From assembly GCA_030696455.1 (NCBI GenBank), contig JAUYSH010000142.1, positions 1 through 64,000 of the forward strand: DNA of 64,000 nucleotides, written 5' to 3'. Position 1 is the stretch's first letter. Every line of letters starts with the position of its first letter. Source of the DNA: Elusimicrobiota bacterium (GTDB lineage: Bacteria > Elusimicrobiota > Elusimicrobia > UBA1565 > UBA9628). A program made the translations under genes and the position numbers. Under the pieces are notes generated by a model. The model worked only from the letters and a program-made list of their open reading frames with translations, made no database searches and was not told the DNA's origin. This document shows, piece after piece, positions 1-64,000 of the stretch.

Positions 1-388
1 CGGCCGGCGCGGGAACGCCGGCCGGCGCATCGGCCGGGGCCGCGGGGTCCTCGGCCGGGGGCTCGGCGACGAAGACCGTGTTCACGATCGCGTCCCCGCA
101 GCGGATGGCGGCCACCGTGCCGGAGGCGTCGTCGAACGAGATGTGGATGGGCGCGGCCATCGCGCCGGGGGTGCGCCAGTCGTAGCCGGTGCGGCCCTTG
201 AGGTGGGGCAGGGATTTCCCTTCGACGTATGGGATGGTCGCCTCGGGCTCGCCCATCACCTGGATCATCTGCTCGCGCGTCATGCCGATGCGAAGCTTCA
301 GGCAATTGCGGTAGTTCTGCGCCGGCTTCTTCGAGCAGGCGGCGGCGAGAAGCAGGAGGACGAGGGAGAGTCGTTGGAGCCGCGGCAT
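1..388 (-). CDS. BamE/SmpA-like lipoprotein, 3' end cut by window edge
   Basis: An open frame runs leftward from an ATG at 388 and leaves the window without a stop, so the C-terminus is missing. The product begins with a short basic/hydrophobic signal peptide ending LLLLAAAC, a plausible lipobox, so it is probably a lipoprotein. It continues with a stretch of the pattern LRIGMTREQMIQVMGEPE, which resembles the SmpA/OmlA (BamE) fold found in small envelope lipoproteins. The visible tail is rich in Ala and Pro. There is no good Shine-Dalgarno before the ATG. It lies 16 bases downstream of the tRNA-Ser gene on the same strand. The exact role is unknown; the BamE likeness is a fold-level guess. 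Confidence 0.6.
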   Translation of the reverse strand, partial: MPRLQRLSLVLLLLAAACSKKPAQNYRNCLKLRIGMTREQMIQVMGEPEATIPYVEGKSLPHLKGRTGYDWRTPGAMAAPIHISFDDASGTVAAIRCGDAIVNTVFVAEPPAEDPAAPADAPAGVPAPA

Positions 389-404
389 TGCGTTGACGAT
401 AAAA

Positions 405-494
405 TGGCGGAAGGGGAGGGATTCGAACCCTCGAAGGAGTTGCCCCCTTGGCAGTTTTCGAGACTGCTACCTTCAACCGCTCGGTCACCCTTCC
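405..494 (-). tRNA. tRNA-Ser (anticodon CGA)
   Basis: The reverse complement folds as a class II tRNA. The acceptor arm GGAAGGG pairs with CCCTTCC, followed by discriminator G and an encoded CCA. The anticodon stem GCAGT/ACTGC encloses the loop CTCGAAA, giving anticodon CGA, which reads UCG. A long variable arm and a T-arm with GGTTCGAATCC follow. The long variable arm and anticodon both identify serine. Confidence 0.95.
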
Positions 495-599
495 TGAAAA
501 GCGAAATCTGTTAGCGGTTGATGGGGGATTTTAGCATAGGTGCGGACGGCGAGGGGCGATTGAACGGCGTTTCCCGGTCTTGTAGACTTAATCTGGCCG

Positions 600-1322
600 A
601 TGATCGTCCCCGCCTTCCTCGTCACGCACTGGTTCACGTCGCTCTTCGCGCAGACTTTTTTCGTGCACCGTTTCGCCTCGCACCGGATGTTCTCCATGAG
701 CCGGGGCTGGGAGCGCTTCTTTCATCTGCTCTCCTGCGTTTCCCAGGGGTTCTCCTTCCTGAATCCCCGCGCCTACGCGCTGCTGCATCGCATGCACCAC
801 GCCTACGGCGACACCGCCAAGGACCCGCATTCCCCGGCGTCCTTCACGAACGCCGCCCCGATGATGCTGGCGACCTTCCGGCGCTTCAACGCCATCGGCC
901 ATCACCGCGAGTCCTTGGAGCCGCGCCTCGAGGGAGGCTATCCGCGCTGGCCGCTGTTGGAGAAGACCGGTGATCACCCTCTCTCGATGGCGTTCTGGGC
1001 CGCCTTTTGCCTGGGCTTCTACTGCCTGGTCGCGACCTCGTGGTGGATGTGGCCGCTTCTTCCGGCCCACTACCTGATGGGGCCGATCCACGGCGCGATG
1101 GTGAACTGGTGCGGCCATCGCTACGGCTACCGCAACTTCGACAACAGGGACCAATCGCGCAACACGCTTCTGTGGGACTTCCTGACGATGGGGGAGCTCT
1201 TCCAGAACAATCAGCACCGGAACTGCACGCGCGCCAATTTCGCCGTGCGCTGGTACGAGGTGGACCCGTGCTATTGGATCATACGGGCCTCGCGGTCGTG
1301 GGGCGCGCCGATCGAAGCTTGA
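600..1322 (+). CDS. Membrane fatty-acid desaturase (acyl-CoA delta-9 type)
   Basis: This 240-residue integral membrane protein has the histidine boxes of the di-iron fatty-acid desaturases: H23-RFAS-H28, then H63-R-M-H66-H67, and a third box at about 202-206. It would introduce a double bond into membrane acyl chains using O2 and an external electron donor. The length and the early first box match the short subfamily that begins directly in the first membrane helix, so the ATG at 600 looks right although no clear ribosome site precedes it. The third box reads QNNQH instead of the usual HNNHH (or QNNHH in a related subgroup), losing at least one iron-ligand position. The downstream context FAVRWYEVDP is family-typical. 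Neighbours give no pathway clue. Confidence 0.85.
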   Translation: MIVPAFLVTHWFTSLFAQTFFVHRFASHRMFSMSRGWERFFHLLSCVSQGFSFLNPRAYALLHRMHHAYGDTAKDPHSPASFTNAAPMMLATFRRFNAIGHHRESLEPRLEGGYPRWPLLEKTGDHPLSMAFWAAFCLGFYCLVATSWWMWPLLPAHYLMGPIHGAMVNWCGHRYGYRNFDNRDQSRNTLLWDFLTMGELFQNNQHRNCTRANFAVRWYEVDPCYWIIRASRSWGAPIEA

Positions 1323-1331
1323 TCGCTCCGG

Positions 1332-1691
1332 TTATTTCTTGAGAGCCTTGCGCAGGCGGAGCACCTGGGTCGCATCCCTCCCTTTGAGCGAGACGTCGTA
1401 CGAGACGGAGATCTCGTCGCCCACGGAGAGGTCGGCCAACGAGAGGATCTTGCCTTGCGCCGCTTCGACCTTCGCCCTGGAGGCGGTGAACCACCGGACC
1501 TTGCCCTCCCCGTCCTTGATCTTCAGCCGGCCCGCGGCGGCGTCCACCGCGATGACGACGCCTCTTTCCTGCCGGTCGGACACGCGGGTTTGGGGGTAGT
1601 CCCGCAAGGGCAGAGCCGCCCCCTGCGCCCGGGCCGAGCCCGCGGCGAGGGACAACGCGAACATCAGCGCCCACGATGTTGATGTGTTCAT
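1332..1691 (-). CDS. Small secreted protein, function unknown
   Basis: The 119-residue product starts at the ATG at 1691, six bases after a perfect AGGAGG (1697-1702). An upstream in-frame start is possible but has no such site. A signal peptide ends near SARA-Q. The mature part has alternating beta-like stretches (GVVIAVDAAAGRLKIKDGEG and VGDEISVSYDVS), suggesting a small OB- or barrel-like periplasmic domain. It is convergent with the desaturase and follows the Hsp20 pair on the same strand after about 150 bases, so it is probably its own transcript. I do not recognise the family. Confidence 0.65.
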   Translation of the reverse strand: MNTSTSWALMFALSLAAGSARAQGAALPLRDYPQTRVSDRQERGVVIAVDAAAGRLKIKDGEGKVRWFTASRAKVEAAQGKILSLADLSVGDEISVSYDVSLKGRDATQVLRLRKALKK

Positions 1692-1791
1692 AGACGTTCC
1701 TCCTGAAGCTGAACGGCTTCCTCTCATGAGTGTAGGCTCCGGGGGCGCGCGAGGGCGACTCCAGCGAGGTGAGATATTTTCGACGGCCCCC

Positions 1792-1823
1792 GACGCGGAC
1801 GCCGCGGGCGCGGCGTCCGCGTC
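1792..1823 (-). terminator. Perfect 15-bp hairpin after the Hsp20 pair
   Basis: The arm GACGCGGACGCCGCG at 1792-1806 pairs perfectly with 1809-1823, leaving a 2-base loop. It lies 16 bases beyond the Hsp20 stop codon. There is no T-tract after it on the minus strand, so it may be a stem that stabilises the mRNA end or acts with Rho, not a classical intrinsic terminator. Confidence 0.4.
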
Positions 1824-1838
1824 CCGGCCGGGGGGGGC

Positions 1839-2339
1839 CTAGTCGATGCTGATCGTGCGCGCCTTCGCGGAGTCGGACTTCGGGAGATGGATCTCCAGCA
1901 CGCCGTCCGCGTAATGAGCTTTGACCTGGTCGCCCTTGACTCCCGTGGGCAAGGTGAACGCCCGGTGGAACTGGCCGTACGGCAGCTCGCGCCGAAGCCA
2001 ATCCTGGGAGCCCTCGGCGGGCTCCTTGCGCTCGCCGCTCAGGATCAAGGTGTTGTCCTTCACCTCGACCTTGCAGTCGGCTTTCTTGATCCCCAGCAGG
2101 CCCGCGTAGACGACGAGCTCGTCGCCGGTCTCGCGGATGTCGACAGGCGGGGCCCAGGCGCGGGCTTCCAGCAGGGAGCCTTCGGGGAAGGCGGAGGCGA
2201 GCAGGGGGCGCCCGCTGAAGAAATCCTCGAACATGCCGTTGATCGTGTCCCGGAAGCCGATCATCTCCCGGAACGGGTCCTGCCCGGTGCGCTGAACCGC
2301 GACCGGGGCTTCCGACGTCTTGCTCATTTCTTTGGCCAT
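1839..2339 (-). CDS. Hsp20/alpha-crystallin small heat-shock protein (second of pair)
   Basis: The 166-residue protein has a variable N-terminus containing an FxxMxGF-like helix and an alpha-crystallin domain from about 63 to 160. The latter includes PPVDIRETGDELVVYAGL, the turn GIKKADCKVEV, and the closing ADGVLEIHLPKS, which matches the family's A-x-x-x-G-[VI]-L signature. It is an ATP-independent holdase chaperone that binds unfolding proteins in the cytoplasm. AAGGAG precedes the ATG, and the gene follows the first Hsp20 by 12 bases, so the two are co-transcribed. Its crystallin domain differs clearly from that of the partner, suggesting hetero-oligomers or different clients. Confidence 0.92.
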   Translation of the reverse strand: MAKEMSKTSEAPVAVQRTGQDPFREMIGFRDTINGMFEDFFSGRPLLASAFPEGSLLEARAWAPPVDIRETGDELVVYAGLLGIKKADCKVEVKDNTLILSGERKEPAEGSQDWLRRELPYGQFHRAFTLPTGVKGDQVKAHYADGVLEIHLPKSDSAKARTISID

Positions 2340-2351
2340 GGTCTTGTCTCC

Positions 2352-2807
2352 TTACTCGATGTCGATGCGGCGCACCTGCGCAGGCGTCACGCGGGGCAGA
2401 TGAATCTCCAGCAGCTCGCCCTTGAAGGCGGCCTTCACGTCGTTCGTCCGGACCGGCGACGGCAGCGAGAAGCGGCGCAGGAACGACCGCGACGACTCCC
2501 GCCGTTGAAGCACTCCGTGGCGGCGCTGCTCCTGCGTCCGCGCCTGCTCGGCGCGGATCGTCAGGGTGTTCTCGGTCACCTCGATCTTGACGTCCTCGCG
2601 CTTCATGCCCGGCAGTTTCGCCGAGACCACGATCTCCTCGGGCTTCTCCTCGACGTCCACCTCCGGCATGCGTACCGCGCCGCCGGCCAGCGCCCAGGGC
2701 TTCTCGAACAGATATTCCAGCGGCTCCACGACGCCGCGCATCAGCTCCGAGCCCGCCGAGGCGCCTTTTCGCCGCTTGCTCCAGGGAATGATATCTCTGA
2801 GTGTCAT
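2352..2807 (-). CDS. Hsp20/alpha-crystallin small heat-shock protein (first of pair)
   Basis: The 151-residue protein carries an alpha-crystallin domain from about 47 to 151: PEVDVEEKPEEIVVSAKLPG, then the helix-turn MKREDVKIEV, and near the end FKGELLEIHLPRV. AAGGAGG lies 8 bases before the ATG. As the promoter-proximal gene of a two-gene unit it probably sets expression of both chaperones. The 149 bases upstream, to the end of the TolC-like gene, hold no gene; no convincing sigma-32 or CIRCE site could be named there. Confidence 0.92.
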   Translation of the reverse strand: MTLRDIIPWSKRRKGASAGSELMRGVVEPLEYLFEKPWALAGGAVRMPEVDVEEKPEEIVVSAKLPGMKREDVKIEVTENTLTIRAEQARTQEQRRHGVLQRRESSRSFLRRFSLPSPVRTNDVKAAFKGELLEIHLPRVTPAQVRRIDIE

Positions 2808-2955
2808 GATTCCCGCCTCCTTGTTTGGGGGATATAAACAAAGAGGCGCAGGCGCCGGCCATGGAGGAGGCGTAACGGAATGCTGACCGGAGCCTAGCCC
2901 TCGATGAGCGCTGCGCCAAGTCCTGCGACAAGATGAGCGCGGTGCCCGCCCGGCG

Positions 2956-4233
2956 CTAAAGGCCGTGTTCTTTCATCAGCCCGGTCTTCGTGAGCCCGTA
3001 GTCGCGGCGCCTCTCGGCCAATTGGCGGCGGAAGCCGAGCAGGCGCTGCGCGGCGGCGTGCACGTCGAGGGAATTCTTGACGCCCCGGTCGTATTCGTCC
3101 AGGGTCGAGTTGAAGTAGCGCCGGGCCAGCTCGATGCGGTCTTCCGCGAAATGGACGAGCTCATGGTCGTGCTTGAGATCCTCCTCGATGATCCGCACGC
3201 GGGCGCGCAGGTCGGTCCGGCGCTGGGCCAGGCTCTTCTCCGCGCCTTCGGCCTCGAGCCGCCTGGCGCGCGACTCGGCCCGCTCCGCGCCGCCGTCGAA
3301 GAGGCGCAGGCTGAGCTTGCCGCCGACGGCGAAGTCGTCGCGCTGGCGGACCGACGGATACTCCCGCTCCCGGAGGGTGTAGAGGTATTTCCCGGCGTAC
3401 GCGTCGAGCGACGGCGCCCACCAAAGGGAGGCCGCCTTCGAGTCCGCGCGCGCCGTGTCGCCCTGCGCGGCCAGCTGGGCCGCCTCGGGGTGCGAGCCGG
3501 GCTCGAACGCGCGGCCGAGCAGCGATTCGTCGTGGATGTGCTCGAGGCGATGCGCGGTCGCGATCTCCGCGCCGGCGGGAAGGCCCAGCAGCGCGGCGAG
3601 GCGCAGCCTCAGCTGCAGCTCGGAGTGGGCGTAGCTCTCCGCGTCCTCCTTGAGCTGGGAGCCGCCGATCTCGAACTCGAGGCGGTCGGTGCCCGCCGCC
3701 AGGCCGCGGCGGATGCGCCGCTCGGCGCGCTCCAGCAGGCGCTCATTCTCGATCAGCGCGTCCTTGATGATCGTGCCCATCTCGCGGGCGTGCACCAGCC
3801 GCAGGTAGGCCTGCCGCGCCTCGGAGATCGCCGAGGCCAGCTCGGCGTTCGAGCGGGCGGACGCCAGGGACGCGAGTCCGGCGAAGCGGCGTTCATGCCA
3901 TCGGTCGCGGCCGCCGCGCAGAAGGTTGACGCGGGTCTCGGCCGAGCCGTAGGGCTGGGTCTTGTCGCCGTGGCTTCCTGTCTGGAAGCGCTCCGCGCCC
4001 GCGTCGACGGCCGCGGAGGGGAGGAAGGAGCGGAGGAGCGAGCGCTCCCTCGCGCGGGCGGCCTCGGTGTGCAGCGCCGCGCCCGCGGCGGCCTGGTTGC
4101 CCTCCCGGACCAGCCGCGGGATATCGTCGAACTCGACGCGCACGGGCGGCGTCTGCGCCGCGCGGGCGGAGGCGGCGAACGCGAGGACGAGGGCGGCGCT
4201 AGTCCAGGCCGTCGAATGCCGCCAGAAGCTCAC
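2956..4233 (-). CDS. TolC/CzcC-type outer-membrane efflux channel
   Basis: The 425-residue product is an outer-membrane factor with long heptad-rich coiled-coil stretches, as in TolC and CusC. I chose the GTG at 4233: it has AAGGAGG just upstream and gives a proper signal peptide (WTSAALVLAFAASARA-A). The longer frame from 4311 would add an Arg/Ser-rich shadow of the upstream gene. The start overlaps the end of the preceding small gene by 35 bases, so translation is probably coupled. Together with the RND pump upstream it should form the exit duct for a metal cation. No Cys lipobox is seen, unlike CusC. Confidence 0.85.
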   Translation of the reverse strand: MSFWRHSTAWTSAALVLAFAASARAAQTPPVRVEFDDIPRLVREGNQAAAGAALHTEAARARERSLLRSFLPSAAVDAGAERFQTGSHGDKTQPYGSAETRVNLLRGGRDRWHERRFAGLASLASARSNAELASAISEARQAYLRLVHAREMGTIIKDALIENERLLERAERRIRRGLAAGTDRLEFEIGGSQLKEDAESYAHSELQLRLRLAALLGLPAGAEIATAHRLEHIHDESLLGRAFEPGSHPEAAQLAAQGDTARADSKAASLWWAPSLDAYAGKYLYTLREREYPSVRQRDDFAVGGKLSLRLFDGGAERAESRARRLEAEGAEKSLAQRRTDLRARVRIIEEDLKHDHELVHFAEDRIELARRYFNSTLDEYDRGVKNSLDVHAAAQRLLGFRRQLAERRRDYGLTKTGLMKEHGL

Positions 4234-4645
4234 GCGCGCCCTCCTTGATCTTGACGTCGATGTTGAACGGCTTGCCCGAGGGCTTCGGAGCCTTTCCCTC
4301 GTAGCCTTCATCGGTGCGGATCAGCTTGAAAGGCACGCTCGTCCACTTCTTCTTTTTCTTGGACTGGAGGAAGGCTTCGGCGCTCTTCGGCAGGACCGAG
4401 GCGTCGAGCGGCTTCATGTCCTTGTCGTAGAAGTAGACGCGCACGGTCCCGTCGTCGGCGCGCGTCAGCTCGGCCTTGTAGACCAGGGGAGCCTCGGGCC
4501 CGAGCTTGGCGTCCTTGGCGAGGACGACCGCGGTGAGGACCCCGCCCATCTTCCCGGCGTCGGTCAGCTTCGGCCCGTGCCCCTCGTCGTGGGCGAAGGC
4601 CGGGAGCGACAGCGCGGCGGCGAGCAGTATTCCCAGGTATTTCAT
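4199..4645 (-). CDS. Small periplasmic protein of the metal-efflux operon
   Basis: The 148-residue protein has a cleavable signal peptide (MKYLGILLAAALSLPAFA) and a mature N-terminus HDEGHGPK that could bind metal. The rest is a probable beta-rich domain ending in a Lys-rich segment. Its start overlaps the stop of the RND pump gene and its end overlaps the channel gene, placing it firmly in the efflux operon. It could be a periplasmic metal chaperone. It is too small to be the membrane-fusion adaptor and has no hairpin or lipoyl-like domain. The family is not recognised. Confidence 0.7.
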   Translation of the reverse strand: MKYLGILLAAALSLPAFAHDEGHGPKLTDAGKMGGVLTAVVLAKDAKLGPEAPLVYKAELTRADDGTVRVYFYDKDMKPLDASVLPKSAEAFLQSKKKKKWTSVPFKLIRTDEGYEGKAPKPSGKPFNIDVKIKEGARELLAAFDGLD

Positions 4646-7600
4646 AGCACCTCTCCTTTAGCGGCTTTTTCCGCGTCTTCCTTTTCTAATGCGATGAGTC
4701 TTTCGGCCGCCGGCCTTCCGAAGCGCAGGAATACGGCGGGCGTGACGATGATGTCGAGCAAGGTCGAGGAGAACAGGCCTCCGACGATGACGACCGCGAC
4801 GGGATAGAGGATCTCCTTGCCCGGCTGCCCGCGCGAGAGGAGAAGGGGGACCAGCGCCAGCGCCGCCGTGAGCGCCGTCATCAGAACCGGGACCAGCCGT
4901 TCCAGAGAGCCGCGGATCACCATCTTCTCGCTGAACGCCTCGCCCTCCTCCCTCATGAGATGGATGTAATGGCTGATCATCATGATGCCGTTGCGGCTGG
5001 CGATGCCGCACAAGGTGATGAAGGCCACCGTCGTCGCCACCGAGAGCGTCCTCTCCGTCAGCCAGATCGCCCACAGGCTTCCGATGAGGGCCAGCGGCAC
5101 GTTGAGCATGATCTGCAGTGCCAGGACGGATGAGCGGAAGTGCACGTAGAGGACCAAAAAGATGCCGAGCAAGGACGCCGTTCCCAGGAGCAGAAGCAGT
5201 CGGGAGGCGTTTTTCTGGCTCTCGAACTGCCCTCCGTAAGCGACGAAGTACCCCGCCGGCAGGCGGATCTTTTCGCCGATCCGGGACTGGATCTCGGAGA
5301 TGAGGGTGCCCAGGTCCCTGCCGTGGGAGTTCGCCGACACCACGATGCGGCGCTGCATGCCTTCGCGATTGACCATGTTGGGGCCGGTTCCCTTGTAGAC
5401 CTCGGCCAGGTCGCCCACCGTCACCAGGCGGCCGGTCGGCATGGTCTTGACCAGCACGGAGCCGATGGACGCCGGATCGGCGCGAGACTTGTCGTCGAGG
5501 CGCATGAAGATGTCGAAGCGTCGCTGCTGCTCGAGCACCGAGCCCACCTTGTCGCCGCTCAGCGCCGTCTCGAGGTCCGCGGCGAGCATCCCCGGGCGCA
5601 CGCCGTGGGCCGCGGCCTCCTCGCGATCGACCGCGATCTTCAGCTGGGGGATGAGCACCAGCGGCTCCAGCGACAGGTCGACGATCCCGGGCACGTCCTT
5701 GAGGATCGACTCGATCTGCGCCCCGAGGCGGCGGAGCTCGCTGAGCTCGGGGCCGGAGACCTTGATCGCGATCTGGGCGCGCACGCCGGACAGCAGGTGG
5801 TCGAGGCGGTGGCTGATCGGCTGGCCGATGTTGACGGCGACATCGCCCGCCTGCTCCACCTTCTCGCGCAGCTCCTGGAGGACCGCGGCGCGGGGCCGGC
5901 CGCCGTCCTTGAAGTCGACGTCGATCTCGCTCCAATGCACGCCCTCGGCGTGCTCGTCGAGCTCGGCGCGCCCGGTGCGACGGATGGTGGACTTCACCTC
6001 CGGCACGGACAGCATGGCTTGCTCGATGCGCGTGCCCAGCTCGTCCGACGCCGTCAGCGAGATGCCGGGCGCGGCGGCGACGCCGATCGTCGCGGTGCCC
6101 TCGTTGAACGCGGGCAGGAAATTGCGGCCCATGAACGGGAGCAGCGCGAGGGAGGAAGCCAGCAGGGCCGCGCACGCGCCGAGCAGCGCCAGCGGATGCC
6201 GGATCGTCCGGGCCAGGATCTCCCGGTCCCAGCGCTTGAGCCGCAGCACGAAGGCCCCGTCGGCATGAAGGGCGATCGCCTTCGCATTCGGGAGGAGATA
6301 GGAGCACAGGGCCGGGGTCACGGTCAAGGACACGACCAAAGAGGCGAGCAAAGACACGATGTAGGCCACGCCGAGCGGCGCGAACAGCCTTCCTTCGATG
6401 CCGCCCAGGGCGAACAGCGGCAGGAAGACCAGGACCACGATGACCGTGGAGAAGACGATGGAGTTGCGCACCTCGGAGGAGGCGTCGTAGACCACGCGCA
6501 GCGGGCTTTTGGGGCTTCCGGCGGCGCGATTCTCGCGCAGCCGGCGGAAGACGTTCTCCACGTCGACGATCGCGTCGTCGACCAGCTCGCCGATGGCGAC
6601 GGCCAGGCCCCCAAGCGTCATCGTGTTGATGCCCAGGCCGAAGATCTTGAAGACGATGGCGGTCACGAGCAGCGACAAGGGAATGGCGACCAAGGTGATC
6701 GCCGTCGTCCGCACGTTGACGAGGAACAGGAAGAGGATCACGGCGACCATGATCGCCCCGTCGCGCAGCGCGTCTTCGACATTGGAGATGGAGGCCTCGA
6801 TGAAGCGGGACTGCTTGAACAGGTCGCCCTCGAGGTGCGCGCCCGCGGGAAGCCCGCTCTGAAGCTCCGCGATCAGCGCGTCGATCCTGCGCGTCAGCTC
6901 GATCGTGTTCGCGCCCGGCTGCTTCTGGATCGTCATGACGACGGAGTGGCGGCCGTTGATGCTGGCTTCGCCCCGCTTGGTCTTCGCCCCGATGCGCACC
7001 TCGGCGACCTCCTTGACGAGGACCGGACGCCCGAGATGCATGCCCACGGGGGAGTTCTCGATCTCCGACACGGACTCGACCCGGGCGAGCGGCCGGACCA
7101 GGAACTCCTTGCCGTCGAGGTCGATGAAGCCGCCCGTGGTGTTCTCGCTGATCTCCGAAAGGGCGTGCTTGAGATCCTCCAGAGAGAGCCCCTTGCGCTG
7201 GAGCCGGTCGCTGGACACGAGGATCTGATACTGCTTGACCTCGCCGCCCATCACGACGACCTGGCTGATGCCCGACAGCGTCATCAGCCGCGGCCGCACG
7301 ACCCAGTCGGCCAAGGTGCGCAGCTCCATCGGGGAAACGGCGTCCTCGGGGCTCGTCAGGCCCACGAACTGGATCTCGCCCATGATCGAGCTGACCGGGC
7401 CCATGACCGGGACCATGCCTGCGGGCAGGCTCCCGCCGAGAAGCTGAAGGCGTTCGGCGACGAGCTGGCGGTTGCGGAAGATCTCCGTGCCCCAGTCGAA
7501 CTCGACGTACGCGATGGAGATGCCGATGCCGCTCGAGGAACGCACGCGGACGACGCCCGGCGTGCCGTTGAGCACCGCCTCGATGGGATGGGTGACCAAG

Positions 7601-7788
7601 GTCTCGACTTCCTCGGGGGCGAGGCCGTGCGCTTCCGTGAGGATGGCGACGGTGGGGCGGTTGAGGTCCGGGAACACGTCGACGGGCAGCCGCGAGGCCA
7701 CCCACGCCCCGTAGGCCGAGAGGAGGGCGGCGGCGACGAGGACGGCGAAACGGCGGTTCAGCGAGAATCGGATGATGGCGTTGAGCAT
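4642..7788 (-). CDS. Heavy-metal efflux RND pump (CusA/CzcA family)
   Basis: The 1048-residue protein matches the family's normal length and layout: TM1 at the N-terminus, two large periplasmic loops and two blocks of membrane helices. N-terminal PVDVFPDLNRPTV and the segment GELVDDAIVDVENVFRRLRE near residue 400 are typical of the HME-RND group, where acidic residues in TM4 carry protons. It would export a divalent or monovalent heavy metal from periplasm or cytoplasm using proton motive force. GGAG precedes the ATG. It sits between a His-rich protein gene and the small periplasmic and TolC-like genes. Substrate (Cu/Ag versus Zn/Co/Cd) cannot be set from sequence by eye. Confidence 0.93.
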   Translation of the reverse strand: MLNAIIRFSLNRRFAVLVAAALLSAYGAWVASRLPVDVFPDLNRPTVAILTEAHGLAPEEVETLVTHPIEAVLNGTPGVVRVRSSSGIGISIAYVEFDWGTEIFRNRQLVAERLQLLGGSLPAGMVPVMGPVSSIMGEIQFVGLTSPEDAVSPMELRTLADWVVRPRLMTLSGISQVVVMGGEVKQYQILVSSDRLQRKGLSLEDLKHALSEISENTTGGFIDLDGKEFLVRPLARVESVSEIENSPVGMHLGRPVLVKEVAEVRIGAKTKRGEASINGRHSVVMTIQKQPGANTIELTRRIDALIAELQSGLPAGAHLEGDLFKQSRFIEASISNVEDALRDGAIMVAVILFLFLVNVRTTAITLVAIPLSLLVTAIVFKIFGLGINTMTLGGLAVAIGELVDDAIVDVENVFRRLRENRAAGSPKSPLRVVYDASSEVRNSIVFSTVIVVLVFLPLFALGGIEGRLFAPLGVAYIVSLLASLVVSLTVTPALCSYLLPNAKAIALHADGAFVLRLKRWDREILARTIRHPLALLGACAALLASSLALLPFMGRNFLPAFNEGTATIGVAAAPGISLTASDELGTRIEQAMLSVPEVKSTIRRTGRAELDEHAEGVHWSEIDVDFKDGGRPRAAVLQELREKVEQAGDVAVNIGQPISHRLDHLLSGVRAQIAIKVSGPELSELRRLGAQIESILKDVPGIVDLSLEPLVLIPQLKIAVDREEAAAHGVRPGMLAADLETALSGDKVGSVLEQQRRFDIFMRLDDKSRADPASIGSVLVKTMPTGRLVTVGDLAEVYKGTGPNMVNREGMQRRIVVSANSHGRDLGTLISEIQSRIGEKIRLPAGYFVAYGGQFESQKNASRLLLLLGTASLLGIFLVLYVHFRSSVLALQIMLNVPLALIGSLWAIWLTERTLSVATTVAFITLCGIASRNGIMMISHYIHLMREEGEAFSEKMVIRGSLERLVPVLMTALTAALALVPLLLSRGQPGKEILYPVAVVIVGGLFSSTLLDIIVTPAVFLRFGRPAAERLIALEKEDAEKAAKGEVL

Positions 7789-7856
7789 GGAACTCCAGCC
7801 GGGCGGCAGCGGCGATCAGGCGTCGGGCGGACTATGACGCGACGGATGGTCTCCCG

Positions 7857-8234
7857 TCAGGCGGGAGGGGCGCGGCCGAGGTGGGGGAGGGCCCGCCTTC
7901 CGGGCGACGCGCCGGGAAGGCGGGAGGCGGACAACATCGAGTCGAGGCGGGGGGATTCCGCGGCCGGAGCCGCGGCGGGCAGAAGCGTGACGAGGTCCTC
8001 CCCATCCCCGGCCGTCGACGGCGACGGCCGCAGCCGGGCATCGCGCGCGGCGTCCGAGCCGAACTCGTGTTCGCGCTCGTGATGGTCGGCGTCATGGTCG
8101 TGGGAGTGCGCGTCCCCGTCCGCGTGGCGATGGACGTGGACGTCGCTCCAGGCGTGAGCCAAGGCGTCCGCCCCGAGCGGGACGAAAGTCCCGCCGAGGA
8201 GCAGCGCCGCGATCAGGCACCGGGCCGTTCTCAT
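7857..8234 (-). CDS. His-rich secreted protein at head of metal-efflux operon
   Basis: The 125-residue product starts with a signal peptide followed by a His/Asp-rich stretch (HVHRHADGDAHSHDHDADHH, around residues 34-53). This is a typical metal-binding low-complexity segment. The C-terminal half is Pro/Ala/Arg-rich and probably disordered. It is the first gene before the RND pump, 68 bases upstream, and may buffer or sense periplasmic metal. Such short His-rich proteins are common at metal-resistance loci, but I assign no specific family. Confidence 0.6.
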   Translation of the reverse strand: MRTARCLIAALLLGGTFVPLGADALAHAWSDVHVHRHADGDAHSHDHDADHHEREHEFGSDAARDARLRPSPSTAGDGEDLVTLLPAAAPAAESPRLDSMLSASRLPGASPGRRALPHLGRAPPA

Positions 8235-8403
8235 CGTTCCATGTTTATAGCAGAAGCGCTGGAGCGCCGCAAGGCGGCGCCGCGAGAAGGAGCGGCATAG
8301 CCGGATTCCAACACGCGCGCATGCGGGCTATTGTCATCGGATAATCGTTTTCAACCCGCCCTCGAATTAGCTATTTTTTCCGTTCGGCAACTGGGAGGCG
8401 AAC

Positions 8404-8916
8404 ATGATCAAATTCAACGGCGGACGCAAATCCTGGGCGGCGGCAACGACGGCCACCGCGGCGCTGTGCCTGCTTTTGGCCGGTTGCGGGTTTTCGTTGC
8501 TCCGGTCTCCCGATTTCGATCGCATGCCGGCGGAGCGATTCGGCTCGCTCGATCCGAGCGCCACGGGGCCGCGCCTGCTGAGAAACACGATGGCCGGCGG
8601 CCGTGCGAGCGTCGCGGGGGAGGCTGATGGCCGCGACTGCGCGGTGTACGCCGAGCCGGTGCCAGATTTCGTCCTCACGGTGCCCGAGGGCGCCGGGACG
8701 CTCCGCTTCACCGTGCTCGGCTCCGTAGCGGCGAAGGTTCTGGTCGTCGGCCCCGATGGAGCGCTTCGGTGCAGCGCTCCGCCCAAGAAGCTCGGCGCGC
8801 CGGAGGTGGTCGTTGCGAACGCGGCGGCCGGACGATACCTCGTGTGGACGGGCATGCCCGGGCACTTGGTGCTCAAGCCCGTCCAGCTCTTTGTCGAGAG
8901 GCTCGCGCAGAAATGA
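8404..8916 (+). CDS. Lipoprotein, unknown function
   Basis: The 170-residue product has a signal peptide ending in LLLAGC, a good lipobox. The mature part looks beta-rich (FVLTVPEGAGTLRFTVLG, RYLVWTGMPG), like a small jelly-roll domain. GGGAGG lies 7 bases before the ATG. Its stop overlaps the start of the Sel1-repeat gene (ATGA), so the two are translationally coupled and may act together in the envelope. Confidence 0.65.
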   Translation: MIKFNGGRKSWAAATTATAALCLLLAGCGFSLLRSPDFDRMPAERFGSLDPSATGPRLLRNTMAGGRASVAGEADGRDCAVYAEPVPDFVLTVPEGAGTLRFTVLGSVAAKVLVVGPDGALRCSAPPKKLGAPEVVVANAAAGRYLVWTGMPGHLVLKPVQLFVERLAQK

Positions 8917-10373
8917 GACGGGGCCTGGCGGCTCTCGTGATCGCGGTCGGGCTCGCGGACGGGGCAGGGGCGGGCGCGCTCGAGCGCGCGCGGCGAGCCG
9001 AACTCGACGCCTCCCTCGCGGCGCTCGAGGCCGGCGAGCAGGATCGCGCGATTCCGGTCCTCGCGAGGCTGGCGGGGAAAGGCGACGCCGAGGCCCTTTA
9101 CCACCTCGGAATGGCGAACCTTGAGGGGGACGGAGTGCCGGAGGATCGCGAGGCGGCTTTGGGCCATCTCAGCGCCGCGGCGAAGGCCGGTTTCGCGCCC
9201 GCTCAGTTCGAACTGGCCAAGGCGCTGCTCGACGCGGATGAGACGGAGGCGCGCAAGGCCGAGGGGTACAAGCTGGCCGCCGCGCTGGCTGAGGCGGGTC
9301 ATCGTCCTGCCTACTGCCTGACGGCCGGCGCTCATGTGACCGGTCAGGGCGCGCCTCAGGACGTCGAGAGAGGTCACGCTCTCGCTCAGCGGGCGATCGA
9401 TCTCCCGGCGTGCCGCAATGTCGTCGCCGCCGCTCTTTTCACCGGCGGCGGGAAAATCCGGCGGAATCAGACGCTGGCTTACGAGGAGTGGCTCGCCACC
9501 GCTAAGCTCGGCGACGAGGATGGTTCCGCTTCCGTCGGTCTCATGCTGATGGAGGGTTTAGGCGTCAAGGCGGACAAGTCCGAGGGGGCGCGGTGGCTGC
9601 GGCTCGCGGCCGGACAGGGGAACGCGTACGCTGCCAACTATCTCGCGCATCACGCGGCGACGGTGGCCGCGGGCGCGAGCGTGGACGCCGAGGTCCGGCG
9701 AGTGCGCAGGGAGCGCCGCCGCAAGCGCCGGGAGTTCTGGGCGGGCGCGATCGAGGCCGTGGCCGTCGCCATGCCCGTCGTCATCGAGGCGGCTCAGCAT
9801 TATGCCGACGAGCAGGAGAGGGCGCTCGAGAAGCTGAAAGCCCAGAATGCGCTTCGCTTGGAGTCGCATCAAGCCGCCCAAGCGCGGCCGGCTCCCGCGT
9901 CTGCGCCGGTGGCGTCGCGAAAGGCCGTTGCTCGCGCTCCTGCGTCCGCGCCGATGACGCCGCGAACCGCCGTCCCGCACTCCGAGGCTCCGAGAGCCGA
10001 GCCCCCGCCGTCAAAGCCTGCGGAGCAGATGCTGTCCTGGCCAGAAGCCGTCGTCGTGTGTCCTCGCCCGCAGAGCAAGGACATTCTGTTCGGAGCCAGC
10101 AACTGCCAGGGTCCGGCTGGTTCGATGTTCGTCGACCGCGTGAGCGGTGACATCAATATGAAGGAGATCGACCGCGCCTGCCGGTCCTCGGCACGGGAGA
10201 TCGGCTGGATCGACGACAAGCGCGTTTTCGGATGCGGCTACGGAATCAATCCTTCCAAAGCCTCATCGGCGGAACACTATGACCAGGCGGAGCGTCACGG
10301 CGTAGTGGTGCCCGGACGCCGGTCCTACCGCTGCCCCGCGCGGCAATCAAAGCCCTGCCGCACGCCGGCGTAG
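8913..10373 (+). CDS. Sel1-repeat periplasmic protein
   Basis: Starting at the ATG that overlaps the lipoprotein stop gives 486 residues with a short signal peptide (MRRGLAALVIAVGLADGAGA). Sel1-like repeats follow from about 25 to 260, with matches such as EALYHLGMANLEGDGVPEDR and GSASVGLMLMEGLGVKADKS. These alpha-solenoids mediate protein contacts. Then come a basic helical segment and an Ala/Pro linker (about 310-380). The Cys-containing C-terminal domain has the cysteines of CPRPQ, SNCQG, DRACR, FGCG, YRCP and KPCR, probably disulfide-bonded. The role is unknown. Confidence 0.75.
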   Translation: MRRGLAALVIAVGLADGAGAGALERARRAELDASLAALEAGEQDRAIPVLARLAGKGDAEALYHLGMANLEGDGVPEDREAALGHLSAAAKAGFAPAQFELAKALLDADETEARKAEGYKLAAALAEAGHRPAYCLTAGAHVTGQGAPQDVERGHALAQRAIDLPACRNVVAAALFTGGGKIRRNQTLAYEEWLATAKLGDEDGSASVGLMLMEGLGVKADKSEGARWLRLAAGQGNAYAANYLAHHAATVAAGASVDAEVRRVRRERRRKRREFWAGAIEAVAVAMPVVIEAAQHYADEQERALEKLKAQNALRLESHQAAQARPAPASAPVASRKAVARAPASAPMTPRTAVPHSEAPRAEPPPSKPAEQMLSWPEAVVVCPRPQSKDILFGASNCQGPAGSMFVDRVSGDINMKEIDRACRSSAREIGWIDDKRVFGCGYGINPSKASSAEHYDQAERHGVVVPGRRSYRCPARQSKPCRTPA

Positions 10374-10437
10374 CCTCCGAAAGGGATTTCGTCCGGGGCG
10401 GCCCCGCACTTGGCCAGAGTGTCGCACCTTTCAGCCC

Positions 10438-11520
10438 ATGGTCGAGATCGTCCGGTCTGTCGCGTTGGCGCTGGCGCTCGCGGGCACGGCCCGGGCCGCC
10501 GAGGCCCCGGGTTCCCTCGAGGTTTTCTCCCGCCCGGGCTGCCCGCACTGCGAGAAGGCGGAGGCCTGGCTCTTGGAGCTGCAGGCGCGGCGCCCGCTGC
10601 GCGTCCTGCGTCATGACATCTCGCGCGATCCGGCGGCGGCGGCGCGCCTGGAACGCCTGTCGCGAGAGGCCGGCCGTCCCGGGGGGCTGGTGCCCTCGTT
10701 CCTCGCCGGAGGGCGTCTCGTCGTCGGCTTTCGCGACGCGCAGACGACCGGGCGGGAGCTCGAGGGGCTGCTCGCCGGCTCGGCGGCGCCGCCCGGGGAC
10801 GAGGTGGACCTGCCGTGGCTCGGACGCGTCAGCGCGTCGCGCTCGGGACTGCTCGCTTTCACCGTCGCCGTCGGCCTGGCCGACGGCTTTAATCCCTGCG
10901 CGATGTGGGTGTTGCTCTTCTTGTTATCCTTGCTGACTCATGTTCATAGCCGGCCCCGCATGATCGCGATCGCAGGAACGTTCCTGATCGCGAGCGGCGC
11001 GGTCTATTATCTGTTCATGACCGCGTGGCTCGGGGTTTTTCTCGCTCTCGGAAGGTCCCGGGCCCTGCAGACGACGTTGGGCGTTCTGGCGCTGGCCGCC
11101 GCCGCGGTGCATATCAAGGACGCCCTGGCACCCGGCCGCGGCCCGAGCCTGAACATACCCGAGTCCGCCAAGCCCGGAATCTACGCCCGCGTCCGGGAGA
11201 TCGTGACGGCCCAGAATCTCCCCGCGGCGCTGGCCGCCGCCGCCGTGCTGGCGGTCGGAGTCAATGTCGTCGAGGTGCTTTGCTCGGCCGGTCTTCCCGC
11301 CGTGTACACTCAGGTTCTCGCCTCCCATGCGCTCGGCTTCTGGGAGCGTCAGGGCTATCTGCTCGTCTATGTCGGCGCCTACATGCTCGACGACGGGGTC
11401 ATGACCGCGGCGGCCGTGGCGACGCTCTCGATGACCCGCCTTCAGGAGCGCGGCGGGCGCGTCCTGCAGCTGCTCAGCGGCGGCGTCCTCGCGGCGCTGG
11501 GGCTGGCGCTGCTGTTCTAG
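10438..11520 (+). CDS. Glutaredoxin-like domain fused to CcdA/DsbD-like membrane domain
   Basis: The 360-residue protein has a signal peptide, a glutaredoxin/thioredoxin-fold domain from about 26 to 110 with redox motif C35-P-H-C38, and then a polytopic membrane domain. The latter has two conserved cysteine contexts, DGFNPCAMW and VEVLCSAGLP, placed as in the CcdA/DsbD electron-transfer family. It probably moves reducing equivalents across the inner membrane to its own periplasmic thiol domain, for disulfide reduction or cytochrome c maturation. That would suit a genome rich in c-type cytochromes. The start ATG lacks a strong ribosome site. Confidence 0.8.
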   Translation: MVEIVRSVALALALAGTARAAEAPGSLEVFSRPGCPHCEKAEAWLLELQARRPLRVLRHDISRDPAAAARLERLSREAGRPGGLVPSFLAGGRLVVGFRDAQTTGRELEGLLAGSAAPPGDEVDLPWLGRVSASRSGLLAFTVAVGLADGFNPCAMWVLLFLLSLLTHVHSRPRMIAIAGTFLIASGAVYYLFMTAWLGVFLALGRSRALQTTLGVLALAAAAVHIKDALAPGRGPSLNIPESAKPGIYARVREIVTAQNLPAALAAAAVLAVGVNVVEVLCSAGLPAVYTQVLASHALGFWERQGYLLVYVGAYMLDDGVMTAAAVATLSMTRLQERGGRVLQLLSGGVLAALGLALLF

Positions 11521-11960
11521 CCGAAGCGGCGGCGCGCCGCGGCCCAAAGCCAAAGCGCGGCGAACGCCGCCCCGAATAAGCCCAGCTTCCACCGGGAATA
11601 GCCCAGGTCGTCGTCGAGGAACGCCGCCCCGCGCAGGACGTGCGCGGGCCGGCGCGAGCCGGCCTTCAGCGCCGCCCAGCGGGCGCCTGCGACCACCTGG
11701 CGCGCCTCGAGCCGCCTCCCGCCCCATGAATAGGAGAACTCGACGACGTTTCGCTTCACGCGCCCCAACCCGCGGACGCGCTCCGTCCTCTTGGCCAGCA
11801 CGACCGCCTCGACCGGCGTCCCGAAGGCGAGGGCGGCCTGGCGCCGGAGAACGGGCCATGCGTCGCCGGCGGCGATGAACAGGAGCAGCCAGACGCCGAG
11901 CGCGGGCCAGAGCAGCTTGTACGCGTGCCGATCGATGACGATGGGGCCGAGGTCGGACAT
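11517..11960 (-). CDS. Small membrane protein (DUF3592-like), unknown
   Basis: I take the ATG at 11960, which has GGAGG five bases upstream, giving 147 residues. Hydrophobic helices lie near residues 17-37 and at about 120-142, flanking a soluble beta-like domain ([31 protein letters not shown]). This two-TM plus beta-domain layout recalls DUF3592 proteins. It is convergent with, and overlaps by four bases, the glutaredoxin-fusion gene. Function unknown. Confidence 0.6.
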
Positions 11961-11982
11961 GGTCCTCCATTGTCCCATTTCA

Positions 11983-12983
11983 CTAGGCCTTCGGCTGGAG
12001 CGCCCCGGCGTAATGGCAGGCGACGCGGTGCGCCTCGCCTGCGTCCGCCCAGGGGATCAGCGACGGGATCTCGGTCTTGCAGCGGGGTTGGGCGTAGGGG
12101 CAGCGCGTGTGGAAGCGGCAGCCGGGGGGCGGGTTGCGCGGGCTCGGGATCTCGCCCTCGAGGACGGGCTTGTCCTCGACAGACCGGGACGGGTCGGGCT
12201 CGGGGATGGAGGCCAGCAGGGCCTGGGTGTAGGGGTGCAGCGGCCGGTGGTGGAGCGTGTCGGCGTCGGCGAACTCGACGATCTTGCCCAGGTACATCAC
12301 CGCGATGCGGTCGGAGACGTGCTTGACCACCGCGAGGTCGTGGGCGATGAAGATGTAGGCCAGCCCCATCTCCTTCTGCAAAGTCAGGAGCAGGTTCAGG
12401 ATCTGACTTTGGATGGAAACATCCAACGCGGACACCGGCTCGTCGCAGATGACGAGCTTGGGCTTGAGCGCGATGGCGCGCGCGATGCCGATGCGCTGGC
12501 GCTGGCCGCCGGAGAACTCGTGCGGGTAGCGGTCGAGCGCGCTCTCGGGCAGGCCGACCTTGTGCAGGAGCTCGCGCGCCCAGGTCCGGCGCTGCTCCGG
12601 GCTGCCGATGCGGTGGATGAGGAAGGGCTCCTCGAGGATGAAGCCGACGGGGTGGGTCTGGTTGAGCGACTCGTAGGGGTCCTGGAAGATGATGCCGAGG
12701 TCGCGGCGGAGGACCCGCAGGTCGTTGCCGTGGACATGGGCGAGGTCTCGGCCGTGGAACAGCACCTGTCCGTGGGTCGGATCGTAGAGGCGCAGGATGG
12801 CCTTGCCCAAGGTGGACTTGCCGCAGCCCGATTCGCCGACGATGCCCACGGTCTCGCCGGGGCGCACGTCGAAGCTGACGCCGTCGACGGCGTGGACCGT
12901 GGCGATGCGCCGGAACAGCAGGCCCCCGTGGACGGGGAAGTGCATCTTGAGGTCCTTCACCTCGAGGATGGGCTTGGGCGCGC

Positions 12984-12987
<4 letters not shown>
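11983..12987 (-). CDS. Peptide ABC transporter ATPase (OppF/DppF type)
   Basis: The 334-residue ATPase has Walker [10 protein letters not shown], the signature motif [15 protein letters not shown], and Walker [13 protein letters not shown]. It ends with the Cys-containing C-terminal region ([20 protein letters not shown]) found in oligopeptide importer ATPases. I chose the GTG at 12987: it overlaps the stop of the preceding ATPase gene and has GGGAGG upstream. It is the last gene of a five-gene importer operon and would pair with the neighbouring ATPase as a heterodimer energising peptide uptake. Confidence 0.93.
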
Positions 12988-13961
<974 letters not shown>

Positions 13962-13962
13962 A

Positions 13963-15780
13963 TCAGTTCTCCCGGTAGGTCTTGTCCACCACGGTGACCG
14001 CGGGGAAGGTTTTGCCGGACTTCATCGCGGCGAGGGTCTCCTTCTTGGCGTCCTCGTCGATCCAGTAAAGCCCGTCCCAGGCGCTGGATTCCTTGAGGAA
14101 ATAGGCGATGGGGTCGTCGGAGGTCCTCGTTCCGGGAGGGGTGGGCCACTTCACCCAGCGCCAATACCCGATGCGCCAGTAGGGCGTCTTATAGGTCGGG
14201 ATGAACGCGGCGATATCCCAGATGCGCTTCTGGATCCGCCTCGCGAGCTCGTTCTTCTTGTCCTCGTCGAACTCGGCGCGCCAGGCGTCGATGTCCTTGT
14301 TGAGCTCGGGGTCGTCGGTGTTGGAGAAGTTGTTCGTCTGGGGTTTGTGGGCGTTGACGCCGTGGTACTGGCCCCAGTACTCCGGCTGCTGCTGCGCGCC
14401 CCAGCCCGAGTAGGCGATCTCATGGTTCTTCTCGAGCATCGTCTTGAAGGACGCGGCGGAGTCGAGGAGCTGCAAAGTCAGCTCGATGCCGGCCTTCTTG
14501 GCCTCCTCCTTGAGCACCACGACGCGCTCGTTGTGGGAGGCGTTGCCGTAGGTGACGCGCGCGCTCAGGCGCCGGCCGTCCTTGACGCGGATGCCGTCGG
14601 GGCCGCGCTTGCCCCAGCCCGCCTTGGTCAGGTGCTCGTCGGCCTTCTTGAGGTCGAAGGGGCGGGCCTTGATGTCCCGGTTCGTGCCCTTGCCGTAGCC
14701 CTCGCTGCTGGAGTTGAGGCGCTCATAGTCGCCGCGCAGGACGGTGCTGAGGACCTTCTCGACGTTCATCGCGTGCTGGAAGCCCAGGCGGACGTCGCGG
14801 TCCTTGAAGAGGGGCACGTCCATGTTCATCCACATCCCGAACTCGGGCTTGGGCCGGCCCTCGTAGAACCACAGCTTGTGGACGTAGCCCTTGTCGAAGA
14901 TGTCGCCCTTGGCCTTGTCGTGCCAGTATTGGGGGATGGTCAGCGTGAAGCCGTCGAGCTGCCCCTTCTTGAAATGCTCGAAGGCGATGTTCTGGTCGCG
15001 GATGACGGTCGCCACGATGCGGTCGACGTTGTAGCGGTTCTTGAAGTACTTCAGGTCGGCGGCCCACCAGTCCTTCTTGCGCTCGAAGACGATCTCCTTG
15101 CCCTTGTCGAGGCGGCTGATCTGGTAGGGGCCGGTGTTGGGCTCGATCTTCCAGTTCACGTCGCGCACCCAGTTCTCGTCGAGCTTGTGGAAGCGGCTCG
15201 AGCGCGGATGGAAGCCCTCGGCCAAGACGTAGTGGAGGTCGAAGTGATTGTGCCGGTCGCGGCTGCGGATGGCGAAGGTCTTGTCGTCGAAGACGAGGAT
15301 CTTGTCGAACTTCTTCTCGTAGTGCTCGTTGTACCACGGCGCCACGATGGCCTTGGAGCGCATCATCTCCAGGCCGAAGGCGTAGTCCATGGAGACGACG
15401 GGTTGGCCGTCCGACCAGACGGCCTTGGGGTGGATCTTGAAGTAGATGGTCTTCTGGTCGGCGCCGTAGGCCCAGTGCGTCGCCAGGCCGGGGATGACGC
15501 GGCGGGTGTTCGGGTGGAAGTAGGTCAGCTCGGTGTGGTTGGCGTTGAGGTAGGTCCGGAAGCTGCCGTTGGAGTCCGGCCCGATCGTGCGCAAGGTCAG
15601 CGGGAACGAGACCTCGAAGGTGTTGAGCGTGCCGCCCTTCTTCGCTTTGGGATCGGCGAAGACGGCGTCCGTGTCGTTGGTCTGCCATTTGATGTCGGCG
15701 GGCAGGGTAGCCTTCTCCCAGTGCGGGCTCTGGGCGGCGGCGGGCGAGGCGAGCAGCAGGGCGAGCATCAGCGTTCTCAT
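13963..15780 (-). CDS. Peptide ABC transporter substrate-binding protein (SBP family 5, YejA-like)
   Basis: The 605-residue protein has a signal peptide ([17 protein letters not shown]) and the layout of SBP_bac_5 oligopeptide-binding proteins, including [20 protein letters not shown] near the start and [24 protein letters not shown] further on. GAGG precedes the ATG. The neighbouring permeases look like YejB and YejE, so the ligand may be short peptides or peptide-like natural products of the microcin C type. No lipobox is present, consistent with a soluble periplasmic receptor. Confidence 0.92.
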
Positions 15781-15787
15781 TGGTTCC

Positions 15788-16840
15788 TCATTCGTAGACG
15801 GTGTGACGGCGCGGATCGAAAGCTTCGCGGACGGCCTCGCCCACGAAGGTGACCATGGTGAGCAGGGCGATCATGGAGGCGACGACGGAGGCCGCCATCC
15901 AGATGGAGTCGAGGCGGTTCGTGCCCTGGCGCAGGAGTTCGCCCCAGGAGGGCGTCGGCGGCGGCAGGCCGAAGCCGAGGTAGTCGAGCGAGGTCAGCGC
16001 CACGATGCCGCCGGAGACCGAGAAGGGGATGAAGGTCACGATCACCGAGATCGTGTTGGGCAGGATGTGCCGGAAGATGATGTAGGAGTCGTGCGCCCCC
16101 GCGGCGCGCGCGGCCTGGACATACTCGCGGATCTTCTGCTTGTAGGTGGCCGTGCGCATGTACCAGGTCATGCCCATCCAGCCGAAGAACATCATGATGA
16201 AGATGAGGCTGAAGAAATTGGGGACCATGATGGAGGCGACGATGATGATGACATAGAGGAACGGCACGTTCGACCAGATCTCGATGAGGCGCTGGAAGAA
16301 CATGTCGAAGGCCCCGCCGTAGTAGCCCATCGCGCAGCCGATGGAGATGCCGACGACGTAGTTGCACAGGAGCAGCAGCAGCGAGAATATGATCGCGGTG
16401 CGAAAGCCGTAGATCAGCCGCGCGAGCACGTCGCGCCCGGAGGTGTCCGTGCCGAGGAAGTGCCGGGAGGAGAAGTCCGGGGCGGTGGGCGGATAAACGC
16501 CTTCCGGGAGGTCGTTCTCGTAGGCGTTATAGGGCACCGGCGGCAGGAGGACGAAGTCGCCGCGGCCGGCCTCCTCGAAGGTCTTCTTGAGACGGCGGTA
16601 GTTGGTCTCGTACTGGTAGTCCTGGCCGAACTCCGTGCCGGGACGGATGGCGCCGTAGGCGGGGAAGCTCCAGCGCCCCTCGTGGCGCACGACGAGCGCC
16701 CGGTTGCTGACGAACAGCTCGGCGAAGAAGGACATGACGATGGCCGCGGTCAGGATCACCGCCGACCACCAGCCGCGCCGGATGCGGGCGAAGCGCGCGA
16801 ACTTCTTCTTCGTGAGGGGGTCGAGGCGGGGGAGGATCAT
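15788..16840 (-). CDS. yejE: Peptide ABC transporter permease (YejE type)
   Basis: I start at the ATG at 16840, which overlaps the stop of the upstream permease gene, giving 350 residues. After TM1 there is a periplasmic insertion (about residues 40-105: [49 protein letters not shown]) that is characteristic of YejE and absent from most DppC permeases. The C-terminal half has the transporter motif with EAA loop ([20 protein letters not shown]). It forms the translocation channel together with the YejB-type permease. Confidence 0.9.
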
Positions 16841-17859
16841 TGGAACTTGACCCGGGGATCGACGAGGGCGACGCACACGTCGGAGAGGATGTTGCCGAGC
16901 AGGAAGAGAAGGGAGGAGATGACGAGGATGCCCATGACGACGGGGTAATCGCGCTCGACGACCGACTCGTAGCCGAGCAGCCCGAAGCCGTTGATGTTGA
17001 AGATCGTTTCGACGAGAAAGGACCCGGCGAGCACGCGCGAGATCTCATTGCCGAAGTGCGTGGCGATGGGGATCAGGCTGTTGCGCAGGGCGTGGCGCAG
17101 GACCGCGCGTTTGAAGTCGAGGCCCTTGGCGATGGCGGTGCGGACGTAGTCGGCCGCGAGGTTGTCCATCAGAGAGTTCTTCGTCAGGAAGGTCATCACC
17201 GCGAAGGAGCCGGCCATGTACGCTATCAGCGGCAGGGTCGTGTGCCAGATCAGGTCCTTGGCCTTGCCCCAGAGGCTCAGCTCGGAGAACTCCCGGGAGG
17301 TGAAGCCGCTGAGCGGGAAGAGCTCCCAATAAGAGGAGAAGACGATGAGCAGGAGGATGCCGACGACGTAGTTCGGGATCGCGTAGCCGATGAACACGAA
17401 GATCGAGGTGGCGTTGTCGAGCGGGGTGCGGTGCTTCACCGCCTTGAGTATGCCCAGGGGCACGCAGATGGTGTAGGTCAGAAACAGCGTGGTCAGGCCG
17501 AAGAAGATGGAGACGGGGAAGCGGTCCTTGATGAGGCCCCACACCGGCTCGTTGTAGCGCGAGGAGACGCCGAGGTCGAGGTGGAAGACCTTCCAGATCC
17601 AATGGACGTAGCCCACGAGCAGCGGCTTGTCGAGCCCGTAGTACTCCTTGAGCTCCTGGATCTGGCTCTCCGAGAGGGCCGCCGCGCCGACGCGGTCGCC
17701 GCCGCCGGAGCGGCCGTCGGACTGCATCTGCTGGGCCTGCGCGATCATGCGCTCGACCGGGCCGCCCGGCACGAAGCGGGTGATCGCGAAGACCATGAGC
17801 GTCACCCCAAGGAAGGTCGGCAGGACGAGGAGGAGGCGACGAGCGAAATAAGCGGCCAT
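16837..17859 (-). CDS. yejB: Peptide ABC transporter permease (YejB type)
   Basis: The 340-residue integral membrane protein begins with the DppB-like N-terminus (FARRLLLVLPTFLGVTLMVF, FVPGGPVERM) and contains the EAA-type loop YVRTAIAKGLDFKRAVLRHA. It has a longer first periplasmic loop than DppB, as in YejB, with YGLDKPLLVGYVHWIWKVFH. It is the first gene of the importer operon. No ribosome site is visible before the ATG and the upstream 255 bases hold no gene, only a palindromic repeat. Confidence 0.9.
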   Translation of the reverse strand: MAAYFARRLLLVLPTFLGVTLMVFAITRFVPGGPVERMIAQAQQMQSDGRSGGGDRVGAAALSESQIQELKEYYGLDKPLLVGYVHWIWKVFHLDLGVSSRYNEPVWGLIKDRFPVSIFFGLTTLFLTYTICVPLGILKAVKHRTPLDNATSIFVFIGYAIPNYVVGILLLIVFSSYWELFPLSGFTSREFSELSLWGKAKDLIWHTTLPLIAYMAGSFAVMTFLTKNSLMDNLAADYVRTAIAKGLDFKRAVLRHALRNSLIPIATHFGNEISRVLAGSFLVETIFNINGFGLLGYESVVERDYPVVMGILVISSLLFLLGNILSDVCVALVDPRVKFQ

Positions 17860-17978
17860 GCTATGCGTCTACATTAGCGATTATGCGCGTGTCCCGCAAC
17901 TCGCGTGTGCTCAAATGTTCACGGGGCTTTGAAGCACCTTACGCCATGCCGTTCGAATGCCGGATCCCAGGGAGGGCG

Positions 17979-18018
17979 GGTTATCCCCTTTACCTCCAGC
18001 GCTGGCGGTTATAGGGAT
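17979..18018. repeat. Imperfect palindromic intergenic repeat, copy A
   Basis: An imperfect inverted repeat centred on AGCGCT, with arms beginning ATCCC and ending GGGAT. Its reverse complement shares CCGCCAGCGCTG and, one base offset, GGTAA(A/T)GGGGATAACC with the intergenic element at 25232-25269. It lies in the 255-base gap between the peptide importer and the HEAT-repeat gene. Confidence 0.5.
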
Positions 18019-18114
18019 GCCGGAATGCGATGCGCTCTTGACGGAAATAATTCCTTCTGTTATAAGGGGAAGACCATCCAGCGCCCGCGCAAGGAAGGTC
18101 GGCCAGGAGGGGAG

Positions 18115-20694
18115 ATGCGTTCAGTGACGTCAGGACTATTGTCCTTCTTGTGCCTGGCTCCAGCGGCGGCGTTCGGCGCTCAATCGAGGCGGATCCCTGA
18201 CGGCGCCGTGCATAGGCCAGAAAAACTCCAAACTGAGATCCTAGCCCGCATCGACCAAATCCGCCTCGGCGATGATTTGACCTCCGTGTTGAGGGTATAC
18301 CCGGACGCTTCTTCCTCGACGATAATCCCGGGAATCTATGAAGTGAAGTGGGGCACGGGAACAGTCTTTTCCGAGCAGTATTTCCGCTTCGCCGGCGGAC
18401 GTTTGACCTCGATGCATCTTTCCGCGGGGTTCGCGATGGATGGCGGTTGGGAGGCGCCTGATCGGATCGTCAGGTGGGGCGGAAAGGCCATCGGCGAGAT
18501 GACCCGGCGATGGGGCGATCCCCTCCAAGCATCGATGGTCCGAGTTGCCGAAATGGAGAGTCTTCCTGACACCGACATCGCAGTGCTCGTTTGGCGATCC
18601 TCGGCAGGCTTCGTCTCAGCGATCTTCACGCCGCCCTCGTCGATTATGAGGGCCGCCGGACGGACGAGAAATCCCACGGGTCAATTCGCCGTCAGCATCA
18701 CCAGCAGCGTTGCGTCGTTTTCAGGCGTGCCCAGCATATCATCCGCCCCGTTCGATGCCGGGATCCTAACCGCCGACTACTCAGCGTACCTGCGAAAAAT
18801 GAAGGTAACTGAACTGCCCGCTACCTCGCGGCTTTTCCCGGACTTCCTGCGTCCCATTCACTTGGGAATTCCCATGAAGCGTCTTGAGAAACGGGTCATT
18901 GAAGAAGATTTTCTTCCGAGGCAATCGTATTCGTCGTACATATCCGACCACCCGCTGTTCTACGAGGCCGTTTATTCGGCCAGGATGGACCGGCTCTTGT
19001 CGGTCACGCTGCACCCGCAAGGGAAGAAATCGTCCGGACCCAGAGAAGCGGCGGAATGGTGCCGGCGCTTGCTTAAACGCGCTCCCGATGGCTTGATCAT
19101 CGCGTTGAAAAACCGCGTGGAGCGAAGTGTCTACATCTGGCGCGAAAAAGATGCGTCCCTGCTCTTGGAAGTCAGCAAAGACGATTGGAACGTGGGGATT
19201 CTGCACCCGTCGCTCCCGTTAGAGGTGCATTACTCCAATTTAGAGAACCATCCAATTCAGGCGAAAAGTGAGGAACTGCATGAGGGATGGCGCAAGTTGA
19301 CGGAAGATCCGCTCGCCCCGCTGATGGCTGACTTGCGATCGACCGATCCGCGGCGGCGATTGCGCGCGGTCGCCGCCATCGGGCAGAGCAAAGACTCGCG
19401 CGCATCGAAAATTCTTGAAGAAGCCTACCAGCGTGAAACCGACAGGCAAGTGCTGTCTCAAATCCCATTTTGGATCGCCCAACTCCGAGGTCCGCTGTCC
19501 GACGGGACAATCGCGCGGCTGAAGGAGAGGCTGGGGTCGCAGTCGAGGGATGATCTCCAGCAGGCGATATGGGCCGCGTCCACATTGAACGCCAAATCGG
19601 CGTTGCCGCTGCTTCAGAATATTTTTCGGACATCCGATGTCCTGGGAATTCGTCAAGCCTCCGCGGATGCGAGGGTTCGGTTAGGAGACGCCGATATCGC
19701 GGGCGAATTTATCGAGTTGTTGCGCCGCCCCGACCAGAACTCGGTGTTCCTTGGCCTCTATGGGGTCAGGACCTTGATGAGGACTGACTTTGGCCACGGC
19801 GCCGCGGCTTTGTCTCAGGAACAAAAGACTGAAGTGATCGAACTCTTGGTCGGACTAATCCGGGGGAATCAGCCTGGAGCGTGGGCCAGCAATCGGATGG
19901 GCGCCGCTGAGATAATCAAAACGCTCGCTCCCGAGAGACTGGCTCCACTCGCCGGCCCTCTCGCGGCTTCTTCCGAAGTTCGCGAGCGCACTTTAGGCGT
20001 TAAAATATTAGCCTTATCGCCCAAAGGAGCATTGCCGCTGTTCCTCGGCTTCGCGGCCGATAATGACAGCGGCGTTCGATCGTCCGCCGTGCGCGGACTT
20101 GCCGGCTTGGACGAGCCTGAGGCGCGAGCGGCGCTGATTAAGCTGACTCAGGACCCAGATCAAATCGTTCGCGGAGAAGCGGCGCGCGCTCTTGGGAAGT
20201 TGCGAGGTCCTGAGATTGCGGGCATCTTGGAGCGGCTGTCGAGAGACCCTGAAGGGCACGTTCGAATGTCGGCGCTCCAAGGTTGGGACAGTCATGACCG
20301 GCCGGCGGCCAAAGACCTGCTGTTGGAGAGGCTGCGCGACTCCGACGCAAGGGTTCGGGCTGCGGCCATCTCTAACATCTATGGGGCGAAAGACGAGCAG
20401 GCATTATCGCTGCTGTTCGAGCACTTCACTTCGGACCTGCGCAGAGGTCTCGATTCGAATACGAGGAATTTATTCTTAGGTCGACTGCGGCAAGAAACGG
20501 ATCCGAAGTTGGCTGATTCGTTCAGAAGGATGTTGGAGGATTCGGACGAGATCATATTCGCGGCGGCCGTCGACTGGCTTGGAAAATATGCCCCCAAGTC
20601 CCTTGTGCCGGAGCTTCTCTCCGACGCGGCACGACTATCCGGAGAAAAGAAGCGACGGCTGCTGGAGGCGGTTGGACGGATTGAACGCCGATAG
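18115..20694 (+). CDS. Secreted HEAT-repeat protein
   Basis: An ATG at 18115 preceded by AGGAGGGGAG gives 859 residues with a signal peptide (SGLLSFLCLAPAAAFGA). The N-terminal 420 residues are a beta-rich region I do not recognise. From about 465 to 850 there are tandem HEAT/PBS-lyase-like repeats, for example DSGVRSSAVRGLAGLDEPEA, DQIVRGEAARALGKLRGPEI and DARVRAAAISN. This is an alpha-solenoid for protein binding in the periplasm or at the surface. Its base composition is visibly lower in G+C than its neighbours, with frequent A/T third positions, which suggests a different origin. Confidence 0.78.
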   Translation: MRSVTSGLLSFLCLAPAAAFGAQSRRIPDGAVHRPEKLQTEILARIDQIRLGDDLTSVLRVYPDASSSTIIPGIYEVKWGTGTVFSEQYFRFAGGRLTSMHLSAGFAMDGGWEAPDRIVRWGGKAIGEMTRRWGDPLQASMVRVAEMESLPDTDIAVLVWRSSAGFVSAIFTPPSSIMRAAGRTRNPTGQFAVSITSSVASFSGVPSISSAPFDAGILTADYSAYLRKMKVTELPATSRLFPDFLRPIHLGIPMKRLEKRVIEEDFLPRQSYSSYISDHPLFYEAVYSARMDRLLSVTLHPQGKKSSGPREAAEWCRRLLKRAPDGLIIALKNRVERSVYIWREKDASLLLEVSKDDWNVGILHPSLPLEVHYSNLENHPIQAKSEELHEGWRKLTEDPLAPLMADLRSTDPRRRLRAVAAIGQSKDSRASKILEEAYQRETDRQVLSQIPFWIAQLRGPLSDGTIARLKERLGSQSRDDLQQAIWAASTLNAKSALPLLQNIFRTSDVLGIRQASADARVRLGDADIAGEFIELLRRPDQNSVFLGLYGVRTLMRTDFGHGAAALSQEQKTEVIELLVGLIRGNQPGAWASNRMGAAEIIKTLAPERLAPLAGPLAASSEVRERTLGVKILALSPKGALPLFLGFAADNDSGVRSSAVRGLAGLDEPEARAALIKLTQDPDQIVRGEAARALGKLRGPEIAGILERLSRDPEGHVRMSALQGWDSHDRPAAKDLLLERLRDSDARVRAAAISNIYGAKDEQALSLLFEHFTSDLRRGLDSNTRNLFLGRLRQETDPKLADSFRRMLEDSDEIIFAAAVDWLGKYAPKSLVPELLSDAARLSGEKKRRLLEAVGRIERR

Positions 20695-20700
20695 TCCGAC

Positions 20701-21873
20701 CTACCAGCTCGTCGCGAATCCCGCCCCGTAGAAAACCGACTCAGTGCGGAACGACGTCGGCCCGGCCCGGAGCGTCGGGCCGTTGAAATACCGGACCTCG
20801 AGACGCGGGCGGAAGAAGCGACCGGGGAAGAACTCGACACCGCCTCCGAGCACCGGGACAACCGTGAAAATCCGCTTGTCCGTGCTTGAAGCGATAGACC
20901 CCATGGTCTCGTAGCTGTTGGTCCCTCGCAGGAAGCTGAACCCCGCCGCCAGAAAGGGGGAGACGGTCGAGGGGTAGAAGAAGTTCTTCTTGAACCAGAT
21001 CGGGAGCACGAACTTCGCGTCGACCGAGTTCGTCTCGATGACGTGGTTGGGGAAAGTGCCGTAGCCGGTCTGGTCGCTGCCTCCGCGGCTGAACAGCCCG
21101 AAGAAGACCTCCGCTCCCCAGCCGTCCTGGAACGTCACGTTCCAAAGCAGGCCCGCTCCGAACGACTCCTCAGTGCGGTTCAGTATCTTCTGGCTCCTGC
21201 TGTTGACGGCGCCGACGACGCCCAAGGCGAACAGCTTCCTCTGTCCGATGAATTCGACGCGGTCGCCAGGCTCGGTCCAGGCGGCGCGGCGGTTGAAATC
21301 CTCCAGGCGGTTGTAGAGCCTGCCGGAGGACTGGAAGTCGCCCATGCCGTGAATCTCCAACATGCCTTTATAGCGGCTGCTGGAGTCGTAGACCCGGTAA
21401 AGATCGCGTTCCTGGACCTCGTGCATCGTCCCCCGGTCGATCATGGCGCGGTCGCCCTGCCTCGCCGTCACTTCGCCGCGGCGCTTTTGATCGAAGGTGT
21501 AGCGCTCGCTGAGCTTGAAGCTCTTGATTTTCGGGTCATTCAAGAGCGCCGGAGGAAGCTCGCCGGCGGGGCCGTCCAAGGAAACCTCGGTGCCGCTCGG
21601 GATGTCCTTTTTTCCCGCGATGACCGCGCCGTAATAGTAGGCGGGATCGGAGCGCGAGAGCAGGTCGCCGAGAGACGCCGTGATGCGCTCAGGGCCGATA
21701 TAGACCGGCCGCCCGGAGACGAGAGGCTCGCGGGATTCGATGATGAGTTTGGTGCTCTGGCGGTCATGGAAGCTGGCGATGACCTTGACTTGAGCCGCCT
21801 CCGCCGCGGCCGCGCCAACCGGAGCGCAGCAAGCGGCCATGATCGCTATTCCTAATGTTGTTATTATCATCAT
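20701..21873 (-). CDS. Outer-membrane beta-barrel-like protein, unknown
   Basis: The 390-residue product has a signal peptide (TTLGIAIMAACCAPVGAAAA). A periplasmic N-terminal half contains short beta segments and a domain (RGEVTARQGDRAMIDRG, RVYDSSSRYKGMLEIHGM) of the kind seen in envelope anchoring proteins. The C-terminal 180 residues have amphipathic strands ending in an aromatic residue (FYGAGFATSW), typical of outer-membrane barrels. It is convergent with the HEAT-repeat gene, only six bases away. The two share no detectable homology but may form one accessory block. Confidence 0.65.
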   Translation of the reverse strand: MMIITTLGIAIMAACCAPVGAAAAEAAQVKVIASFHDRQSTKLIIESREPLVSGRPVYIGPERITASLGDLLSRSDPAYYYGAVIAGKKDIPSGTEVSLDGPAGELPPALLNDPKIKSFKLSERYTFDQKRRGEVTARQGDRAMIDRGTMHEVQERDLYRVYDSSSRYKGMLEIHGMGDFQSSGRLYNRLEDFNRRAAWTEPGDRVEFIGQRKLFALGVVGAVNSRSQKILNRTEESFGAGLLWNVTFQDGWGAEVFFGLFSRGGSDQTGYGTFPNHVIETNSVDAKFVLPIWFKKNFFYPSTVSPFLAAGFSFLRGTNSYETMGSIASSTDKRIFTVVPVLGGGVEFFPGRFFRPRLEVRYFNGPTLRAGPTSFRTESVFYGAGFATSW

Positions 21874-21943
21874 TCCATGTCAGGAGCGTGTCCTAACATA
21901 ACATAAGGCGGCCGATGTACAATAGACGCATGGAGACGCGCTG

Positions 21944-23836
21944 ATGGCCGACTTTGTCCCCCAGCCGCTCGGGCGGCTGGCCGCGCGCATGTTCCGCGAG
22001 CTCGAGCTCAAGGACGCGGTGTTCGACCTGCCCCGCCGGTCCTTCTTCGGCGGCGACCCCGGGAAGGACTTCTCCGTCCGCTTCCACGGGATGACGGCCT
22101 CCTCCCCGCTCGGCCCCGCCGCGGGACCTCACACCCAGCTCGCGCAGAACATCGTCCTGGCCTGGCTCGGCGGGGCGCGCATCTTCGAGCTCAAGACCGT
22201 GCAGATCATGGACCGCCTGAAGATCCCGCGCCCGTGCATCGACATGCGCAACGTGGGCTACAACGTGGAGTGGTCGCAGGAGCTGCGCACCGAGGAATCC
22301 CTCGACGAGTACGTGAAAGCGTCCATGCTCATCGACCTCCTGAGGGCGAGCGGGAAGATCCCGCTGACGCCCGGCTTCGAGCATTCGGTGTTCGACCTGA
22401 GCGTCGGCTACGACCTCAAGGGCGTCAGGAGCGAGAAGGTCCGGACCTTCATCGCGGGGATGAAGGAGGCGAGCGGGGTGGTCGCGCGCCTGCGCGCGGA
22501 GCTCCCCGAGCCCCTGCGCGGGACCGCTTTTCAGACGAAGATCTCCGGCTCGGTCACCTTGAGCACCTTCCACGGCTGCCCGCCCGACGAGATCGAGGCC
22601 ATCGCCGACTTCATGATGACGGAGCTGGGGCTCGACTGCATCATCAAGCTCAACCCGACCTTGCTCGGGCCGCGGGACCTTCGGGCCTTGTTCAACGACG
22701 CCTTGGGCTACGGAGACATCACCGTTCCCGAGGAGGCCTTCGCCAAGGACGCGACCTGGGAGCAGGCCTGCGGGTTCGTGACGCGGCTATCGGCCAAGGC
22801 CAAGGTCCTGGGCCGCGGCTTCGGGGTCAAGTTCAGCAACACCCTCGTCGTTGAAAATAAGGAAGGATTCTTGCCTGCCGCGGAGAAGACGATGTATCTC
22901 TCCGGAGCGCCGCTGCACGTGCTGGCGATGACCTTGGTCGGGCGCTTCCGCGAGCGCTTCGGCGAGACCGTCCCGGTCTCGTTCTCGGCCGGCGTCGACA
23001 AATCGAATTTTCCGGACGCCGTTTCCCTCGGCCTCGTGCCGGTGACGGTGTGCAGCGACCTTCTCGCTCCGGGCGGCTATGGCCGCTTGAAGGGCTACTC
23101 CGAGGAGCTGGCCAGGCGCATGGACGCCGCCGGCGCGTCCAACATCCCTGAGTTCATCGCTAAGACCCGCGGCGGCTCGGTCCTCGCCAATACCCAGTCC
23201 TACGTCGCCGAGGCGACGAAAGACCCGCGCTACGCGAAGGCGAAGAACTCGGCCCTGCCCAAGAAGATCGGCACCCACCTCGTCCTCTTCGACTGCGTGA
23301 CCTGCGACAAGTGCGTTCCGGTGTGCCCCAACGACGCGAACTTCACCTATGTCCTGCCGCGCGGGGAGGTGCCCGTCGTCAAGCTCCGGCGCGACGGCGG
23401 CGCCTGGGCGAGCCGGACCGAGGGCGCGCTGCGCTTCGACAAGAAGCACCAGCTCGCCAACTTCGCCGACTTCTGCAACGAGTGCGGAAACTGCGACGTG
23501 TTCTGCCCCGAGGACGGGGGGCCCTACATCGTCAAGCCGCGCTTTTTCGGCTCGCGCGCGTTCTGGGCCGAGAACAAGGAACGCGACGGGTTCTTCATCG
23601 AGGGCGACGCGGTGCACGGCCGCTTCTCCGGGAAGGAGTACAGCCTTGTTCTTCGCGGCGACAAGGCCGATTATGCGGGGCCGGGGTTCCGCGTGAGCTA
23701 TGCGAAGGCCGATCCGGCGGGGACCGTGAAGGGCACGGCGGAGGGCGAGGTGGACCTGACCTACGCTCTGATCATGGACCTGCTGCGCGGCGCGCTCCTG
23801 GCGCCGGACGCCGTCAGCTACGTCAACGCCGGCTAG
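21944..23836 (+). CDS. ygfK: YgfK-like protein: DHOD-like flavin barrel plus two [4Fe-4S] clusters, lacking the NAD(P)H/FAD module
   Basis: The 630-residue protein has an N-terminal dihydroorotate-dehydrogenase-like barrel (GPAAGPHTQLAQNIV, FELKTVQIMDRL, TLSTFHGCPPDEIEAI, IIKLNPTLLG), as in E. coli YgfK. It is followed directly by a ferredoxin domain with C451-x2-C-x2-C-x3-C461 and C511-x2-C-x2-C-x3-C521. As I recall it, YgfK is about 1030 residues because a GltD-like FAD/NAD(P)H domain sits between these parts; that domain is absent here. GGAGA precedes the ATG. YgfK homologues usually accompany ssnA and molybdenum hydroxylase genes, and both lie about 3.6 kb or more downstream on the other strand. 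It may accept or deliver electrons for that system through ferredoxin. Confidence 0.82.
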   Translation: MADFVPQPLGRLAARMFRELELKDAVFDLPRRSFFGGDPGKDFSVRFHGMTASSPLGPAAGPHTQLAQNIVLAWLGGARIFELKTVQIMDRLKIPRPCIDMRNVGYNVEWSQELRTEESLDEYVKASMLIDLLRASGKIPLTPGFEHSVFDLSVGYDLKGVRSEKVRTFIAGMKEASGVVARLRAELPEPLRGTAFQTKISGSVTLSTFHGCPPDEIEAIADFMMTELGLDCIIKLNPTLLGPRDLRALFNDALGYGDITVPEEAFAKDATWEQACGFVTRLSAKAKVLGRGFGVKFSNTLVVENKEGFLPAAEKTMYLSGAPLHVLAMTLVGRFRERFGETVPVSFSAGVDKSNFPDAVSLGLVPVTVCSDLLAPGGYGRLKGYSEELARRMDAAGASNIPEFIAKTRGGSVLANTQSYVAEATKDPRYAKAKNSALPKKIGTHLVLFDCVTCDKCVPVCPNDANFTYVLPRGEVPVVKLRRDGGAWASRTEGALRFDKKHQLANFADFCNECGNCDVFCPEDGGPYIVKPRFFGSRAFWAENKERDGFFIEGDAVHGRFSGKEYSLVLRGDKADYAGPGFRVSYAKADPAGTVKGTAEGEVDLTYALIMDLLRGALLAPDAVSYVNAG

Positions 23837-23872
23837 TCCGACCGCCCCATCGTTGTTAATTCCGGTCGGACT
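23835..23872 (+). terminator. Ten-bp stem after ygfK-like gene
   Basis: AGTCCGACCG at 23835-23844 pairs perfectly with 23863-23872 around an 18-base loop, starting at the stop codon of the ygfK-like gene and followed by TTATCC. It lies between two convergent genes and probably ends transcription, but it lacks a long T-tract. Confidence 0.45.
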
Positions 23873-23894
23873 TATCCACGCTATTCACAACGGC

Positions 23895-23912
23895 ACTGTC
23901 GTCAACGACAGT
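23895..23912. repeat. Palindrome between convergent genes
   Basis: ACTGTCGT and ACGACAGT form an 8-bp stem with a 2-base loop in the same convergent gap. It may serve as a terminator stem for the minus-strand gene, although it lies beyond that gene's stop by about 40 bases. Confidence 0.35.
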
Positions 23913-23954
23913 TGAACCACCCGGTCAGGAAATGTCGCTGACGCGGGGGCTGGG

Positions 23955-24650
23955 CTAGCGGAGGCCGCTGGCGTTGCGGGCGTCGCGCTCGTCGAGCAGG
24001 AAGATCACGAAGCGCTTGTTGGCCGACTCGTGGGCCGGGCTTTCGCCCATCTCGTAGAGCTCGGCGAGGTTCTCGGCCTGCCCGATCTTGTACAGGGCCA
24101 TCTGCGCGGCGTCGGTCGCCCAGGCGCCCATCGCCTCGGAGACGGCGGGGACGGCGAGATTCTTGAGACCCTCGATGACGGGGAGCTTGGCGGGCTCGCC
24201 GCCGAGCTCGAGCCACACGCGTCCGGCCGTGCCGCGGACCATGTAGGCGCGCTCGGCGCAGGCGGGCATATCGGCGTACATCTTCGCCGCGACCTCTTTG
24301 GCGATGAGCGGCCCGTACACGCGCGGATAGGCGGGAAGGGCGGGGTTGAGCCAGAGCGTCGTCTTACCGGCGCGGACGGTGACGCTGACGGGGTCGGTCT
24401 GGACGTCGGAGCCGAGCTTGACCTCGATGCCGTTGTCGTCCAGGTAGGCGACGACCCGGCCGCCGGCCTCAGGGCCGTCGTTCATCGCGACGAGGGTCCG
24501 CTCGATGGCGGCGATGGCCTTGGCGCGCTCGACGGCCTTGGCCTGCGCGGACTCCATCTCCTGGAGCTGGTTCTCGAAATCGACCTCCGCGGCGCGGTTC
24601 TGGGCGGCGGCGGGCACGGCCAGGATCAAGGCGAGGATCGCGTGCTTCAA
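23955..24650 (-). CDS. Secreted protein with TTG start, unknown
   Basis: The 231-residue product starts at a TTG at 24650, preceded by AAGGAGACCCC, which makes this unusual start credible. A signal peptide (KHAILALILAVPAAA-Q) is followed by a Glu/Lys-rich helical segment and a domain containing TTLWLNPALPAYPRVYGPLI. The sequence YGPLIAKEVAAKMYADMPA in the centre recalls conserved helices of metal-independent peptidase-like folds, but no catalytic motif is present. Function unknown. Confidence 0.6.
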   Translation of the reverse strand: MKHAILALILAVPAAAQNRAAEVDFENQLQEMESAQAKAVERAKAIAAIERTLVAMNDGPEAGGRVVAYLDDNGIEVKLGSDVQTDPVSVTVRAGKTTLWLNPALPAYPRVYGPLIAKEVAAKMYADMPACAERAYMVRGTAGRVWLELGGEPAKLPVIEGLKNLAVPAVSEAMGAWATDAAQMALYKIGQAENLAELYEMGESPAHESANKRFVIFLLDERDARNASGLR

Positions 24651-24785
24651 AGGGGTCTCCTTGCGGCGGTCAGATGATTATACCAGGAGGGGGGCGCGTT
24701 GAGAGGGGCCTTGCGGCCCAGGCGTTCCCGGCAAAAGTCCCAGATGGGCCGCTTTGTTGCTCCGAGGTCGGAAGGGGGTGAGCCC

Positions 24786-25202
24786 ATGACCGGACGAATC
24801 CTCGTGCTCATGCTGGGGGCGGCGCTGGCCGCGTGCTCCTCGCCCCAGTCGCGCATCAAGAAGAACCAGGCCGCGTTCGACGCCTATCCGCCGGCGGTCC
24901 AAGGCGCCATCCGCCAGGGGACGGTCGAGATCGGCTTCACGGACGAGCAGGTCGTGATGGCCCTGGGCAAGCCGAGCCGCGTCTACTCCCAGAAAACGGC
25001 CGGCGCGAACCAGGAGGTCTGGGAGTACGGCGTCGGCGGCGGCCCGAGCGTCGGCCTGGGCTTCGGCATGTCCAGCATGGGCGGCGGCAGCGGCTACGGC
25101 ACCAGCGTCGGCGTCGCGTCCGACTCCATGGATCCGCGCGCCAAGACCCGCGTCATCCTTCAGAACGGGGTGGTCGTCAGCGTCGAGCGGCGGGAAAAAT
25201 GA
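24786..25202 (+). CDS. SmpA/BamE-fold lipoprotein with Gly-rich segment
   Basis: The 138-residue product starts at 24786 and has a signal peptide ending in LGAALAACSS, a lipobox. The mature part contains IRQGTVEIGFTDEQVVMALG followed by KPSRVYSQ and EVWEYG, the usual pattern of the small BamE/SmpA-like domain. A Gly/Ser-rich insertion (VGLGFGMSSMGGGSGYG) then precedes a last beta-strand (RVILQNGVVVSVE). It resembles in fold the cut lipoprotein at the start of the window. Role in the envelope unknown. Confidence 0.7.
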   Translation: MTGRILVLMLGAALAACSSPQSRIKKNQAAFDAYPPAVQGAIRQGTVEIGFTDEQVVMALGKPSRVYSQKTAGANQEVWEYGVGGGPSVGLGFGMSSMGGGSGYGTSVGVASDSMDPRAKTRVILQNGVVVSVERREK

Positions 25203-25231
25203 AGCACCTCTCGCCCTAAAGGCGGCAGCCG

Positions 25232-25269
25232 TTCCCATCGCCGCCAGCGCTGCGGTAATGGGGATAACC
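25232..25269. repeat. Imperfect palindromic intergenic repeat, copy B
   Basis: This element shares CCGCCAGCGCTG (25241-25252) and GGGGATAACC with the reverse complement of the element at 17979-18018. The arms TTCCC and GGGGA can pair imperfectly around AGCGCT. It lies between the lipoprotein gene and the convergent amidohydrolase gene and could act as a two-way transcript end. Confidence 0.5.
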
Positions 25270-25277
25270 GGCTCAGC

Positions 25278-26213
25278 TCAGTAGATGCCCGGCCGGACGT
25301 CGCGCTTCAAGTCCCAGCCTGACGGGTCGGGCTTCTTGAGGGAGGCGAGGTCGAGGTCGGCGATGACGAGGTCCGGGCGCGGGGAGCGGTTGGAGACCTT
25401 TTCGCCGTCGGGCCCGGCGAAATAGCTCGCGCCGAAGTAGGGCTGGTTCCAGGGCTTTTCCGCGCCGCGGCGGTTGGAGCCTCCGAGGAAGAGGCGGTGG
25501 CGGCACGCGTCCACCAGGAATTCCTGCTCCCACAGCCTGCGAGATTTGGCGCCGAAGGTGACGGCGGGGGAGAAAACCAGCTCCGCGCCCGCCTCGGCCA
25601 AGGCCGCGACCACGCCCTCGAAATGCCGGTCGTAGCAGATCGCCGCGCCGATCTTTCCGACGGAGGTCTTGAAGACGGGGAAGTAAGGGTTTTTTCCGAG
25701 GATCCGCGCCGATTTCCTGTTCTGCGGCCCTTCGCTGCGCCCGTAATAATAGGTCTCCGCGAACTCGCCCTGCTCGTTGGCGCCGCAGGGGATGTGCGTC
25801 TTTCGGTACTTGCCGAGGACCGTCCCGTCGGCCTCGATGATCACCGCGGTGTTGAAGCGTCGCTTGGTCTTCGCGTCGAGCTCGTAGATCGGCGCCACGA
25901 CGACGATCTTGTTCTCCCGGGCCGCCTCGGCGAAGGCGCCCACGCTCGGTCCGTCGGCCGCGTCCTCGGCCAGGCCGAGCCACATCGGGTCCTTGGTCAT
26001 CGCGAAGTACGGCCCGGTGCACAGCTCGCCGAGCCCGACGACCTTCGCCCCGAGCGCTGCGGCGCCGCGGATCAGGCCGACGTTGTGCTCCACATTCGCG
26101 CCTCGGACCGCGTCGAGCCGGCGCTTGAGCCCCCGAAGGCCTTTCACGGTCGCCGGCATGTCCGGGTACGCGTTGACCGTCTGGGTCATGGCCGCGCGAA
26201 CGGTGCTCATCAT
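25278..26213 (-). CDS. Carbon-nitrogen hydrolase (nitrilase family; beta-ureidopropionase or N-carbamoylputrescine amidase type)
   Basis: The 311-residue enzyme has the nitrilase-superfamily triad: E63 in LGELCTGPYF, K138 in GKYRKTHIP and C193 in AAICYDRHF. The sequence PYFPVFKTSVGKIGAAICYD is typical of N-carbamoyl amidases, which release ammonia and CO2 from N-carbamoyl beta-amino acids or polyamines. I start at the ATG at 26213, overlapping the stop of the upstream gene, with GAGGAAAG before it; a second ATG follows immediately. It is the last gene of the N-heterocycle operon and may perform the final decarbamoylation. Confidence 0.88.
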   Translation of the reverse strand: MMSTVRAAMTQTVNAYPDMPATVKGLRGLKRRLDAVRGANVEHNVGLIRGAAALGAKVVGLGELCTGPYFAMTKDPMWLGLAEDAADGPSVGAFAEAARENKIVVVAPIYELDAKTKRRFNTAVIIEADGTVLGKYRKTHIPCGANEQGEFAETYYYGRSEGPQNRKSARILGKNPYFPVFKTSVGKIGAAICYDRHFEGVVAALAEAGAELVFSPAVTFGAKSRRLWEQEFLVDACRHRLFLGGSNRRGAEKPWNQPYFGASYFAGPDGEKVSNRSPRPDLVIADLDLASLKKPDPSGWDLKRDVRPGIY

Positions 26214-27472
26214 CTTTCCTCGGCCAGGGCGAGGGCCGCCCCGAGCAGGACGTTGACCCCGTCCGCGCATTGCTTCGGCGTCGAGAACTCCCGCGGATTA
26301 TGGCTGATCCCGTCGTATTCACCGGGCACGAAGACCATGGCCGTCTTGCACACGCGGCTCCACTCCTGCGCGTCATGGCCGGCGCCGGAGAGGATGGGCT
26401 CGTGCGACAGGCCGAGGCGGTCGGCCTGGACGGCGATGAGGTCCTGCACGGATTTGTCGAAGGGGACGTGCGGGGTCTTGGCCGTCCGGCGGCTCGTGAT
26501 GGTCACGCCGTCCAGCTTGGCGATCTTTTTACAGAGCTTGGCGAAATCGTTCTCGGCCTTCTTCATCAACGCGTCGGAGGGGTTGCGCAGGTCGACACTG
26601 CAGATCAGGCGCCCCGGCACCACGTTGACCATGCCCGGGATGGGACGGATGGCGCCCATCGCCGCGCGCATCTCGCGCCCATAGCGGCCCGAGGCCGTCA
26701 TCTCGCGCAGGGCGACGTTGAGGCGGGCGGCGGCCAGGCCCGCGTCGCGGCGGAAGCTCATCGGCGTCGTGCCCGCGTGGCAGGACTTGCCGGTGATGGT
26801 CAGCTCCTGCCAGGAGATGGCCTGCACGCCCATGACCACGCCGCAGTCGAGGCCTTTATGGCGGAGTATGGGGCCCTGCTCGATGTGGCACTCGAGATAC
26901 GCGTGGGGCTTGATCTTGCCAACCGGCTCCTGGCCGAGGAACCCGATCTTTCGGAGCTCCTCTTCGACCGTCAGACCGTCCCGGTCCTTGAGAGCGTAGG
27001 CGGCGGCGAGCGTCATGCGGCGCGTGGCCACGGCGCTGCCCAGCATGTCGGTGCCGAAGCGGCAGCCCTCTTCATCGGTGAAGAAGCCTATGACGAGCGG
27101 GCGCCGGGTCGTCGCCTTGGCGTCGTTCAAGGTCCGGATGATCTCGAGCGCACCGAGCACGCCCAGGCAGCCGTCGAAGCGGCCGGCGGTGGGGACGGAG
27201 TCGATGTGGGAGCCCATCATCACGGGGGCGAGATGATCCTCGAGGCCGCGGCGCCGGCCGTAAACGTTGCCGATCTTATCGATGGTGACATGAAGGCCCG
27301 CCTGCCGGAACCATTTGACGACCAATCGACGTCCAGCGCCATCGGCCGCCGTGAGGGCCAGGCGATTGACGCCCGCAATGCCGGTCCGTTCGTCTTTGTA
27401 TGCCCCGATCTTCCCGAGCTCCGCCAGAGACGAATAGAGCCGCTTGCCGTCGATGCTCAAAGCCTTCGCCAT
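26210..27472 (-). CDS. M20-family N-carbamoyl amidohydrolase (hydantoin/ureido-acid type)
   Basis: The 420-residue enzyme belongs to the Zn-dependent amidase group that includes N-carbamoyl-L-amino-acid hydrolase, beta-ureidopropionase and allantoate amidohydrolase. Metal-binding signatures are H89 and D100 in GSHIDSVPTAGRFDG and E134-E135 in FFTDEEGCRFG. Also seen are GVVMGVQAISWQELTITGKS and a dimerisation-lid region. The ATG at 27472 has GGAGAGG just upstream and overlaps the ssnA-like gene by 16 bases. The substrate is not fixed by sequence; the context suggests a ureido acid formed from a purine or pyrimidine. Confidence 0.88.
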   Translation of the reverse strand: MAKALSIDGKRLYSSLAELGKIGAYKDERTGIAGVNRLALTAADGAGRRLVVKWFRQAGLHVTIDKIGNVYGRRRGLEDHLAPVMMGSHIDSVPTAGRFDGCLGVLGALEIIRTLNDAKATTRRPLVIGFFTDEEGCRFGTDMLGSAVATRRMTLAAAYALKDRDGLTVEEELRKIGFLGQEPVGKIKPHAYLECHIEQGPILRHKGLDCGVVMGVQAISWQELTITGKSCHAGTTPMSFRRDAGLAAARLNVALREMTASGRYGREMRAAMGAIRPIPGMVNVVPGRLICSVDLRNPSDALMKKAENDFAKLCKKIAKLDGVTITSRRTAKTPHVPFDKSVQDLIAVQADRLGLSHEPILSGAGHDAQEWSRVCKTAMVFVPGEYDGISHNPREFSTPKQCADGVNVLLGAALALAEER

Positions 27473-28710
27473 AGCCTCTCCGCCTGCTTGAGGGTAAAAT
27501 CGCGGACCTTGTCCTCGTTGACGGTCGTCATGCGGCCGCGCTTGACGATCACCCGTCCTTGGCTGATGACGCTGTCGACATGTTTGGCGGTAACGCCGTA
27601 GAGGAAATGACCCGCAAGGTTCCCCGCGGTGATATTCGTTGCCGGTCGATAGTCGAGCACCACTAAATTGTTTTCGCCGTCGCCGGTGAATTTATTTTCG
27701 GAGAGGTAGTCGTGCGCGCGCCGCAGGCGCCGATAGGCCGCGAGCGGCGCCATGCCGCCCCGGCCCTGCGCCGCGAGATAGGCCGCTCTCGTTGAGGCCA
27801 ACATATCGCCGTGCATTCCATCCGTCCCCAAGAGAAGCCGGTCACCCAGGCCTTTCGGGTCGAAGCCCCCGACGGCGTTGTTCTGATTGCTCTCCTCGTT
27901 CTGGACCAGCCACGAACGGCTTGAACGGAAGAGGGCTCGCTCCGCGGCGTTGAGATGAAGGCCATGAACGAGAAGCGTCTTCGGGGATTCGAGGATGCCC
28001 GTACGAGCTAAACGTTGCAGGACCCTCATACCATGCTTTTTGACGCAGTCCTTTTGATCATCCACGGCTTCGGCGACATGGATGTGGATCCCGGCGTTGC
28101 GGCCGACGGCCATGGCGATGGCGCGGTAGAGCAGGTCGTCGCCGACGGTGAAGGAGGCATGAAGACCGACCAATCCTTGCCTCTTTCGGAGGTAGTTGTC
28201 GGTTTCTTCCAATCCCGCCTCGCGCTTGGCCTTGCCGTCGCGGTCGGAGAGCTCGACGCACAACAGATGCCCGAGGCCGATCTCATCGAGGGCCGAAGCG
28301 ATGACGTCGAGGCTCCCCTTGACGGAGTTCGGAGACGAATGATGATCGATGATGAAGGTCGCGCCCGCCTTCGCCGCGGCGATGCCTCCGGCCAAAGCGC
28401 AGGCGCGGATCATGTCCCGGTCGAGATTCTTGTCGAGGTTCCACCAGACCAGCTTGAGCATGTCCGGGAAATCCTTCGGGGCGCGTTTCGTCCCGGGCAT
28501 CCCGCAGGCGAGCGCGGAGTACAGGTGGTGATGCGCGACGACGAAGGACTTGGTGACGAGGCGACCGGAGCAGTCGAGGGCCCGCGCCCCGCGGGGGATG
28601 CGGGAAATGAACCGGATCTTGCCCGCCGCGCCCGGCGCGACCTCGAGATGGCCGCGGCGGATCTTGAGCTTGCGCCAATCGACGAACGACGCGTCGCGGA
28701 GATAAAGCAT
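27457..28710 (-). CDS. ssnA: SsnA-like aminohydrolase of the metal-dependent amidohydrolase superfamily
   Basis: The true start is the ATG at 28710, whose A overlaps the upstream TGA stop (TGATG), giving 417 residues; the open frame further upstream is only a shadow of the molybdoenzyme gene. Metal-binding elements are H60-H-H62 in VVAHHHLYSA, H in HIHVAEAVDD, H in LLVHGLHL and D in LLLGTDGMHGDM. This is the family of guanine/cytosine-type deaminases, in which SsnA occurs beside YgfK and XdhD. It probably hydrolyses or deaminates a purine-derived ring. Confidence 0.85.
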   Translation of the reverse strand: MLYLRDASFVDWRKLKIRRGHLEVAPGAAGKIRFISRIPRGARALDCSGRLVTKSFVVAHHHLYSALACGMPGTKRAPKDFPDMLKLVWWNLDKNLDRDMIRACALAGGIAAAKAGATFIIDHHSSPNSVKGSLDVIASALDEIGLGHLLCVELSDRDGKAKREAGLEETDNYLRKRQGLVGLHASFTVGDDLLYRAIAMAVGRNAGIHIHVAEAVDDQKDCVKKHGMRVLQRLARTGILESPKTLLVHGLHLNAAERALFRSSRSWLVQNEESNQNNAVGGFDPKGLGDRLLLGTDGMHGDMLASTRAAYLAAQGRGGMAPLAAYRRLRRAHDYLSENKFTGDGENNLVVLDYRPATNITAGNLAGHFLYGVTAKHVDSVISQGRVIVKRGRMTTVNEDKVRDFTLKQAERLWRRL

Positions 28711-31262
28711 CAGCTCTTCATCGGCAAGGTCCGGCGCCGTTTCCCGTCGAACGCCCAGAACGCGTTGGCCACCGCGCCCGCCGTCGGCACGAGGCCGATC
28801 TCGCCGACGCCCTTGGCGCCGTAGGGGCCGATCGGGTCGGGGACCTCGACGCCGATGACGGTGAGCTTGGGCGTCTCCTTGGCGCGCAGGACGCCGCAGT
28901 CGCGCAGCTTGACGGACTTCGGGCGGCCGTTCTCCATGACCAGCTCCTCGCTGATCGCGTAGCCGAGGCCCATGTGCAGAGAGCCCTCGATCTGCCCCTC
29001 GAAAAGCGTGGGATTCATGATCTTGCCCGCGTCGTGGGCGGCGATGAGCTCGATGACCTTTCCGTCGTCGCCGACGATGGCGACCTGGGTGGCGTAGCTG
29101 TAGGAATAATGCGTGCAGACCGGCTTGCCGTGGGTGTCGTAGCCGGGCTTGTTCGTCCAGTCGCAGACCCACTTGCCGCGGTAGCGGCGGCCGGCGAGGG
29201 CGGCGAGGCCCTCGCGCTTGAGGTCGCTCTTGAACGCCTTGCAGGCGTCGATGAGCGCGTTGCCGACGAGGCTCGTGGCGCGCGAGGCGGTGGTCATGCC
29301 CGCGGGGGCGTTGTCGCTGGTGCGCGTGCGCACGGAGATGATGTCCGGCGACAGCCCCGTCTCGGAGCAGACGACCTGGACGGCGATGGTGTCGACACCC
29401 TGTCCCATCTCGGTCCAGCCGTGATGGATCCGCACCCGGCCGCCGGATTCGACCAGGATCTCCACCTCGGAGAAATCGGGCATGCCGTTGCCGATGCCGG
29501 TGTTCTTGATGCCGCAGCCGATGCCCGCGTACTTGGCGGCCTTGAAGCGGTCCTTGACCGCCTCGAGCGTGGCGCGCACGCCGACGCCGCCGGTCAGGAT
29601 CTGTCCCGTCGAGGTGGTCAGGCCGTCGACCAAGGCGTTGTCCCAGCGGAACTGCCAGCGGTCGAAGCCTCCTTTTTCACAAAGCTCGTCGACGGCGCAC
29701 TCCATCGCGAAGGTCGCTTGATTGGCGCCGAAGCCGCGCATCGCGCCGCAGGGGACGTTGTTGGTATACACCGCCGTCGCTTCGACGTCGACGTTCGGCA
29801 CGCAGTAGCCGCCGGTCGAATGTCCGGCGGCGCGCTCGAGGACCTTCATGCCGACGGACGCGTAGGCGCCGGAGTCGCCGTAAATTCGGGCGTATAAGGC
29901 TTTGAGCTTCCCGTCCTTGCCGCACCCGAGCTTGTATTCCATGCGCAACGGATGACGCTTGGAGTGCATCAAGATCGATTCTTCTCTGGTAATCTCGAGC
30001 TTCACCGGCTTTCCTAAAAGGTGCGCCGCCAGCGCGGCCTGGCTCTGCGCCAGCATGTCCTCCTTCCCGCCGAAGCCGCCCCCGTTCGGGACGAGAACAA
30101 CGTCGATCTCGTCTTCCGATATCGCCAGCATCGCCGCAAGCTGTTTTCTGTCTTCGTAGATCCCTTGGCTCTGGGTGTAGACGATGATCCGCCCGTCCTC
30201 GGGCAGCGCCAGCGCCGCCTCCGGTTCCATGTACGCGTGCTCGATCCACTGAGTTTGATAAACGGCCTCGTGGACGAAGTCGCACTCGGCCAAGGCTTTG
30301 GCGGCGTCGCCTTTTTTGGCCTTCGAGACGCTCAAGACATTGCCTTTGGGCTGGAGTTTGGGCGCCCCCGGAGCGAGAGCCGAGGGCACGTCGATGATCG
30401 GCGTGAGGACCTCGTACTCGACCTTCACGGCCTTGGCCGCCGCCTGGGCCTGCGCGCGCGTTCCCGCGACGACGAGGGCCAGCACGTCGCCCACGTAGCC
30501 GGTGACCTCGCCGGCCGCGACCATGACGGGCCAGTCCTGTATGATCGAACCTTGAAGCCGGCGTCCCGGTATGTCGGCGGCGAAGAAGATCTTCACGACG
30601 CCGGGCATGGCCAGGGCGGCGGAGGCGTCGATCCTGAGGACCTTGGCGCGGGGATGCTCGGACAGACGCATGGCCGCGTGGAGCATGCCCGGGACCTTCA
30701 TGTCGGCCACATAAGGCCGCTGGCCCAGCACCGCGTCCTTGATGTCGTATTTCGGCAAGCGCGTGCCGACGGGGCCCGCTCCCGCGGGCGGCGCCGAAGG
30801 CTTGCCGGTGCGCAAGGTCTTGGCCGCGTCCGAGATCGAGGCCACGATCTTCTTGTAGCCCGTGCAGCGGCACAGATGCTGATTCAGGCCGCGCTCGATC
30901 TCGTCGTGCGTGGGCTCCGGCGTTTTCTTGACCAGGTTCCAGGCCCGCATCACGATGCCCGGGATGCAGAACCCGCACTGCGCGCCGCCGTTGTGGGCGA
31001 AGGCGTCTGAGAACGCCTCTTGGGCGGCCTTGCCCATGCCCTCGGTCGTGACGACCTCCTTGCCATCGACCTGCTTCATCGAGGTCACGCAGGAGAGGAC
31101 GGCCTTGCCGCCGAGCTCGACGGTGCAGCAGCCGCAGGCGGCCTGGGGGGAGCAGCCGTCCTTGGCGGAGATGATGCCTTCCTCGTCGCGCAGCCAACGC
31201 AACAGGGACGCCTCCGGCGCGCCGTTGAACTCCTTCTCGACCCCGTTGAGCTTGAACTTCAT
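28710..31262 (-). CDS. Xanthine-dehydrogenase-type molybdenum hydroxylase ([2Fe-2S] + Mo domains fused; selenium-dependent subfamily candidate)
   Basis: From the ATG at 31262 (TGATG overlap with the upstream gene) the protein has 850 residues. Residues 1-155 carry two [2Fe-2S] sites: CSPQAACGCC with a later Cys, and CGFC plus CRC. The rest is the molybdopterin-binding part with GGGFGGKED, PCGAMRGFGANQ and the catalytic-Glu region KGVGEIGLVPTAG. No FAD domain is fused and none is encoded in the window. The spacing C-x5-C-x2-C is one residue longer than usual. The fusion layout and length suit the so-called selenium-dependent xanthine dehydrogenases of the ygfK/ssnA type; in those, selenium is a bound cofactor, so no in-frame UGA is expected or seen. 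Confidence 0.87.
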   Translation of the reverse strand: MKFKLNGVEKEFNGAPEASLLRWLRDEEGIISAKDGCSPQAACGCCTVELGGKAVLSCVTSMKQVDGKEVVTTEGMGKAAQEAFSDAFAHNGGAQCGFCIPGIVMRAWNLVKKTPEPTHDEIERGLNQHLCRCTGYKKIVASISDAAKTLRTGKPSAPPAGAGPVGTRLPKYDIKDAVLGQRPYVADMKVPGMLHAAMRLSEHPRAKVLRIDASAALAMPGVVKIFFAADIPGRRLQGSIIQDWPVMVAAGEVTGYVGDVLALVVAGTRAQAQAAAKAVKVEYEVLTPIIDVPSALAPGAPKLQPKGNVLSVSKAKKGDAAKALAECDFVHEAVYQTQWIEHAYMEPEAALALPEDGRIIVYTQSQGIYEDRKQLAAMLAISEDEIDVVLVPNGGGFGGKEDMLAQSQAALAAHLLGKPVKLEITREESILMHSKRHPLRMEYKLGCGKDGKLKALYARIYGDSGAYASVGMKVLERAAGHSTGGYCVPNVDVEATAVYTNNVPCGAMRGFGANQATFAMECAVDELCEKGGFDRWQFRWDNALVDGLTTSTGQILTGGVGVRATLEAVKDRFKAAKYAGIGCGIKNTGIGNGMPDFSEVEILVESGGRVRIHHGWTEMGQGVDTIAVQVVCSETGLSPDIISVRTRTSDNAPAGMTTASRATSLVGNALIDACKAFKSDLKREGLAALAGRRYRGKWVCDWTNKPGYDTHGKPVCTHYSYSYATQVAIVGDDGKVIELIAAHDAGKIMNPTLFEGQIEGSLHMGLGYAISEELVMENGRPKSVKLRDCGVLRAKETPKLTVIGVEVPDPIGPYGAKGVGEIGLVPTAGAVANAFWAFDGKRRRTLPMKS

Positions 31263-32704
31263 CAGTTGAGGCCCGTCCTCGCGTTGAACTCGCCGATGAG
31301 CTTGTCCCACTCCTTGGCGCCGGCGAAGGTCTCGGTCCAGAACTCAGGGTCCCAGAGGCGGCGCAGCTCGTCGGAGGTCCGGCCCTGCTGCTCGACCCAG
31401 GTGAAGTATTTCAGGTTGTGCAGCGCCTTGCGGTCGCGGTAGTTGAGCTCGCGCAGGTGGTCCGTGTTCGTCCCGCGCATGCGGCGGTCCATGTCCATGG
31501 CCGCCTGGACCGGCGTGTACTTGCCGTGCGCCTCCTCGAGCTCGACGAGGCGGGAGCAGTAAAGGTCCACCGAGTCGGTGAAGATCGTGAAGACGATGTC
31601 GTCCTTGCCGAGCTCGTAGTACTTGGCGAGCTTGACGGCGGAGAGCATGTTGGAGATGCCGGAGATGCCGAGCAGGCCGAGCTGCTCGACCGCCGCCTTC
31701 TCCACGCCCTCGGCGATCAGGTGCTTGCGGCCCGCGGGGTCGTTGAACAGGCGCAGCAGGCGCATGCAGTCCTCATCGTCGATGGCGACGACCATGTCGG
31801 TGTTGCGCACGTTGTGCACCCAGGGGATGTGCTTGTCGCCGATGCCCTCGATGCGGTGCTCCCCGAAGCCGTTCATGAACAAGGTCGGGCACTGCTGCGC
31901 CTCGGAGGCGGCCACGCGCACCGCGGGGTGCTTCACGCGCAGATAATCGCCGGCGGCGATCGTTCCGGCTGAGCCGGTGGCCGACACATAGCCCGCGAGG
32001 CGCCCGTTCTTGCCCTTTACCTTGTCGAAGACTTCCTCGATCGCTCCGCCGGTGACGTGGTAGTGCCAGGTCGGGTTGCCGAACTCCTCGAACTGATTGA
32101 AGATCACGCAGTCCTTGCGCGTCTTCTTGATCTCCCAGCACTTGTCGTAGATCTCTTTGACGTTGGACTCGGTGCCGGGCGTCGCGATCACCTCGGCCCC
32201 GATGGACTTGAGCCACGCGAAGCGCTCCTTGCTCATGCCCTCGGGCAGGATCGCCACCGCCGTGCAGCCCAAAAGCGCGCTGTCGAACGCCCCGCCGCGG
32301 CAGTAATTCCCGGTCGAGGGCCATACGGCTTTTTGCGATGTCGGATCGAACTCTCCCGTCACGAGGCGGGGGGCGAGGCAGGCGAAGGCCGCGCCGACCT
32401 TATGGGCGCCGGTGGGGAAGTGCTTGCCGACGAGGCCGATGACGCGGGCGTCGATGCCGGTGATGGACCGCGGGATCTCCAAATAGTTCACGTCCCCGAA
32501 AAGGCCCGACTCGGGATTGTTTTTCCAGGTGATGCGGAAAAGGTTGGCGGGGTCGAGCTCGTTCATGCCGACCTTCTTGAGCCGCTTATGGATGGCGGCG
32601 GGAGCCGAGGCTGGATTCTTCATCTGCGCGAAGGTCGGGATGACGACGCCGCGCTCCTTGCAGAGCTTGGCCGTCTTCTTTAAAACCGCTTCGTTGATCT
32701 TCAT
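31262..32704 (-). CDS. PLP-dependent fold-type II enzyme of the N-heterocycle operon
   Basis: The 480-residue enzyme shows the PLP-lysine context PTGAHK102VGAAF and the phosphate-binding loop S130-TGN133-YCRGGA. It is therefore related to threonine synthase, cysteine synthase and diaminopropionate ammonia-lyase. C-terminal features include FTIFTDSVDLY. The ygeX gene (diaminopropionate ammonia-lyase) holds a comparable place in the E. coli cluster, but this protein is longer and not clearly an orthologue. It overlaps the molybdoenzyme start by TGATG. It may deaminate an amino acid released by ring opening. The exact substrate is unknown. Confidence 0.75.
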   Translation of the reverse strand: MKINEAVLKKTAKLCKERGVVIPTFAQMKNPASAPAAIHKRLKKVGMNELDPANLFRITWKNNPESGLFGDVNYLEIPRSITGIDARVIGLVGKHFPTGAHKVGAAFACLAPRLVTGEFDPTSQKAVWPSTGNYCRGGAFDSALLGCTAVAILPEGMSKERFAWLKSIGAEVIATPGTESNVKEIYDKCWEIKKTRKDCVIFNQFEEFGNPTWHYHVTGGAIEEVFDKVKGKNGRLAGYVSATGSAGTIAAGDYLRVKHPAVRVAASEAQQCPTLFMNGFGEHRIEGIGDKHIPWVHNVRNTDMVVAIDDEDCMRLLRLFNDPAGRKHLIAEGVEKAAVEQLGLLGISGISNMLSAVKLAKYYELGKDDIVFTIFTDSVDLYCSRLVELEEAHGKYTPVQAAMDMDRRMRGTNTDHLRELNYRDRKALHNLKYFTWVEQQGRTSDELRRLWDPEFWTETFAGAKEWDKLIGEFNARTGLN

Positions 32705-32720
32705 GAATCTCCCCGGTGAA

Positions 32721-32738
32721 ACTGTTTCCGGAAACAGT
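32721..32738. repeat. 18-bp perfect palindrome, shared with 60449-60466
   Basis: ACTGTTTCC followed by GGAAACAGT, a perfect palindrome, lies 17 bases upstream of the PLP-enzyme gene. The same 18 bases recur at 60449-60466 within a longer palindrome. Two more stems follow in the same 98-base gap: CTGACG/CGTCAG at 32741-32755 and CTATCC/GGATAG at 32772-32787. It could be an operator, or a terminator stem of the upstream threonine-synthase-like gene. Confidence 0.6.
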
Positions 32739-32802
32739 CGCTGACGGCTCGTCAGTTTTCCGCTTTCGCGGCTATCCTTGGGGATAGTCGCCGCACTTCA
32801 TC

Positions 32803-34041
32803 CTAAGAAATCTTCTCGCGGGCGGCCACGCGCCGGACCGTGGCCATGCTGGTCCCGACCTCGTGCGGCCGTCCCGACACCTTCATCGCGCTGGCGATGT
32901 CCTTCAAGCCGCTGCCCGTCACGACGATGACGACCGAATCGTTCTCGCGCACTTTTCCGGAGGCGGCGCACTTAGCCAGGCCCGCGTAGGCGGCGGCGCC
33001 GGCGGGCTCGGCGAAGACCGAGGCCCCGCGCGCGAGCGCGGGGATGGCGGCGAGGATTTCCCGGTCGCTCACGAGCACGGCGAAGCCGCCGGATTCCTTG
33101 AGCGCTTTGACGGCCGCGGCGCCGTCTCGGGGGAGGCTCACCGAGATGCTGTCAGCAACAGTCCTGCCATCGACCGGACGGATAGGCCCGCCGTTCTTCC
33201 AGGCGTTGGTGATCGCGGCGCTGCCCTCGGCTTGAACGGCGACCAGCCTCGGCAGCTTGTCGATGAGCCCCAAGTCGCGGAAATCGGTGAAGCCCTTCCA
33301 CAGGCCGCTGATGATGTTTCCGTCCCCCACGGAGACGAACACGAGATCGGGGACCTTCCAGTCCAGCTGCTCGCACAGCTCGAAGGCGCAGGTCTTCTTG
33401 CCCTCGCGCGTGAAGGGATTGTAGCCGGTGTTGCGGTTGTACCAGCCGAACTCGTCGCAGGCCTGCCGGCACAGGTCGAAGGCCTGATCGTAGGCGCCGT
33501 CCACGCTGAGCACGACGGCGCCGAAGACGAGGAGCTGGGCCAGCTTCGCGGGCGGCGCGGTCCGGGGCACGAAGATGACGGGCTTGGCCTCGCGCTGGGC
33601 CATCATGCAGGCCAAGGACGCCGCGGCGTTGCCGGTCGAGGCCCCGGCGACGGTCTTCTCGCCGGTCTCGAAGGCGCGGGCGGCGACGACGGCGCTGGCT
33701 CGGTCTTTAAAGGAGGCGGATGGATTGCGCCCGTCGTCCTTCAGGTAGAGCTTTTTGAGCCCGAGCGCTGCGCCGAGCCTGTTGGCGTGATAAAGGGGGG
33801 TCCACCCGACCTGCACCGGAGGGATTCCAGAGCGTCCCGCGAGCGGCAGGACGTCGAGGTAGCGCCACAGCCCGCGCTCCGTGTCGGCCTTCAGCGATCT
33901 GCGGCTGAGCGTCTTGCGAACCGCCTTGTAATCGTAGACGACCGAGAGGTTCCCGCGGCACCGGGGGCAGTCGTACTTGGCCGCCGCCAGGGAGAATTCG
34001 GACGCGCATTCGACGCAGCGCAAGCCCTCTATTTTTTTCAT
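32803..34041 (-). CDS. thrC: Threonine-synthase-like PLP enzyme with N-terminal zinc ribbon
   Basis: The 412-residue protein has a zinc-ribbon start (C9-VE-C12 and C25-PR-C28), the catalytic lysine K112 in NPSASFKDRAS, and the PLP-phosphate loop ASTGNAA at 134-140. The later GDGNIISGLWKGF is also family-typical. It fits ThrC, which converts O-phosphohomoserine to threonine. However, it heads a catabolic gene run and lies next to a second type II PLP enzyme, so a different beta-replacement or lyase role is possible. GAGG stands before the ATG. The 98-base gap to the next gene contains several stems, so the two may be partly uncoupled. Confidence 0.8.
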   Translation of the reverse strand: MKKIEGLRCVECASEFSLAAAKYDCPRCRGNLSVVYDYKAVRKTLSRRSLKADTERGLWRYLDVLPLAGRSGIPPVQVGWTPLYHANRLGAALGLKKLYLKDDGRNPSASFKDRASAVVAARAFETGEKTVAGASTGNAAASLACMMAQREAKPVIFVPRTAPPAKLAQLLVFGAVVLSVDGAYDQAFDLCRQACDEFGWYNRNTGYNPFTREGKKTCAFELCEQLDWKVPDLVFVSVGDGNIISGLWKGFTDFRDLGLIDKLPRLVAVQAEGSAAITNAWKNGGPIRPVDGRTVADSISVSLPRDGAAAVKALKESGGFAVLVSDREILAAIPALARGASVFAEPAGAAAYAGLAKCAASGKVRENDSVVIVVTGSGLKDIASAMKVSGRPHEVGTSMATVRRVAAREKIS

Positions 34042-34100
34042 GGCCTCGCCGCATCATAGGAAATAATGGCTCCCACGGCTAAATGTTAAGCTAGGCCGCC

Positions 34101-35561
34101 ATGCGCCGATCGCGCCTCGCCGCCGTCCCTTCCGATATCCTCGCGGCCGCCGGCCTCGTCTCGATCTCGCTCCTCGCGTTCTGGCCGGCGTTGACCTACG
34201 GTTTCCTGAACTATGACGACGATCTCTACGTCACCGGCAACGCCGCGGTTCAGGGCGGCCTGAGCCTCTCAGGGACAGTCTGGGCGTTCACGACGATTCA
34301 CGCGAGCAACTGGTACCCGCTGACTTTGCTCTCCCACATGCTCGACGTCTCCCTTTTCGGAACGTCTCCCGCGGGCCATCATCTGGTCAGCGTCGTCCTC
34401 CATGCGTCTTCCGTCCTGCTCCTTTTTTTCGCGCTGCGCCGGATGACCGGGGACGCCGCCCGCAGCGCGGCCGCGGCGGCGCTGTTCGCCGTCCACCCGC
34501 TGCAGGCGGAATCCGTGGCCTGGATCGCCGAGCGCAAAAACGTCCTTTGCGGCTTTTTCTGCCTGGCGGCGGTGAACTTCTACGCGCGCTACGCCGAGAG
34601 CCGGTCCCGCCGCGCCTACTGGGCGGTCACCGCGGCCTTCGGCGCGGCCCTGCTGAGCAAGCCCGCCGCCGTGCCCCTGCCCCTGGCCTTCCTCCTCCTC
34701 GACCGCTGGCCGCTGCGCCGGCCGGACCCGTGGACGGATCTGGCGCGGGAGAAGCTGCCGTGGGCGGCGCTGGCGGCGGCCTCCTGCGCCGTGACGCTCG
34801 CGGCCGCCTCCGGCCGCTCGATCGTGGAGCTTCCCGCGGCGGTGCGTCTGGCCAACGCCGCGCTGTCCTACGCCGCCTATCTGCGCCAGTTCGTCTGGCC
34901 CTCGGGCCTGGCCGCCTTTTATCCTCATCCCGGCCTCGCGATCGGCTGGCTGAAGGCCGGCGCCGCCGCGGCCGCGCTGGCGGCCTTGGCCCTGGGGGCG
35001 CTGCGCGCGCGGCGATCCCGGCCGCATCTGGCCGTCGGTTTTTTCTGGTTCCTGGTGTTCCTGCTCCCGTCGATCGGCCTCGTGCAGGTCGGCCAGCAGG
35101 CCATGGCCGACCGCTACGCGTACCTGGCGTTGATCGGGCTGGCGCTGGCCGCAGCCTGGACCTTGCCGCCGCCGGCGACCGCGGCGTTCGCCGTCGTCAT
35201 GCTCCTCGCCTGCGTGCGGCAGGTCGGCTACTGGAGCGACACCCTCACGCTGTTCCGGCGGGCGGTGGACGCGGGGGGCGGCAGCGTGGTGGCGCACGTC
35301 AACCTGTGCTACGAGCTGTTCACGGCGGGGCGCGACGCCGAGGGCGAGGCGGAGTGCCGGGCGGCGCTGGCCATCGACCCCGACGACTATCAGGCGCTCA
35401 ACAACCTCGGGCGCGCGCTGACGCTTCAGGGGCGCCGCGCCGAGGCGCGCGTGCTGCTCGAGCGCGCGCTGAGGTCCTCGCCCGGCAACCCGGCGATCCT
35501 GTTCAACCTGACCTTGACCGAGCCGGGCGAGGGGCGCGCCCCGAAGGAGCGCGTCCCCTAG
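34101..35561 (+). CDS. TMTC-like membrane protein with C-terminal TPR
   Basis: The 486-residue protein has about ten hydrophobic helices preceded by an early loop with YDDDLYVTGN. This acidic motif near the first helix resembles the catalytic loop of GT-C glycosyltransferases (PMT/TMTC). Later motifs are SHMLDVSLFG, HPLQAESVAWIAERKN and ADRYAYLALIGL, which recur in bacterial membrane-TPR proteins. Two TPR repeats occupy about 390-470 (EGEAECRAALAIDPDDYQAL). It may glycosylate envelope proteins. No ribosome site is evident. It diverges from the threonine-synthase-like gene. Confidence 0.72.
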   Translation: MRRSRLAAVPSDILAAAGLVSISLLAFWPALTYGFLNYDDDLYVTGNAAVQGGLSLSGTVWAFTTIHASNWYPLTLLSHMLDVSLFGTSPAGHHLVSVVLHASSVLLLFFALRRMTGDAARSAAAAALFAVHPLQAESVAWIAERKNVLCGFFCLAAVNFYARYAESRSRRAYWAVTAAFGAALLSKPAAVPLPLAFLLLDRWPLRRPDPWTDLAREKLPWAALAAASCAVTLAAASGRSIVELPAAVRLANAALSYAAYLRQFVWPSGLAAFYPHPGLAIGWLKAGAAAAALAALALGALRARRSRPHLAVGFFWFLVFLLPSIGLVQVGQQAMADRYAYLALIGLALAAAWTLPPPATAAFAVVMLLACVRQVGYWSDTLTLFRRAVDAGGGSVVAHVNLCYELFTAGRDAEGEAECRAALAIDPDDYQALNNLGRALTLQGRRAEARVLLERALRSSPGNPAILFNLTLTEPGEGRAPKERVP

Positions 35562-35579
35562 CCCGCGATCCGGTCCGCG

Positions 35580-36284
35580 CTACTTGACGAGGACGGCGTC
35601 CTCGAGGGCCACGGGGAACTTGTACATCCCGCCGAGGTCCTTGTCGAGCGTGACCTTGCCCCGGACCGTGATGGTCTTGCCGAGCTCGGTCTCGTCCTTG
35701 AGCAGGACGGTGATGTCGTCGCTGCCGTCCTTCGCGCTGCCGGAGCCGTCGCGCAGGTGGGCCCAGTTGCGATCGAGGATGCCCGGGTTGTACTTCACGA
35801 CCTTCCCGGCGACGACGACCTCCTTGCCCTTGAGCTCCTTCTTCTGGGCGTACACCTCGCCGATCGTGCGCGCGTCGGGGCCGGCGGCCTTGGTCACCTT
35901 GATCGGGCCCTTCACCTCGGCGCGGCTGCCGTGCGGGGGTATGCCCCCCATGGCATCACCCATCCCGGCGCCGCCGTGGGCTCCGTGGCCGGCCGGGGCC
36001 GAATCGGCCAAGCTGCCGAAGGCGATGGTGGAGAACTTGCGCTTCAGGCTCGGGCTCTCGAAGTCCTTCATCTCCATGGCGCCGGTCACGGTGGCCTTGG
36101 AGCCCTTCTTGATCTTGGCCTTGCTGACGGCGGCCCACTTCTGGGCGCCGGCGGGGGTCTTGAGAAGGAGGTAGGTGTAGCCCCCGGAGTCCATGGTCTC
36201 GACGACGGTGCCGGTCAGGTCGGCGGCCGAGGCGAGAGGGGAGAAGGCGAGCAAGGCGGCGGTCAGCATCAGGAGCGTTTTCAT
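35580..36284 (-). CDS. Secreted protein with two OB-like domains, end of cytochrome operon
   Basis: The ATG at 36284 with GGAGGACTCT upstream gives 234 residues with a signal peptide (TLLMLTAALLAFSPLASA). Residues 25-95 and about 145-234 look like two OB-type beta domains (LTGTVVETMDSGGYTYLLLK; KEVVVAGKVVKYNPGILDRN, DDITVLLKDE, GKTITVRGKVTLD). They are joined by a Gly/His/Met-rich linker (HGAHGGAGMGDAMGG). The linker could bind copper or another metal. It is the last gene after the barrel and cytochrome genes. OB-type periplasmic proteins often occur beside multiheme cytochromes; the function is unknown. Confidence 0.68.
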   Translation of the reverse strand: MKTLLMLTAALLAFSPLASAADLTGTVVETMDSGGYTYLLLKTPAGAQKWAAVSKAKIKKGSKATVTGAMEMKDFESPSLKRKFSTIAFGSLADSAPAGHGAHGGAGMGDAMGGIPPHGSRAEVKGPIKVTKAAGPDARTIGEVYAQKKELKGKEVVVAGKVVKYNPGILDRNWAHLRDGSGSAKDGSDDITVLLKDETELGKTITVRGKVTLDKDLGGMYKFPVALEDAVLVK

Positions 36285-36334
36285 AGAGTCCTCCACGGAA
36301 TTATAGCGGCATCATAGCAATCGGAGCGCCTTTC

Positions 36335-37975
36335 TCATAGCGCGCGGGTCAAGGTGACGCTGATGTGCGAGAACGACGACGGCAGGGGCGTGGCGGTGTA
36401 GGTGTATTTGAGGGCGAGGCTCGTCTTGCCCATGGCGTAGGTCACGCCGGCGTTGGTCGTGTACTGCTCGAGGTCCGCGAAGCTTGCGTCCGCGAACAGG
36501 CTCAGGCCCCGGAGGGTCGAGTAGCTCAGGCTGCCGGTGAGGTTCTTGGAGTCGTAGGTGGCGCCCTCGGTGGTCCGCGTCTCGCTGAAGCTGCCCCCCA
36601 CGGAGGTGCGCAGCCGCTGCAAAGGGGTGGCGGAGGCGTTGAAGTTGACCTGGTCGTTGTCCGAGCCTCCTCCCGTGGCGTTGGAACGCTCCCGCGTGTG
36701 GTCGTAGCGCAAGGTGGTCTCGCCGCCGCCGTAGATCCGGGTGCGTCCCAGGCCGAGGCGGCTGCTGCGCCGGCCGGCCGGCGCGTCTTCGGTCAGGGGG
36801 ATGGTCTCGTTGGTGTTGACGTCGACGAAGAAGTTGAGGGTCCTGCGGGGCCGGAGGTCCAGACGGGTGCCGAGGCCGTCGGTGAGCGAGGCGGCCCCCG
36901 AGGCGGAGCGGGTCCAGCCCAGGTTCGCGTTGAACGCCGTCCGCACCCGCCCGTCGCGGAAGGCGAGGCTGAGGTAGGGTGCCATGCTCGCGCCGCGCGT
37001 CGTCAATCCGCGACCCGAGGCGTTGGCGATCGCGGAGTTGGTGAAGTTCCCGTGCCGGACCGGGCGGTTGCTGCTGATGAGCATGTTGTGGGTCATCGCG
37101 TGGGTCTTTCTCAGGAGGTCGCGCCGGGAGTCGTTGGTATAGTTGAGGGCGTGCCTCCAGGCTCCATGCTTGAATTCCTTCGTCCGCAGGCTGACGAAGT
37201 TGGAGAGCGATCGTGCCGTGGTCGCGTCGCCGTTGGCGAAGCGCAGGTACTCCGAATGCAAGGTCAGGTATTGGAGCGGCAGCCGCTTGAGGTTGCTAAG
37301 GCCGTAGTCGACAGAACCTCGCTGAGTCGTCGCGAGGGCGGAGGGCCGGGTCCCGCCCACGTCCTCGGTGCGCTGACGCTCCTGATTGAGGGAAAGGCGC
37401 ACGCCGGCGAGTTGGTAGGCGAGGCTTTCGCTCATGAGGGTCTGATTCTGCTCGAGCGAGACGTCCTCGTAGGCGTTCTTGATCCGGTTGTATTGCCGGC
37501 TGGCGCTTAACACGGGCAGATAGGGCAAGGAGAGGCCGGTGCTGTAGCCCCAAAATCTGTTCGTGATCTTGGTCTCCGAGGATCCCAGATATTTCGTGTT
37601 CTGGATCGAGTAGGTCGGGGCGAAGCGGACATAGCGCTGAACGTCGCGATGGAAGAGGTCGAGCGCGCCGTTGAAGTCCACGACACGTTGGCCGGTCGCG
37701 CCGGTGTTGACCGTCGAGTTGATGTTGGTGCCCTCCGAGTAGCTCCCGCCGGTCTTGAAGGTCCCGGCCGCGGGGTGCAGGAGGTCGCCGCCGAGGTTCA
37801 AGCCGTAGTTCTGGCCCCAGGAGGAGTAGCGCGCCTTTCCCGACGGGTTCCTGGTGGTGACGTCGTTGAAGTTCCAGCTCATCGAGCCCGACCGGGTGAG
37901 GGCGCGCGCCGGGGCTCCCGCTACGATCAGCAGAAGGACCAGCGCGGCTGCCCGGCTCCGGTGCGCGCGCGGCAT
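36335..37975 (-). CDS. Outer-membrane beta-barrel of the cytochrome locus
   Basis: The 546-residue protein has a signal peptide (ALVLLLIVAGAPARA-L) and then continuous alternating amphipathic strands with aromatic girdles and Asn/Thr/Ser-rich loops, ending in ISVTLTRAL. No enzyme motif is present. It lies 6 bases after the 11-heme cytochrome gene. In porin-cytochrome systems (MtrB/PioB of Shewanella and Rhodopseudomonas, Omb proteins of Geobacter) a barrel sheathes a multiheme cytochrome across the outer membrane. The position here suggests such a role, though homology to those families cannot be shown by eye. Confidence 0.72.
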   Translation of the reverse strand: MPRAHRSRAAALVLLLIVAGAPARALTRSGSMSWNFNDVTTRNPSGKARYSSWGQNYGLNLGGDLLHPAAGTFKTGGSYSEGTNINSTVNTGATGQRVVDFNGALDLFHRDVQRYVRFAPTYSIQNTKYLGSSETKITNRFWGYSTGLSLPYLPVLSASRQYNRIKNAYEDVSLEQNQTLMSESLAYQLAGVRLSLNQERQRTEDVGGTRPSALATTQRGSVDYGLSNLKRLPLQYLTLHSEYLRFANGDATTARSLSNFVSLRTKEFKHGAWRHALNYTNDSRRDLLRKTHAMTHNMLISSNRPVRHGNFTNSAIANASGRGLTTRGASMAPYLSLAFRDGRVRTAFNANLGWTRSASGAASLTDGLGTRLDLRPRRTLNFFVDVNTNETIPLTEDAPAGRRSSRLGLGRTRIYGGGETTLRYDHTRERSNATGGGSDNDQVNFNASATPLQRLRTSVGGSFSETRTTEGATYDSKNLTGSLSYSTLRGLSLFADASFADLEQYTTNAGVTYAMGKTSLALKYTYTATPLPSSFSHISVTLTRAL

Positions 37976-37981
37976 GAGCGT

Positions 37982-39841
37982 CTAGGGATCGAAGGTCCCT
38001 GAGCCTGAGTGGCAGCCCGTGGCCCGAGAGTTGCAGTTGCTCTTGCTGTAATTGTTCGGGCCTGAGGCTTTCCGGAAGCCATCGATGACGAGCCTGTCGT
38101 AGGTGCCGGCGCCGCCGTAGTTGTAAGGCGCTCCTTCCGAGGCATAGCCGATCATGCGCGAGCGTTTCGCTCCGTGCGGGACGACGACGTGGCAGGCGAC
38201 GCACTGGATATCTTTATCGCCGGCCCGGCGTCCTTCGTGCGCGTCGTGGGCCTTGTTCTTCCAGTTTCCGTTCGTGTACAGCGGATGGCAGTTCACGCAG
38301 AAGAGGTTGCTCGACCAGCTGTTGGCGCCATCCTTGATGTCCCGGAGGGTCCATGGGGTGCCGGAGGCCCTGTTCGGCCAATAGCGTCTGGGGCCTTTGA
38401 GCATTTTGGGCGCCGCCGAGCCGTGCGGACCTTTCGGATCGCTTGTCACATCGGAGGCGTGGCAGTCGGAGCAGGTCATCGTCTGGGCGCCCGGGCTCGC
38501 GTTCCATGGCGCGGACATCTGCGCGGCCGCGAGAGCCTTGGGCGCGACCGAGCCGGCCTGATCGTTGGCTGAACTGCGCACCGGGTGCGCGGAACGATTG
38601 TTCGGGTTGAACTCGATGGATTGGTCGGTCGAATTGGCGGGCGGGTTGGTCCCGAAGGCGTAGTAGGAATGGCACTTGAAGCAGAGCTGATACTCCTTGT
38701 AGTTCACCGTGTCGTTGAAGACCTGGCGCACGTAGGAGGTCGCGGCGAGCCAGGCGCCCGCGCCGTAGGTCGGCTCGACACCCCAGGCGCCGAGGAGGGA
38801 GTCGCCGATCCCGTTGCCGGGCGTCGCGTGCGTGCCGATCCGGGCCCGGTGGGGGTTGTGGCAGTCCCAGCACTCGGCGTGGCGCTTTCCTAATCCCAGG
38901 TTCGAGGCGTCGAGCTCGGGATTCTTGTGGACGCCGGAAACGGTTTCCGTCGGGTGCTTGGACGCTTTCGCGAAGAGGTTCTTGATGCTCTTGGCGCCGA
39001 GCAAGGCCGGAGAGCCGTGGCAGTTGTAGCAGGTGTTCTCCTCGGCGTCGCGCATGATGTAGGCCTGGGCCGAGGAGGCTCCGTGGACCTTGTGGCAATT
39101 GCGGCAGGAAAACTCGGCGACCGTCGTCGCCGCGGCGCCCGCGGGCGTGTATACGGTGTTGGAGACGGCGTGCGCGCTCGAGGTGTAGCCCGTCTTGATG
39201 TGGCAGGAGGTGCACAGAGCCGCGTTGGCGTTGGATTTGACCAGGAAGCTCCCGTAGGTGTTGTCGTGCGGGTCGTGGCAGGAGGTGCACTCGACCCGGT
39301 TCGTGTCTCCATAGACTTTCACGGGGTCGCCGGCCGGAGGAAGCTGTATCTCGGGGTTGGTGCCGGGCTGGGCGGGAGGGCCGGCTCCGGGCTTGACATC
39401 GTAGAGCACCGGATGGTCATTGGCGAGGTTGGTGCCGATGACCTTCGACGAGCCCAGGCCGCCGGTTACCTCCAAGGTGTTGGGCGCCACGCTGAACACC
39501 GCGCCCAGCGCCGTCACGCCGTCGTGACAGGACAGGCAGAGCTTGGTCTTGGAGGCGTTGAGGTCGCTCATCGTCGGCGTCTTCATGCCCAGGTAGTTGT
39601 TCAGGTAATTGGAGGAGTAGAAGGTGAAGTCGACGGGGGCGCCGACCCGGTTCCACAGGGCGCTCATCTGGGCGGGCTTGTGCATGGTGTGGCAGAACAG
39701 ACAGGTGAGCGTTTCATTGACCGCCTTCGGCCCGGAGGTGGCGCTGGTCGCGGCCAGGTCGTGCTTGGAGTCGATCACGGAGGCCCGTGCGGGAAGGGCG
39801 CCCGCCAGGAGGATGAACGCGGGAAGGAGGATGTTGTTCAT
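37982..39841 (-). CDS. Secreted 11-heme c-type cytochrome
   Basis: From the ATG at 39841, which overlaps the upstream stop (ATGA) and has AGAGG before it, the product is 619 residues with signal peptide ending PARA-S. Eleven canonical CXXCH sites are present: CLFCH, CLSCH, CTSCH twice, CRNCH, CYNCH, CWDCH, CFKCH, CSDCH, CVNCH and CVACH. Near the C-terminus a CX6CH (CNSRATGCH) might be a twelfth, non-canonical site. Many sites are followed by an HxxH-type or PH context, giving distal ligands. The N-terminal module (CLFCHTMHKP…LW…CLSCHDG) is shared with the two tetraheme proteins of this locus. It probably conducts electrons in the periplasm or across the barrel encoded next. Confidence 0.92.
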   Translation of the reverse strand: MNNILLPAFILLAGALPARASVIDSKHDLAATSATSGPKAVNETLTCLFCHTMHKPAQMSALWNRVGAPVDFTFYSSNYLNNYLGMKTPTMSDLNASKTKLCLSCHDGVTALGAVFSVAPNTLEVTGGLGSSKVIGTNLANDHPVLYDVKPGAGPPAQPGTNPEIQLPPAGDPVKVYGDTNRVECTSCHDPHDNTYGSFLVKSNANAALCTSCHIKTGYTSSAHAVSNTVYTPAGAAATTVAEFSCRNCHKVHGASSAQAYIMRDAEENTCYNCHGSPALLGAKSIKNLFAKASKHPTETVSGVHKNPELDASNLGLGKRHAECWDCHNPHRARIGTHATPGNGIGDSLLGAWGVEPTYGAGAWLAATSYVRQVFNDTVNYKEYQLCFKCHSYYAFGTNPPANSTDQSIEFNPNNRSAHPVRSSANDQAGSVAPKALAAAQMSAPWNASPGAQTMTCSDCHASDVTSDPKGPHGSAAPKMLKGPRRYWPNRASGTPWTLRDIKDGANSWSSNLFCVNCHPLYTNGNWKNKAHDAHEGRRAGDKDIQCVACHVVVPHGAKRSRMIGYASEGAPYNYGGAGTYDRLVIDGFRKASGPNNYSKSNCNSRATGCHSGSGTFDP

Positions 39842-40857
39842 GGCTTGACCTCTTTGATGTACTGGAAGACCTGGACGCGGGCGTTCTGGGTGTCCGCCAC
39901 GTAGACGCGGTCGCGGCCGTCGATGAAGATGCCTCCGGGCATGCTGAACTGGCCCGGCGCCGTGCCGGCGCGGCCGACGAACAGGAGGAAGTTCCTCTTC
40001 TCGTCGAAAACCTGGAAGGCCTCGAAGGCCGCGTCGACGACGAACACATGGCCTTCGGAGTCGACGGCCACGCCGCGAGGGCGGGCCAGGTAGCCGGGTC
40101 GGTTGCCGTTCTCGCCGACGGAGCCCCCGTAGCGTCCGTCCGGGCCGAACCACTGCAGGCGGAAGTTCCCCGAGTCGGTGACCCAGAGCCGGTCGGTCTT
40201 CCCGTCGAACCACATGTAGGTGGGGAAGTTGAACTCGCCCGGTTTGCTCCCGCGGCGTCCGAAGGCCTGCAGGAAGGTCCCGTCGATCCCGTACACCGCG
40301 ACCCGGTGCTTCTTGGCGTCGCTGACGTAGATCCTTTTCCCGGAGACGGCCAAAGCGGCGGGCCGGCCCAGGCCCTCGGGATCGCCCTCGAGCTCGCCCG
40401 CGACGTTGCCTTCGGCGTCGAGGATGAAGACCTTCCCGAGCTGGGAATCCAGGATGAACAGGCGCCCATCCGGGGCGCCGGCCACGCTCACGGGGCTTAA
40501 AAGAATTTTCTCGACGCCGCGCGGCCACCACTCGCCCTTCCCGGTCGCTTCTTCATAGCGCAGGACCCCGCGCATGCCGGGGTCCGCGACGAAGACGGTC
40601 CCGCCGGTGACGAACAGCCCCGTGGGCTTGACCAGGCGGTCGGGGGCGATCTCGCCCGCTTTGTCGAGGCCGATCAGCGCGCGCAGAAAACCGCCGAGCC
40701 GGCCCGTCCCGGTCACGCGCGGGCCGGCGATCTCGCCGGCGAATCTCAGGCGGGCGGTCTGCGGGGCGGCCGGCCACTGCGGGGGCGGCGGCTCGGCCGG
40801 CGGAGTCGCGGCGGTCAGGACCACGATCAGCAGTACGGCGGATAGCGCGCGGTTCAT
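39838..40857 (-). CDS. NHL-repeat beta-propeller, secreted
   Basis: The 339-residue protein has a hydrophobic secretion signal and about six NHL blades, recognisable by repeats such as RPAALAVSGKRIYVSDAKKH, RPRGVAVDSEGHVFVVDAAF and PGGIFIDGRDRVYVADTQNA. NHL propellers bind proteins or ligands on the outer face of the disc. Its ends overlap the neighbouring zinc-ribbon and cytochrome genes by ATGA, so it should be made in step with the 11-heme protein. It is paralogous to the propeller at 42191-43303. It may be an assembly or docking partner of the cytochromes. Confidence 0.88.
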   Translation of the reverse strand: MNRALSAVLLIVVLTAATPPAEPPPPQWPAAPQTARLRFAGEIAGPRVTGTGRLGGFLRALIGLDKAGEIAPDRLVKPTGLFVTGGTVFVADPGMRGVLRYEEATGKGEWWPRGVEKILLSPVSVAGAPDGRLFILDSQLGKVFILDAEGNVAGELEGDPEGLGRPAALAVSGKRIYVSDAKKHRVAVYGIDGTFLQAFGRRGSKPGEFNFPTYMWFDGKTDRLWVTDSGNFRLQWFGPDGRYGGSVGENGNRPGYLARPRGVAVDSEGHVFVVDAAFEAFQVFDEKRNFLLFVGRAGTAPGQFSMPGGIFIDGRDRVYVADTQNARVQVFQYIKEVKP

Positions 40858-41240
40858 GGCATGTCCTCGGTGACGAGAGTCCGGCGTAGGTCCGCGTCCT
40901 TCAACGCCTCGGTCAGGATCTTGCGCACCCGCCAGGCCGTGGCGAGCTTCACGTCGAGCTTGACGGATAAGGACGAGCAGGTCTGATGCCCGGAGGCCAT
41001 CAGGCGGGCGGCCTTGGCCCAGAGGGTCAGGGGAAGGTGGGTGCGGGCCAGCGGCGTGCCCGTCAGGTCGTTGAAGGTCCGTCCGCAGCCGGAGCAGCGC
41101 AGCTTGCGCCGGCCTTCCTTGCCGCGCGCGTGCAAAGTGCAGTCCCGGTGGCCGCAGCGGGGACAGCGAAGTCCCGCCTTCCAGCGGAGGGTCTGGAGGC
41201 GGGCCATGAGCAGGCTTTCATCAGTCGTCGCGTCGATCAT
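40854..41240 (-). CDS. IS1595-like zinc ribbon/helical protein without transposase core
   Basis: From the ATG at 41240 the product has 128 residues. It carries a zinc ribbon (C26-PR-C29 and C49-SG-C52, in LRCPRCGHR and KLRCSGCGRTFNDLTGT) and a helical region like the N-terminal part of IS1595-family transposases. The catalytic DDE domain is missing. It is not flanked by visible inverted repeats and is translationally coupled to the NHL gene (ATGA overlap). It is therefore more likely a domesticated DNA-binding regulator of this operon than an IS scar. A TTGACG hexamer lies in the 42 bases upstream. It is the first gene after an intrinsic terminator. Confidence 0.72.
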   Translation of the reverse strand: MIDATTDESLLMARLQTLRWKAGLRCPRCGHRDCTLHARGKEGRRKLRCSGCGRTFNDLTGTPLARTHLPLTLWAKAARLMASGHQTCSSLSVKLDVKLATAWRVRKILTEALKDADLRRTLVTEDMP

Positions 41241-41282
41241 ATTCAACCTAGTCCGAACACCGTCAAACGGAAACTCCCGCCC

Positions 41283-41310
41283 AAAAAAGACCCCCCTCGC
41301 GGGGGGTCTT
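41283..41310 (-). terminator. Intrinsic terminator of the tetraheme cytochrome gene
   Basis: On the minus strand AAGACCCCCC pairs with GGGGGGTCTT around a 4-base loop (41287-41310) and is followed by a run of T (the A-run at 41283-41288 on the plus strand). It is 10 bases past the stop of the tetraheme cytochrome gene. This is a textbook Rho-independent terminator and separates two transcription units. Confidence 0.92.
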
Positions 41311-41319
41311 GGTGAGGAT

Positions 41320-42033
41320 TTACTTGCCGCCGTGGCAGTCCAAGCAGACCGGACCGTGCTGGCCGTCGCGCGAATTGACGAGCAGCTTGCGGTTCGTGTT
41401 GGGGCTGCTGTGCATGCTGTGGCAGGTCGTGCAGCCGACGAAGTACCGCGTCGTCTTGACGCCGTTGGCGTTGGTGATGCTAACCGCGTCGCCGGCCTCC
41501 ATGGAGGCTTTAGTGACGGTGCCATACTTGCTGACCGCGGTGCGCTCGTTGCCGATGCGGTGGTTCTGGGACAGGTCGCCGGGGGCGATGGTGAGGTTCG
41601 CCCGTCCGGTGATCATCCCGCCGTCGCTGACCGTCTGCGTGCCGTCATGGCACGACAGGCACAGTCCGGAGCGGCTGTCGGCGAAGGCCCAGGTCGGGAT
41701 CAGCGAACCGGCCGCCGTCGAATTCTTGATGGGGTCGGCATCGAACGTGGCGTTCGTGTATTCCGTGGGGAGGATGCCGGATTTGACCGTCCAGGTCAGG
41801 TTCTTGTCCGGGTTCTGGCGGGCCCACAGGGGCTTCATCTTCACGGGTTTGTGCATCTCATGACAGGTCGAGCACTGGTTGATGGCCCCGGCGCCGCCGC
41901 CCGTGTAGGTGAGAGTGAAGTCATGCTTGGAGCCTTCGATCACGTTCATGCCGGACGCGGACGAGGCATGGACCTTTCCAACGAGAACGAGACCTGCGAC
42001 GAGCAGTCCCGTCAGTTTGAGCAGGGATTTCAT
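41320..42033 (-). CDS. Tetraheme c-type cytochrome, secreted
   Basis: The 237-residue protein has a signal peptide (LLKLTGLLVAGLVLVGKVHA-S) and four CXXCH sites: CSTCH, CLSCH, CTTCH and CLDCH. The first is followed by EMH, and the pattern CSTCHEMHKP…LW…CLSCHDGT matches the starts of the 11-heme protein and the tetraheme protein at 47203-47778. AGGAGG precedes the ATG by six A residues, an excellent site. A long structured leader lies upstream and a strong terminator follows, so this gene can be made at a level of its own. It is probably a periplasmic electron carrier. Confidence 0.92.
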   Translation of the reverse strand: MKSLLKLTGLLVAGLVLVGKVHASSASGMNVIEGSKHDFTLTYTGGGAGAINQCSTCHEMHKPVKMKPLWARQNPDKNLTWTVKSGILPTEYTNATFDADPIKNSTAAGSLIPTWAFADSRSGLCLSCHDGTQTVSDGGMITGRANLTIAPGDLSQNHRIGNERTAVSKYGTVTKASMEAGDAVSITNANGVKTTRYFVGCTTCHSMHSSPNTNRKLLVNSRDGQHGPVCLDCHGGK

Positions 42034-42147
42034 TTTTTTCCTCCTGAGATTTTGCGACGGCGACTACTCGCCTACATCTCCGGTGGCAACGAACCTGCCG
42101 CCGGTTTCTCCTCGGAGGGACGTTTAAATCTCTTATTTGTGAACCCG
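42034..42147 (-). promoter_or_regulatory. Structured 5' leader of the tetraheme cytochrome gene
   Basis: On the minus strand the region upstream of the cytochrome start forms a 9-bp stem with one mismatch and a 7-base loop (42080-42104, CCGGCGGCA/TGCCACCGG) and a 5-bp stem GGCGA/TCGCC (42059-42072). These lie just before the AGGAGG. An AT-rich stretch (CACAAATAAGAGATTTAAAC) at about 42121-42140 may hold the promoter. No known riboswitch core could be matched with confidence, including the cyclic-dinucleotide GEMM class. Confidence 0.4.
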
Positions 42148-42186
42148 GAGCGCGGCTGCGCGCTCGGGGTGCGCGATAGCGCGCAC
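42148..42186 (-). terminator. Double hairpin after the NHL gene
   Basis: Two 7-bp stems with 4-base loops stand side by side: GAGCGCG/CGCGCTC at 42148-42165 and GTGCGCG/CGCGCAC at 42169-42186. They begin five bases past the stop of the 370-residue NHL gene and have no clear T-tract. They may end or attenuate the regulator-cytochrome-propeller transcript before the tetraheme gene. Confidence 0.5.
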
Positions 42187-42190
42187 GGCG

Positions 42191-43303
42191 CTATTTGGCC
42201 TCCTGCGGCGCGGCGGAGGCCTTTTCCTCGGGGTAGGTGATGTATTGATAGACCTCGACGCGCTTGTTCTTGCTGTCGGCGACGTAGATGAAGTCGTCCT
42301 TATCGATGAAGATGCCCGCCGGCAGGTTCAGCTGGCCGACGACGTCGCCGGGGCTGCCGTACCACATCATGAGCTGGCCCTCGCGATTGAATATCTGAAC
42401 CCTCGAGAAGAGCGCATCCACCACGTGGATATTGCCGTCGGAGTCGGCGGCGATGCCCCGCGGCCGGGACATATAGCCCGGAGCGTCGCCGGCCTCGCCA
42501 AAGCCTCCGCGGGCGGCTCCGGTCGAGCTGAAGATATGGACGCGCGCGGCCAGGGGATCGCTGACCATGAAATCGCCGTTCTTGAACGCCCAGACGTTGT
42601 TCGGGTTGGGAAGGGCGTAATACTCCTTCTTGGCGTGGACGCACATCTCCCGGATGAAGGTGCCGTCCTTGCCGAGGAGCACGATGCGCCTGTTGCCGCT
42701 GTCGGCGACTAGGAGCTCGCCGGACGGGGTGAGGGCGATGCCGGCCGGGCGTTTGAGGCCCCCGGCCGAGCCGCCCACCCCTTCCGACTTCCACAAAAGC
42801 TTGCCTGCGGGAGAGTAGGCCTTGACCGCGCCCTCGCCGGTGTCCGAGACGTAGGCGATGCCCGCCTCGTCGGCGGCGACGCTCACCGGGGACTTGAGGT
42901 TCTCCTCGCCGCGGTCGCCGACATAGGCGAAGGTGCCCTTCTTGAGGTCGATGACCGCCATCGTCTGGGCGCCGGTGTCGGTGACATACAGCTTGTCGCC
43001 CTGGCTCCAGATGCCGTAGGGGTTGTTGAAGATATCGGGGGTCACCTTGCCTCCCGAGAACTTGGCGATCAGCTTGGTGAAGAAGCCCTCCTCCTTCTTC
43101 TCCGTCTTAGGCCTCAGGTCGTCGTCGCTCTTGATCGTGCGCACGAAGCGGATGCGCGGCTTGTCGGGCGCCGGAGGCCAGACGAGGTTGGTTTGCGGCA
43201 GGAAGGCGGGTGCCACGGCGGGAGAGGTCGAAGCCTCCGCCGCCCCCGCGGGCCCGGCGGAGACGGTCAGGATGAGAGCGAGGCTCAGGGTGATGGTTTT
43301 CAT
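42191..43303 (-). CDS. NHL-repeat beta-propeller, secreted (paralogue)
   Basis: The 370-residue protein has a signal peptide (LALILTVSAGPAGA-A) and six NHL-type blades, for example NNPYGIWSQGDKLYVTDTGA, RPAGIALTPSGELLVADSGN and LPAGIFIDKDDFIYVADSKN. Its start overlaps the stop of the regulator-cytochrome gene (ATGA). It is clearly paralogous to the propeller at 39838-40857: both have PGYMSRPRG/PGYLARPRG and end in (V)xVYQYI/VQVFQYI. Each propeller is paired with a multiheme cytochrome, suggesting cytochrome-specific partners. Confidence 0.88.
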   Translation of the reverse strand: MKTITLSLALILTVSAGPAGAAEASTSPAVAPAFLPQTNLVWPPAPDKPRIRFVRTIKSDDDLRPKTEKKEEGFFTKLIAKFSGGKVTPDIFNNPYGIWSQGDKLYVTDTGAQTMAVIDLKKGTFAYVGDRGEENLKSPVSVAADEAGIAYVSDTGEGAVKAYSPAGKLLWKSEGVGGSAGGLKRPAGIALTPSGELLVADSGNRRIVLLGKDGTFIREMCVHAKKEYYALPNPNNVWAFKNGDFMVSDPLAARVHIFSSTGAARGGFGEAGDAPGYMSRPRGIAADSDGNIHVVDALFSRVQIFNREGQLMMWYGSPGDVVGQLNLPAGIFIDKDDFIYVADSKNKRVEVYQYITYPEEKASAAPQEAK

Positions 43304-44274
43304 TTTTTATGGCACTCCCCACAGAGGGTGAAAATATCGCCGCGCATCAGCTTCGGGCTCTTGCCGGCATGCGGCTCATGGCAGGACGCGCAATCGAAAG
43401 GCTTGCCTTCGCGGCGCGGGTCGGACTTGCCTTCCTTCGCGGTCGGATGCCGCGAGACGGGATGGGCGTCCTTGAGGGCGTCCGCATCGTGGCAGCCGAA
43501 GCAGATGTCGGGGAGGGGCCCGCGGACCAAAGCCGCGCGCTTGCTCACGTGGGGATTATGGCAGGTGCTGCAGTCTCCGGAGGAGAAGGGCTGATGGACG
43601 ACGGCGCTCTCGCCCAGCTTGCGGAAGTTGGAGTGGCAGACGAAGCAGGCCTCCTCGGGAATCTTTTTAAGAGCCGGTTTTCCGTCGGCTCCTGATTTGG
43701 CGTGGCACATCTCGCAGGAGCGCGAGCCGAAGGGGATGTGCTCCTTGGCCTCGACGATGAGCTTGGGGTTCTTCGAGGCATGGGCATCGTGGCAGTCCGT
43801 GCATTTGCCCTCGAAGACGCTGACGCCGAAATGCCCCTTGGCGATCGCCGCGTCCTTCGGGTCGTGGCAGGTCGCGCACAGCTCGTTGACCGGTGAGTTG
43901 AGCAAAGGCGCGTTGTCCGAGGCATGGGGCTGATGGCAGGTATTGCAGTCCATGTCCTTGAAGGCCGAATGGACCGAGGCCTTCTTCATGTCCTCGGCCT
44001 TGGCCGTGTGGCAGGACAGGCACAGGGGCTTCTGCTCCATGGTCAGCTTGGTCGGGTCCTTCTTATCGGCGTGGCACTTCGAGCATTCGCCCGCCTTCAC
44101 GGGCGCGTGGGCGCCCGCCTTCTCCATCATCGGCGCGGCGATCTCCTCGTTGGCGGAGCGAAAGGCGTCCTTGGCCTGCTTCTTGCCGAACCAGCCCTGG
44201 GCGGAGGCGCTCCCGGCGAGGAAGGCGAGCATGAGGAGCGCGCCGATGGCCTCCTTAAGGCCGAATTTCTCCAT
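43300..44274 (-). other. Possible separately translated 11-heme cytochrome inside the regulator frame
   Basis: If translation starts at the internal ATG at 44274 (M448 of the long frame), the product is a 324-residue secreted cytochrome with a normal signal peptide. Its first residues would be shared with the last turn of the HTH recognition helix of the regulator. AAGGAGG at about 44250-44256 lies downstream of this ATG and 17 bases before the next one, so neither ATG is ideally served. The 11 sites are CSKCH, CLSCH, CNTCH, CATCH, CTDCH, CEMCH, CFVCH, CSTCH, CFGCH, CASCH and CGECH. Confidence 0.5.
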
Positions 44275-45615
44275 GCGCCGGCGCAGGGCGTCGCGCGACA
44301 GCCCGAGCGACTGCGCGGCCTTCTGCTGGTTGCCGCCGCTGCGCTTGAGCGCCTGCATGACGAGGTCCTTCTCCACGTCCTCCAGGCGAACGCCGTCCGG
44401 GGGCAAGGCCATGGAAGAGTCCTCGGCGGCGGCTTGCGCGCGCGCGATGTGCGCCGGCTGCGCCGCGGCGACGGGATGGAACTCCAGTTCGTCGAGGATC
44501 ATCATTCTCTCCAGCACGTTGCGAAGCTCCCGGACATTGCCGGGCCATTTATAGGATCGGAACTGCTCCAAGGTCTCGGACGCCAGGACGGGCTTGGTCT
44601 TGAGCATCTCCGCGCTGAGCTTGCCCAAGAGCACGTCCATGAGAGGCAAAATGTCCTCCTTGCGCTCGCGCAGGGGCAGCAAGGAGATGGTCAGCACGTT
44701 GATCCGGTAGTAGAGATCCTGCCGGAAGCGCCCCTCGGAGACGGCGCGCGGAAGGTCCTCGTTCGTGGCGGCGATCACGCGCACGTCGACGGTGATGTCG
44801 TCGCGCCCGCCGACGCGCTTGAAGGTCTTGTCCTCGAGGGCGCGCAGGATCTTGCCCTGAAGAGCGGGCGGCATGTGGCCGATCTCGTTGAGGAAGATGG
44901 TGCCGCCGTCGGCGATCTCGAACAGGCCCTTCTTCTGGCCGACGGCGCCGGTGAAGGAGCCTTTCTCATAGCCGAACAGCTCGCTTTCCAGAAGATTGTC
45001 GGGGATGGCCGTGCAGGAGATCTCCATGAAGGGCTCGAAGGCGCGCGGGCTGCCGTAATGGATGGCGCGGGCGATGCGATCCTTGCCGCACCCGCTCTCA
45101 CCGAGGATGAGGACGGTGCCGAAGGGGCTCGCCGCGATCTTCTTGGCCATGGCGAGCGCCTCCTTCATGGAGGGGCTCTCGGCCACGATCGAGGCGAAGT
45201 TGTACTTGTCGACGCCTTTCTGGTGGACGCGGTCGAGGCGCCGCTTGAACTGTGCGGTCTCCAGGACCCGCTTGAGGGTGATCTTGAGGCCGGCGAGCTG
45301 GAGGGGCTTGGAGATGTAGTCGGCCGCGCCCTCGCGCAGGGCTTCCACCGCGCTGGCGAGGTCGGCGAAGGCGGTCATGATGACGACGGGAAGCTCGGGG
45401 TTGCCTTTGCGCGCGGCCTTGAGCACGTCGAGGCCGCTGTCGCGGCCGAGGCGCAGATCGGTGAGGACGACGTCGGGATTCTCGGCCTCGAGGGCGGCCT
45501 CGGCCTCCGCCAGGTCGGCGGCCACGACGGTCTTGTAGCCCGAGTTGGTGAGATCCTGGGACAAGGACCACCGGATCAGCTCCTCGTCGTCCACGATCAA
45601 GATCTTCGACGCCAT
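43300..45615 (-). CDS. NtrC-type response regulator running in frame into an 11-heme cytochrome
   Basis: The single 771-codon frame encodes a receiver domain (D53, T81, K103), an AAA+ sigma-54 activator domain (Walker A GESGCGK 172-178, GSFTGA 219-224, FLNEIG with N243 at the Walker B Asp position) and a Fis-type HTH (about 412-450). With no stop, a secretion signal then follows (MEKFGLKEAIGALLMLAFLA, from M448, ending ASA-Q) and about 300 residues with 11 CXXCH sites, beginning at CSKCH 511. It may be a true fusion, or two genes sharing one frame with the cytochrome started inside at M448, or a lost base in the sequence. GGAGG lies before the ATG at 45615. The sensor kinase is immediately upstream. 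Confidence 0.85.
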   Translation of the reverse strand: MASKILIVDDEELIRWSLSQDLTNSGYKTVVAADLAEAEAALEAENPDVVLTDLRLGRDSGLDVLKAARKGNPELPVVIMTAFADLASAVEALREGAADYISKPLQLAGLKITLKRVLETAQFKRRLDRVHQKGVDKYNFASIVAESPSMKEALAMAKKIAASPFGTVLILGESGCGKDRIARAIHYGSPRAFEPFMEISCTAIPDNLLESELFGYEKGSFTGAVGQKKGLFEIADGGTIFLNEIGHMPPALQGKILRALEDKTFKRVGGRDDITVDVRVIAATNEDLPRAVSEGRFRQDLYYRINVLTISLLPLRERKEDILPLMDVLLGKLSAEMLKTKPVLASETLEQFRSYKWPGNVRELRNVLERMMILDELEFHPVAAAQPAHIARAQAAAEDSSMALPPDGVRLEDVEKDLVMQALKRSGGNQQKAAQSLGLSRDALRRRMEKFGLKEAIGALLMLAFLAGSASAQGWFGKKQAKDAFRSANEEIAAPMMEKAGAHAPVKAGECSKCHADKKDPTKLTMEQKPLCLSCHTAKAEDMKKASVHSAFKDMDCNTCHQPHASDNAPLLNSPVNELCATCHDPKDAAIAKGHFGVSVFEGKCTDCHDAHASKNPKLIVEAKEHIPFGSRSCEMCHAKSGADGKPALKKIPEEACFVCHSNFRKLGESAVVHQPFSSGDCSTCHNPHVSKRAALVRGPLPDICFGCHDADALKDAHPVSRHPTAKEGKSDPRREGKPFDCASCHEPHAGKSPKLMRGDIFTLCGECHKK

Positions 45616-45616
45616 G

Positions 45617-47089
45617 TCAAACCTCCGCAGCCGCCGCCGGCAGGCGCACGAAGACGCTGGTGCCGCGGTCGGGAACGCTTTCGATCCAAATCTCGCCGTT
45701 GTGCGCCATGACGATCTGGCGGGACAGCGGCAGGCCGAGCCCGCTGCCGTTCTCGCGCGTGGTGAAAAACGCGCGGAAGACGTGCTCGAGGTCGGCGCTG
45801 GAGATGCCCTTGCCGGTGTCGCTCACCTCGACGAGCAAGGTCCCCTCGGGCTCCGCCCGCGCCGAGACGCTCAGGGTCCCGCCGTCGGGCATGGAGTGGG
45901 CCGCGTTGATGAAGAGGTTCAGGAACACCTGCTCGAGCTGCCCGGGGTCGCCGCGCAGGCGGGGGAGGTTCCGCGGGATGTCGCGCTTGAGCTCGATCTT
46001 CTGCGTGCGCAGGCGGACCTCGAAAAGGTCCAGCACGCGCTCGAGCGGCTCGTGCAGGTCGAAGGGGCGCACGACGGTCTCGGGCATGCGCGCGAAGCGC
46101 AGGAAGCTGCCCATGGTCTGCTCCATGCGGTTGAGCTGGCCGAGGACCTTGCCCAGCACCTCCCGTCGGGGGCTGCCTTCGGCGGTCTCGCCTTGCAGGA
46201 CCTGGATCGTTGAGCTGATGCCCGTCAGCGGGTTGCGCACCTCATGCGCGAGGTGGGCGGACAGCTCGCCCAGCGCGGCCAGGCGGTCCAGATGGCCGAC
46301 CTGGCTGCGGTGCAGGTTGACGATCTCGCGGCGATCCTTCTCGAGCAGGCGGACCATGTTGTTGAAGCCGCGGGCGATCGAGCGCAGCTCGCCCGAGGGC
46401 AGGTCGTCGACGCGCGTGTCGAGCTTGCCGCGCGCGACCCGGTTCATCGCCTCGACGATGCGGCCCATCGGTTCGTCGATCACGCGCCGCACGACCATCA
46501 AAGTCCAGAGACCGACGATGAGGAAGGAGGCGAAGAGGATGATCAGGCGGCCCTTGAGGTTGGCCTCGGCCGCGATCTGGCGGTCGCGCTTGGGCGAGAC
46601 GAGGCGGACGTAGCCGAGCGGCCCCGCGTCGGCCCCGTGGCAGCGCGCGCAGGCTCCGCGGTTCTGAATGGGGAAGTCCATGATGATGCTCTTGGCGGGA
46701 TCGAAGGCCTTCGGCGCCTCGCGGCGCGGCTTCACGCCGGCGGCGAGATCCTGGGTGTTGACGGCCAGCTTGTCGGGGTCGAGGAGGAACATCCGGTCGG
46801 CCATGCCGTGGCTGTTGTGCACCGAGAACAGGTGCGCGATCCCGCCGCGCGACTTCTGGAGCATGGAATCGGCGATGACCCGCTCGATGACGGGGAACAT
46901 GCTGCGCATCGTCGCGCGCTCCATGTCGAGGACGCTGTTGCGCGTGTCCTGCACGTACAGCAGGAAGGTGATCGCCGTGACGGCCACGGTGAACGAGTAG
47001 AAGGCGATGAACGTCTGGCGCGCCAGGGAAGCGCCGCGCCAAGCGACGGTCAAACGCCGAAGCAGTCGGCCTGGACGCAGTCGCCGCAT
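45617..47089 (-). CDS. Sensor histidine kinase with periplasmic c-type heme motif
   Basis: From the ATG at 47089 the kinase has 490 residues: TM1 about 27-47, periplasmic domain 48-180, TM2 181-200, HAMP 201-253, phospho-acceptor H282 in HLAHEVRNPL, and an ATPase domain with N box (NLFINAAHSM), G1 (DTGKGIS) and G2 (GSGLGLPLS). The periplasmic part contains C147-AR-C-H151, a heme c attachment site, so it probably senses redox state or a gas through a covalently bound heme. It resembles the tetraheme-like DUF3365 sensors in having CXXCH in the periplasmic loop. It ends one base before the regulator ATG, forming a two-component pair. Confidence 0.9.
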   Translation of the reverse strand: MRRLRPGRLLRRLTVAWRGASLARQTFIAFYSFTVAVTAITFLLYVQDTRNSVLDMERATMRSMFPVIERVIADSMLQKSRGGIAHLFSVHNSHGMADRMFLLDPDKLAVNTQDLAAGVKPRREAPKAFDPAKSIIMDFPIQNRGACARCHGADAGPLGYVRLVSPKRDRQIAAEANLKGRLIILFASFLIVGLWTLMVVRRVIDEPMGRIVEAMNRVARGKLDTRVDDLPSGELRSIARGFNNMVRLLEKDRREIVNLHRSQVGHLDRLAALGELSAHLAHEVRNPLTGISSTIQVLQGETAEGSPRREVLGKVLGQLNRMEQTMGSFLRFARMPETVVRPFDLHEPLERVLDLFEVRLRTQKIELKRDIPRNLPRLRGDPGQLEQVFLNLFINAAHSMPDGGTLSVSARAEPEGTLLVEVSDTGKGISSADLEHVFRAFFTTRENGSGLGLPLSRQIVMAHNGEIWIESVPDRGTSVFVRLPAAAAEV

Positions 47090-47202
47090 AGGGGTTCTTC
47101 CCGCTTGCCTCGCAACGGTCCGGCCAGCCGGCGGGAGACTATGACGCCGGTCATGGCCGCTGGAGCCGGCCTGGGCGTACACTGCTGTTGGAGCCCACCC
47201 CC

Positions 47203-47778
47203 ATGAACCCCCGGCCCCGGTCGCTCATCATCCGTTCCGCGCTCGTTTTCACCGCGCTCGTCGCGGCGCTCGCGATTCGCGCTCCCCGCCCCGTTCAGAG
47301 GTTCCCGGCCGACCTGCGCGACTCCGTGGGCGAGCACCGGGCCATGCTCAGCGCGGGGCACGCCTCGTTCGCCTGCGGCGCCTGCCACATCTCCCATCCG
47401 GCGAAGGCCGCGAGCCCGCTCTGGCAGACGCAGGGCTCCGGCGACGCCGGTTTGTTCGTCCGCGATTCGGCCGCGGCGGGCGGGGTCAAGACCGGCCTGT
47501 GCATGTCCTGCCATGACGGCACCATCGCGCCGACGATCACGGCGCACATGACGACGACCGGGGGGACGGACCTGGGGGCCAACCATCCCGTCGGGATCGA
47601 TTATCAATTCGCCGCGCGAAGAGATCCCGCCGCCTTTAATGATCCGGCCGCGAATTCCCGCATCGTGCTGGAGGACGGGAAGGTCGCCTGCATCTCCTGC
47701 CACGCGGCTCACGACATCGGCTCGATCTCAGGCGCCAGCGTCCGCCATGAGGTCTGCATCGAGTGCCACCGCCGTTAA
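47203..47778 (+). CDS. Tetraheme c-type cytochrome, membrane-anchored or secreted
   Basis: From the ATG at 47203 (GGAG eight bases upstream) the protein has 191 residues. An N-terminal hydrophobic segment (IIRSALVFTALVAALAI) precedes four CXXCH sites: CGACH, CMSCH, CISCH and CIECH. The segment lacks a clear cleavage site, so it may act as an anchor. The pattern CGACHISHP…LW…CMSCHDGT and NHPVG is shared with the other two short-module cytochromes. It diverges from the sensor-kinase operon across 113 bases, a natural place for control by that two-component system. It could be an inner-membrane quinol-side or periplasmic carrier. Confidence 0.9.
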   Translation: MNPRPRSLIIRSALVFTALVAALAIRAPRPVQRFPADLRDSVGEHRAMLSAGHASFACGACHISHPAKAASPLWQTQGSGDAGLFVRDSAAAGGVKTGLCMSCHDGTIAPTITAHMTTTGGTDLGANHPVGIDYQFAARRDPAAFNDPAANSRIVLEDGKVACISCHAAHDIGSISGASVRHEVCIECHRR

Positions 47779-47785
47779 GCGGCCC

Positions 47786-47801
47786 TGCGCGTATTCGCGC
47801 A
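47786..47801 (+). terminator. Stem after tetraheme cytochrome
   Basis: TGCGCG and CGCGCA pair around TATT eight bases past the stop codon. The outer sequences GCGGCCC (47779) and GGGCCGC (about 47823) could extend the structure. There is no T-run directly after, so terminator activity is uncertain. Confidence 0.35.
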
Positions 47802-47900
47802 TCGGTGACGCGTTTGTGGGGGTGGGCCGCCCGTAGACCCCTTAAATTCGTTTGTTCGTGACGGTCGGATGGTCTTTTTGTTGCCATGTAATCGTTCACG

Positions 47901-48944
47901 ATGATGAACGAATGGATGGTCGTCGGCCTGAACCACTCGACCGCTCCCGTCGAGATCCGCGAGGCGATCTCCCCGAAGCCGCATGAAGCGGGACGCATGA
48001 ACGCCATCATCAGCGAGGCCGCCGGCCAGCAGGGCGTCGTCGTCCTCGCCACCTGCAGCCGCTTCGAGGTATACTTCCAGCCCGACAAAGACGGCGAGCA
48101 GGCCGTCATCGCTTGGCTCAACCTCCGCGCCGGCCGGGACATCGGCGAGATGCTTTTCGTCCACCGCGGCGCTGAGGCCGTCGGCCACCTCTTCCGCGTC
48201 GCGGCGGGGCTGGACTCCTGGATCATGGGCGAGACCGAGATCCTCGGCCAGTGCAAGGCCGCCTACCAGGGGGCCTGCGCCGAGAAGACGGCCAACCGCT
48301 TCGGCCACCTGTCCTTCCAGCGCGCGCTGATGGTGGGCAAGAAGGTCCGCAACGAGACGCGCATCGTCGGCGGCATCGCCTCCATCGGCGGGGCGGCCGC
48401 GATGATGGCGCGCAGCATATTCTCCGATTTGAAGGAGCGCGTGGTGGTGGTCTTCGGCGCGGGGACCATGGCCGCCTCCTCGGTGCGGCACCTGCGATCG
48501 AAAGGCGCGGGCAAGCTGTTCATCAGCAACCGCAGCCTGGATAAAGGCCAGGCCCTCGCCGCCGAACTCGGCGGCGAGCCCGTCACTCTCGCGGAAGGCT
48601 TCTCCCGACTCGACGAGGCCGATATCGCCGTGTTCTCCACCGGGGCCGACCGCTATCTGCTGGACGGGGACGCAGCACTTGCCCTGTCGCGCCGCCGCCG
48701 CGGCCGGTCGCTGTTCATCATCGACATCGCGATGCCGCGCAACGTGGCTCCCGAGGTCGCCAAGGCGGAGGGCGTCTACCTGTACGACATCGACGATCTG
48801 AAGGGCGTCGTGGCGAAGAGCCTCGCCAAGCGCGAGGCCGACATGTTCCAGGCGGCGGCGATCGTGGCCGCGGAGAGCGCCGACTGCTGGCAGCGCCTGA
48901 CCTTCCCGGTGCCCGTCGCCGCGCGACAGGCCGTCGCCGCCTGA
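47901..48944 (+). CDS. hemA: Glutamyl-tRNA reductase, short form
   Basis: The 347-residue enzyme reduces glutamyl-tRNA(Glu) to glutamate-1-semialdehyde, the first step of heme synthesis in this pathway. It shows the catalytic cysteine C52 in LATCSRFEVY, the substrate region GETEILGQCKAAY, and an NADPH site VVVFGAGTMAASS. The C-terminal dimerisation helix bundle is largely missing: family members usually have about 400-430 residues, and here the protein ends soon after IIDIAMPRNVAPEVA plus a short helix. Its place beside the cytochrome genes suggests a supply of heme for them. The ribosome site is weak. Confidence 0.9.
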   Translation: MMNEWMVVGLNHSTAPVEIREAISPKPHEAGRMNAIISEAAGQQGVVVLATCSRFEVYFQPDKDGEQAVIAWLNLRAGRDIGEMLFVHRGAEAVGHLFRVAAGLDSWIMGETEILGQCKAAYQGACAEKTANRFGHLSFQRALMVGKKVRNETRIVGGIASIGGAAAMMARSIFSDLKERVVVVFGAGTMAASSVRHLRSKGAGKLFISNRSLDKGQALAAELGGEPVTLAEGFSRLDEADIAVFSTGADRYLLDGDAALALSRRRRGRSLFIIDIAMPRNVAPEVAKAEGVYLYDIDDLKGVVAKSLAKREADMFQAAAIVAAESADCWQRLTFPVPVAARQAVAA

Positions 48945-48978
48945 ACGGCGGACCCGCAAAAAGCTACAGTGTCGGCCG

Positions 48979-49209
48979 ATGCCCTTCGGCCTGCCGACTT
49001 TCTCCGCCGCCAACATCATCGGGAACCTCCTGTTCTCCGGGCTCGGTTACGTCGCCTATTCGTATGGCCGGAAGATGGACAAGACGAAGGTCACGATCCA
49101 GGGCGGCGTCCTGATGGCCTTCTCCTACTTCATCTCCGACACGGTCTGGATGTACGCCGTCGGAACCGCCTTGACCGTCTGGGTCTGGGCCTCGCGCCAC
49201 GACGCCTGA
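48979..49209 (+). CDS. Small two-helix membrane protein
   Basis: The 76-residue protein has a hydrophobic segment at about 10-27 (ANIIGNLLFSGLGYVAYSYG) and two more at 40-70 (GGVLMAFSYFISD, WMYAVGTALTVWVW). It is the kind of short membrane protein conserved in many bacteria without known function. It lies 34 bases after hemA. No strong ribosome site is seen, but the hydrophobic pattern and codon use look genuine. Confidence 0.55.
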   Translation: MPFGLPTFSAANIIGNLLFSGLGYVAYSYGRKMDKTKVTIQGGVLMAFSYFISDTVWMYAVGTALTVWVWASRHDA

Positions 49210-49280
49210 GGGCGCGACACTTTCGGCGAGCGGGCGCCGTCTAATCAGCGAGGGCTCCAGGAGCCCAGGGGGTAGTTCGA

Positions 49281-49796
49281 ATGAAACGGATCATATCCAT
49301 GGCGACGGCGGCCGGCTTGCTCGCGGGCTCGTTGCTGCTGCCGGCGGCGCTGCGCGCCGAAGACGGTCCCAAGGGGAAGGCGGGAGCTTACGGCGAGAAA
49401 GGCGGCAAGGAAGGCTTCAAGGAGCGCATGCGCGAGAAGTTCGATATCTCCGAGGAGCAGGAGGCCAAGCTCAAGGCCGCGCGCCGGGCCAAGCGGGACG
49501 GGTCCGCCGCCGCGCACGCCGAGATGGGCGAGGCGATGCGCAAGCTGCAGGACCAGCTCGAGGACAAGGCTCCGGAAAAGGAGCTTTCGGCGACGCTCGA
49601 CAAGCTCCTTGCCGCGCGCAAGCAGATGCGCGCCGAGGAGGATAAGTTCGAGGCCGCTCTGACCTCGATCCTGACGCCGACCCAGCGCGCGAAGATGGCG
49701 GTCGCGATGAAGGGCCGCATGGGCAAGAAGCACGGCGGGAAGATGCACGGCGGCAGGAAGATGGGCGACGGACCGAAGCCGGACGAGGACGACTAG
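49281..49796 (+). CDS. Spy/CpxP-like periplasmic helical protein
   Basis: The 171-residue protein has a signal peptide (MATAAGLLAGSLLLPAALRA-E). A mostly helical, charged mature part contains FDISEEQEAKLKAARRAKRD and a later ILTPTQRAKM, matching the repeated LTxxQ-type motif of Spy/CpxP/ZraP proteins, which are periplasmic chaperones or metal-linked sensors. The tail is Lys/His/Gly/Met-rich (GKKHGGKMHGGRKMGDG) and may bind metal. It appears to be transcribed alone. Confidence 0.75.
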   Translation: MKRIISMATAAGLLAGSLLLPAALRAEDGPKGKAGAYGEKGGKEGFKERMREKFDISEEQEAKLKAARRAKRDGSAAAHAEMGEAMRKLQDQLEDKAPEKELSATLDKLLAARKQMRAEEDKFEAALTSILTPTQRAKMAVAMKGRMGKKHGGKMHGGRKMGDGPKPDEDD

Positions 49797-49851
49797 AGGC
49801 GATAAGGCTTTCCGCCGACCGCACGACGCGCGAGATGATATCATCGTCTTC

Positions 49852-50517
49852 ATGGGCTTGCGCGTCGTCCTGGTCGGGCCGGAGAATCCGCTGAACGTGG
49901 GCTTCGTCGCCCGGGCGATGCGGGCGTTCGGCGCGGAGGATCTCGTCATCGCGGGGTCCTCGTGGAGGACGATGCCGCCCGAGGCGCGCGTCACCGGGGT
50001 CAGCGCCCCGGGCATACTCGACGGCGCGCGCTTCGAGGACGACCTCGCCGGGGCGCTGAAGGGATGCGGGACGGCGATCGCGTTCTCGCGCCGGCCGACG
50101 GACCTGCGCCAGGATGAGTTTACGCTGCCGGCGCTGCCGAAGACGCTGAGCCTGAAGGGGCGGACGGCGCTCGTGTTCGGGCGCGAGTCGAAGGGGCTCA
50201 CGCGGGCCGAAACGGCGTTGTGCCCGTACCTCGCGAGGATCCCGTGCCGGAACGGCGTCAGCCTCAACCTGGGGCAGGCGGTCGCGGTGGGGCTGTTTTC
50301 TTTAACGGCAACGGATCGAGAAATCCCGGAACGGGCTGCAACGGCCTCGATGGACCGCATGTCGGCCCTTTGGCAATTTATTCACCCCAAGCTCGCGGCT
50401 TCGCCGCGGTTTAATGAGGAAAGGCAGCGGCGGGTGCGGCAGGTCTTTTTTCGCATGAATCTCAACGACAACGATTACGACATTCTATTCTCCGTCATGA
50501 AAGCCCTCGTTAAATGA
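49852..50517 (+). CDS. SpoU/TrmH-family RNA methyltransferase (TrmJ-like)
   Basis: The 221-residue SPOUT enzyme shows motif 1 NVGFVARAMRAFG, motif 2 ALVFGRESKGLT and motif 3 GVSLNLGQAVAV, which form the trefoil-knot S-adenosylmethionine site. The C-terminal helical tail (NLNDNDYDILFSVMKAL) resembles TrmJ, which 2'-O-methylates tRNA at position 32; the exact target is inferred. The stop overlaps the start of the Nudix gene (ATGA). Confidence 0.9.
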   Translation: MGLRVVLVGPENPLNVGFVARAMRAFGAEDLVIAGSSWRTMPPEARVTGVSAPGILDGARFEDDLAGALKGCGTAIAFSRRPTDLRQDEFTLPALPKTLSLKGRTALVFGRESKGLTRAETALCPYLARIPCRNGVSLNLGQAVAVGLFSLTATDREIPERAATASMDRMSALWQFIHPKLAASPRFNEERQRRVRQVFFRMNLNDNDYDILFSVMKALVK

Positions 50518-50978
50518 AAACGATCGCCGCGACACTCTGCTATATCCGCTCACACGGACGGACCTTGATGCTGCATCGCAATAAGAAAGCGGGCGATGTC
50601 CATAAAGGCAAATGGAACGGCCTCGGCGGGAAGCTCGATCCGGGGGAGTCGCCCGAGGAGTGCGTGGTGCGCGAGGTCCGGGAGGAGTCGGGCTTGACCT
50701 TGCTCGACGCGCGCCTGCGCGGCGTGCTGACGTTTCCCGCGTTCAAGCCCGGCGAGGACTGGCTGGTGTTCGTCTATACGGCGACGCGCTTCGAAGGCGA
50801 GCTCGGCGTCTGCGCGGAGGGGGACCTGGAGTGGATCCCCGACGAACGGATGGCGGAGCTGCCGCTGTGGGAGGGGGACCGCATCTTCCTGCCCTGGCTC
50901 GAGCAGGAGCGCTTCTTCTCCGGGAAGTTCGTTTACCGCGACGGGCGCCTCGCGTCGCACGGCGTGTCCTTCGGCTGA
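50514..50978 (+). CDS. Nudix hydrolase (MutT/8-oxo-dGTPase-like)
   Basis: The 154-residue protein has the complete Nudix box (GGKLDPGES...REVREESG at about 37-60), which binds Mg and cleaves nucleoside diphosphate linkages. The start MKTIAATLCYIRSHGRTLML and GDVHKGKWNGLGGKL match the MTH1/MutT-like group that removes oxidised dNTPs. It is translationally coupled to the RNA methyltransferase gene. Confidence 0.9.
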   Translation: MKTIAATLCYIRSHGRTLMLHRNKKAGDVHKGKWNGLGGKLDPGESPEECVVREVREESGLTLLDARLRGVLTFPAFKPGEDWLVFVYTATRFEGELGVCAEGDLEWIPDERMAELPLWEGDRIFLPWLEQERFFSGKFVYRDGRLASHGVSFG

Positions 50979-50981
50979 CGC

Positions 50982-51683
50982 CTAGGGCTTTTTCGCCGGA
51001 GGCTTGGCGAGCAGGCCTCTCAGCTCGGCGATCTTGAGGCGCGCGCGCGCGTGCTCGGAGCGGTCCCGGTCGCTTTCCAGGATGCGCGCCCACAGGACGA
51101 GGGCTTCGCGGTGCTCTCCGCGCGACTGCCGCAGGTTGGCCAGGATCGACTTCATCGTGCTGGGAGTCTCGGGGCGGTCGAAGCTCGATTCGAGCAGGGC
51201 GATCATCCGGTCCGTGTCCCCTTCCTTCTTGTAGGCCAGCGCCGCGAGATAGATCGCGTACATCGGCTGCTCCGGCGTACGGCGCATGCCCTCGTGGAGC
51301 AGCTTCGCGGCCTCGTCGGGGCGCTCGATGCCGTGAAACCAGCCGAGTATGCCGGCGGCGAAGAGGACGGCGCGATGGAAGGAGGGGTCAAGCCGCGTGA
51401 CGCGAAGGCTGAGCGTCGCGAGATGCTCGTACGGATGGCCGGGGTGATCGGCGTATTCGGGCAGAGACCCCGCCGCGTACTGCAGGAGGTGGATCCAGGC
51501 GAGGTCCGCCGCCGGCGCCCGATAGCCCGCGGCGGCGAGCATGGCGTCCTGGAAGGCGAAGGGACCGGCCTTGAGCTCGGATAGAGGCGGAAAGCGCGGC
51601 TCGTGCAGGCGGCGCATGCGCGCCCCGGCGATGAGCGCCAGGGCGAACAGGGCGGACGCGAGCGCGAGCCAGCGGCCTCTCAT
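50982..51683 (-). CDS. Membrane-anchored TPR-like protein of ABC exporter operon
   Basis: From the ATG at 51683 (TGATG overlap with the permease stop) the product has 233 residues. An N-terminal TM helix (WLALASALFALALIAGARM) is followed by helical repeats of TPR type, for example YAIYLAALAYKKEGDTDRMI and RQSRGEHREALVLWARILES. It faces the periplasm and probably scaffolds partners of the ABC-2 transporter encoded just upstream. Function unknown. Confidence 0.7.
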   Translation of the reverse strand: MRGRWLALASALFALALIAGARMRRLHEPRFPPLSELKAGPFAFQDAMLAAAGYRAPAADLAWIHLLQYAAGSLPEYADHPGHPYEHLATLSLRVTRLDPSFHRAVLFAAGILGWFHGIERPDEAAKLLHEGMRRTPEQPMYAIYLAALAYKKEGDTDRMIALLESSFDRPETPSTMKSILANLRQSRGEHREALVLWARILESDRDRSEHARARLKIAELRGLLAKPPAKKP

Positions 51684-52447
51684 CAGAACTCCTTCTGCTC
51701 GAACAGCTGGAAGGACAGCGCCAGGCAGGCCGCCGTGTAGGCCAGCGCGTACACGCCGGCCCACATCAGCCACTCGCCGCCGGGCGCGGCCTGATGCCAG
51801 AAGTCGCGGTAGTTGAAGTGCGCGAAGTCGGGGGCCGCGTGGGAGAAGGCGACGAGCGCCGTCTTCATGAAGGAGCTGCCGGAGCGGTCGGCGAGAAAGC
51901 GCATCTCCGCGGAGAAATGGCCGAGCATCCAGAGGAACACCGCGAACGCCATGGCCGCGGCCTCGCTCGTCAGCGCGAGGGACAGGAGCAGGGAGAGCGC
52001 GCCCATGACCGAGATCTTCCCGAGCATGCAGCCCAGGGCGGCCAGGTAGCGCAGCGGCTCCCACCAGCCGTACAGGCTGAGCAGGATCAGATGCAGCGCG
52101 GCCATGGCGGCCATGCCGAGGGCCACCGCCGCGAGGGTGCCGAGGAAGCGTCCGAGCAGGTAGTCGGACCGCCGCACCGGGTGGGTGAGGATGAGATAGA
52201 TGGCGCGCGACTCGATCTCGGCCAGGATCAGATGCACGGTCAGGAACACGACCGAGACGAGCGCGATCAGCTCGATGGAGGCCAGCCCCAGGTCGAGCAG
52301 GAGGCGAGCGCGCTCGTCGGCGCCGAGCGCGGAGACGATGATCGCGCCCCCGAGCAGGACGAGGCCGAACAGGGCGGCGGAGAGCCAGGCCTTGTGCCGG
52401 AGGTGCTCCTTGAACGTATACGCGAAGACGGCAGAGATGGTCTGCAT
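51683..52447 (-). CDS. ABC-2 type transporter permease
   Basis: The 254-residue membrane protein has six hydrophobic helices. It starts with the cytosolic amphipathic segment typical of ABC-2 permeases (FAYTFKEHLRHKAWLSAAL) and has a conserved EIESRAIYLILTHPVRRSDYLLG loop between helices 2 and 3. GGAG stands before the ATG, in the tail of the ATPase gene. It forms the membrane part of an exporter with the ATPase encoded upstream. The substrate is unknown. Confidence 0.85.
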   Translation of the reverse strand: MQTISAVFAYTFKEHLRHKAWLSAALFGLVLLGGAIIVSALGADERARLLLDLGLASIELIALVSVVFLTVHLILAEIESRAIYLILTHPVRRSDYLLGRFLGTLAAVALGMAAMAALHLILLSLYGWWEPLRYLAALGCMLGKISVMGALSLLLSLALTSEAAAMAFAVFLWMLGHFSAEMRFLADRSGSSFMKTALVAFSHAAPDFAHFNYRDFWHQAAPGGEWLMWAGVYALAYTAACLALSFQLFEQKEF

Positions 52448-52448
52448 A

Positions 52449-53213
52449 TCACTCCATGCGGATGGGGCCGACGCCGTCGGTTCGGACGACGGCCGCCGTG
52501 AAGGCCGTCTCGAGGGCGTCGGCCTTGCCGCGCCACTCGTCCTGGGCCATGACCTTCACGAGGCGCCCGCCGCTGAGGATGCCGATGCGGTCGCAGACGC
52601 GTTCGACCTCCGAGATGTCGTGGGAGGAGAAAAGCACGGTTCTCCCTTTGCCTCTCAACCAGAGAATCAGGGCGCGGACCTCCTTGATCGCCAGCGGATC
52701 GAGCCCGGTCACGGGCTCATCGAGGATCACCAGCTCGGGATCGTGCACGAGCGCTTGCCCCAAGCTCGCGCGCTGCAGCATGCCCTTCGAGTACTCCGAC
52801 AGCCTCTGGTCCATCGCCTTTCCGAGCCCGACCTTCGCGAGCATATCCGCCGTGCGCTCCTCGATCTCCGCTCGCGGGATGCCCGACAGCGAGGCGAACA
52901 GGCGCAGGTTCTCCCGGCCCGTCAACGTCTTATTGAGGTACGCCGCCTCGGGCGCGTAGCCGATGCGCGCGAGCACCTCTACGTCGGAGGCCCGGCGGCC
53001 CAGCGTCTCGACCTCGCCCTTGGTGGGATGGTGAAGCCCCATCAGGAGCTTGATCGCCGTGGTCTTGCCCGAGCCGTTGAGGCCGAGCAGGCCGAACACC
53101 TCGCCCTTGACGATGTCGAGGTCGAGCCCGGCGAGGCCGGCGGTTTCCGTGACGCGCCCGAGGTGCGAGCGGCGGTAGATCTTCGAGACGTTCTGGAAGC
53201 GGATGGCGTTCAA
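52449..53213 (-). CDS. ABC transporter ATP-binding protein (ABC-2 exporter)
   Basis: The 254-residue ATPase has Walker A GLNGSGKTT, signature YSKGMLQRASLGQAL (instead of LSGGQ, as in many CcmA/NatA-type exporters), Walker B LVILDEPVTGLD, and an H-loop SSHDISEVERV. A TTG start at 53213 follows AGAGGTG. It powers the permease encoded next in the operon. Confidence 0.92.
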   Translation of the reverse strand: MNAIRFQNVSKIYRRSHLGRVTETAGLAGLDLDIVKGEVFGLLGLNGSGKTTAIKLLMGLHHPTKGEVETLGRRASDVEVLARIGYAPEAAYLNKTLTGRENLRLFASLSGIPRAEIEERTADMLAKVGLGKAMDQRLSEYSKGMLQRASLGQALVHDPELVILDEPVTGLDPLAIKEVRALILWLRGKGRTVLFSSHDISEVERVCDRIGILSGGRLVKVMAQDEWRGKADALETAFTAAVVRTDGVGPIRME

Positions 53214-53217
53214 GCGT

Positions 53218-54321
53218 TCACCTCTGAAGAGACTGCCAGATTCCGTAAGCTCCGATCATGGCCAAGGCCGTGGCGGTCAGGCGCACTCGCCGCGCGAACA
53301 GCTCCTCGACGCGCGACTCCGAGACGTCGGCGAGGCGGCGGTGCTCCGCGCGGATACCGAGCCGGGCGGCGACGAGAAGCGCCGCGCCCGCTCCGAGCGC
53401 GCCCGCGCAGGCGAACGCGGCCGCGAGCGCGCCGTGCGGAAGCAAGGGGGCGGCGGCGGAGCGCCAGGCCAGCGCGGTGGCGGCGGCGGCCATGGCCGCG
53501 GCGCTCAGGACCGCGGCGGGCTGCCCTCGCCCGGCGGCCAGGGCGGCGCCGAGGGTCGCCGACCAGATCAGCCAGGACGGCGCGTCGAGGAAGCCGCCGG
53601 CGGCGAAGCCGCTTAGCGCCGATGCCAGCAGGGCCGCGAGCGCCGCCCTACCCGGCGGGCGCGCTCCGAGGCACAGCGCGATCGCGAGCAAAGCGGGGAA
53701 GCCGGACGCCATGCCGAGGGCGCCCTCCGCGCCGCGCCGCAGGCCCTCGAGCGCCATGGCGAGGGGGGGCCGGCGCGCATCGGCGGTGGAGACGCTGAAG
53801 GAGGGGGCTTCGTGCGTCAAGGTGAACGCTGCCCTGCGGCGGCCTGGGATCTCGAGCAAGGTGCGGTAGCTCTCCGCATCCGGAGGCGGCCCCTCGGCGA
53901 CCTCGCCCGCGATCTCCCGGCGGTACTCTTCGTAAAAATTGGCGGTGCCGGACAGGGCCGACCCCTCGGCCGGCGGGTAAACGAGACGCAGGAAGAAGAC
54001 GCCTTCCGCGTTGACCTCCCAGGGGAACTGCCGATAGCGCGCCGCGACGAGCTTGCCCATCAGCGGGCGGCCGTCCGAGGCGAGCCGGAAATGGGCGTTC
54101 GCGTACGCTTCGGTCCTGGACAGCGCCTGGGCGGGCCAATCACGCGCGGGCATCGGATGCAGCCCGGTGACCTCCTCGATCCAGAAGATCGAATCCGCCC
54201 TGAGGTCGGCGACGATGCGGTCCGGCTCGACGCGCAACGTCGCCCGGACGGGGTGTATCGGGTAGAACTCGTGGGCGGAGGCGCTCAAAGCCGCGCCCAG
54301 CAGCCAAGCGATGATCGGCAC
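53218..54321 (-). CDS. Polytopic membrane protein with N-terminal periplasmic domain
   Basis: A GTG start at 54321 gives 367 residues: signal peptide (IIAWLLGAALSASA-H), a periplasmic beta-rich domain to about 195 (HPVRATLRVEPDRIVADLRA, EGVFFLRLVYPP), and then six to seven helices. The layout resembles HupE/UreJ-like proteins, where an extracytoplasmic domain begins with His-Glu after signal cleavage (HEFYPIHP), but the match is weak. It ends four bases before the ABC ATPase gene, suggesting joint transcription. It may also belong with the ZIP gene upstream, 25 bases away. Confidence 0.6.
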   Translation of the reverse strand: MPIIAWLLGAALSASAHEFYPIHPVRATLRVEPDRIVADLRADSIFWIEEVTGLHPMPARDWPAQALSRTEAYANAHFRLASDGRPLMGKLVAARYRQFPWEVNAEGVFFLRLVYPPAEGSALSGTANFYEEYRREIAGEVAEGPPPDAESYRTLLEIPGRRRAAFTLTHEAPSFSVSTADARRPPLAMALEGLRRGAEGALGMASGFPALLAIALCLGARPPGRAALAALLASALSGFAAGGFLDAPSWLIWSATLGAALAAGRGQPAAVLSAAAMAAAATALAWRSAAAPLLPHGALAAAFACAGALGAGAALLVAARLGIRAEHRRLADVSESRVEELFARRVRLTATALAMIGAYGIWQSLQR

Positions 54322-54346
54322 GCCGCCAATATACGAAATTCCGAGG

Positions 54347-55069
54347 CTAGCCGAGGCGCCGCATCAGGAGCATCGCGGCCAGGCCGGCCCCAAAACTCAT
54401 GAGAGAGGAGAGGTCGCCGTGCTCGCGCCGGTGCAGCCGGGGCAGGACCTCGGCGGCCCCGATATAGAGGAAGGACCCGCCCGCGAACGCGAGGAGCAAG
54501 GCGAAGGCCCGGGGTTCGAGGCGCGCGGCGACGGCGGTGCTCGACAGCGCGCCGATGGGAGTGGCGAGGGCCACGGCGGCCAGCGCCGCCCGGCGCAGGC
54601 CCGCGGAGCCGCCGTTGAGCATGGTCGAGATCGTGAAGCCGTCCGCGAGCTTGTGCAGGATGGTGGCCGCGCCGACGGCGAGGAGGATGGGAGCCCCGGC
54701 GAACGCGGCGGCGCCCAGGTTGACGCCGTCGAAGAACGAATGGAGGAACAGCCCGGCGACGGCGGCCTTGCCGAGAGGATGGGCCGAGCAGTCCTCGGAC
54801 GCCTCGTGGCAGGGATCGAGCGGGGCGATGCTCTCCGCGGCGTAGCAAAGCACGAAGGCGGCCAGGGCCCCCCAGCCGGCGTACGCCGGGGCCAAGGTCC
54901 AGGCCTCGGGCAGGACGTCGGCGAAGGCGACGGCGATGAGGATGCCGGCGCGGAACGCCTGCACGCGCCACAGGCCGGCGCGGGCGACGACCCGGTCCAC
55001 GACGGGCGCGGCGCCGCCGGCGATCGTCGCGGCGACGGCCAGCAGAAGAATGACGCTTAGGATGAACAT
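54347..55069 (-). CDS. ZIP-family metal transporter
   Basis: Starting at the ATG at 55069 gives 240 residues with about eight hydrophobic helices. TM4-TM5 carry the ZIP metal-site pattern: LFLHSFFDGVNLG and ATILHKLADGFTIS (H..D and H..DG). A short loop with PCHEASEDC lies between helices 3 and 4. ZIP proteins bring Zn (sometimes Fe or Mn) into the cytoplasm. The gene diverges from a TonB-dependent receptor over a shared region with two palindromic operators, and a Fur/Zur-family gene is close by. Zinc uptake is the simplest reading. Confidence 0.85.
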   Translation of the reverse strand: MFILSVILLLAVAATIAGGAAPVVDRVVARAGLWRVQAFRAGILIAVAFADVLPEAWTLAPAYAGWGALAAFVLCYAAESIAPLDPCHEASEDCSAHPLGKAAVAGLFLHSFFDGVNLGAAAFAGAPILLAVGAATILHKLADGFTISTMLNGGSAGLRRAALAAVALATPIGALSSTAVAARLEPRAFALLLAFAGGSFLYIGAAEVLPRLHRREHGDLSSLMSFGAGLAAMLLMRRLG

Positions 55070-55106
55070 GAAGCCTTGGAGGCCGTCGATGGAAGCACTT
55101 CCTAGA

Positions 55107-55161
55107 TGATAACAAATTATCGGTATTGACAGCGCGGGGTATATTTGATAATAATTTATCA
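55107..55161. promoter_or_regulatory. Divergent promoter region with two Fur/Zur-type palindromes
   Basis: TGATAACAAATTATCG (55107-55122) and TGATAATAATTTATCA (55146-55161) have the same TGATAA-N4-TTATC(A/G) layout, the second being a perfect palindrome. Their centres are 39 bp apart. TTGACA at 55126-55131 and AT-rich sequence about 16-17 bases further on form a likely promoter for the TonB receptor gene, so the second site overlaps its -10 region. The first lies between the -35 and the ZIP gene. Binding by the Fur-family protein encoded at 58872 would repress both genes. Confidence 0.75.
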
Positions 55162-55177
55162 TTACCAGGAGATGACC

Positions 55178-57142
55178 ATGATCCGACTCGCGCTCGCCGC
55201 CGCCGTCGCCTTCTCGCCCGCCGCCGCCGCTCAGGATTTCGAGGCCGCGCCCATCACGATCACCGCCAAGCCGAAGCCCGCCAAGGCGCTCACCGCGCCC
55301 GCGGCGGTCACCGTCGTGACCGGCCGGGAGCTCGAGCGCGGGCGGGGACAAAGCGTCATGCAGACGATCGAGGACGCTCCCGGCGTCACGGTCAACACGA
55401 CCGGCGCCGGCATCGCCAAGCCCGTGGTCCGCGGGCTCTCCTCGCAGCGCGTGCTGACGCTCACCGACGGCGTCCGCCAGGAAGGCCAGCAGTGGGGGGA
55501 CGAGCACGGCCCGGAGATCGACGCGCACGGAGTGGACCGCATCGAGATCGTGCGCGGTCCGCAAAGCCTCCTTTACGGGCCCGAGGCCCTCTCCGGCGTG
55601 ATCAACGTCGTGCGCCGCCCGCTGAAGCTCGACGCCGAGTCCTTCAAGGTCGGCGGCCTGTTGGCCCTCGACGGCTTCAGCCACAACAAGCAGACGGCCG
55701 GCTCCATCGAGCTCCGCGGCGAGGGCCGCGGCGCCGGGGTCGCGCTGCGCGCTTCGGGGCGCGACGCCGAGGACATCCGGACCCCGCATGGGCGCCTGAG
55801 GAACAGCGGCATGAACGAACGCGACCTCGGCGCGTCGGCGGGCGCCCGCGTCGGCCCGGCGACCGTGCTGGGCGATTTCTCGCAATTCCGGCAGAACCTC
55901 AAGATCCACAAGAACCCGGCCACGGACCCGGACGCGACGACCTATCAGTTCGTCGGCCACGAGAAGGCGATCCTGCGCGCCAAGACGCCTGTTCCTTTAG
56001 GGAGCCTCGAGGCGGCGGGAGGCTGGCAGCGCAACGAGCGCCGGGAGTTCGAGGCGGCGGGCGACTCGTCCCCCGAGCTCAACCTCGTGCTCGACACCTA
56101 CACGGGCGATCTTAAGTTCCACCACGAACCGCTCGGGCCAGTGGAGGGGACGCTCGGCGTGTCCGGCGCGACCCAGCGCAACGACTCTCGCGCCGCGGAA
56201 AGGCTGATCCCGGGCTACAACCAGAAGGACCTCGGCGTGTTCCTCTTCGAGGAGCTTCCCGTCGGCCCGGTGACCTTCTCCGGCGGCGCTCGCTACGACA
56301 CGCGCCGCATGTCGGTCACCCCGGATGAGAGCCTGGGCGTCGCGGCACAGATCAAGCGCTACCAGAGCGTCAGCGGGGCGTTCGGCGTCTCGTGGGCGTT
56401 CGCCGAGGGCTGGGCGCTCGTCGGGAACATCGGCACGGGCTGGCGCGCGCCGTCGCCCTTCGAGCTGTTCGTCAACGGCGAGCACGAGGGCACGGGACGC
56501 TTCGAGGTCGGACGCTCCGATCTCCGGCCCGAGCGTTCGATCAACAAGGACGTGTCCTTGCGGCATCATTCCGGTTCCGTCCAGGCCGAGCTCAGCGCTT
56601 TCCACAACCGCGTCAACCATTTCATCTTCGCCCGGCCGACCGGCACGAACGACGTGGACTCGGACCTGCCGATATTCAATATCTCCCAGGCCAACGCGAC
56701 CTTGATCGGCGCGGAAGCGGCCATGAAGTGGCAGGCGCTGGACTGGCTCGGCATGAACGCGGGCGTCGACGTCCTGCGCGCGCAGAACGACGACCTGCGC
56801 CAGCCTCTGCCGCAGATGCCCGCGAATCGGGTAAAATTAGGCGCGCGGCTGTCGCAGAAGACCATGGGCTCCGCGAAGAACCCGTATGTATCGGCGTCGA
56901 GCCGCCTCGTCGCCCGTCAGAAACGGACGGAGGCGAACGAGACTCAGACGGCCGGTTACGGGTTGGTGGACTTCGGGATGGGCGCCGAGGTCCCGTTCTT
57001 CGGAAAAGACGCGAGCGTGGACCTGGGAGTCGAGAACGCCTTCGATCTTCCTTACCGGGACCACCTGAGCCGTTATCGCGCCTACGCGTTGAACGCGGGG
57101 CGAAGCTTCACGTTGAAGCTGACCGTGCCGTTCGGCGGCTGA
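55178..57142 (+). CDS. TonB-dependent outer-membrane receptor (ZnuD-like)
   Basis: From the ATG at 55178 (AGGAG upstream) the receptor has 654 residues: a signal peptide ending AAAAQ, a TonB-box-like APITITA, a plug domain (about 40-160, with LERGRGQSVMQTIEDAPGV and RIEIVRGPQSLLYGPEALSG), and a 22-strand barrel whose end (DLPYRDHLSRYRAYALNAGR) resembles zinc/heme-type receptors such as ZnuD. A Zn ligand cannot be proven, and no His-rich loop is seen. Its partners exbB, exbD and tonB follow directly, and its promoter carries Fur/Zur-type sites. Confidence 0.88.
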   Translation: MIRLALAAAVAFSPAAAAQDFEAAPITITAKPKPAKALTAPAAVTVVTGRELERGRGQSVMQTIEDAPGVTVNTTGAGIAKPVVRGLSSQRVLTLTDGVRQEGQQWGDEHGPEIDAHGVDRIEIVRGPQSLLYGPEALSGVINVVRRPLKLDAESFKVGGLLALDGFSHNKQTAGSIELRGEGRGAGVALRASGRDAEDIRTPHGRLRNSGMNERDLGASAGARVGPATVLGDFSQFRQNLKIHKNPATDPDATTYQFVGHEKAILRAKTPVPLGSLEAAGGWQRNERREFEAAGDSSPELNLVLDTYTGDLKFHHEPLGPVEGTLGVSGATQRNDSRAAERLIPGYNQKDLGVFLFEELPVGPVTFSGGARYDTRRMSVTPDESLGVAAQIKRYQSVSGAFGVSWAFAEGWALVGNIGTGWRAPSPFELFVNGEHEGTGRFEVGRSDLRPERSINKDVSLRHHSGSVQAELSAFHNRVNHFIFARPTGTNDVDSDLPIFNISQANATLIGAEAAMKWQALDWLGMNAGVDVLRAQNDDLRQPLPQMPANRVKLGARLSQKTMGSAKNPYVSASSRLVARQKRTEANETQTAGYGLVDFGMGAEVPFFGKDASVDLGVENAFDLPYRDHLSRYRAYALNAGRSFTLKLTVPFGG

Positions 57143-57172
57143 CGCCCGGGCTGGACCCGGGTTGGAGGAAGG

Positions 57173-57790
57173 ATGAATCACCTGGGTTTGGTCAAGGCGT
57201 TCGCGATGACGGGCGGAGATTGGGTCATTCATCTCCTGGTCGTCGCTTCGGTCGTCGCGCTCGGCGTGATCATCGAACGGGCCGTCGTTTACCGCGCCCG
57301 CCGGCTCTCGCCCGCGCTCCCTGAGGGTTTCCTCCAGGAGTGGCGCGCGGGCGACCGGGGCCGCGCCTTGAGCCTGCTCGCGTCGAGCCCGGTCGAGCGC
57401 GGTCTCGCGGAGGCTCTGTCGAACGCTCAAGCCGCCGGGGAAAGCGTCGAGCAGGCGCTCGAGGCGAGCCTCGCGCTCGAACGCCGCACGCTCGAGAATC
57501 GTCTGACCCTGCTCAATACTCTCGGCAACAACGCCCCGTTCATCGGCCTTCTGGGCACGGTGCTGGGCGTCGTCCGCGCCTTCCATGATCTCGCCTTCGC
57601 CAGCGGCGCCGGCCCCGAGGCGGTCATGCAGGGGCTGTCCGAGGCGCTGGTGGCGACGGCCGTCGGGATCATCGTGGCGCTTCCCTGCGTGATCGCTTAC
57701 AACGTTCTCTTCAAGGCGGCCGACGACCGGATCGCCGACGCACAGATCGTCGGGCGGCGGCTCGCGAGCGCGCTCGCTCGGGGGGCTTGA
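57173..57790 (+). CDS. exbB: ExbB/TolQ/MotA-family proton channel protein
   Basis: The 205-residue inner-membrane protein has three helices. The long cytoplasmic loop and the conserved segment LNTLGNNAPFIGLLGTVLGV followed by SEALVATAVGIIVALPCV are typical of ExbB. With ExbD it converts proton flow into energy for TonB. GGAGG lies just before the ATG, 30 bases after the receptor gene. The stop overlaps exbD by TGATG. Confidence 0.92.
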   Translation: MNHLGLVKAFAMTGGDWVIHLLVVASVVALGVIIERAVVYRARRLSPALPEGFLQEWRAGDRGRALSLLASSPVERGLAEALSNAQAAGESVEQALEASLALERRTLENRLTLLNTLGNNAPFIGLLGTVLGVVRAFHDLAFASGAGPEAVMQGLSEALVATAVGIIVALPCVIAYNVLFKAADDRIADAQIVGRRLASALARGA

Positions 57791-58203
57791 TGGCCGGCGG
57801 CGCCTCGTCGCCGCGGGGTCCGATCGGCGGCATCAACGTCACGCCGCTGGTGGACGTCGTGCTCGTCCTGCTCATCATCGTCATGGTCGCGTCCCCCGTG
57901 ATCGCGAGGCGCGGCCTGACGGTATCCTTGCCCAAGGCCGAGAAGGCCGAGCCGGTCAAGCCGAGCGACCTGCGCGTCGTGCTCGCGAAGGACCTCAGGG
58001 TGGAGATGAGCGGGAGCACGATGGCGAGGGAGGACTTCGCTCTGGCCCTCAAAGGGCTCGCGGCCCGAGATCCCGGCCTGCGCGTCGCGGTCGCGGCCGA
58101 CGAGAACGTGAAGTGGGGGGATCTCGCGGCTTTGCTCGACGACATCAAGCACGCCGGCATCAAGCGCGTCGCGGCTGAAGTCGGCTCGCGCGGCGCGCGA
58201 TGA
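57790..58203 (+). CDS. exbD: ExbD/TolR-family proton channel protein
   Basis: The 137-residue protein has one membrane helix with the family's essential Asp (INVTPLVDVVLVLLIIVMV) followed by a periplasmic domain (RVAVAADENVKWGDLAALLD). It starts at the ATG at 57790 in TGATG with exbB, and its stop overlaps tonB by ATGA, so the three parts are made in fixed proportion. Confidence 0.92.
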   Translation: MAGGASSPRGPIGGINVTPLVDVVLVLLIIVMVASPVIARRGLTVSLPKAEKAEPVKPSDLRVVLAKDLRVEMSGSTMAREDFALALKGLAARDPGLRVAVAADENVKWGDLAALLDDIKHAGIKRVAAEVGSRGAR

Positions 58204-58844
58204 CAGGCCTGGACGGCGGCGGGCGGCTGCTCTCCGCCTCGATCGCCGCCTCGGCCGCCCTGCATTCGCTGCTGTTCATGCCTTGGCCGGTCCCGCACTC
58301 GCACGCCGAGCCTCCGGAGCTCATGGAGCTGGATCTTGCCGGGCCGCCGGGGCCGGCCGGATCACCCGCGCCCGCGCCGGCGAAGACCGGGCGGCGCGCG
58401 GACGATTGGAGGCTGCCCGCCGACGCGTCCGTGCCGGCAGCGCCCGCCCCGGCGTCGCCGGCCGAGGCCGACCCCGGCGACGCCGACGCCCCGAGCGAAG
58501 GGCCGGGGGCGGAGGGCGGCGGGCCTGCCGGCGGAGGAGGAAGCGGGCGCGGGACGGTGAGGCCCCCGGTCCTTCTCAACCATGGCGAACTCCATCGGCT
58601 GCTGCAGCGGCTTTATCCTGAATCGGAGCGAGAGCTCGGCCGGGAGGGGATGGTCGTGCTTTCCCTGAGCGTCGGAATCGACGGGCGCGTGACGGGAGCC
58701 GAAATCGTCCGCTCCGCCGGCGCCGCGTTCGACTCGGCGGCCCTGCGGCTCAGCGACAAGCTGCGCTATGCGCCGGCCGAGGACGCGGGCAGGCCCATCG
58801 CGGTCCGCATGCGCCAATCGGTCCTCTTCAAGCTCGAACGCTGA
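58200..58844 (+). CDS. tonB: TonB energy transducer
   Basis: The 214-residue protein has an N-terminal hydrophobic helix (LLSASIAASAALHSLLFM). A long Pro/Ala/Gly-rich periplasmic linker (about 40-125) follows, and then a TonB C-terminal domain (LYPESERELGREGMVVLSLS, VDGR-like GIDGRVTGAEIVRSAG, FDSAALRLSDKLRYAPAEDA). It transmits energy to the receptor encoded upstream. The ATG overlaps exbD. Confidence 0.9.
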   Translation: MTGLDGGGRLLSASIAASAALHSLLFMPWPVPHSHAEPPELMELDLAGPPGPAGSPAPAPAKTGRRADDWRLPADASVPAAPAPASPAEADPGDADAPSEGPGAEGGGPAGGGGSGRGTVRPPVLLNHGELHRLLQRLYPESERELGREGMVVLSLSVGIDGRVTGAEIVRSAGAAFDSAALRLSDKLRYAPAEDAGRPIAVRMRQSVLFKLER

Positions 58845-58871
58845 TCGGCTCTCTTTGCTATCATCGCCATC

Positions 58872-59252
58872 ATGCAGCGCGACACATCCCAGCGGCGGGC
58901 TATCCGACGGGCTCTCGACGACGCGGGGCGCCCGCTCGGCGCCCTCGAAGTCCTCGAGGCGTCGAAGGACTTCGCGCCGGGGCTGGGGATCGCGACGGTG
59001 TACCGCAACATCAAAGCCTTGCTCAAAGAGGGCGAGATCTCGGAGGTGGCGCTTCCCGGCGAGCCCCCGCGCTACGAGGCGGCCGGCAAGGACCATCATC
59101 ACCACTTCCGCTGCGAGCGTTGCGAGAAGGTTTACGAGCTTGGCGGGGCCTGCCTGTCCGATCTCAAGAACGCCCTGCCGCGCGGCTTTCGCGTGACGTC
59201 CCACGAGGTCCTCGTGCACGGCGTGTGCGCGGCCTGCGCCCACAGAAAATGA
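58872..59252 (+). CDS. Fur/Zur-family metal-dependent repressor
   Basis: The 126-residue protein has the winged-helix part (GLGIATVYRNIKALLKEGEI), a His-rich sensor stretch H75-HHH78-F-R, structural zinc site C81-ER-C84 and C119-AA-C122, and HEVLVHG. The dimerisation domain follows family order. A zinc-sensing (Zur) role is suggested by the ZIP and ZnuD-like genes in the same island, but Fur or PerR cannot be excluded. It is 27 bases after tonB and its stop overlaps the PAP2 gene. It probably binds the palindromes at 55107-55161. Confidence 0.85.
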   Translation: MQRDTSQRRAIRRALDDAGRPLGALEVLEASKDFAPGLGIATVYRNIKALLKEGEISEVALPGEPPRYEAAGKDHHHHFRCERCEKVYELGGACLSDLKNALPRGFRVTSHEVLVHGVCAACAHRK

Positions 59253-59845
59253 ACGTGCCCTGGGGCTTCGCCTCGTTCGACCGCGTCGCCTTCGGCCTGA
59301 TCAACGGGGTGTGGACCCACCCCGTCCTCGACAGGGTCATGCCGTTGGTCACCGACCTGCACAAGATCCCGTGGGTCGTCTACGGGATCGCGCCCGCGGC
59401 GATCGCCTTTTGGCTCTACAAGGAGCGAAAGCACGCCCTGCGCGTGCTCGTCGTCGCGGCGATCGCGGTCGGCGCCTGCGACCTGCTCTCCTACCGCGTG
59501 CTCAAGCCGTGGGCCGCGCGTCCGCGCCCGCAGTACGCGGGCATCGGCGCGATCGTCCGCGCGCCCGTCGGCGGCAAGCTGGGCTTCCCGTCCAACCACG
59601 CGATGAACGCCGCGGCCGCGGCCTCGGTGCTGGGCGTCGCTTATCCGGCGGCGGGCATCGTCTTCTGGGGCGGCGCGGGCCTCGTCGCGTACAGCCGGGT
59701 GTACGTCGGCGCGCATTACCCGTTGGACGTGCTCGTCGGCATGGCCGTCGGCGCCGTGCTGGGCATCCCCTGGGCCATGCTGATGCTCGGCGGGGGGGCG
59801 GGCGGCGGCTCCGGCGGCGGAAAGAAGAAGAAAAAGAAGGGCTAA
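59249..59845 (+). CDS. PAP2-family membrane phosphatase
   Basis: From the ATG at 59249 (ATGA overlap with the Fur-family gene) the protein has 198 residues and about five helices. The phosphatase signature is complete: KPWAARPRP, GFPSNHAMNAA, and SRVYVGAHYPLDVLVG. Such enzymes dephosphorylate lipid phosphates such as undecaprenyl pyrophosphate. The C-terminus is a Gly-rich then poly-Lys tail (GGGKKKKKKG). The link to metal uptake is not obvious. Confidence 0.88.
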   Translation: MNVPWGFASFDRVAFGLINGVWTHPVLDRVMPLVTDLHKIPWVVYGIAPAAIAFWLYKERKHALRVLVVAAIAVGACDLLSYRVLKPWAARPRPQYAGIGAIVRAPVGGKLGFPSNHAMNAAAAASVLGVAYPAAGIVFWGGAGLVAYSRVYVGAHYPLDVLVGMAVGAVLGIPWAMLMLGGGAGGGSGGGKKKKKKG

Positions 59846-60354
59846 GCCGTCTCGCACACCGCGCCCAGGCATTCGGCGATCACCCGGAGCAGCATGCGTT
59901 CCTCACGCAGGAATGGCCCCTCGTCCGCGGCGGGGGTGGCCTTCAGGTAGCAGACCTCCACGAACCCGCGAGGCGAGCCCTTCACGAGCACCGGCTCCCG
60001 CAGCGCCGCGGGGGCGGACTGGAACTTGGTCGTGCGGTACTCCTGTTCGTCGATGACGGCGCGCGCGCAGGCCAGGTCGGGGAACTGCCACGCTCGGGGC
60101 AGAAGGTCGACGATCCTCCCGATGCGCTGCTCGGCGCGCAGGTCGGGGTCGCGGGACACCAGGATCGCCTGGTAGACGCATTCGAGCTCCTTGACCCGCT
60201 CGTTGAGCACGCGCGTGCGCGCCTTCATCGCGCCGTCGGTCCAGTCGGACTGGTCCTTCGCCCGCAGGAGCTTGTCCTGCAGGTCGAGCAGATCGGCGTT
60301 CATCTTCGCGATGTGCCGGAGGAGGTCCTCCCTCGTCAGCTCTTCCTTATCCAT
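59842..60354 (-). CDS. Stand-alone sensor-like module (coiled coil plus GAF-like region)
   Basis: The 170-residue cytoplasmic protein starts with a coiled coil (about 8-60). It continues with a segment ECVYQAILVSRD...IVDLLPRAWQFPDLACARAV and ends in DEGPFLREERMLLRVIAECL. In many histidine kinases and PAS proteins the same stretch precedes the output domains. Here it stands alone without kinase or effector. It may bind a ligand and act on a partner through the coiled coil. A perfect 18-bp palindrome lies 33 bases upstream. Confidence 0.65.
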   Translation of the reverse strand: MDKEELTREDLLRHIAKMNADLLDLQDKLLRAKDQSDWTDGAMKARTRVLNERVKELECVYQAILVSRDPDLRAEQRIGRIVDLLPRAWQFPDLACARAVIDEQEYRTTKFQSAPAALREPVLVKGSPRGFVEVCYLKATPAADEGPFLREERMLLRVIAECLGAVCETA

Positions 60355-60387
60355 GCCCAGAGTTTAGCGCAAAAGCCGGGGAGGCAG

Positions 60388-60405
60388 GTTTATCTTAAGA
60401 TAAAC
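60388..60405. promoter_or_regulatory. Perfect 18-bp palindrome (operator candidate)
   Basis: GTTTATCTT followed by AAGATAAAC is a perfect palindrome, AT-rich within a GC-rich region. It lies 33 bases upstream of the start of the sensor-like gene on the minus strand. Its shape fits a dimeric regulator; the TTATC half is reminiscent of the TGATAA-N4-TTATCA sites near 55.1 kb, but the spacing differs. Confidence 0.5.
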
Positions 60406-60446
60406 GAACGAGGATGCGTCGCGGCTCAGAGCAAGCAGGTTCCTGG

Positions 60447-60468
60447 GAACTGTTTCCGGAAACAGTTC
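60447..60468 (-). repeat. 22-bp perfect palindrome containing the motif of 32721-32738
   Basis: GAACTGTTTCC followed by its exact complement starts four bases past the stop of the metallopeptidase-like gene. The central 18 bases are identical to those at 32721-32738. No T-run follows on the minus strand. Confidence 0.6.
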
Positions 60469-60472
60469 GCGC

Positions 60473-61411
60473 TTACGCGCTGGTGGGGGAGTCTTCGGAG
60501 CGGCCGTGATCGTGGCCGTCGCCGTGGGAGTGCTTGTGGCCGTCCTTGTAGCCGAGCTTCAAGACCAGCTTGCGCAGCTCGTCCTCGTCGCCGTTGGTGG
60601 AGACCACGTCGGACAGGTGCTCGAGATAGGTGACCGCCTCGCCGAGCGCGTACTTGACGCGCTTGTCGGACTCGTTCTTCTGCCACAGCTTGAGCTGGCT
60701 GTGCAGGGTCAGCATGCGCTCGCCGCGGGGGTCCATGAGCTTGAGCCAGAGGTACTGGGTCCGGAAGGCGCTGATCTCCCCGGCGATCTCGGCCTCGGGC
60801 GTCAGGCGGCCGGCGGCTCGGTCGAGGGAGTGCTGCGCCTCGTGGGTGACGGTCGCGTAGGTGAAGGCGTCGCCGACGAGTATGCCGAGCATGCGCATGC
60901 GCGCGTTGAGCTTGACGAGGCCTCCGTCGAAGCGGTCGCGCATGTACTTGAAGATGCCCATCTGGTTCGGGGCGAGCTCGTCCTGCGTGTCGTAGCTGAG
61001 GTTCTTGGCCTCGGCGAGGGCGCGGGCCTGGGCGACGGTCGCCTCGAGGGCGGGCGGCGGCGGCTCCACGCGCGTGCGCTTCCACTCGGCGATGCGCGCG
61101 TCGGCCTCGTCCATCATGCCGTCGACGGAGCCGGGCTTGCCGGTGACCGGCTCGCGCTCCATGCGGCGGTAGGTGCCGGTGGGGACCACGAGGCTCTGAG
61201 ACGGAAGCTTGTCGAAGAAGCCGTACGCGCGGGATTTGACCGAGATGTCGGTCACCGACATGTCCGCGACGGCGTCGCGCAGGGCGTCGGCGCGGGCCTT
61301 CAAAGTGGCGGGATCGACGTATTCCTTCTTGGCGGGGTCCTCCACGGGGGCGGGTTGATCCGCGATGACCGGGGCCGCCAGGAGGAGGAGCAGGAGCGCC
61401 GTAAGAGCCAT
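60473..61411 (-). CDS. Secreted putative metallopeptidase with His-rich tail
   Basis: The 312-residue protein has a signal peptide (LTALLLLLLAAPVIA-D) and, near residue 200, VTHEAQHSLDRAAG, an HExxH zinc-site pattern. A Glu-rich helix (TPEAEIAGEISAFRTQYLW) that could hold the third ligand lies about 20 residues later. The C-terminus is His-rich (GHKHSHGDGHDHGR). It looks like a gluzincin-type peptidase, but no family could be named. It is convergent with nothing and ends at a strong palindrome. Confidence 0.65.
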   Translation of the reverse strand: MALTALLLLLLAAPVIADQPAPVEDPAKKEYVDPATLKARADALRDAVADMSVTDISVKSRAYGFFDKLPSQSLVVPTGTYRRMEREPVTGKPGSVDGMMDEADARIAEWKRTRVEPPPPALEATVAQARALAEAKNLSYDTQDELAPNQMGIFKYMRDRFDGGLVKLNARMRMLGILVGDAFTYATVTHEAQHSLDRAAGRLTPEAEIAGEISAFRTQYLWLKLMDPRGERMLTLHSQLKLWQKNESDKRVKYALGEAVTYLEHLSDVVSTNGDEDELRKLVLKLGYKDGHKHSHGDGHDHGRSEDSPTSA

Positions 61412-61491
61412 GCCGGCAGTATATAGGAATCCCGCCGTCGGGACTCGGGCCCATGGGCCCAGGGGTTCCGGGCCGGCAGGCCTAAGGCGAA

Positions 61492-64000
<2,509 letters not shown>

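Follow-up and report, generated by a model that had tools for sequence, protein, structure and literature searches.

How bacteria sense the extracellular path of their electrons, and adjust the cytochromes of that path to match, is largely open. In Geobacter, little is known about its many kinases and regulators in the sensing of the extracellular electron path (PMC5585712). We analyzed a 64,000-nucleotide stretch of DNA (the window) from an Elusimicrobiota genome of 4.0 Mb in 147 contigs. An earlier note on this window had described a histidine kinase with a heme c motif beside a regulator and cytochrome genes, and had proposed that the kinase senses redox state or a gas and controls the cytochrome genes. 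The locus raises the question of what the kinase senses and what it controls. The answer that we consider fairly probable is that a heme-c two-component system lies at the head of its own extracellular-electron-transfer operon and probably drives it, and that a cytochrome translated together with the regulator is probably released by signal peptidase. With sensor, regulator and conduit in one conserved operon, the question of sensing becomes directly testable.

A histidine kinase with a predicted heme c sensor domain

The kinase and its motif occupy the following positions:

45617-47089 (minus strand): sensor histidine kinase; TM1 ~28-46, heme-Cache-like periplasmic domain, TM2 ~182-200, HAMP, HisKA, HATPase_c
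46637-46651 (minus strand): CARCH, predicted heme c attachment motif; kinase residues 147-151

The kinase ORF is intact and encodes 490 residues from an ATG at 47089. We prefer this start since a GTG-started extension to 47182, present in the list of open reading frames, would read through a conserved −24/−12 promoter site (see below). The Pfam domains HAMP, HisKA and HATPase_c, together with an intact H-box (LAHEVRNP), N-box and two G-boxes, identify the protein as a sensor histidine kinase. The two hydrophobic helices place CARCH in the periplasmic loop between them, exactly as the earlier note had it, and the only cysteines of the kinase, C147 and C150, both lie inside the motif.

A search of 341 genomes of the phylum turned up kinase orthologues in 14 genomes besides that of the window, plus one distant outgroup. 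Every named orthologue record is a MAG, groundwater being the source of many, and 10 of 11 are labelled Elusimicrobia or Elusimicrobiota. CXXCH is invariant, in a single copy, in all 15 orthologous kinases, and the outgroup kinase has CYRCH; the motif is kept in 16 of 16 kinases, and a search among them for a homologue in the same context lacking CXXCH found none. Few periplasmic columns of the alignment are invariant, among them (alignment numbering) P49, M59, L85, L86, C130, C133, H134, G142 and R145; M59 corresponds to Met76 of the window kinase. The invariance of C130, C133 and H134 in the 15 orthologues, despite sensor-region identity that falls to 28-40%, and the CYRCH of the outgroup argue that CARCH is not a chance occurrence.

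A profile built from the 15 sensors matched the crystallized periplasmic heme-c domain of Geobacter GSU0935 (PDB 3b42) with an E-value of 6e-4 over columns 38-151, nearly the whole length, and matched GSU0582 with an E-value of 0.18. The Pfam model Mcp40H-20_sensor (PF21563) matched 3 of the 15 sensors (best E 9.6e-4). The best E-value to the Tll0287-like model (PF11845), which matched five of the 15, was only 0.086, indicating that the window sensor is a divergent relative. In the predicted structure of the window sensor (pLDDT 84), CXXCH lies in a short helix within a strand-helix-strand arrangement; in the heme-Cache family the motif is described in a helix between two strands (PMC12889525). 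A Foldseek search with this model ranked 3b42, a domain-swapped dimer, first among isolated periplasmic sensor domains, as a weak match (E 0.02, low TM-score).

The axial heme ligands of GSU0935 are Met60 and His144; the Met is bound when the heme is reduced and leaves on oxidation, and the potentials are −251 mV for GSU0935 and −156 mV for GSU0582 (PMC8396549). In our profile alignment the invariant Met76 lines up with position 26 of the 3b42 chain; this is Met60 provided that the CXXCH histidine, at chain position 110, is His144 (a renumbering by arithmetic). A Met kept without exception at the ligand position suggests that Met binding is linked to redox state. The conserved CXXCH and the profile match to GSU0935 support the heme c sensor reading of the earlier note, with heme attachment predicted from the motif. 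The two periplasmic cysteines could in principle pair, so that CARCH would be a structural disulfide, or a metal site, with no heme bound; we consider this extremely improbable given the full CXXCH with its invariant His, the probable kinship to a crystallized heme-c domain, and the three cytochrome c assembly proteins encoded in the source genome. The window sensor probably works like the heme-c Cache sensors and belongs with them as a divergent member.

The ligand Met also bears on the nature of the signal. The main alternative to a redox signal is that nitric oxide (or CO) is what the kinase detects: NO and CO displace Met60 in GSU0935/GSU0582 (PMC8396549), and a signal-fused heme-Cache of P. 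azotoformans holds NO tightly (PMC12889525, a 2026 preprint). We regard NO sensing as unlikely, however, since the invariant Met points to redox-linked binding and the products of the operon are parts for electron transfer and not for NO detoxification. Redox sensing is the more likely function of the kinase.

A sigma-54 response regulator continuous with an 11-heme cytochrome

The gene next to the kinase had been taken for a plain regulator. That it encodes a regulator, of the sigma-54 type, holds; what had been overlooked is that the same ORF continues into a multiheme cytochrome:

43300-45615 (minus strand): fusion protein, 771 aa; REC 5-111, AAA+ 143-310, Fis HTH 411-451, junction, 11-heme cytochrome 511-771
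44200-44256 (minus strand): junction segment, aa 454-472, between the HTH and an AxA signal peptidase-like site

Residues 1-454 make up a sigma-54 response regulator (REC, sigma-54 AAA+ and Fis HTH) with the key motifs of the class present (D53, GESGCGKD, GSFTGA, GGTIFLNE and NQQKAAQ). No stop codon follows the HTH; the frame runs into KEAIGALLMLAFLAGSASA (aa ~454-472) and then into a cytochrome with CXXCH motifs at 511, 532, 557, 580, 605, 634, 657, 682, 705, 742 and 765. AlphaFold modelled the 771-residue fusion poorly (pLDDT 49), and the model was left unused. PDB chain 6r2q_A, which we take to be MtrA (the PDB table lists another name), was considered as a direct relative of the fused cytochrome and set aside, the similarity being at the repeat level only.

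The open frame spans the junction in 12 further genomes (two of these contigs end inside the cytochrome), with identities over the HTH-cytochrome part ranging between 89% and 53%; a thirteenth contig stops immediately short of the junction. Because the same frame is open in 12 other assemblies at such divergence, we rejected the idea that the fusion stems from a misassembly or a frameshift. One genome, G044, is an exception, with separate regulator and cytochrome genes and ~500 bp of other sequence between them. The G044 cytochrome groups with the fused ones in the cytochrome tree (support 98/96), which suggests a secondary split, although the regulator tree leaves the matter undecided. In the outgroup G219, the kinase adjoins a separate regulator (53% identical), and an 11-heme cytochrome gene lies further down the cluster. 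This unfused arrangement indicates that the fusion is derived and probably arose in the ancestor of these families.

In the related cluster, the outgroup genomes G219 and G218 encode a 14-heme cytochrome (L141:9230-10552 and L142:9018-10346), whose gene in G219 directly follows the unfused regulator. A stand-alone, REC-like receiver domain of 126 aa (L141:12950-13327) lies just upstream of the separate 11-heme gene of the outgroup. Genome G331, from another lineage of the phylum, encodes a protein with 23 CXXCH motifs that looks like two tandem 11-heme copies (L144:7951-9852).

Our contig scan for fusions used HTH-derived patterns and so covers fusions of this regulator subfamily. Word searches of open-access papers, which are weak evidence for absence, found no precedent for a regulator and an exported multiheme cytochrome in one chain. 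The regulator-cytochrome fusion appears to be new. A heme-c sensor kinase taken alone is an already known kind; its pairing with a cytochrome-fused sigma-54 regulator is a new variant of the two-component system, with no precedent in the papers searched. A single chain of transcription factor and exported multiheme cytochrome fixes the ratio of the two and probably ties the regulator to the membrane.

In most orthologues the junction is a hydrophobic stretch of 16-19 residues whose sequence varies but which closes with AxA or a near match (in three orthologues the end was read from the alignment). It resembles a cleaved signal peptide. Attachment of c hemes takes place outside the cytoplasm, so the C-terminal cytochrome must be exported through this internal signal. 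Cleavage of the fusion by signal peptidase is likely from the form of the segment, and either way the regulator would retain a hydrophobic tail.

The missing stop could be incidental if the cytochrome were made mainly from an internal start within the HTH coding region, with the fusion as a minor product. In most genus-level orthologues an in-frame ATG does occur six codons short of the HTH end, with AAGGAGG nearby in the window. That ATG is CTC or CTG in five orthologues, however, and a useless fusion would be expected to gain stop codons in more lineages. In three orthologues (L071, L081 and L082), moreover, the 33 or more codons that precede the signal segment include no ATG, GTG or TTG, so that the cytochrome is exportable there only as part of the fusion; an internal start as a general explanation is rejected for these three, and overall we judge it quite improbable.

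The main alternative for the fusion is that it stays uncleaved and spans the membrane; the regulator would then have an 11-heme antenna of its own in the periplasm, which would trade electrons with the heme of the kinase and directly modulate the regulator. The conservation of the frame over long divergence and the sound N-in, C-out topology agree with such a protein, and it would give both two-component partners c hemes in the periplasm. However, the hydrophobic stretch is short and its conserved AxA-like end is typical of signal peptides that are cleaved, and the outgroup G219 as well as G044 work with a separate cytochrome; an uncleaved fusion is, in our assessment, unlikely. A sigma-54 activator still joined across the membrane to an 11-heme cytochrome, such that redox state reaches gene control through both the heme kinase and the hemes of the regulator, seems to us rather improbable. 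Release of the cytochrome is the preferred reading.

The operon, its predicted promoter and a proposed mechanism

The regulator and cytochrome genes that had been reported beside the kinase are both present, and belong to a longer run:

47112-47126 (minus strand): predicted −24/−12 type (sigma-54) promoter, TGGCCGGACCGTTGC, 23 nt before the kinase ATG
42191-43303 (minus strand): exported NHL-repeat beta-propeller; start overlaps the fusion stop (ATGA)
41320-42033 (minus strand): tetraheme cytochrome; full-length OmcE match (7tfs, E 1.2e-6, residues 13-234)
39838-40857 (minus strand): second NHL-repeat protein
37982-39841 (minus strand): second 11-heme cytochrome; OmcE match over the N-terminal 215 residues (7tfs, E 4e-28), MtrC/MtrF-like further on
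36335-37975 (minus strand): putative outer-membrane beta-barrel, porin-like by sequence character and position only
35580-36281 (minus strand): exported protein of no known family that usually accompanies the cluster
47203-47778 (plus strand): divergent tetraheme cytochrome, first half OmcE-related

We take 7tfs to be the OmcE filament. For the putative barrel, no family match was found, and a barrel profile searched against the PDB gave no match. Neighbouring genes from the kinase through the fusion to the first NHL gene overlap or lie 2-4 bp apart. Where the contigs are long enough to show it, nearly all genomes keep the arrangement kinase, fusion, NHL, tetraheme, NHL, 11-heme, barrel.

Several other features lie in or near this run. 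A small ORF between the tetraheme and second NHL genes (40854-41250, minus strand) encodes a zinc ribbon of the IS1595 transposase type (Pfam E 1.2e-7). Relatives such as L066 and L071 have only ~120 bp in the equivalent gap, so this ORF may be a transposon remnant or an insertion specific to this genome. On the other side, glutamyl-tRNA reductase (hemA, heme biosynthesis; 47901-48944, plus strand) adjoins the heme protein cluster. Further away (54347-58844), one plus-strand run encodes a TonB-dependent receptor (55145-57142), TonB and a pair that resembles ExbB/ExbD in sequence character; divergent beside it is a frame containing a ZIP metal transporter domain (54347-55960, minus strand).

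Alignment of the orthologous upstream regions revealed the candidate promoter, which a strict sigma-54 consensus scan allowing two mismatches had missed. GGC-N7-TTGC occurs at the aligned place upstream of the kinase in 14 of 15 orthologues, and the fifteenth keeps GC and TTGC. Shuffled upstream sequences held such a site in 1-5% of cases each, with the caveat that the 15 upstream sequences are related and the matches are not independent draws. The fixed −24 and −12 elements on either side of a freely varying spacer point to selection on a −24/−12 promoter. The source genome also has an rpoN-like gene; both a candidate −24/−12 promoter and an RpoN-like factor are available to the sigma-54 regulator, which presumably activates from this site. 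Inspection by eye of the divergent intergenic region for enhancer sites of the regulator gave nothing convincing. In the same region (47090-47202), genus-level orthologues have a sigma-70-like TTGACA-N17-TACACT before the divergent tetraheme gene; the window lacks the −35 part.

The proposal that the kinase controls cytochrome genes fits with a conserved sigma-54-type promoter at the head of the operon that they share, and we propose that the regulation runs as follows. The periplasmic heme-Cache-like domain of the kinase would carry one covalent heme, bound by His151 and probably, when reduced, by Met76, and this heme would report the redox state of periplasmic electron carriers. Its oxidation or reduction would alter kinase activity in one direction or the other, and the kinase would phosphorylate its partner, the sigma-54 response regulator. 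With RpoN, the regulator would activate the −24/−12 promoter before the kinase and raise expression of the whole operon; this arrangement is most simply read as positive autoregulation of the operon as a whole. Regulator and 11-heme cytochrome would be translated as one chain, with the REC-AAA-HTH part in the cytoplasm and the signal peptide right after the HTH sending the C-terminal cytochrome to the periplasm. Signal peptidase would most likely free the cytochrome, leaving the regulator with a hydrophobic membrane tail.

Comparison with known systems

The sensor is closest to the heme-Cache proteins (sCache_heme; DUF3365/Tll0287, GSU0935/GSU0582), with which it shares HAMP, a pair of TM helices that flank a single periplasmic domain, probably Cache-like, and a Met aligned with the distal ligand of GSU0935; in the predicted structure its CXXCH also sits between two strands, as in the family (PMC12889525, PMC8396549). 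The output of GSU0935 is an MCP, whereas that of the window protein is a histidine kinase; heme-Cache kinases are known (PMC12889525).

In gene content, the operon with its putative barrel recalls the undecaheme electron transfer (Uet) cluster of Tenderiales and Gallionella, which likewise combines undecaheme and tetraheme cytochromes, NHL-repeat proteins and a barrel (PMC10734462). The passages on Uet covered here mention no kinase or regulator fusion (PMC10734462). The triheme periplasmic cytochromes and peptidylprolyl isomerase (PPIase) of Uet were sought among the ORFs of the window operon and not found; for this reason, and because the likeness is one of gene content, we do not file the window cluster as Uet.

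The tetraheme protein matches the OmcE nanowire subunit over its full length, and the second 11-heme protein does so in its N-terminal third. The latter differs from OmcE in its further C-terminal part.

The regulator moiety is like the NtrC/AtoC-type sigma-54 response regulators in its REC, AAA+ with GSFTGA and Fis HTH, in the usual order, but unlike them it carries, past the HTH, a signal-peptide-like segment and then the 11-heme cytochrome. In membrane-bound transcription factors of the ToxR/CadC type, a cytoplasmic DNA-binding domain is joined through one hydrophobic segment to a periplasmic C-terminal domain. The fusion shares this layout, but its domain content is not ToxR-like: it joins a phosphorylatable sigma-54 activator to a multiheme cytochrome, with a likely cleavage site between them.
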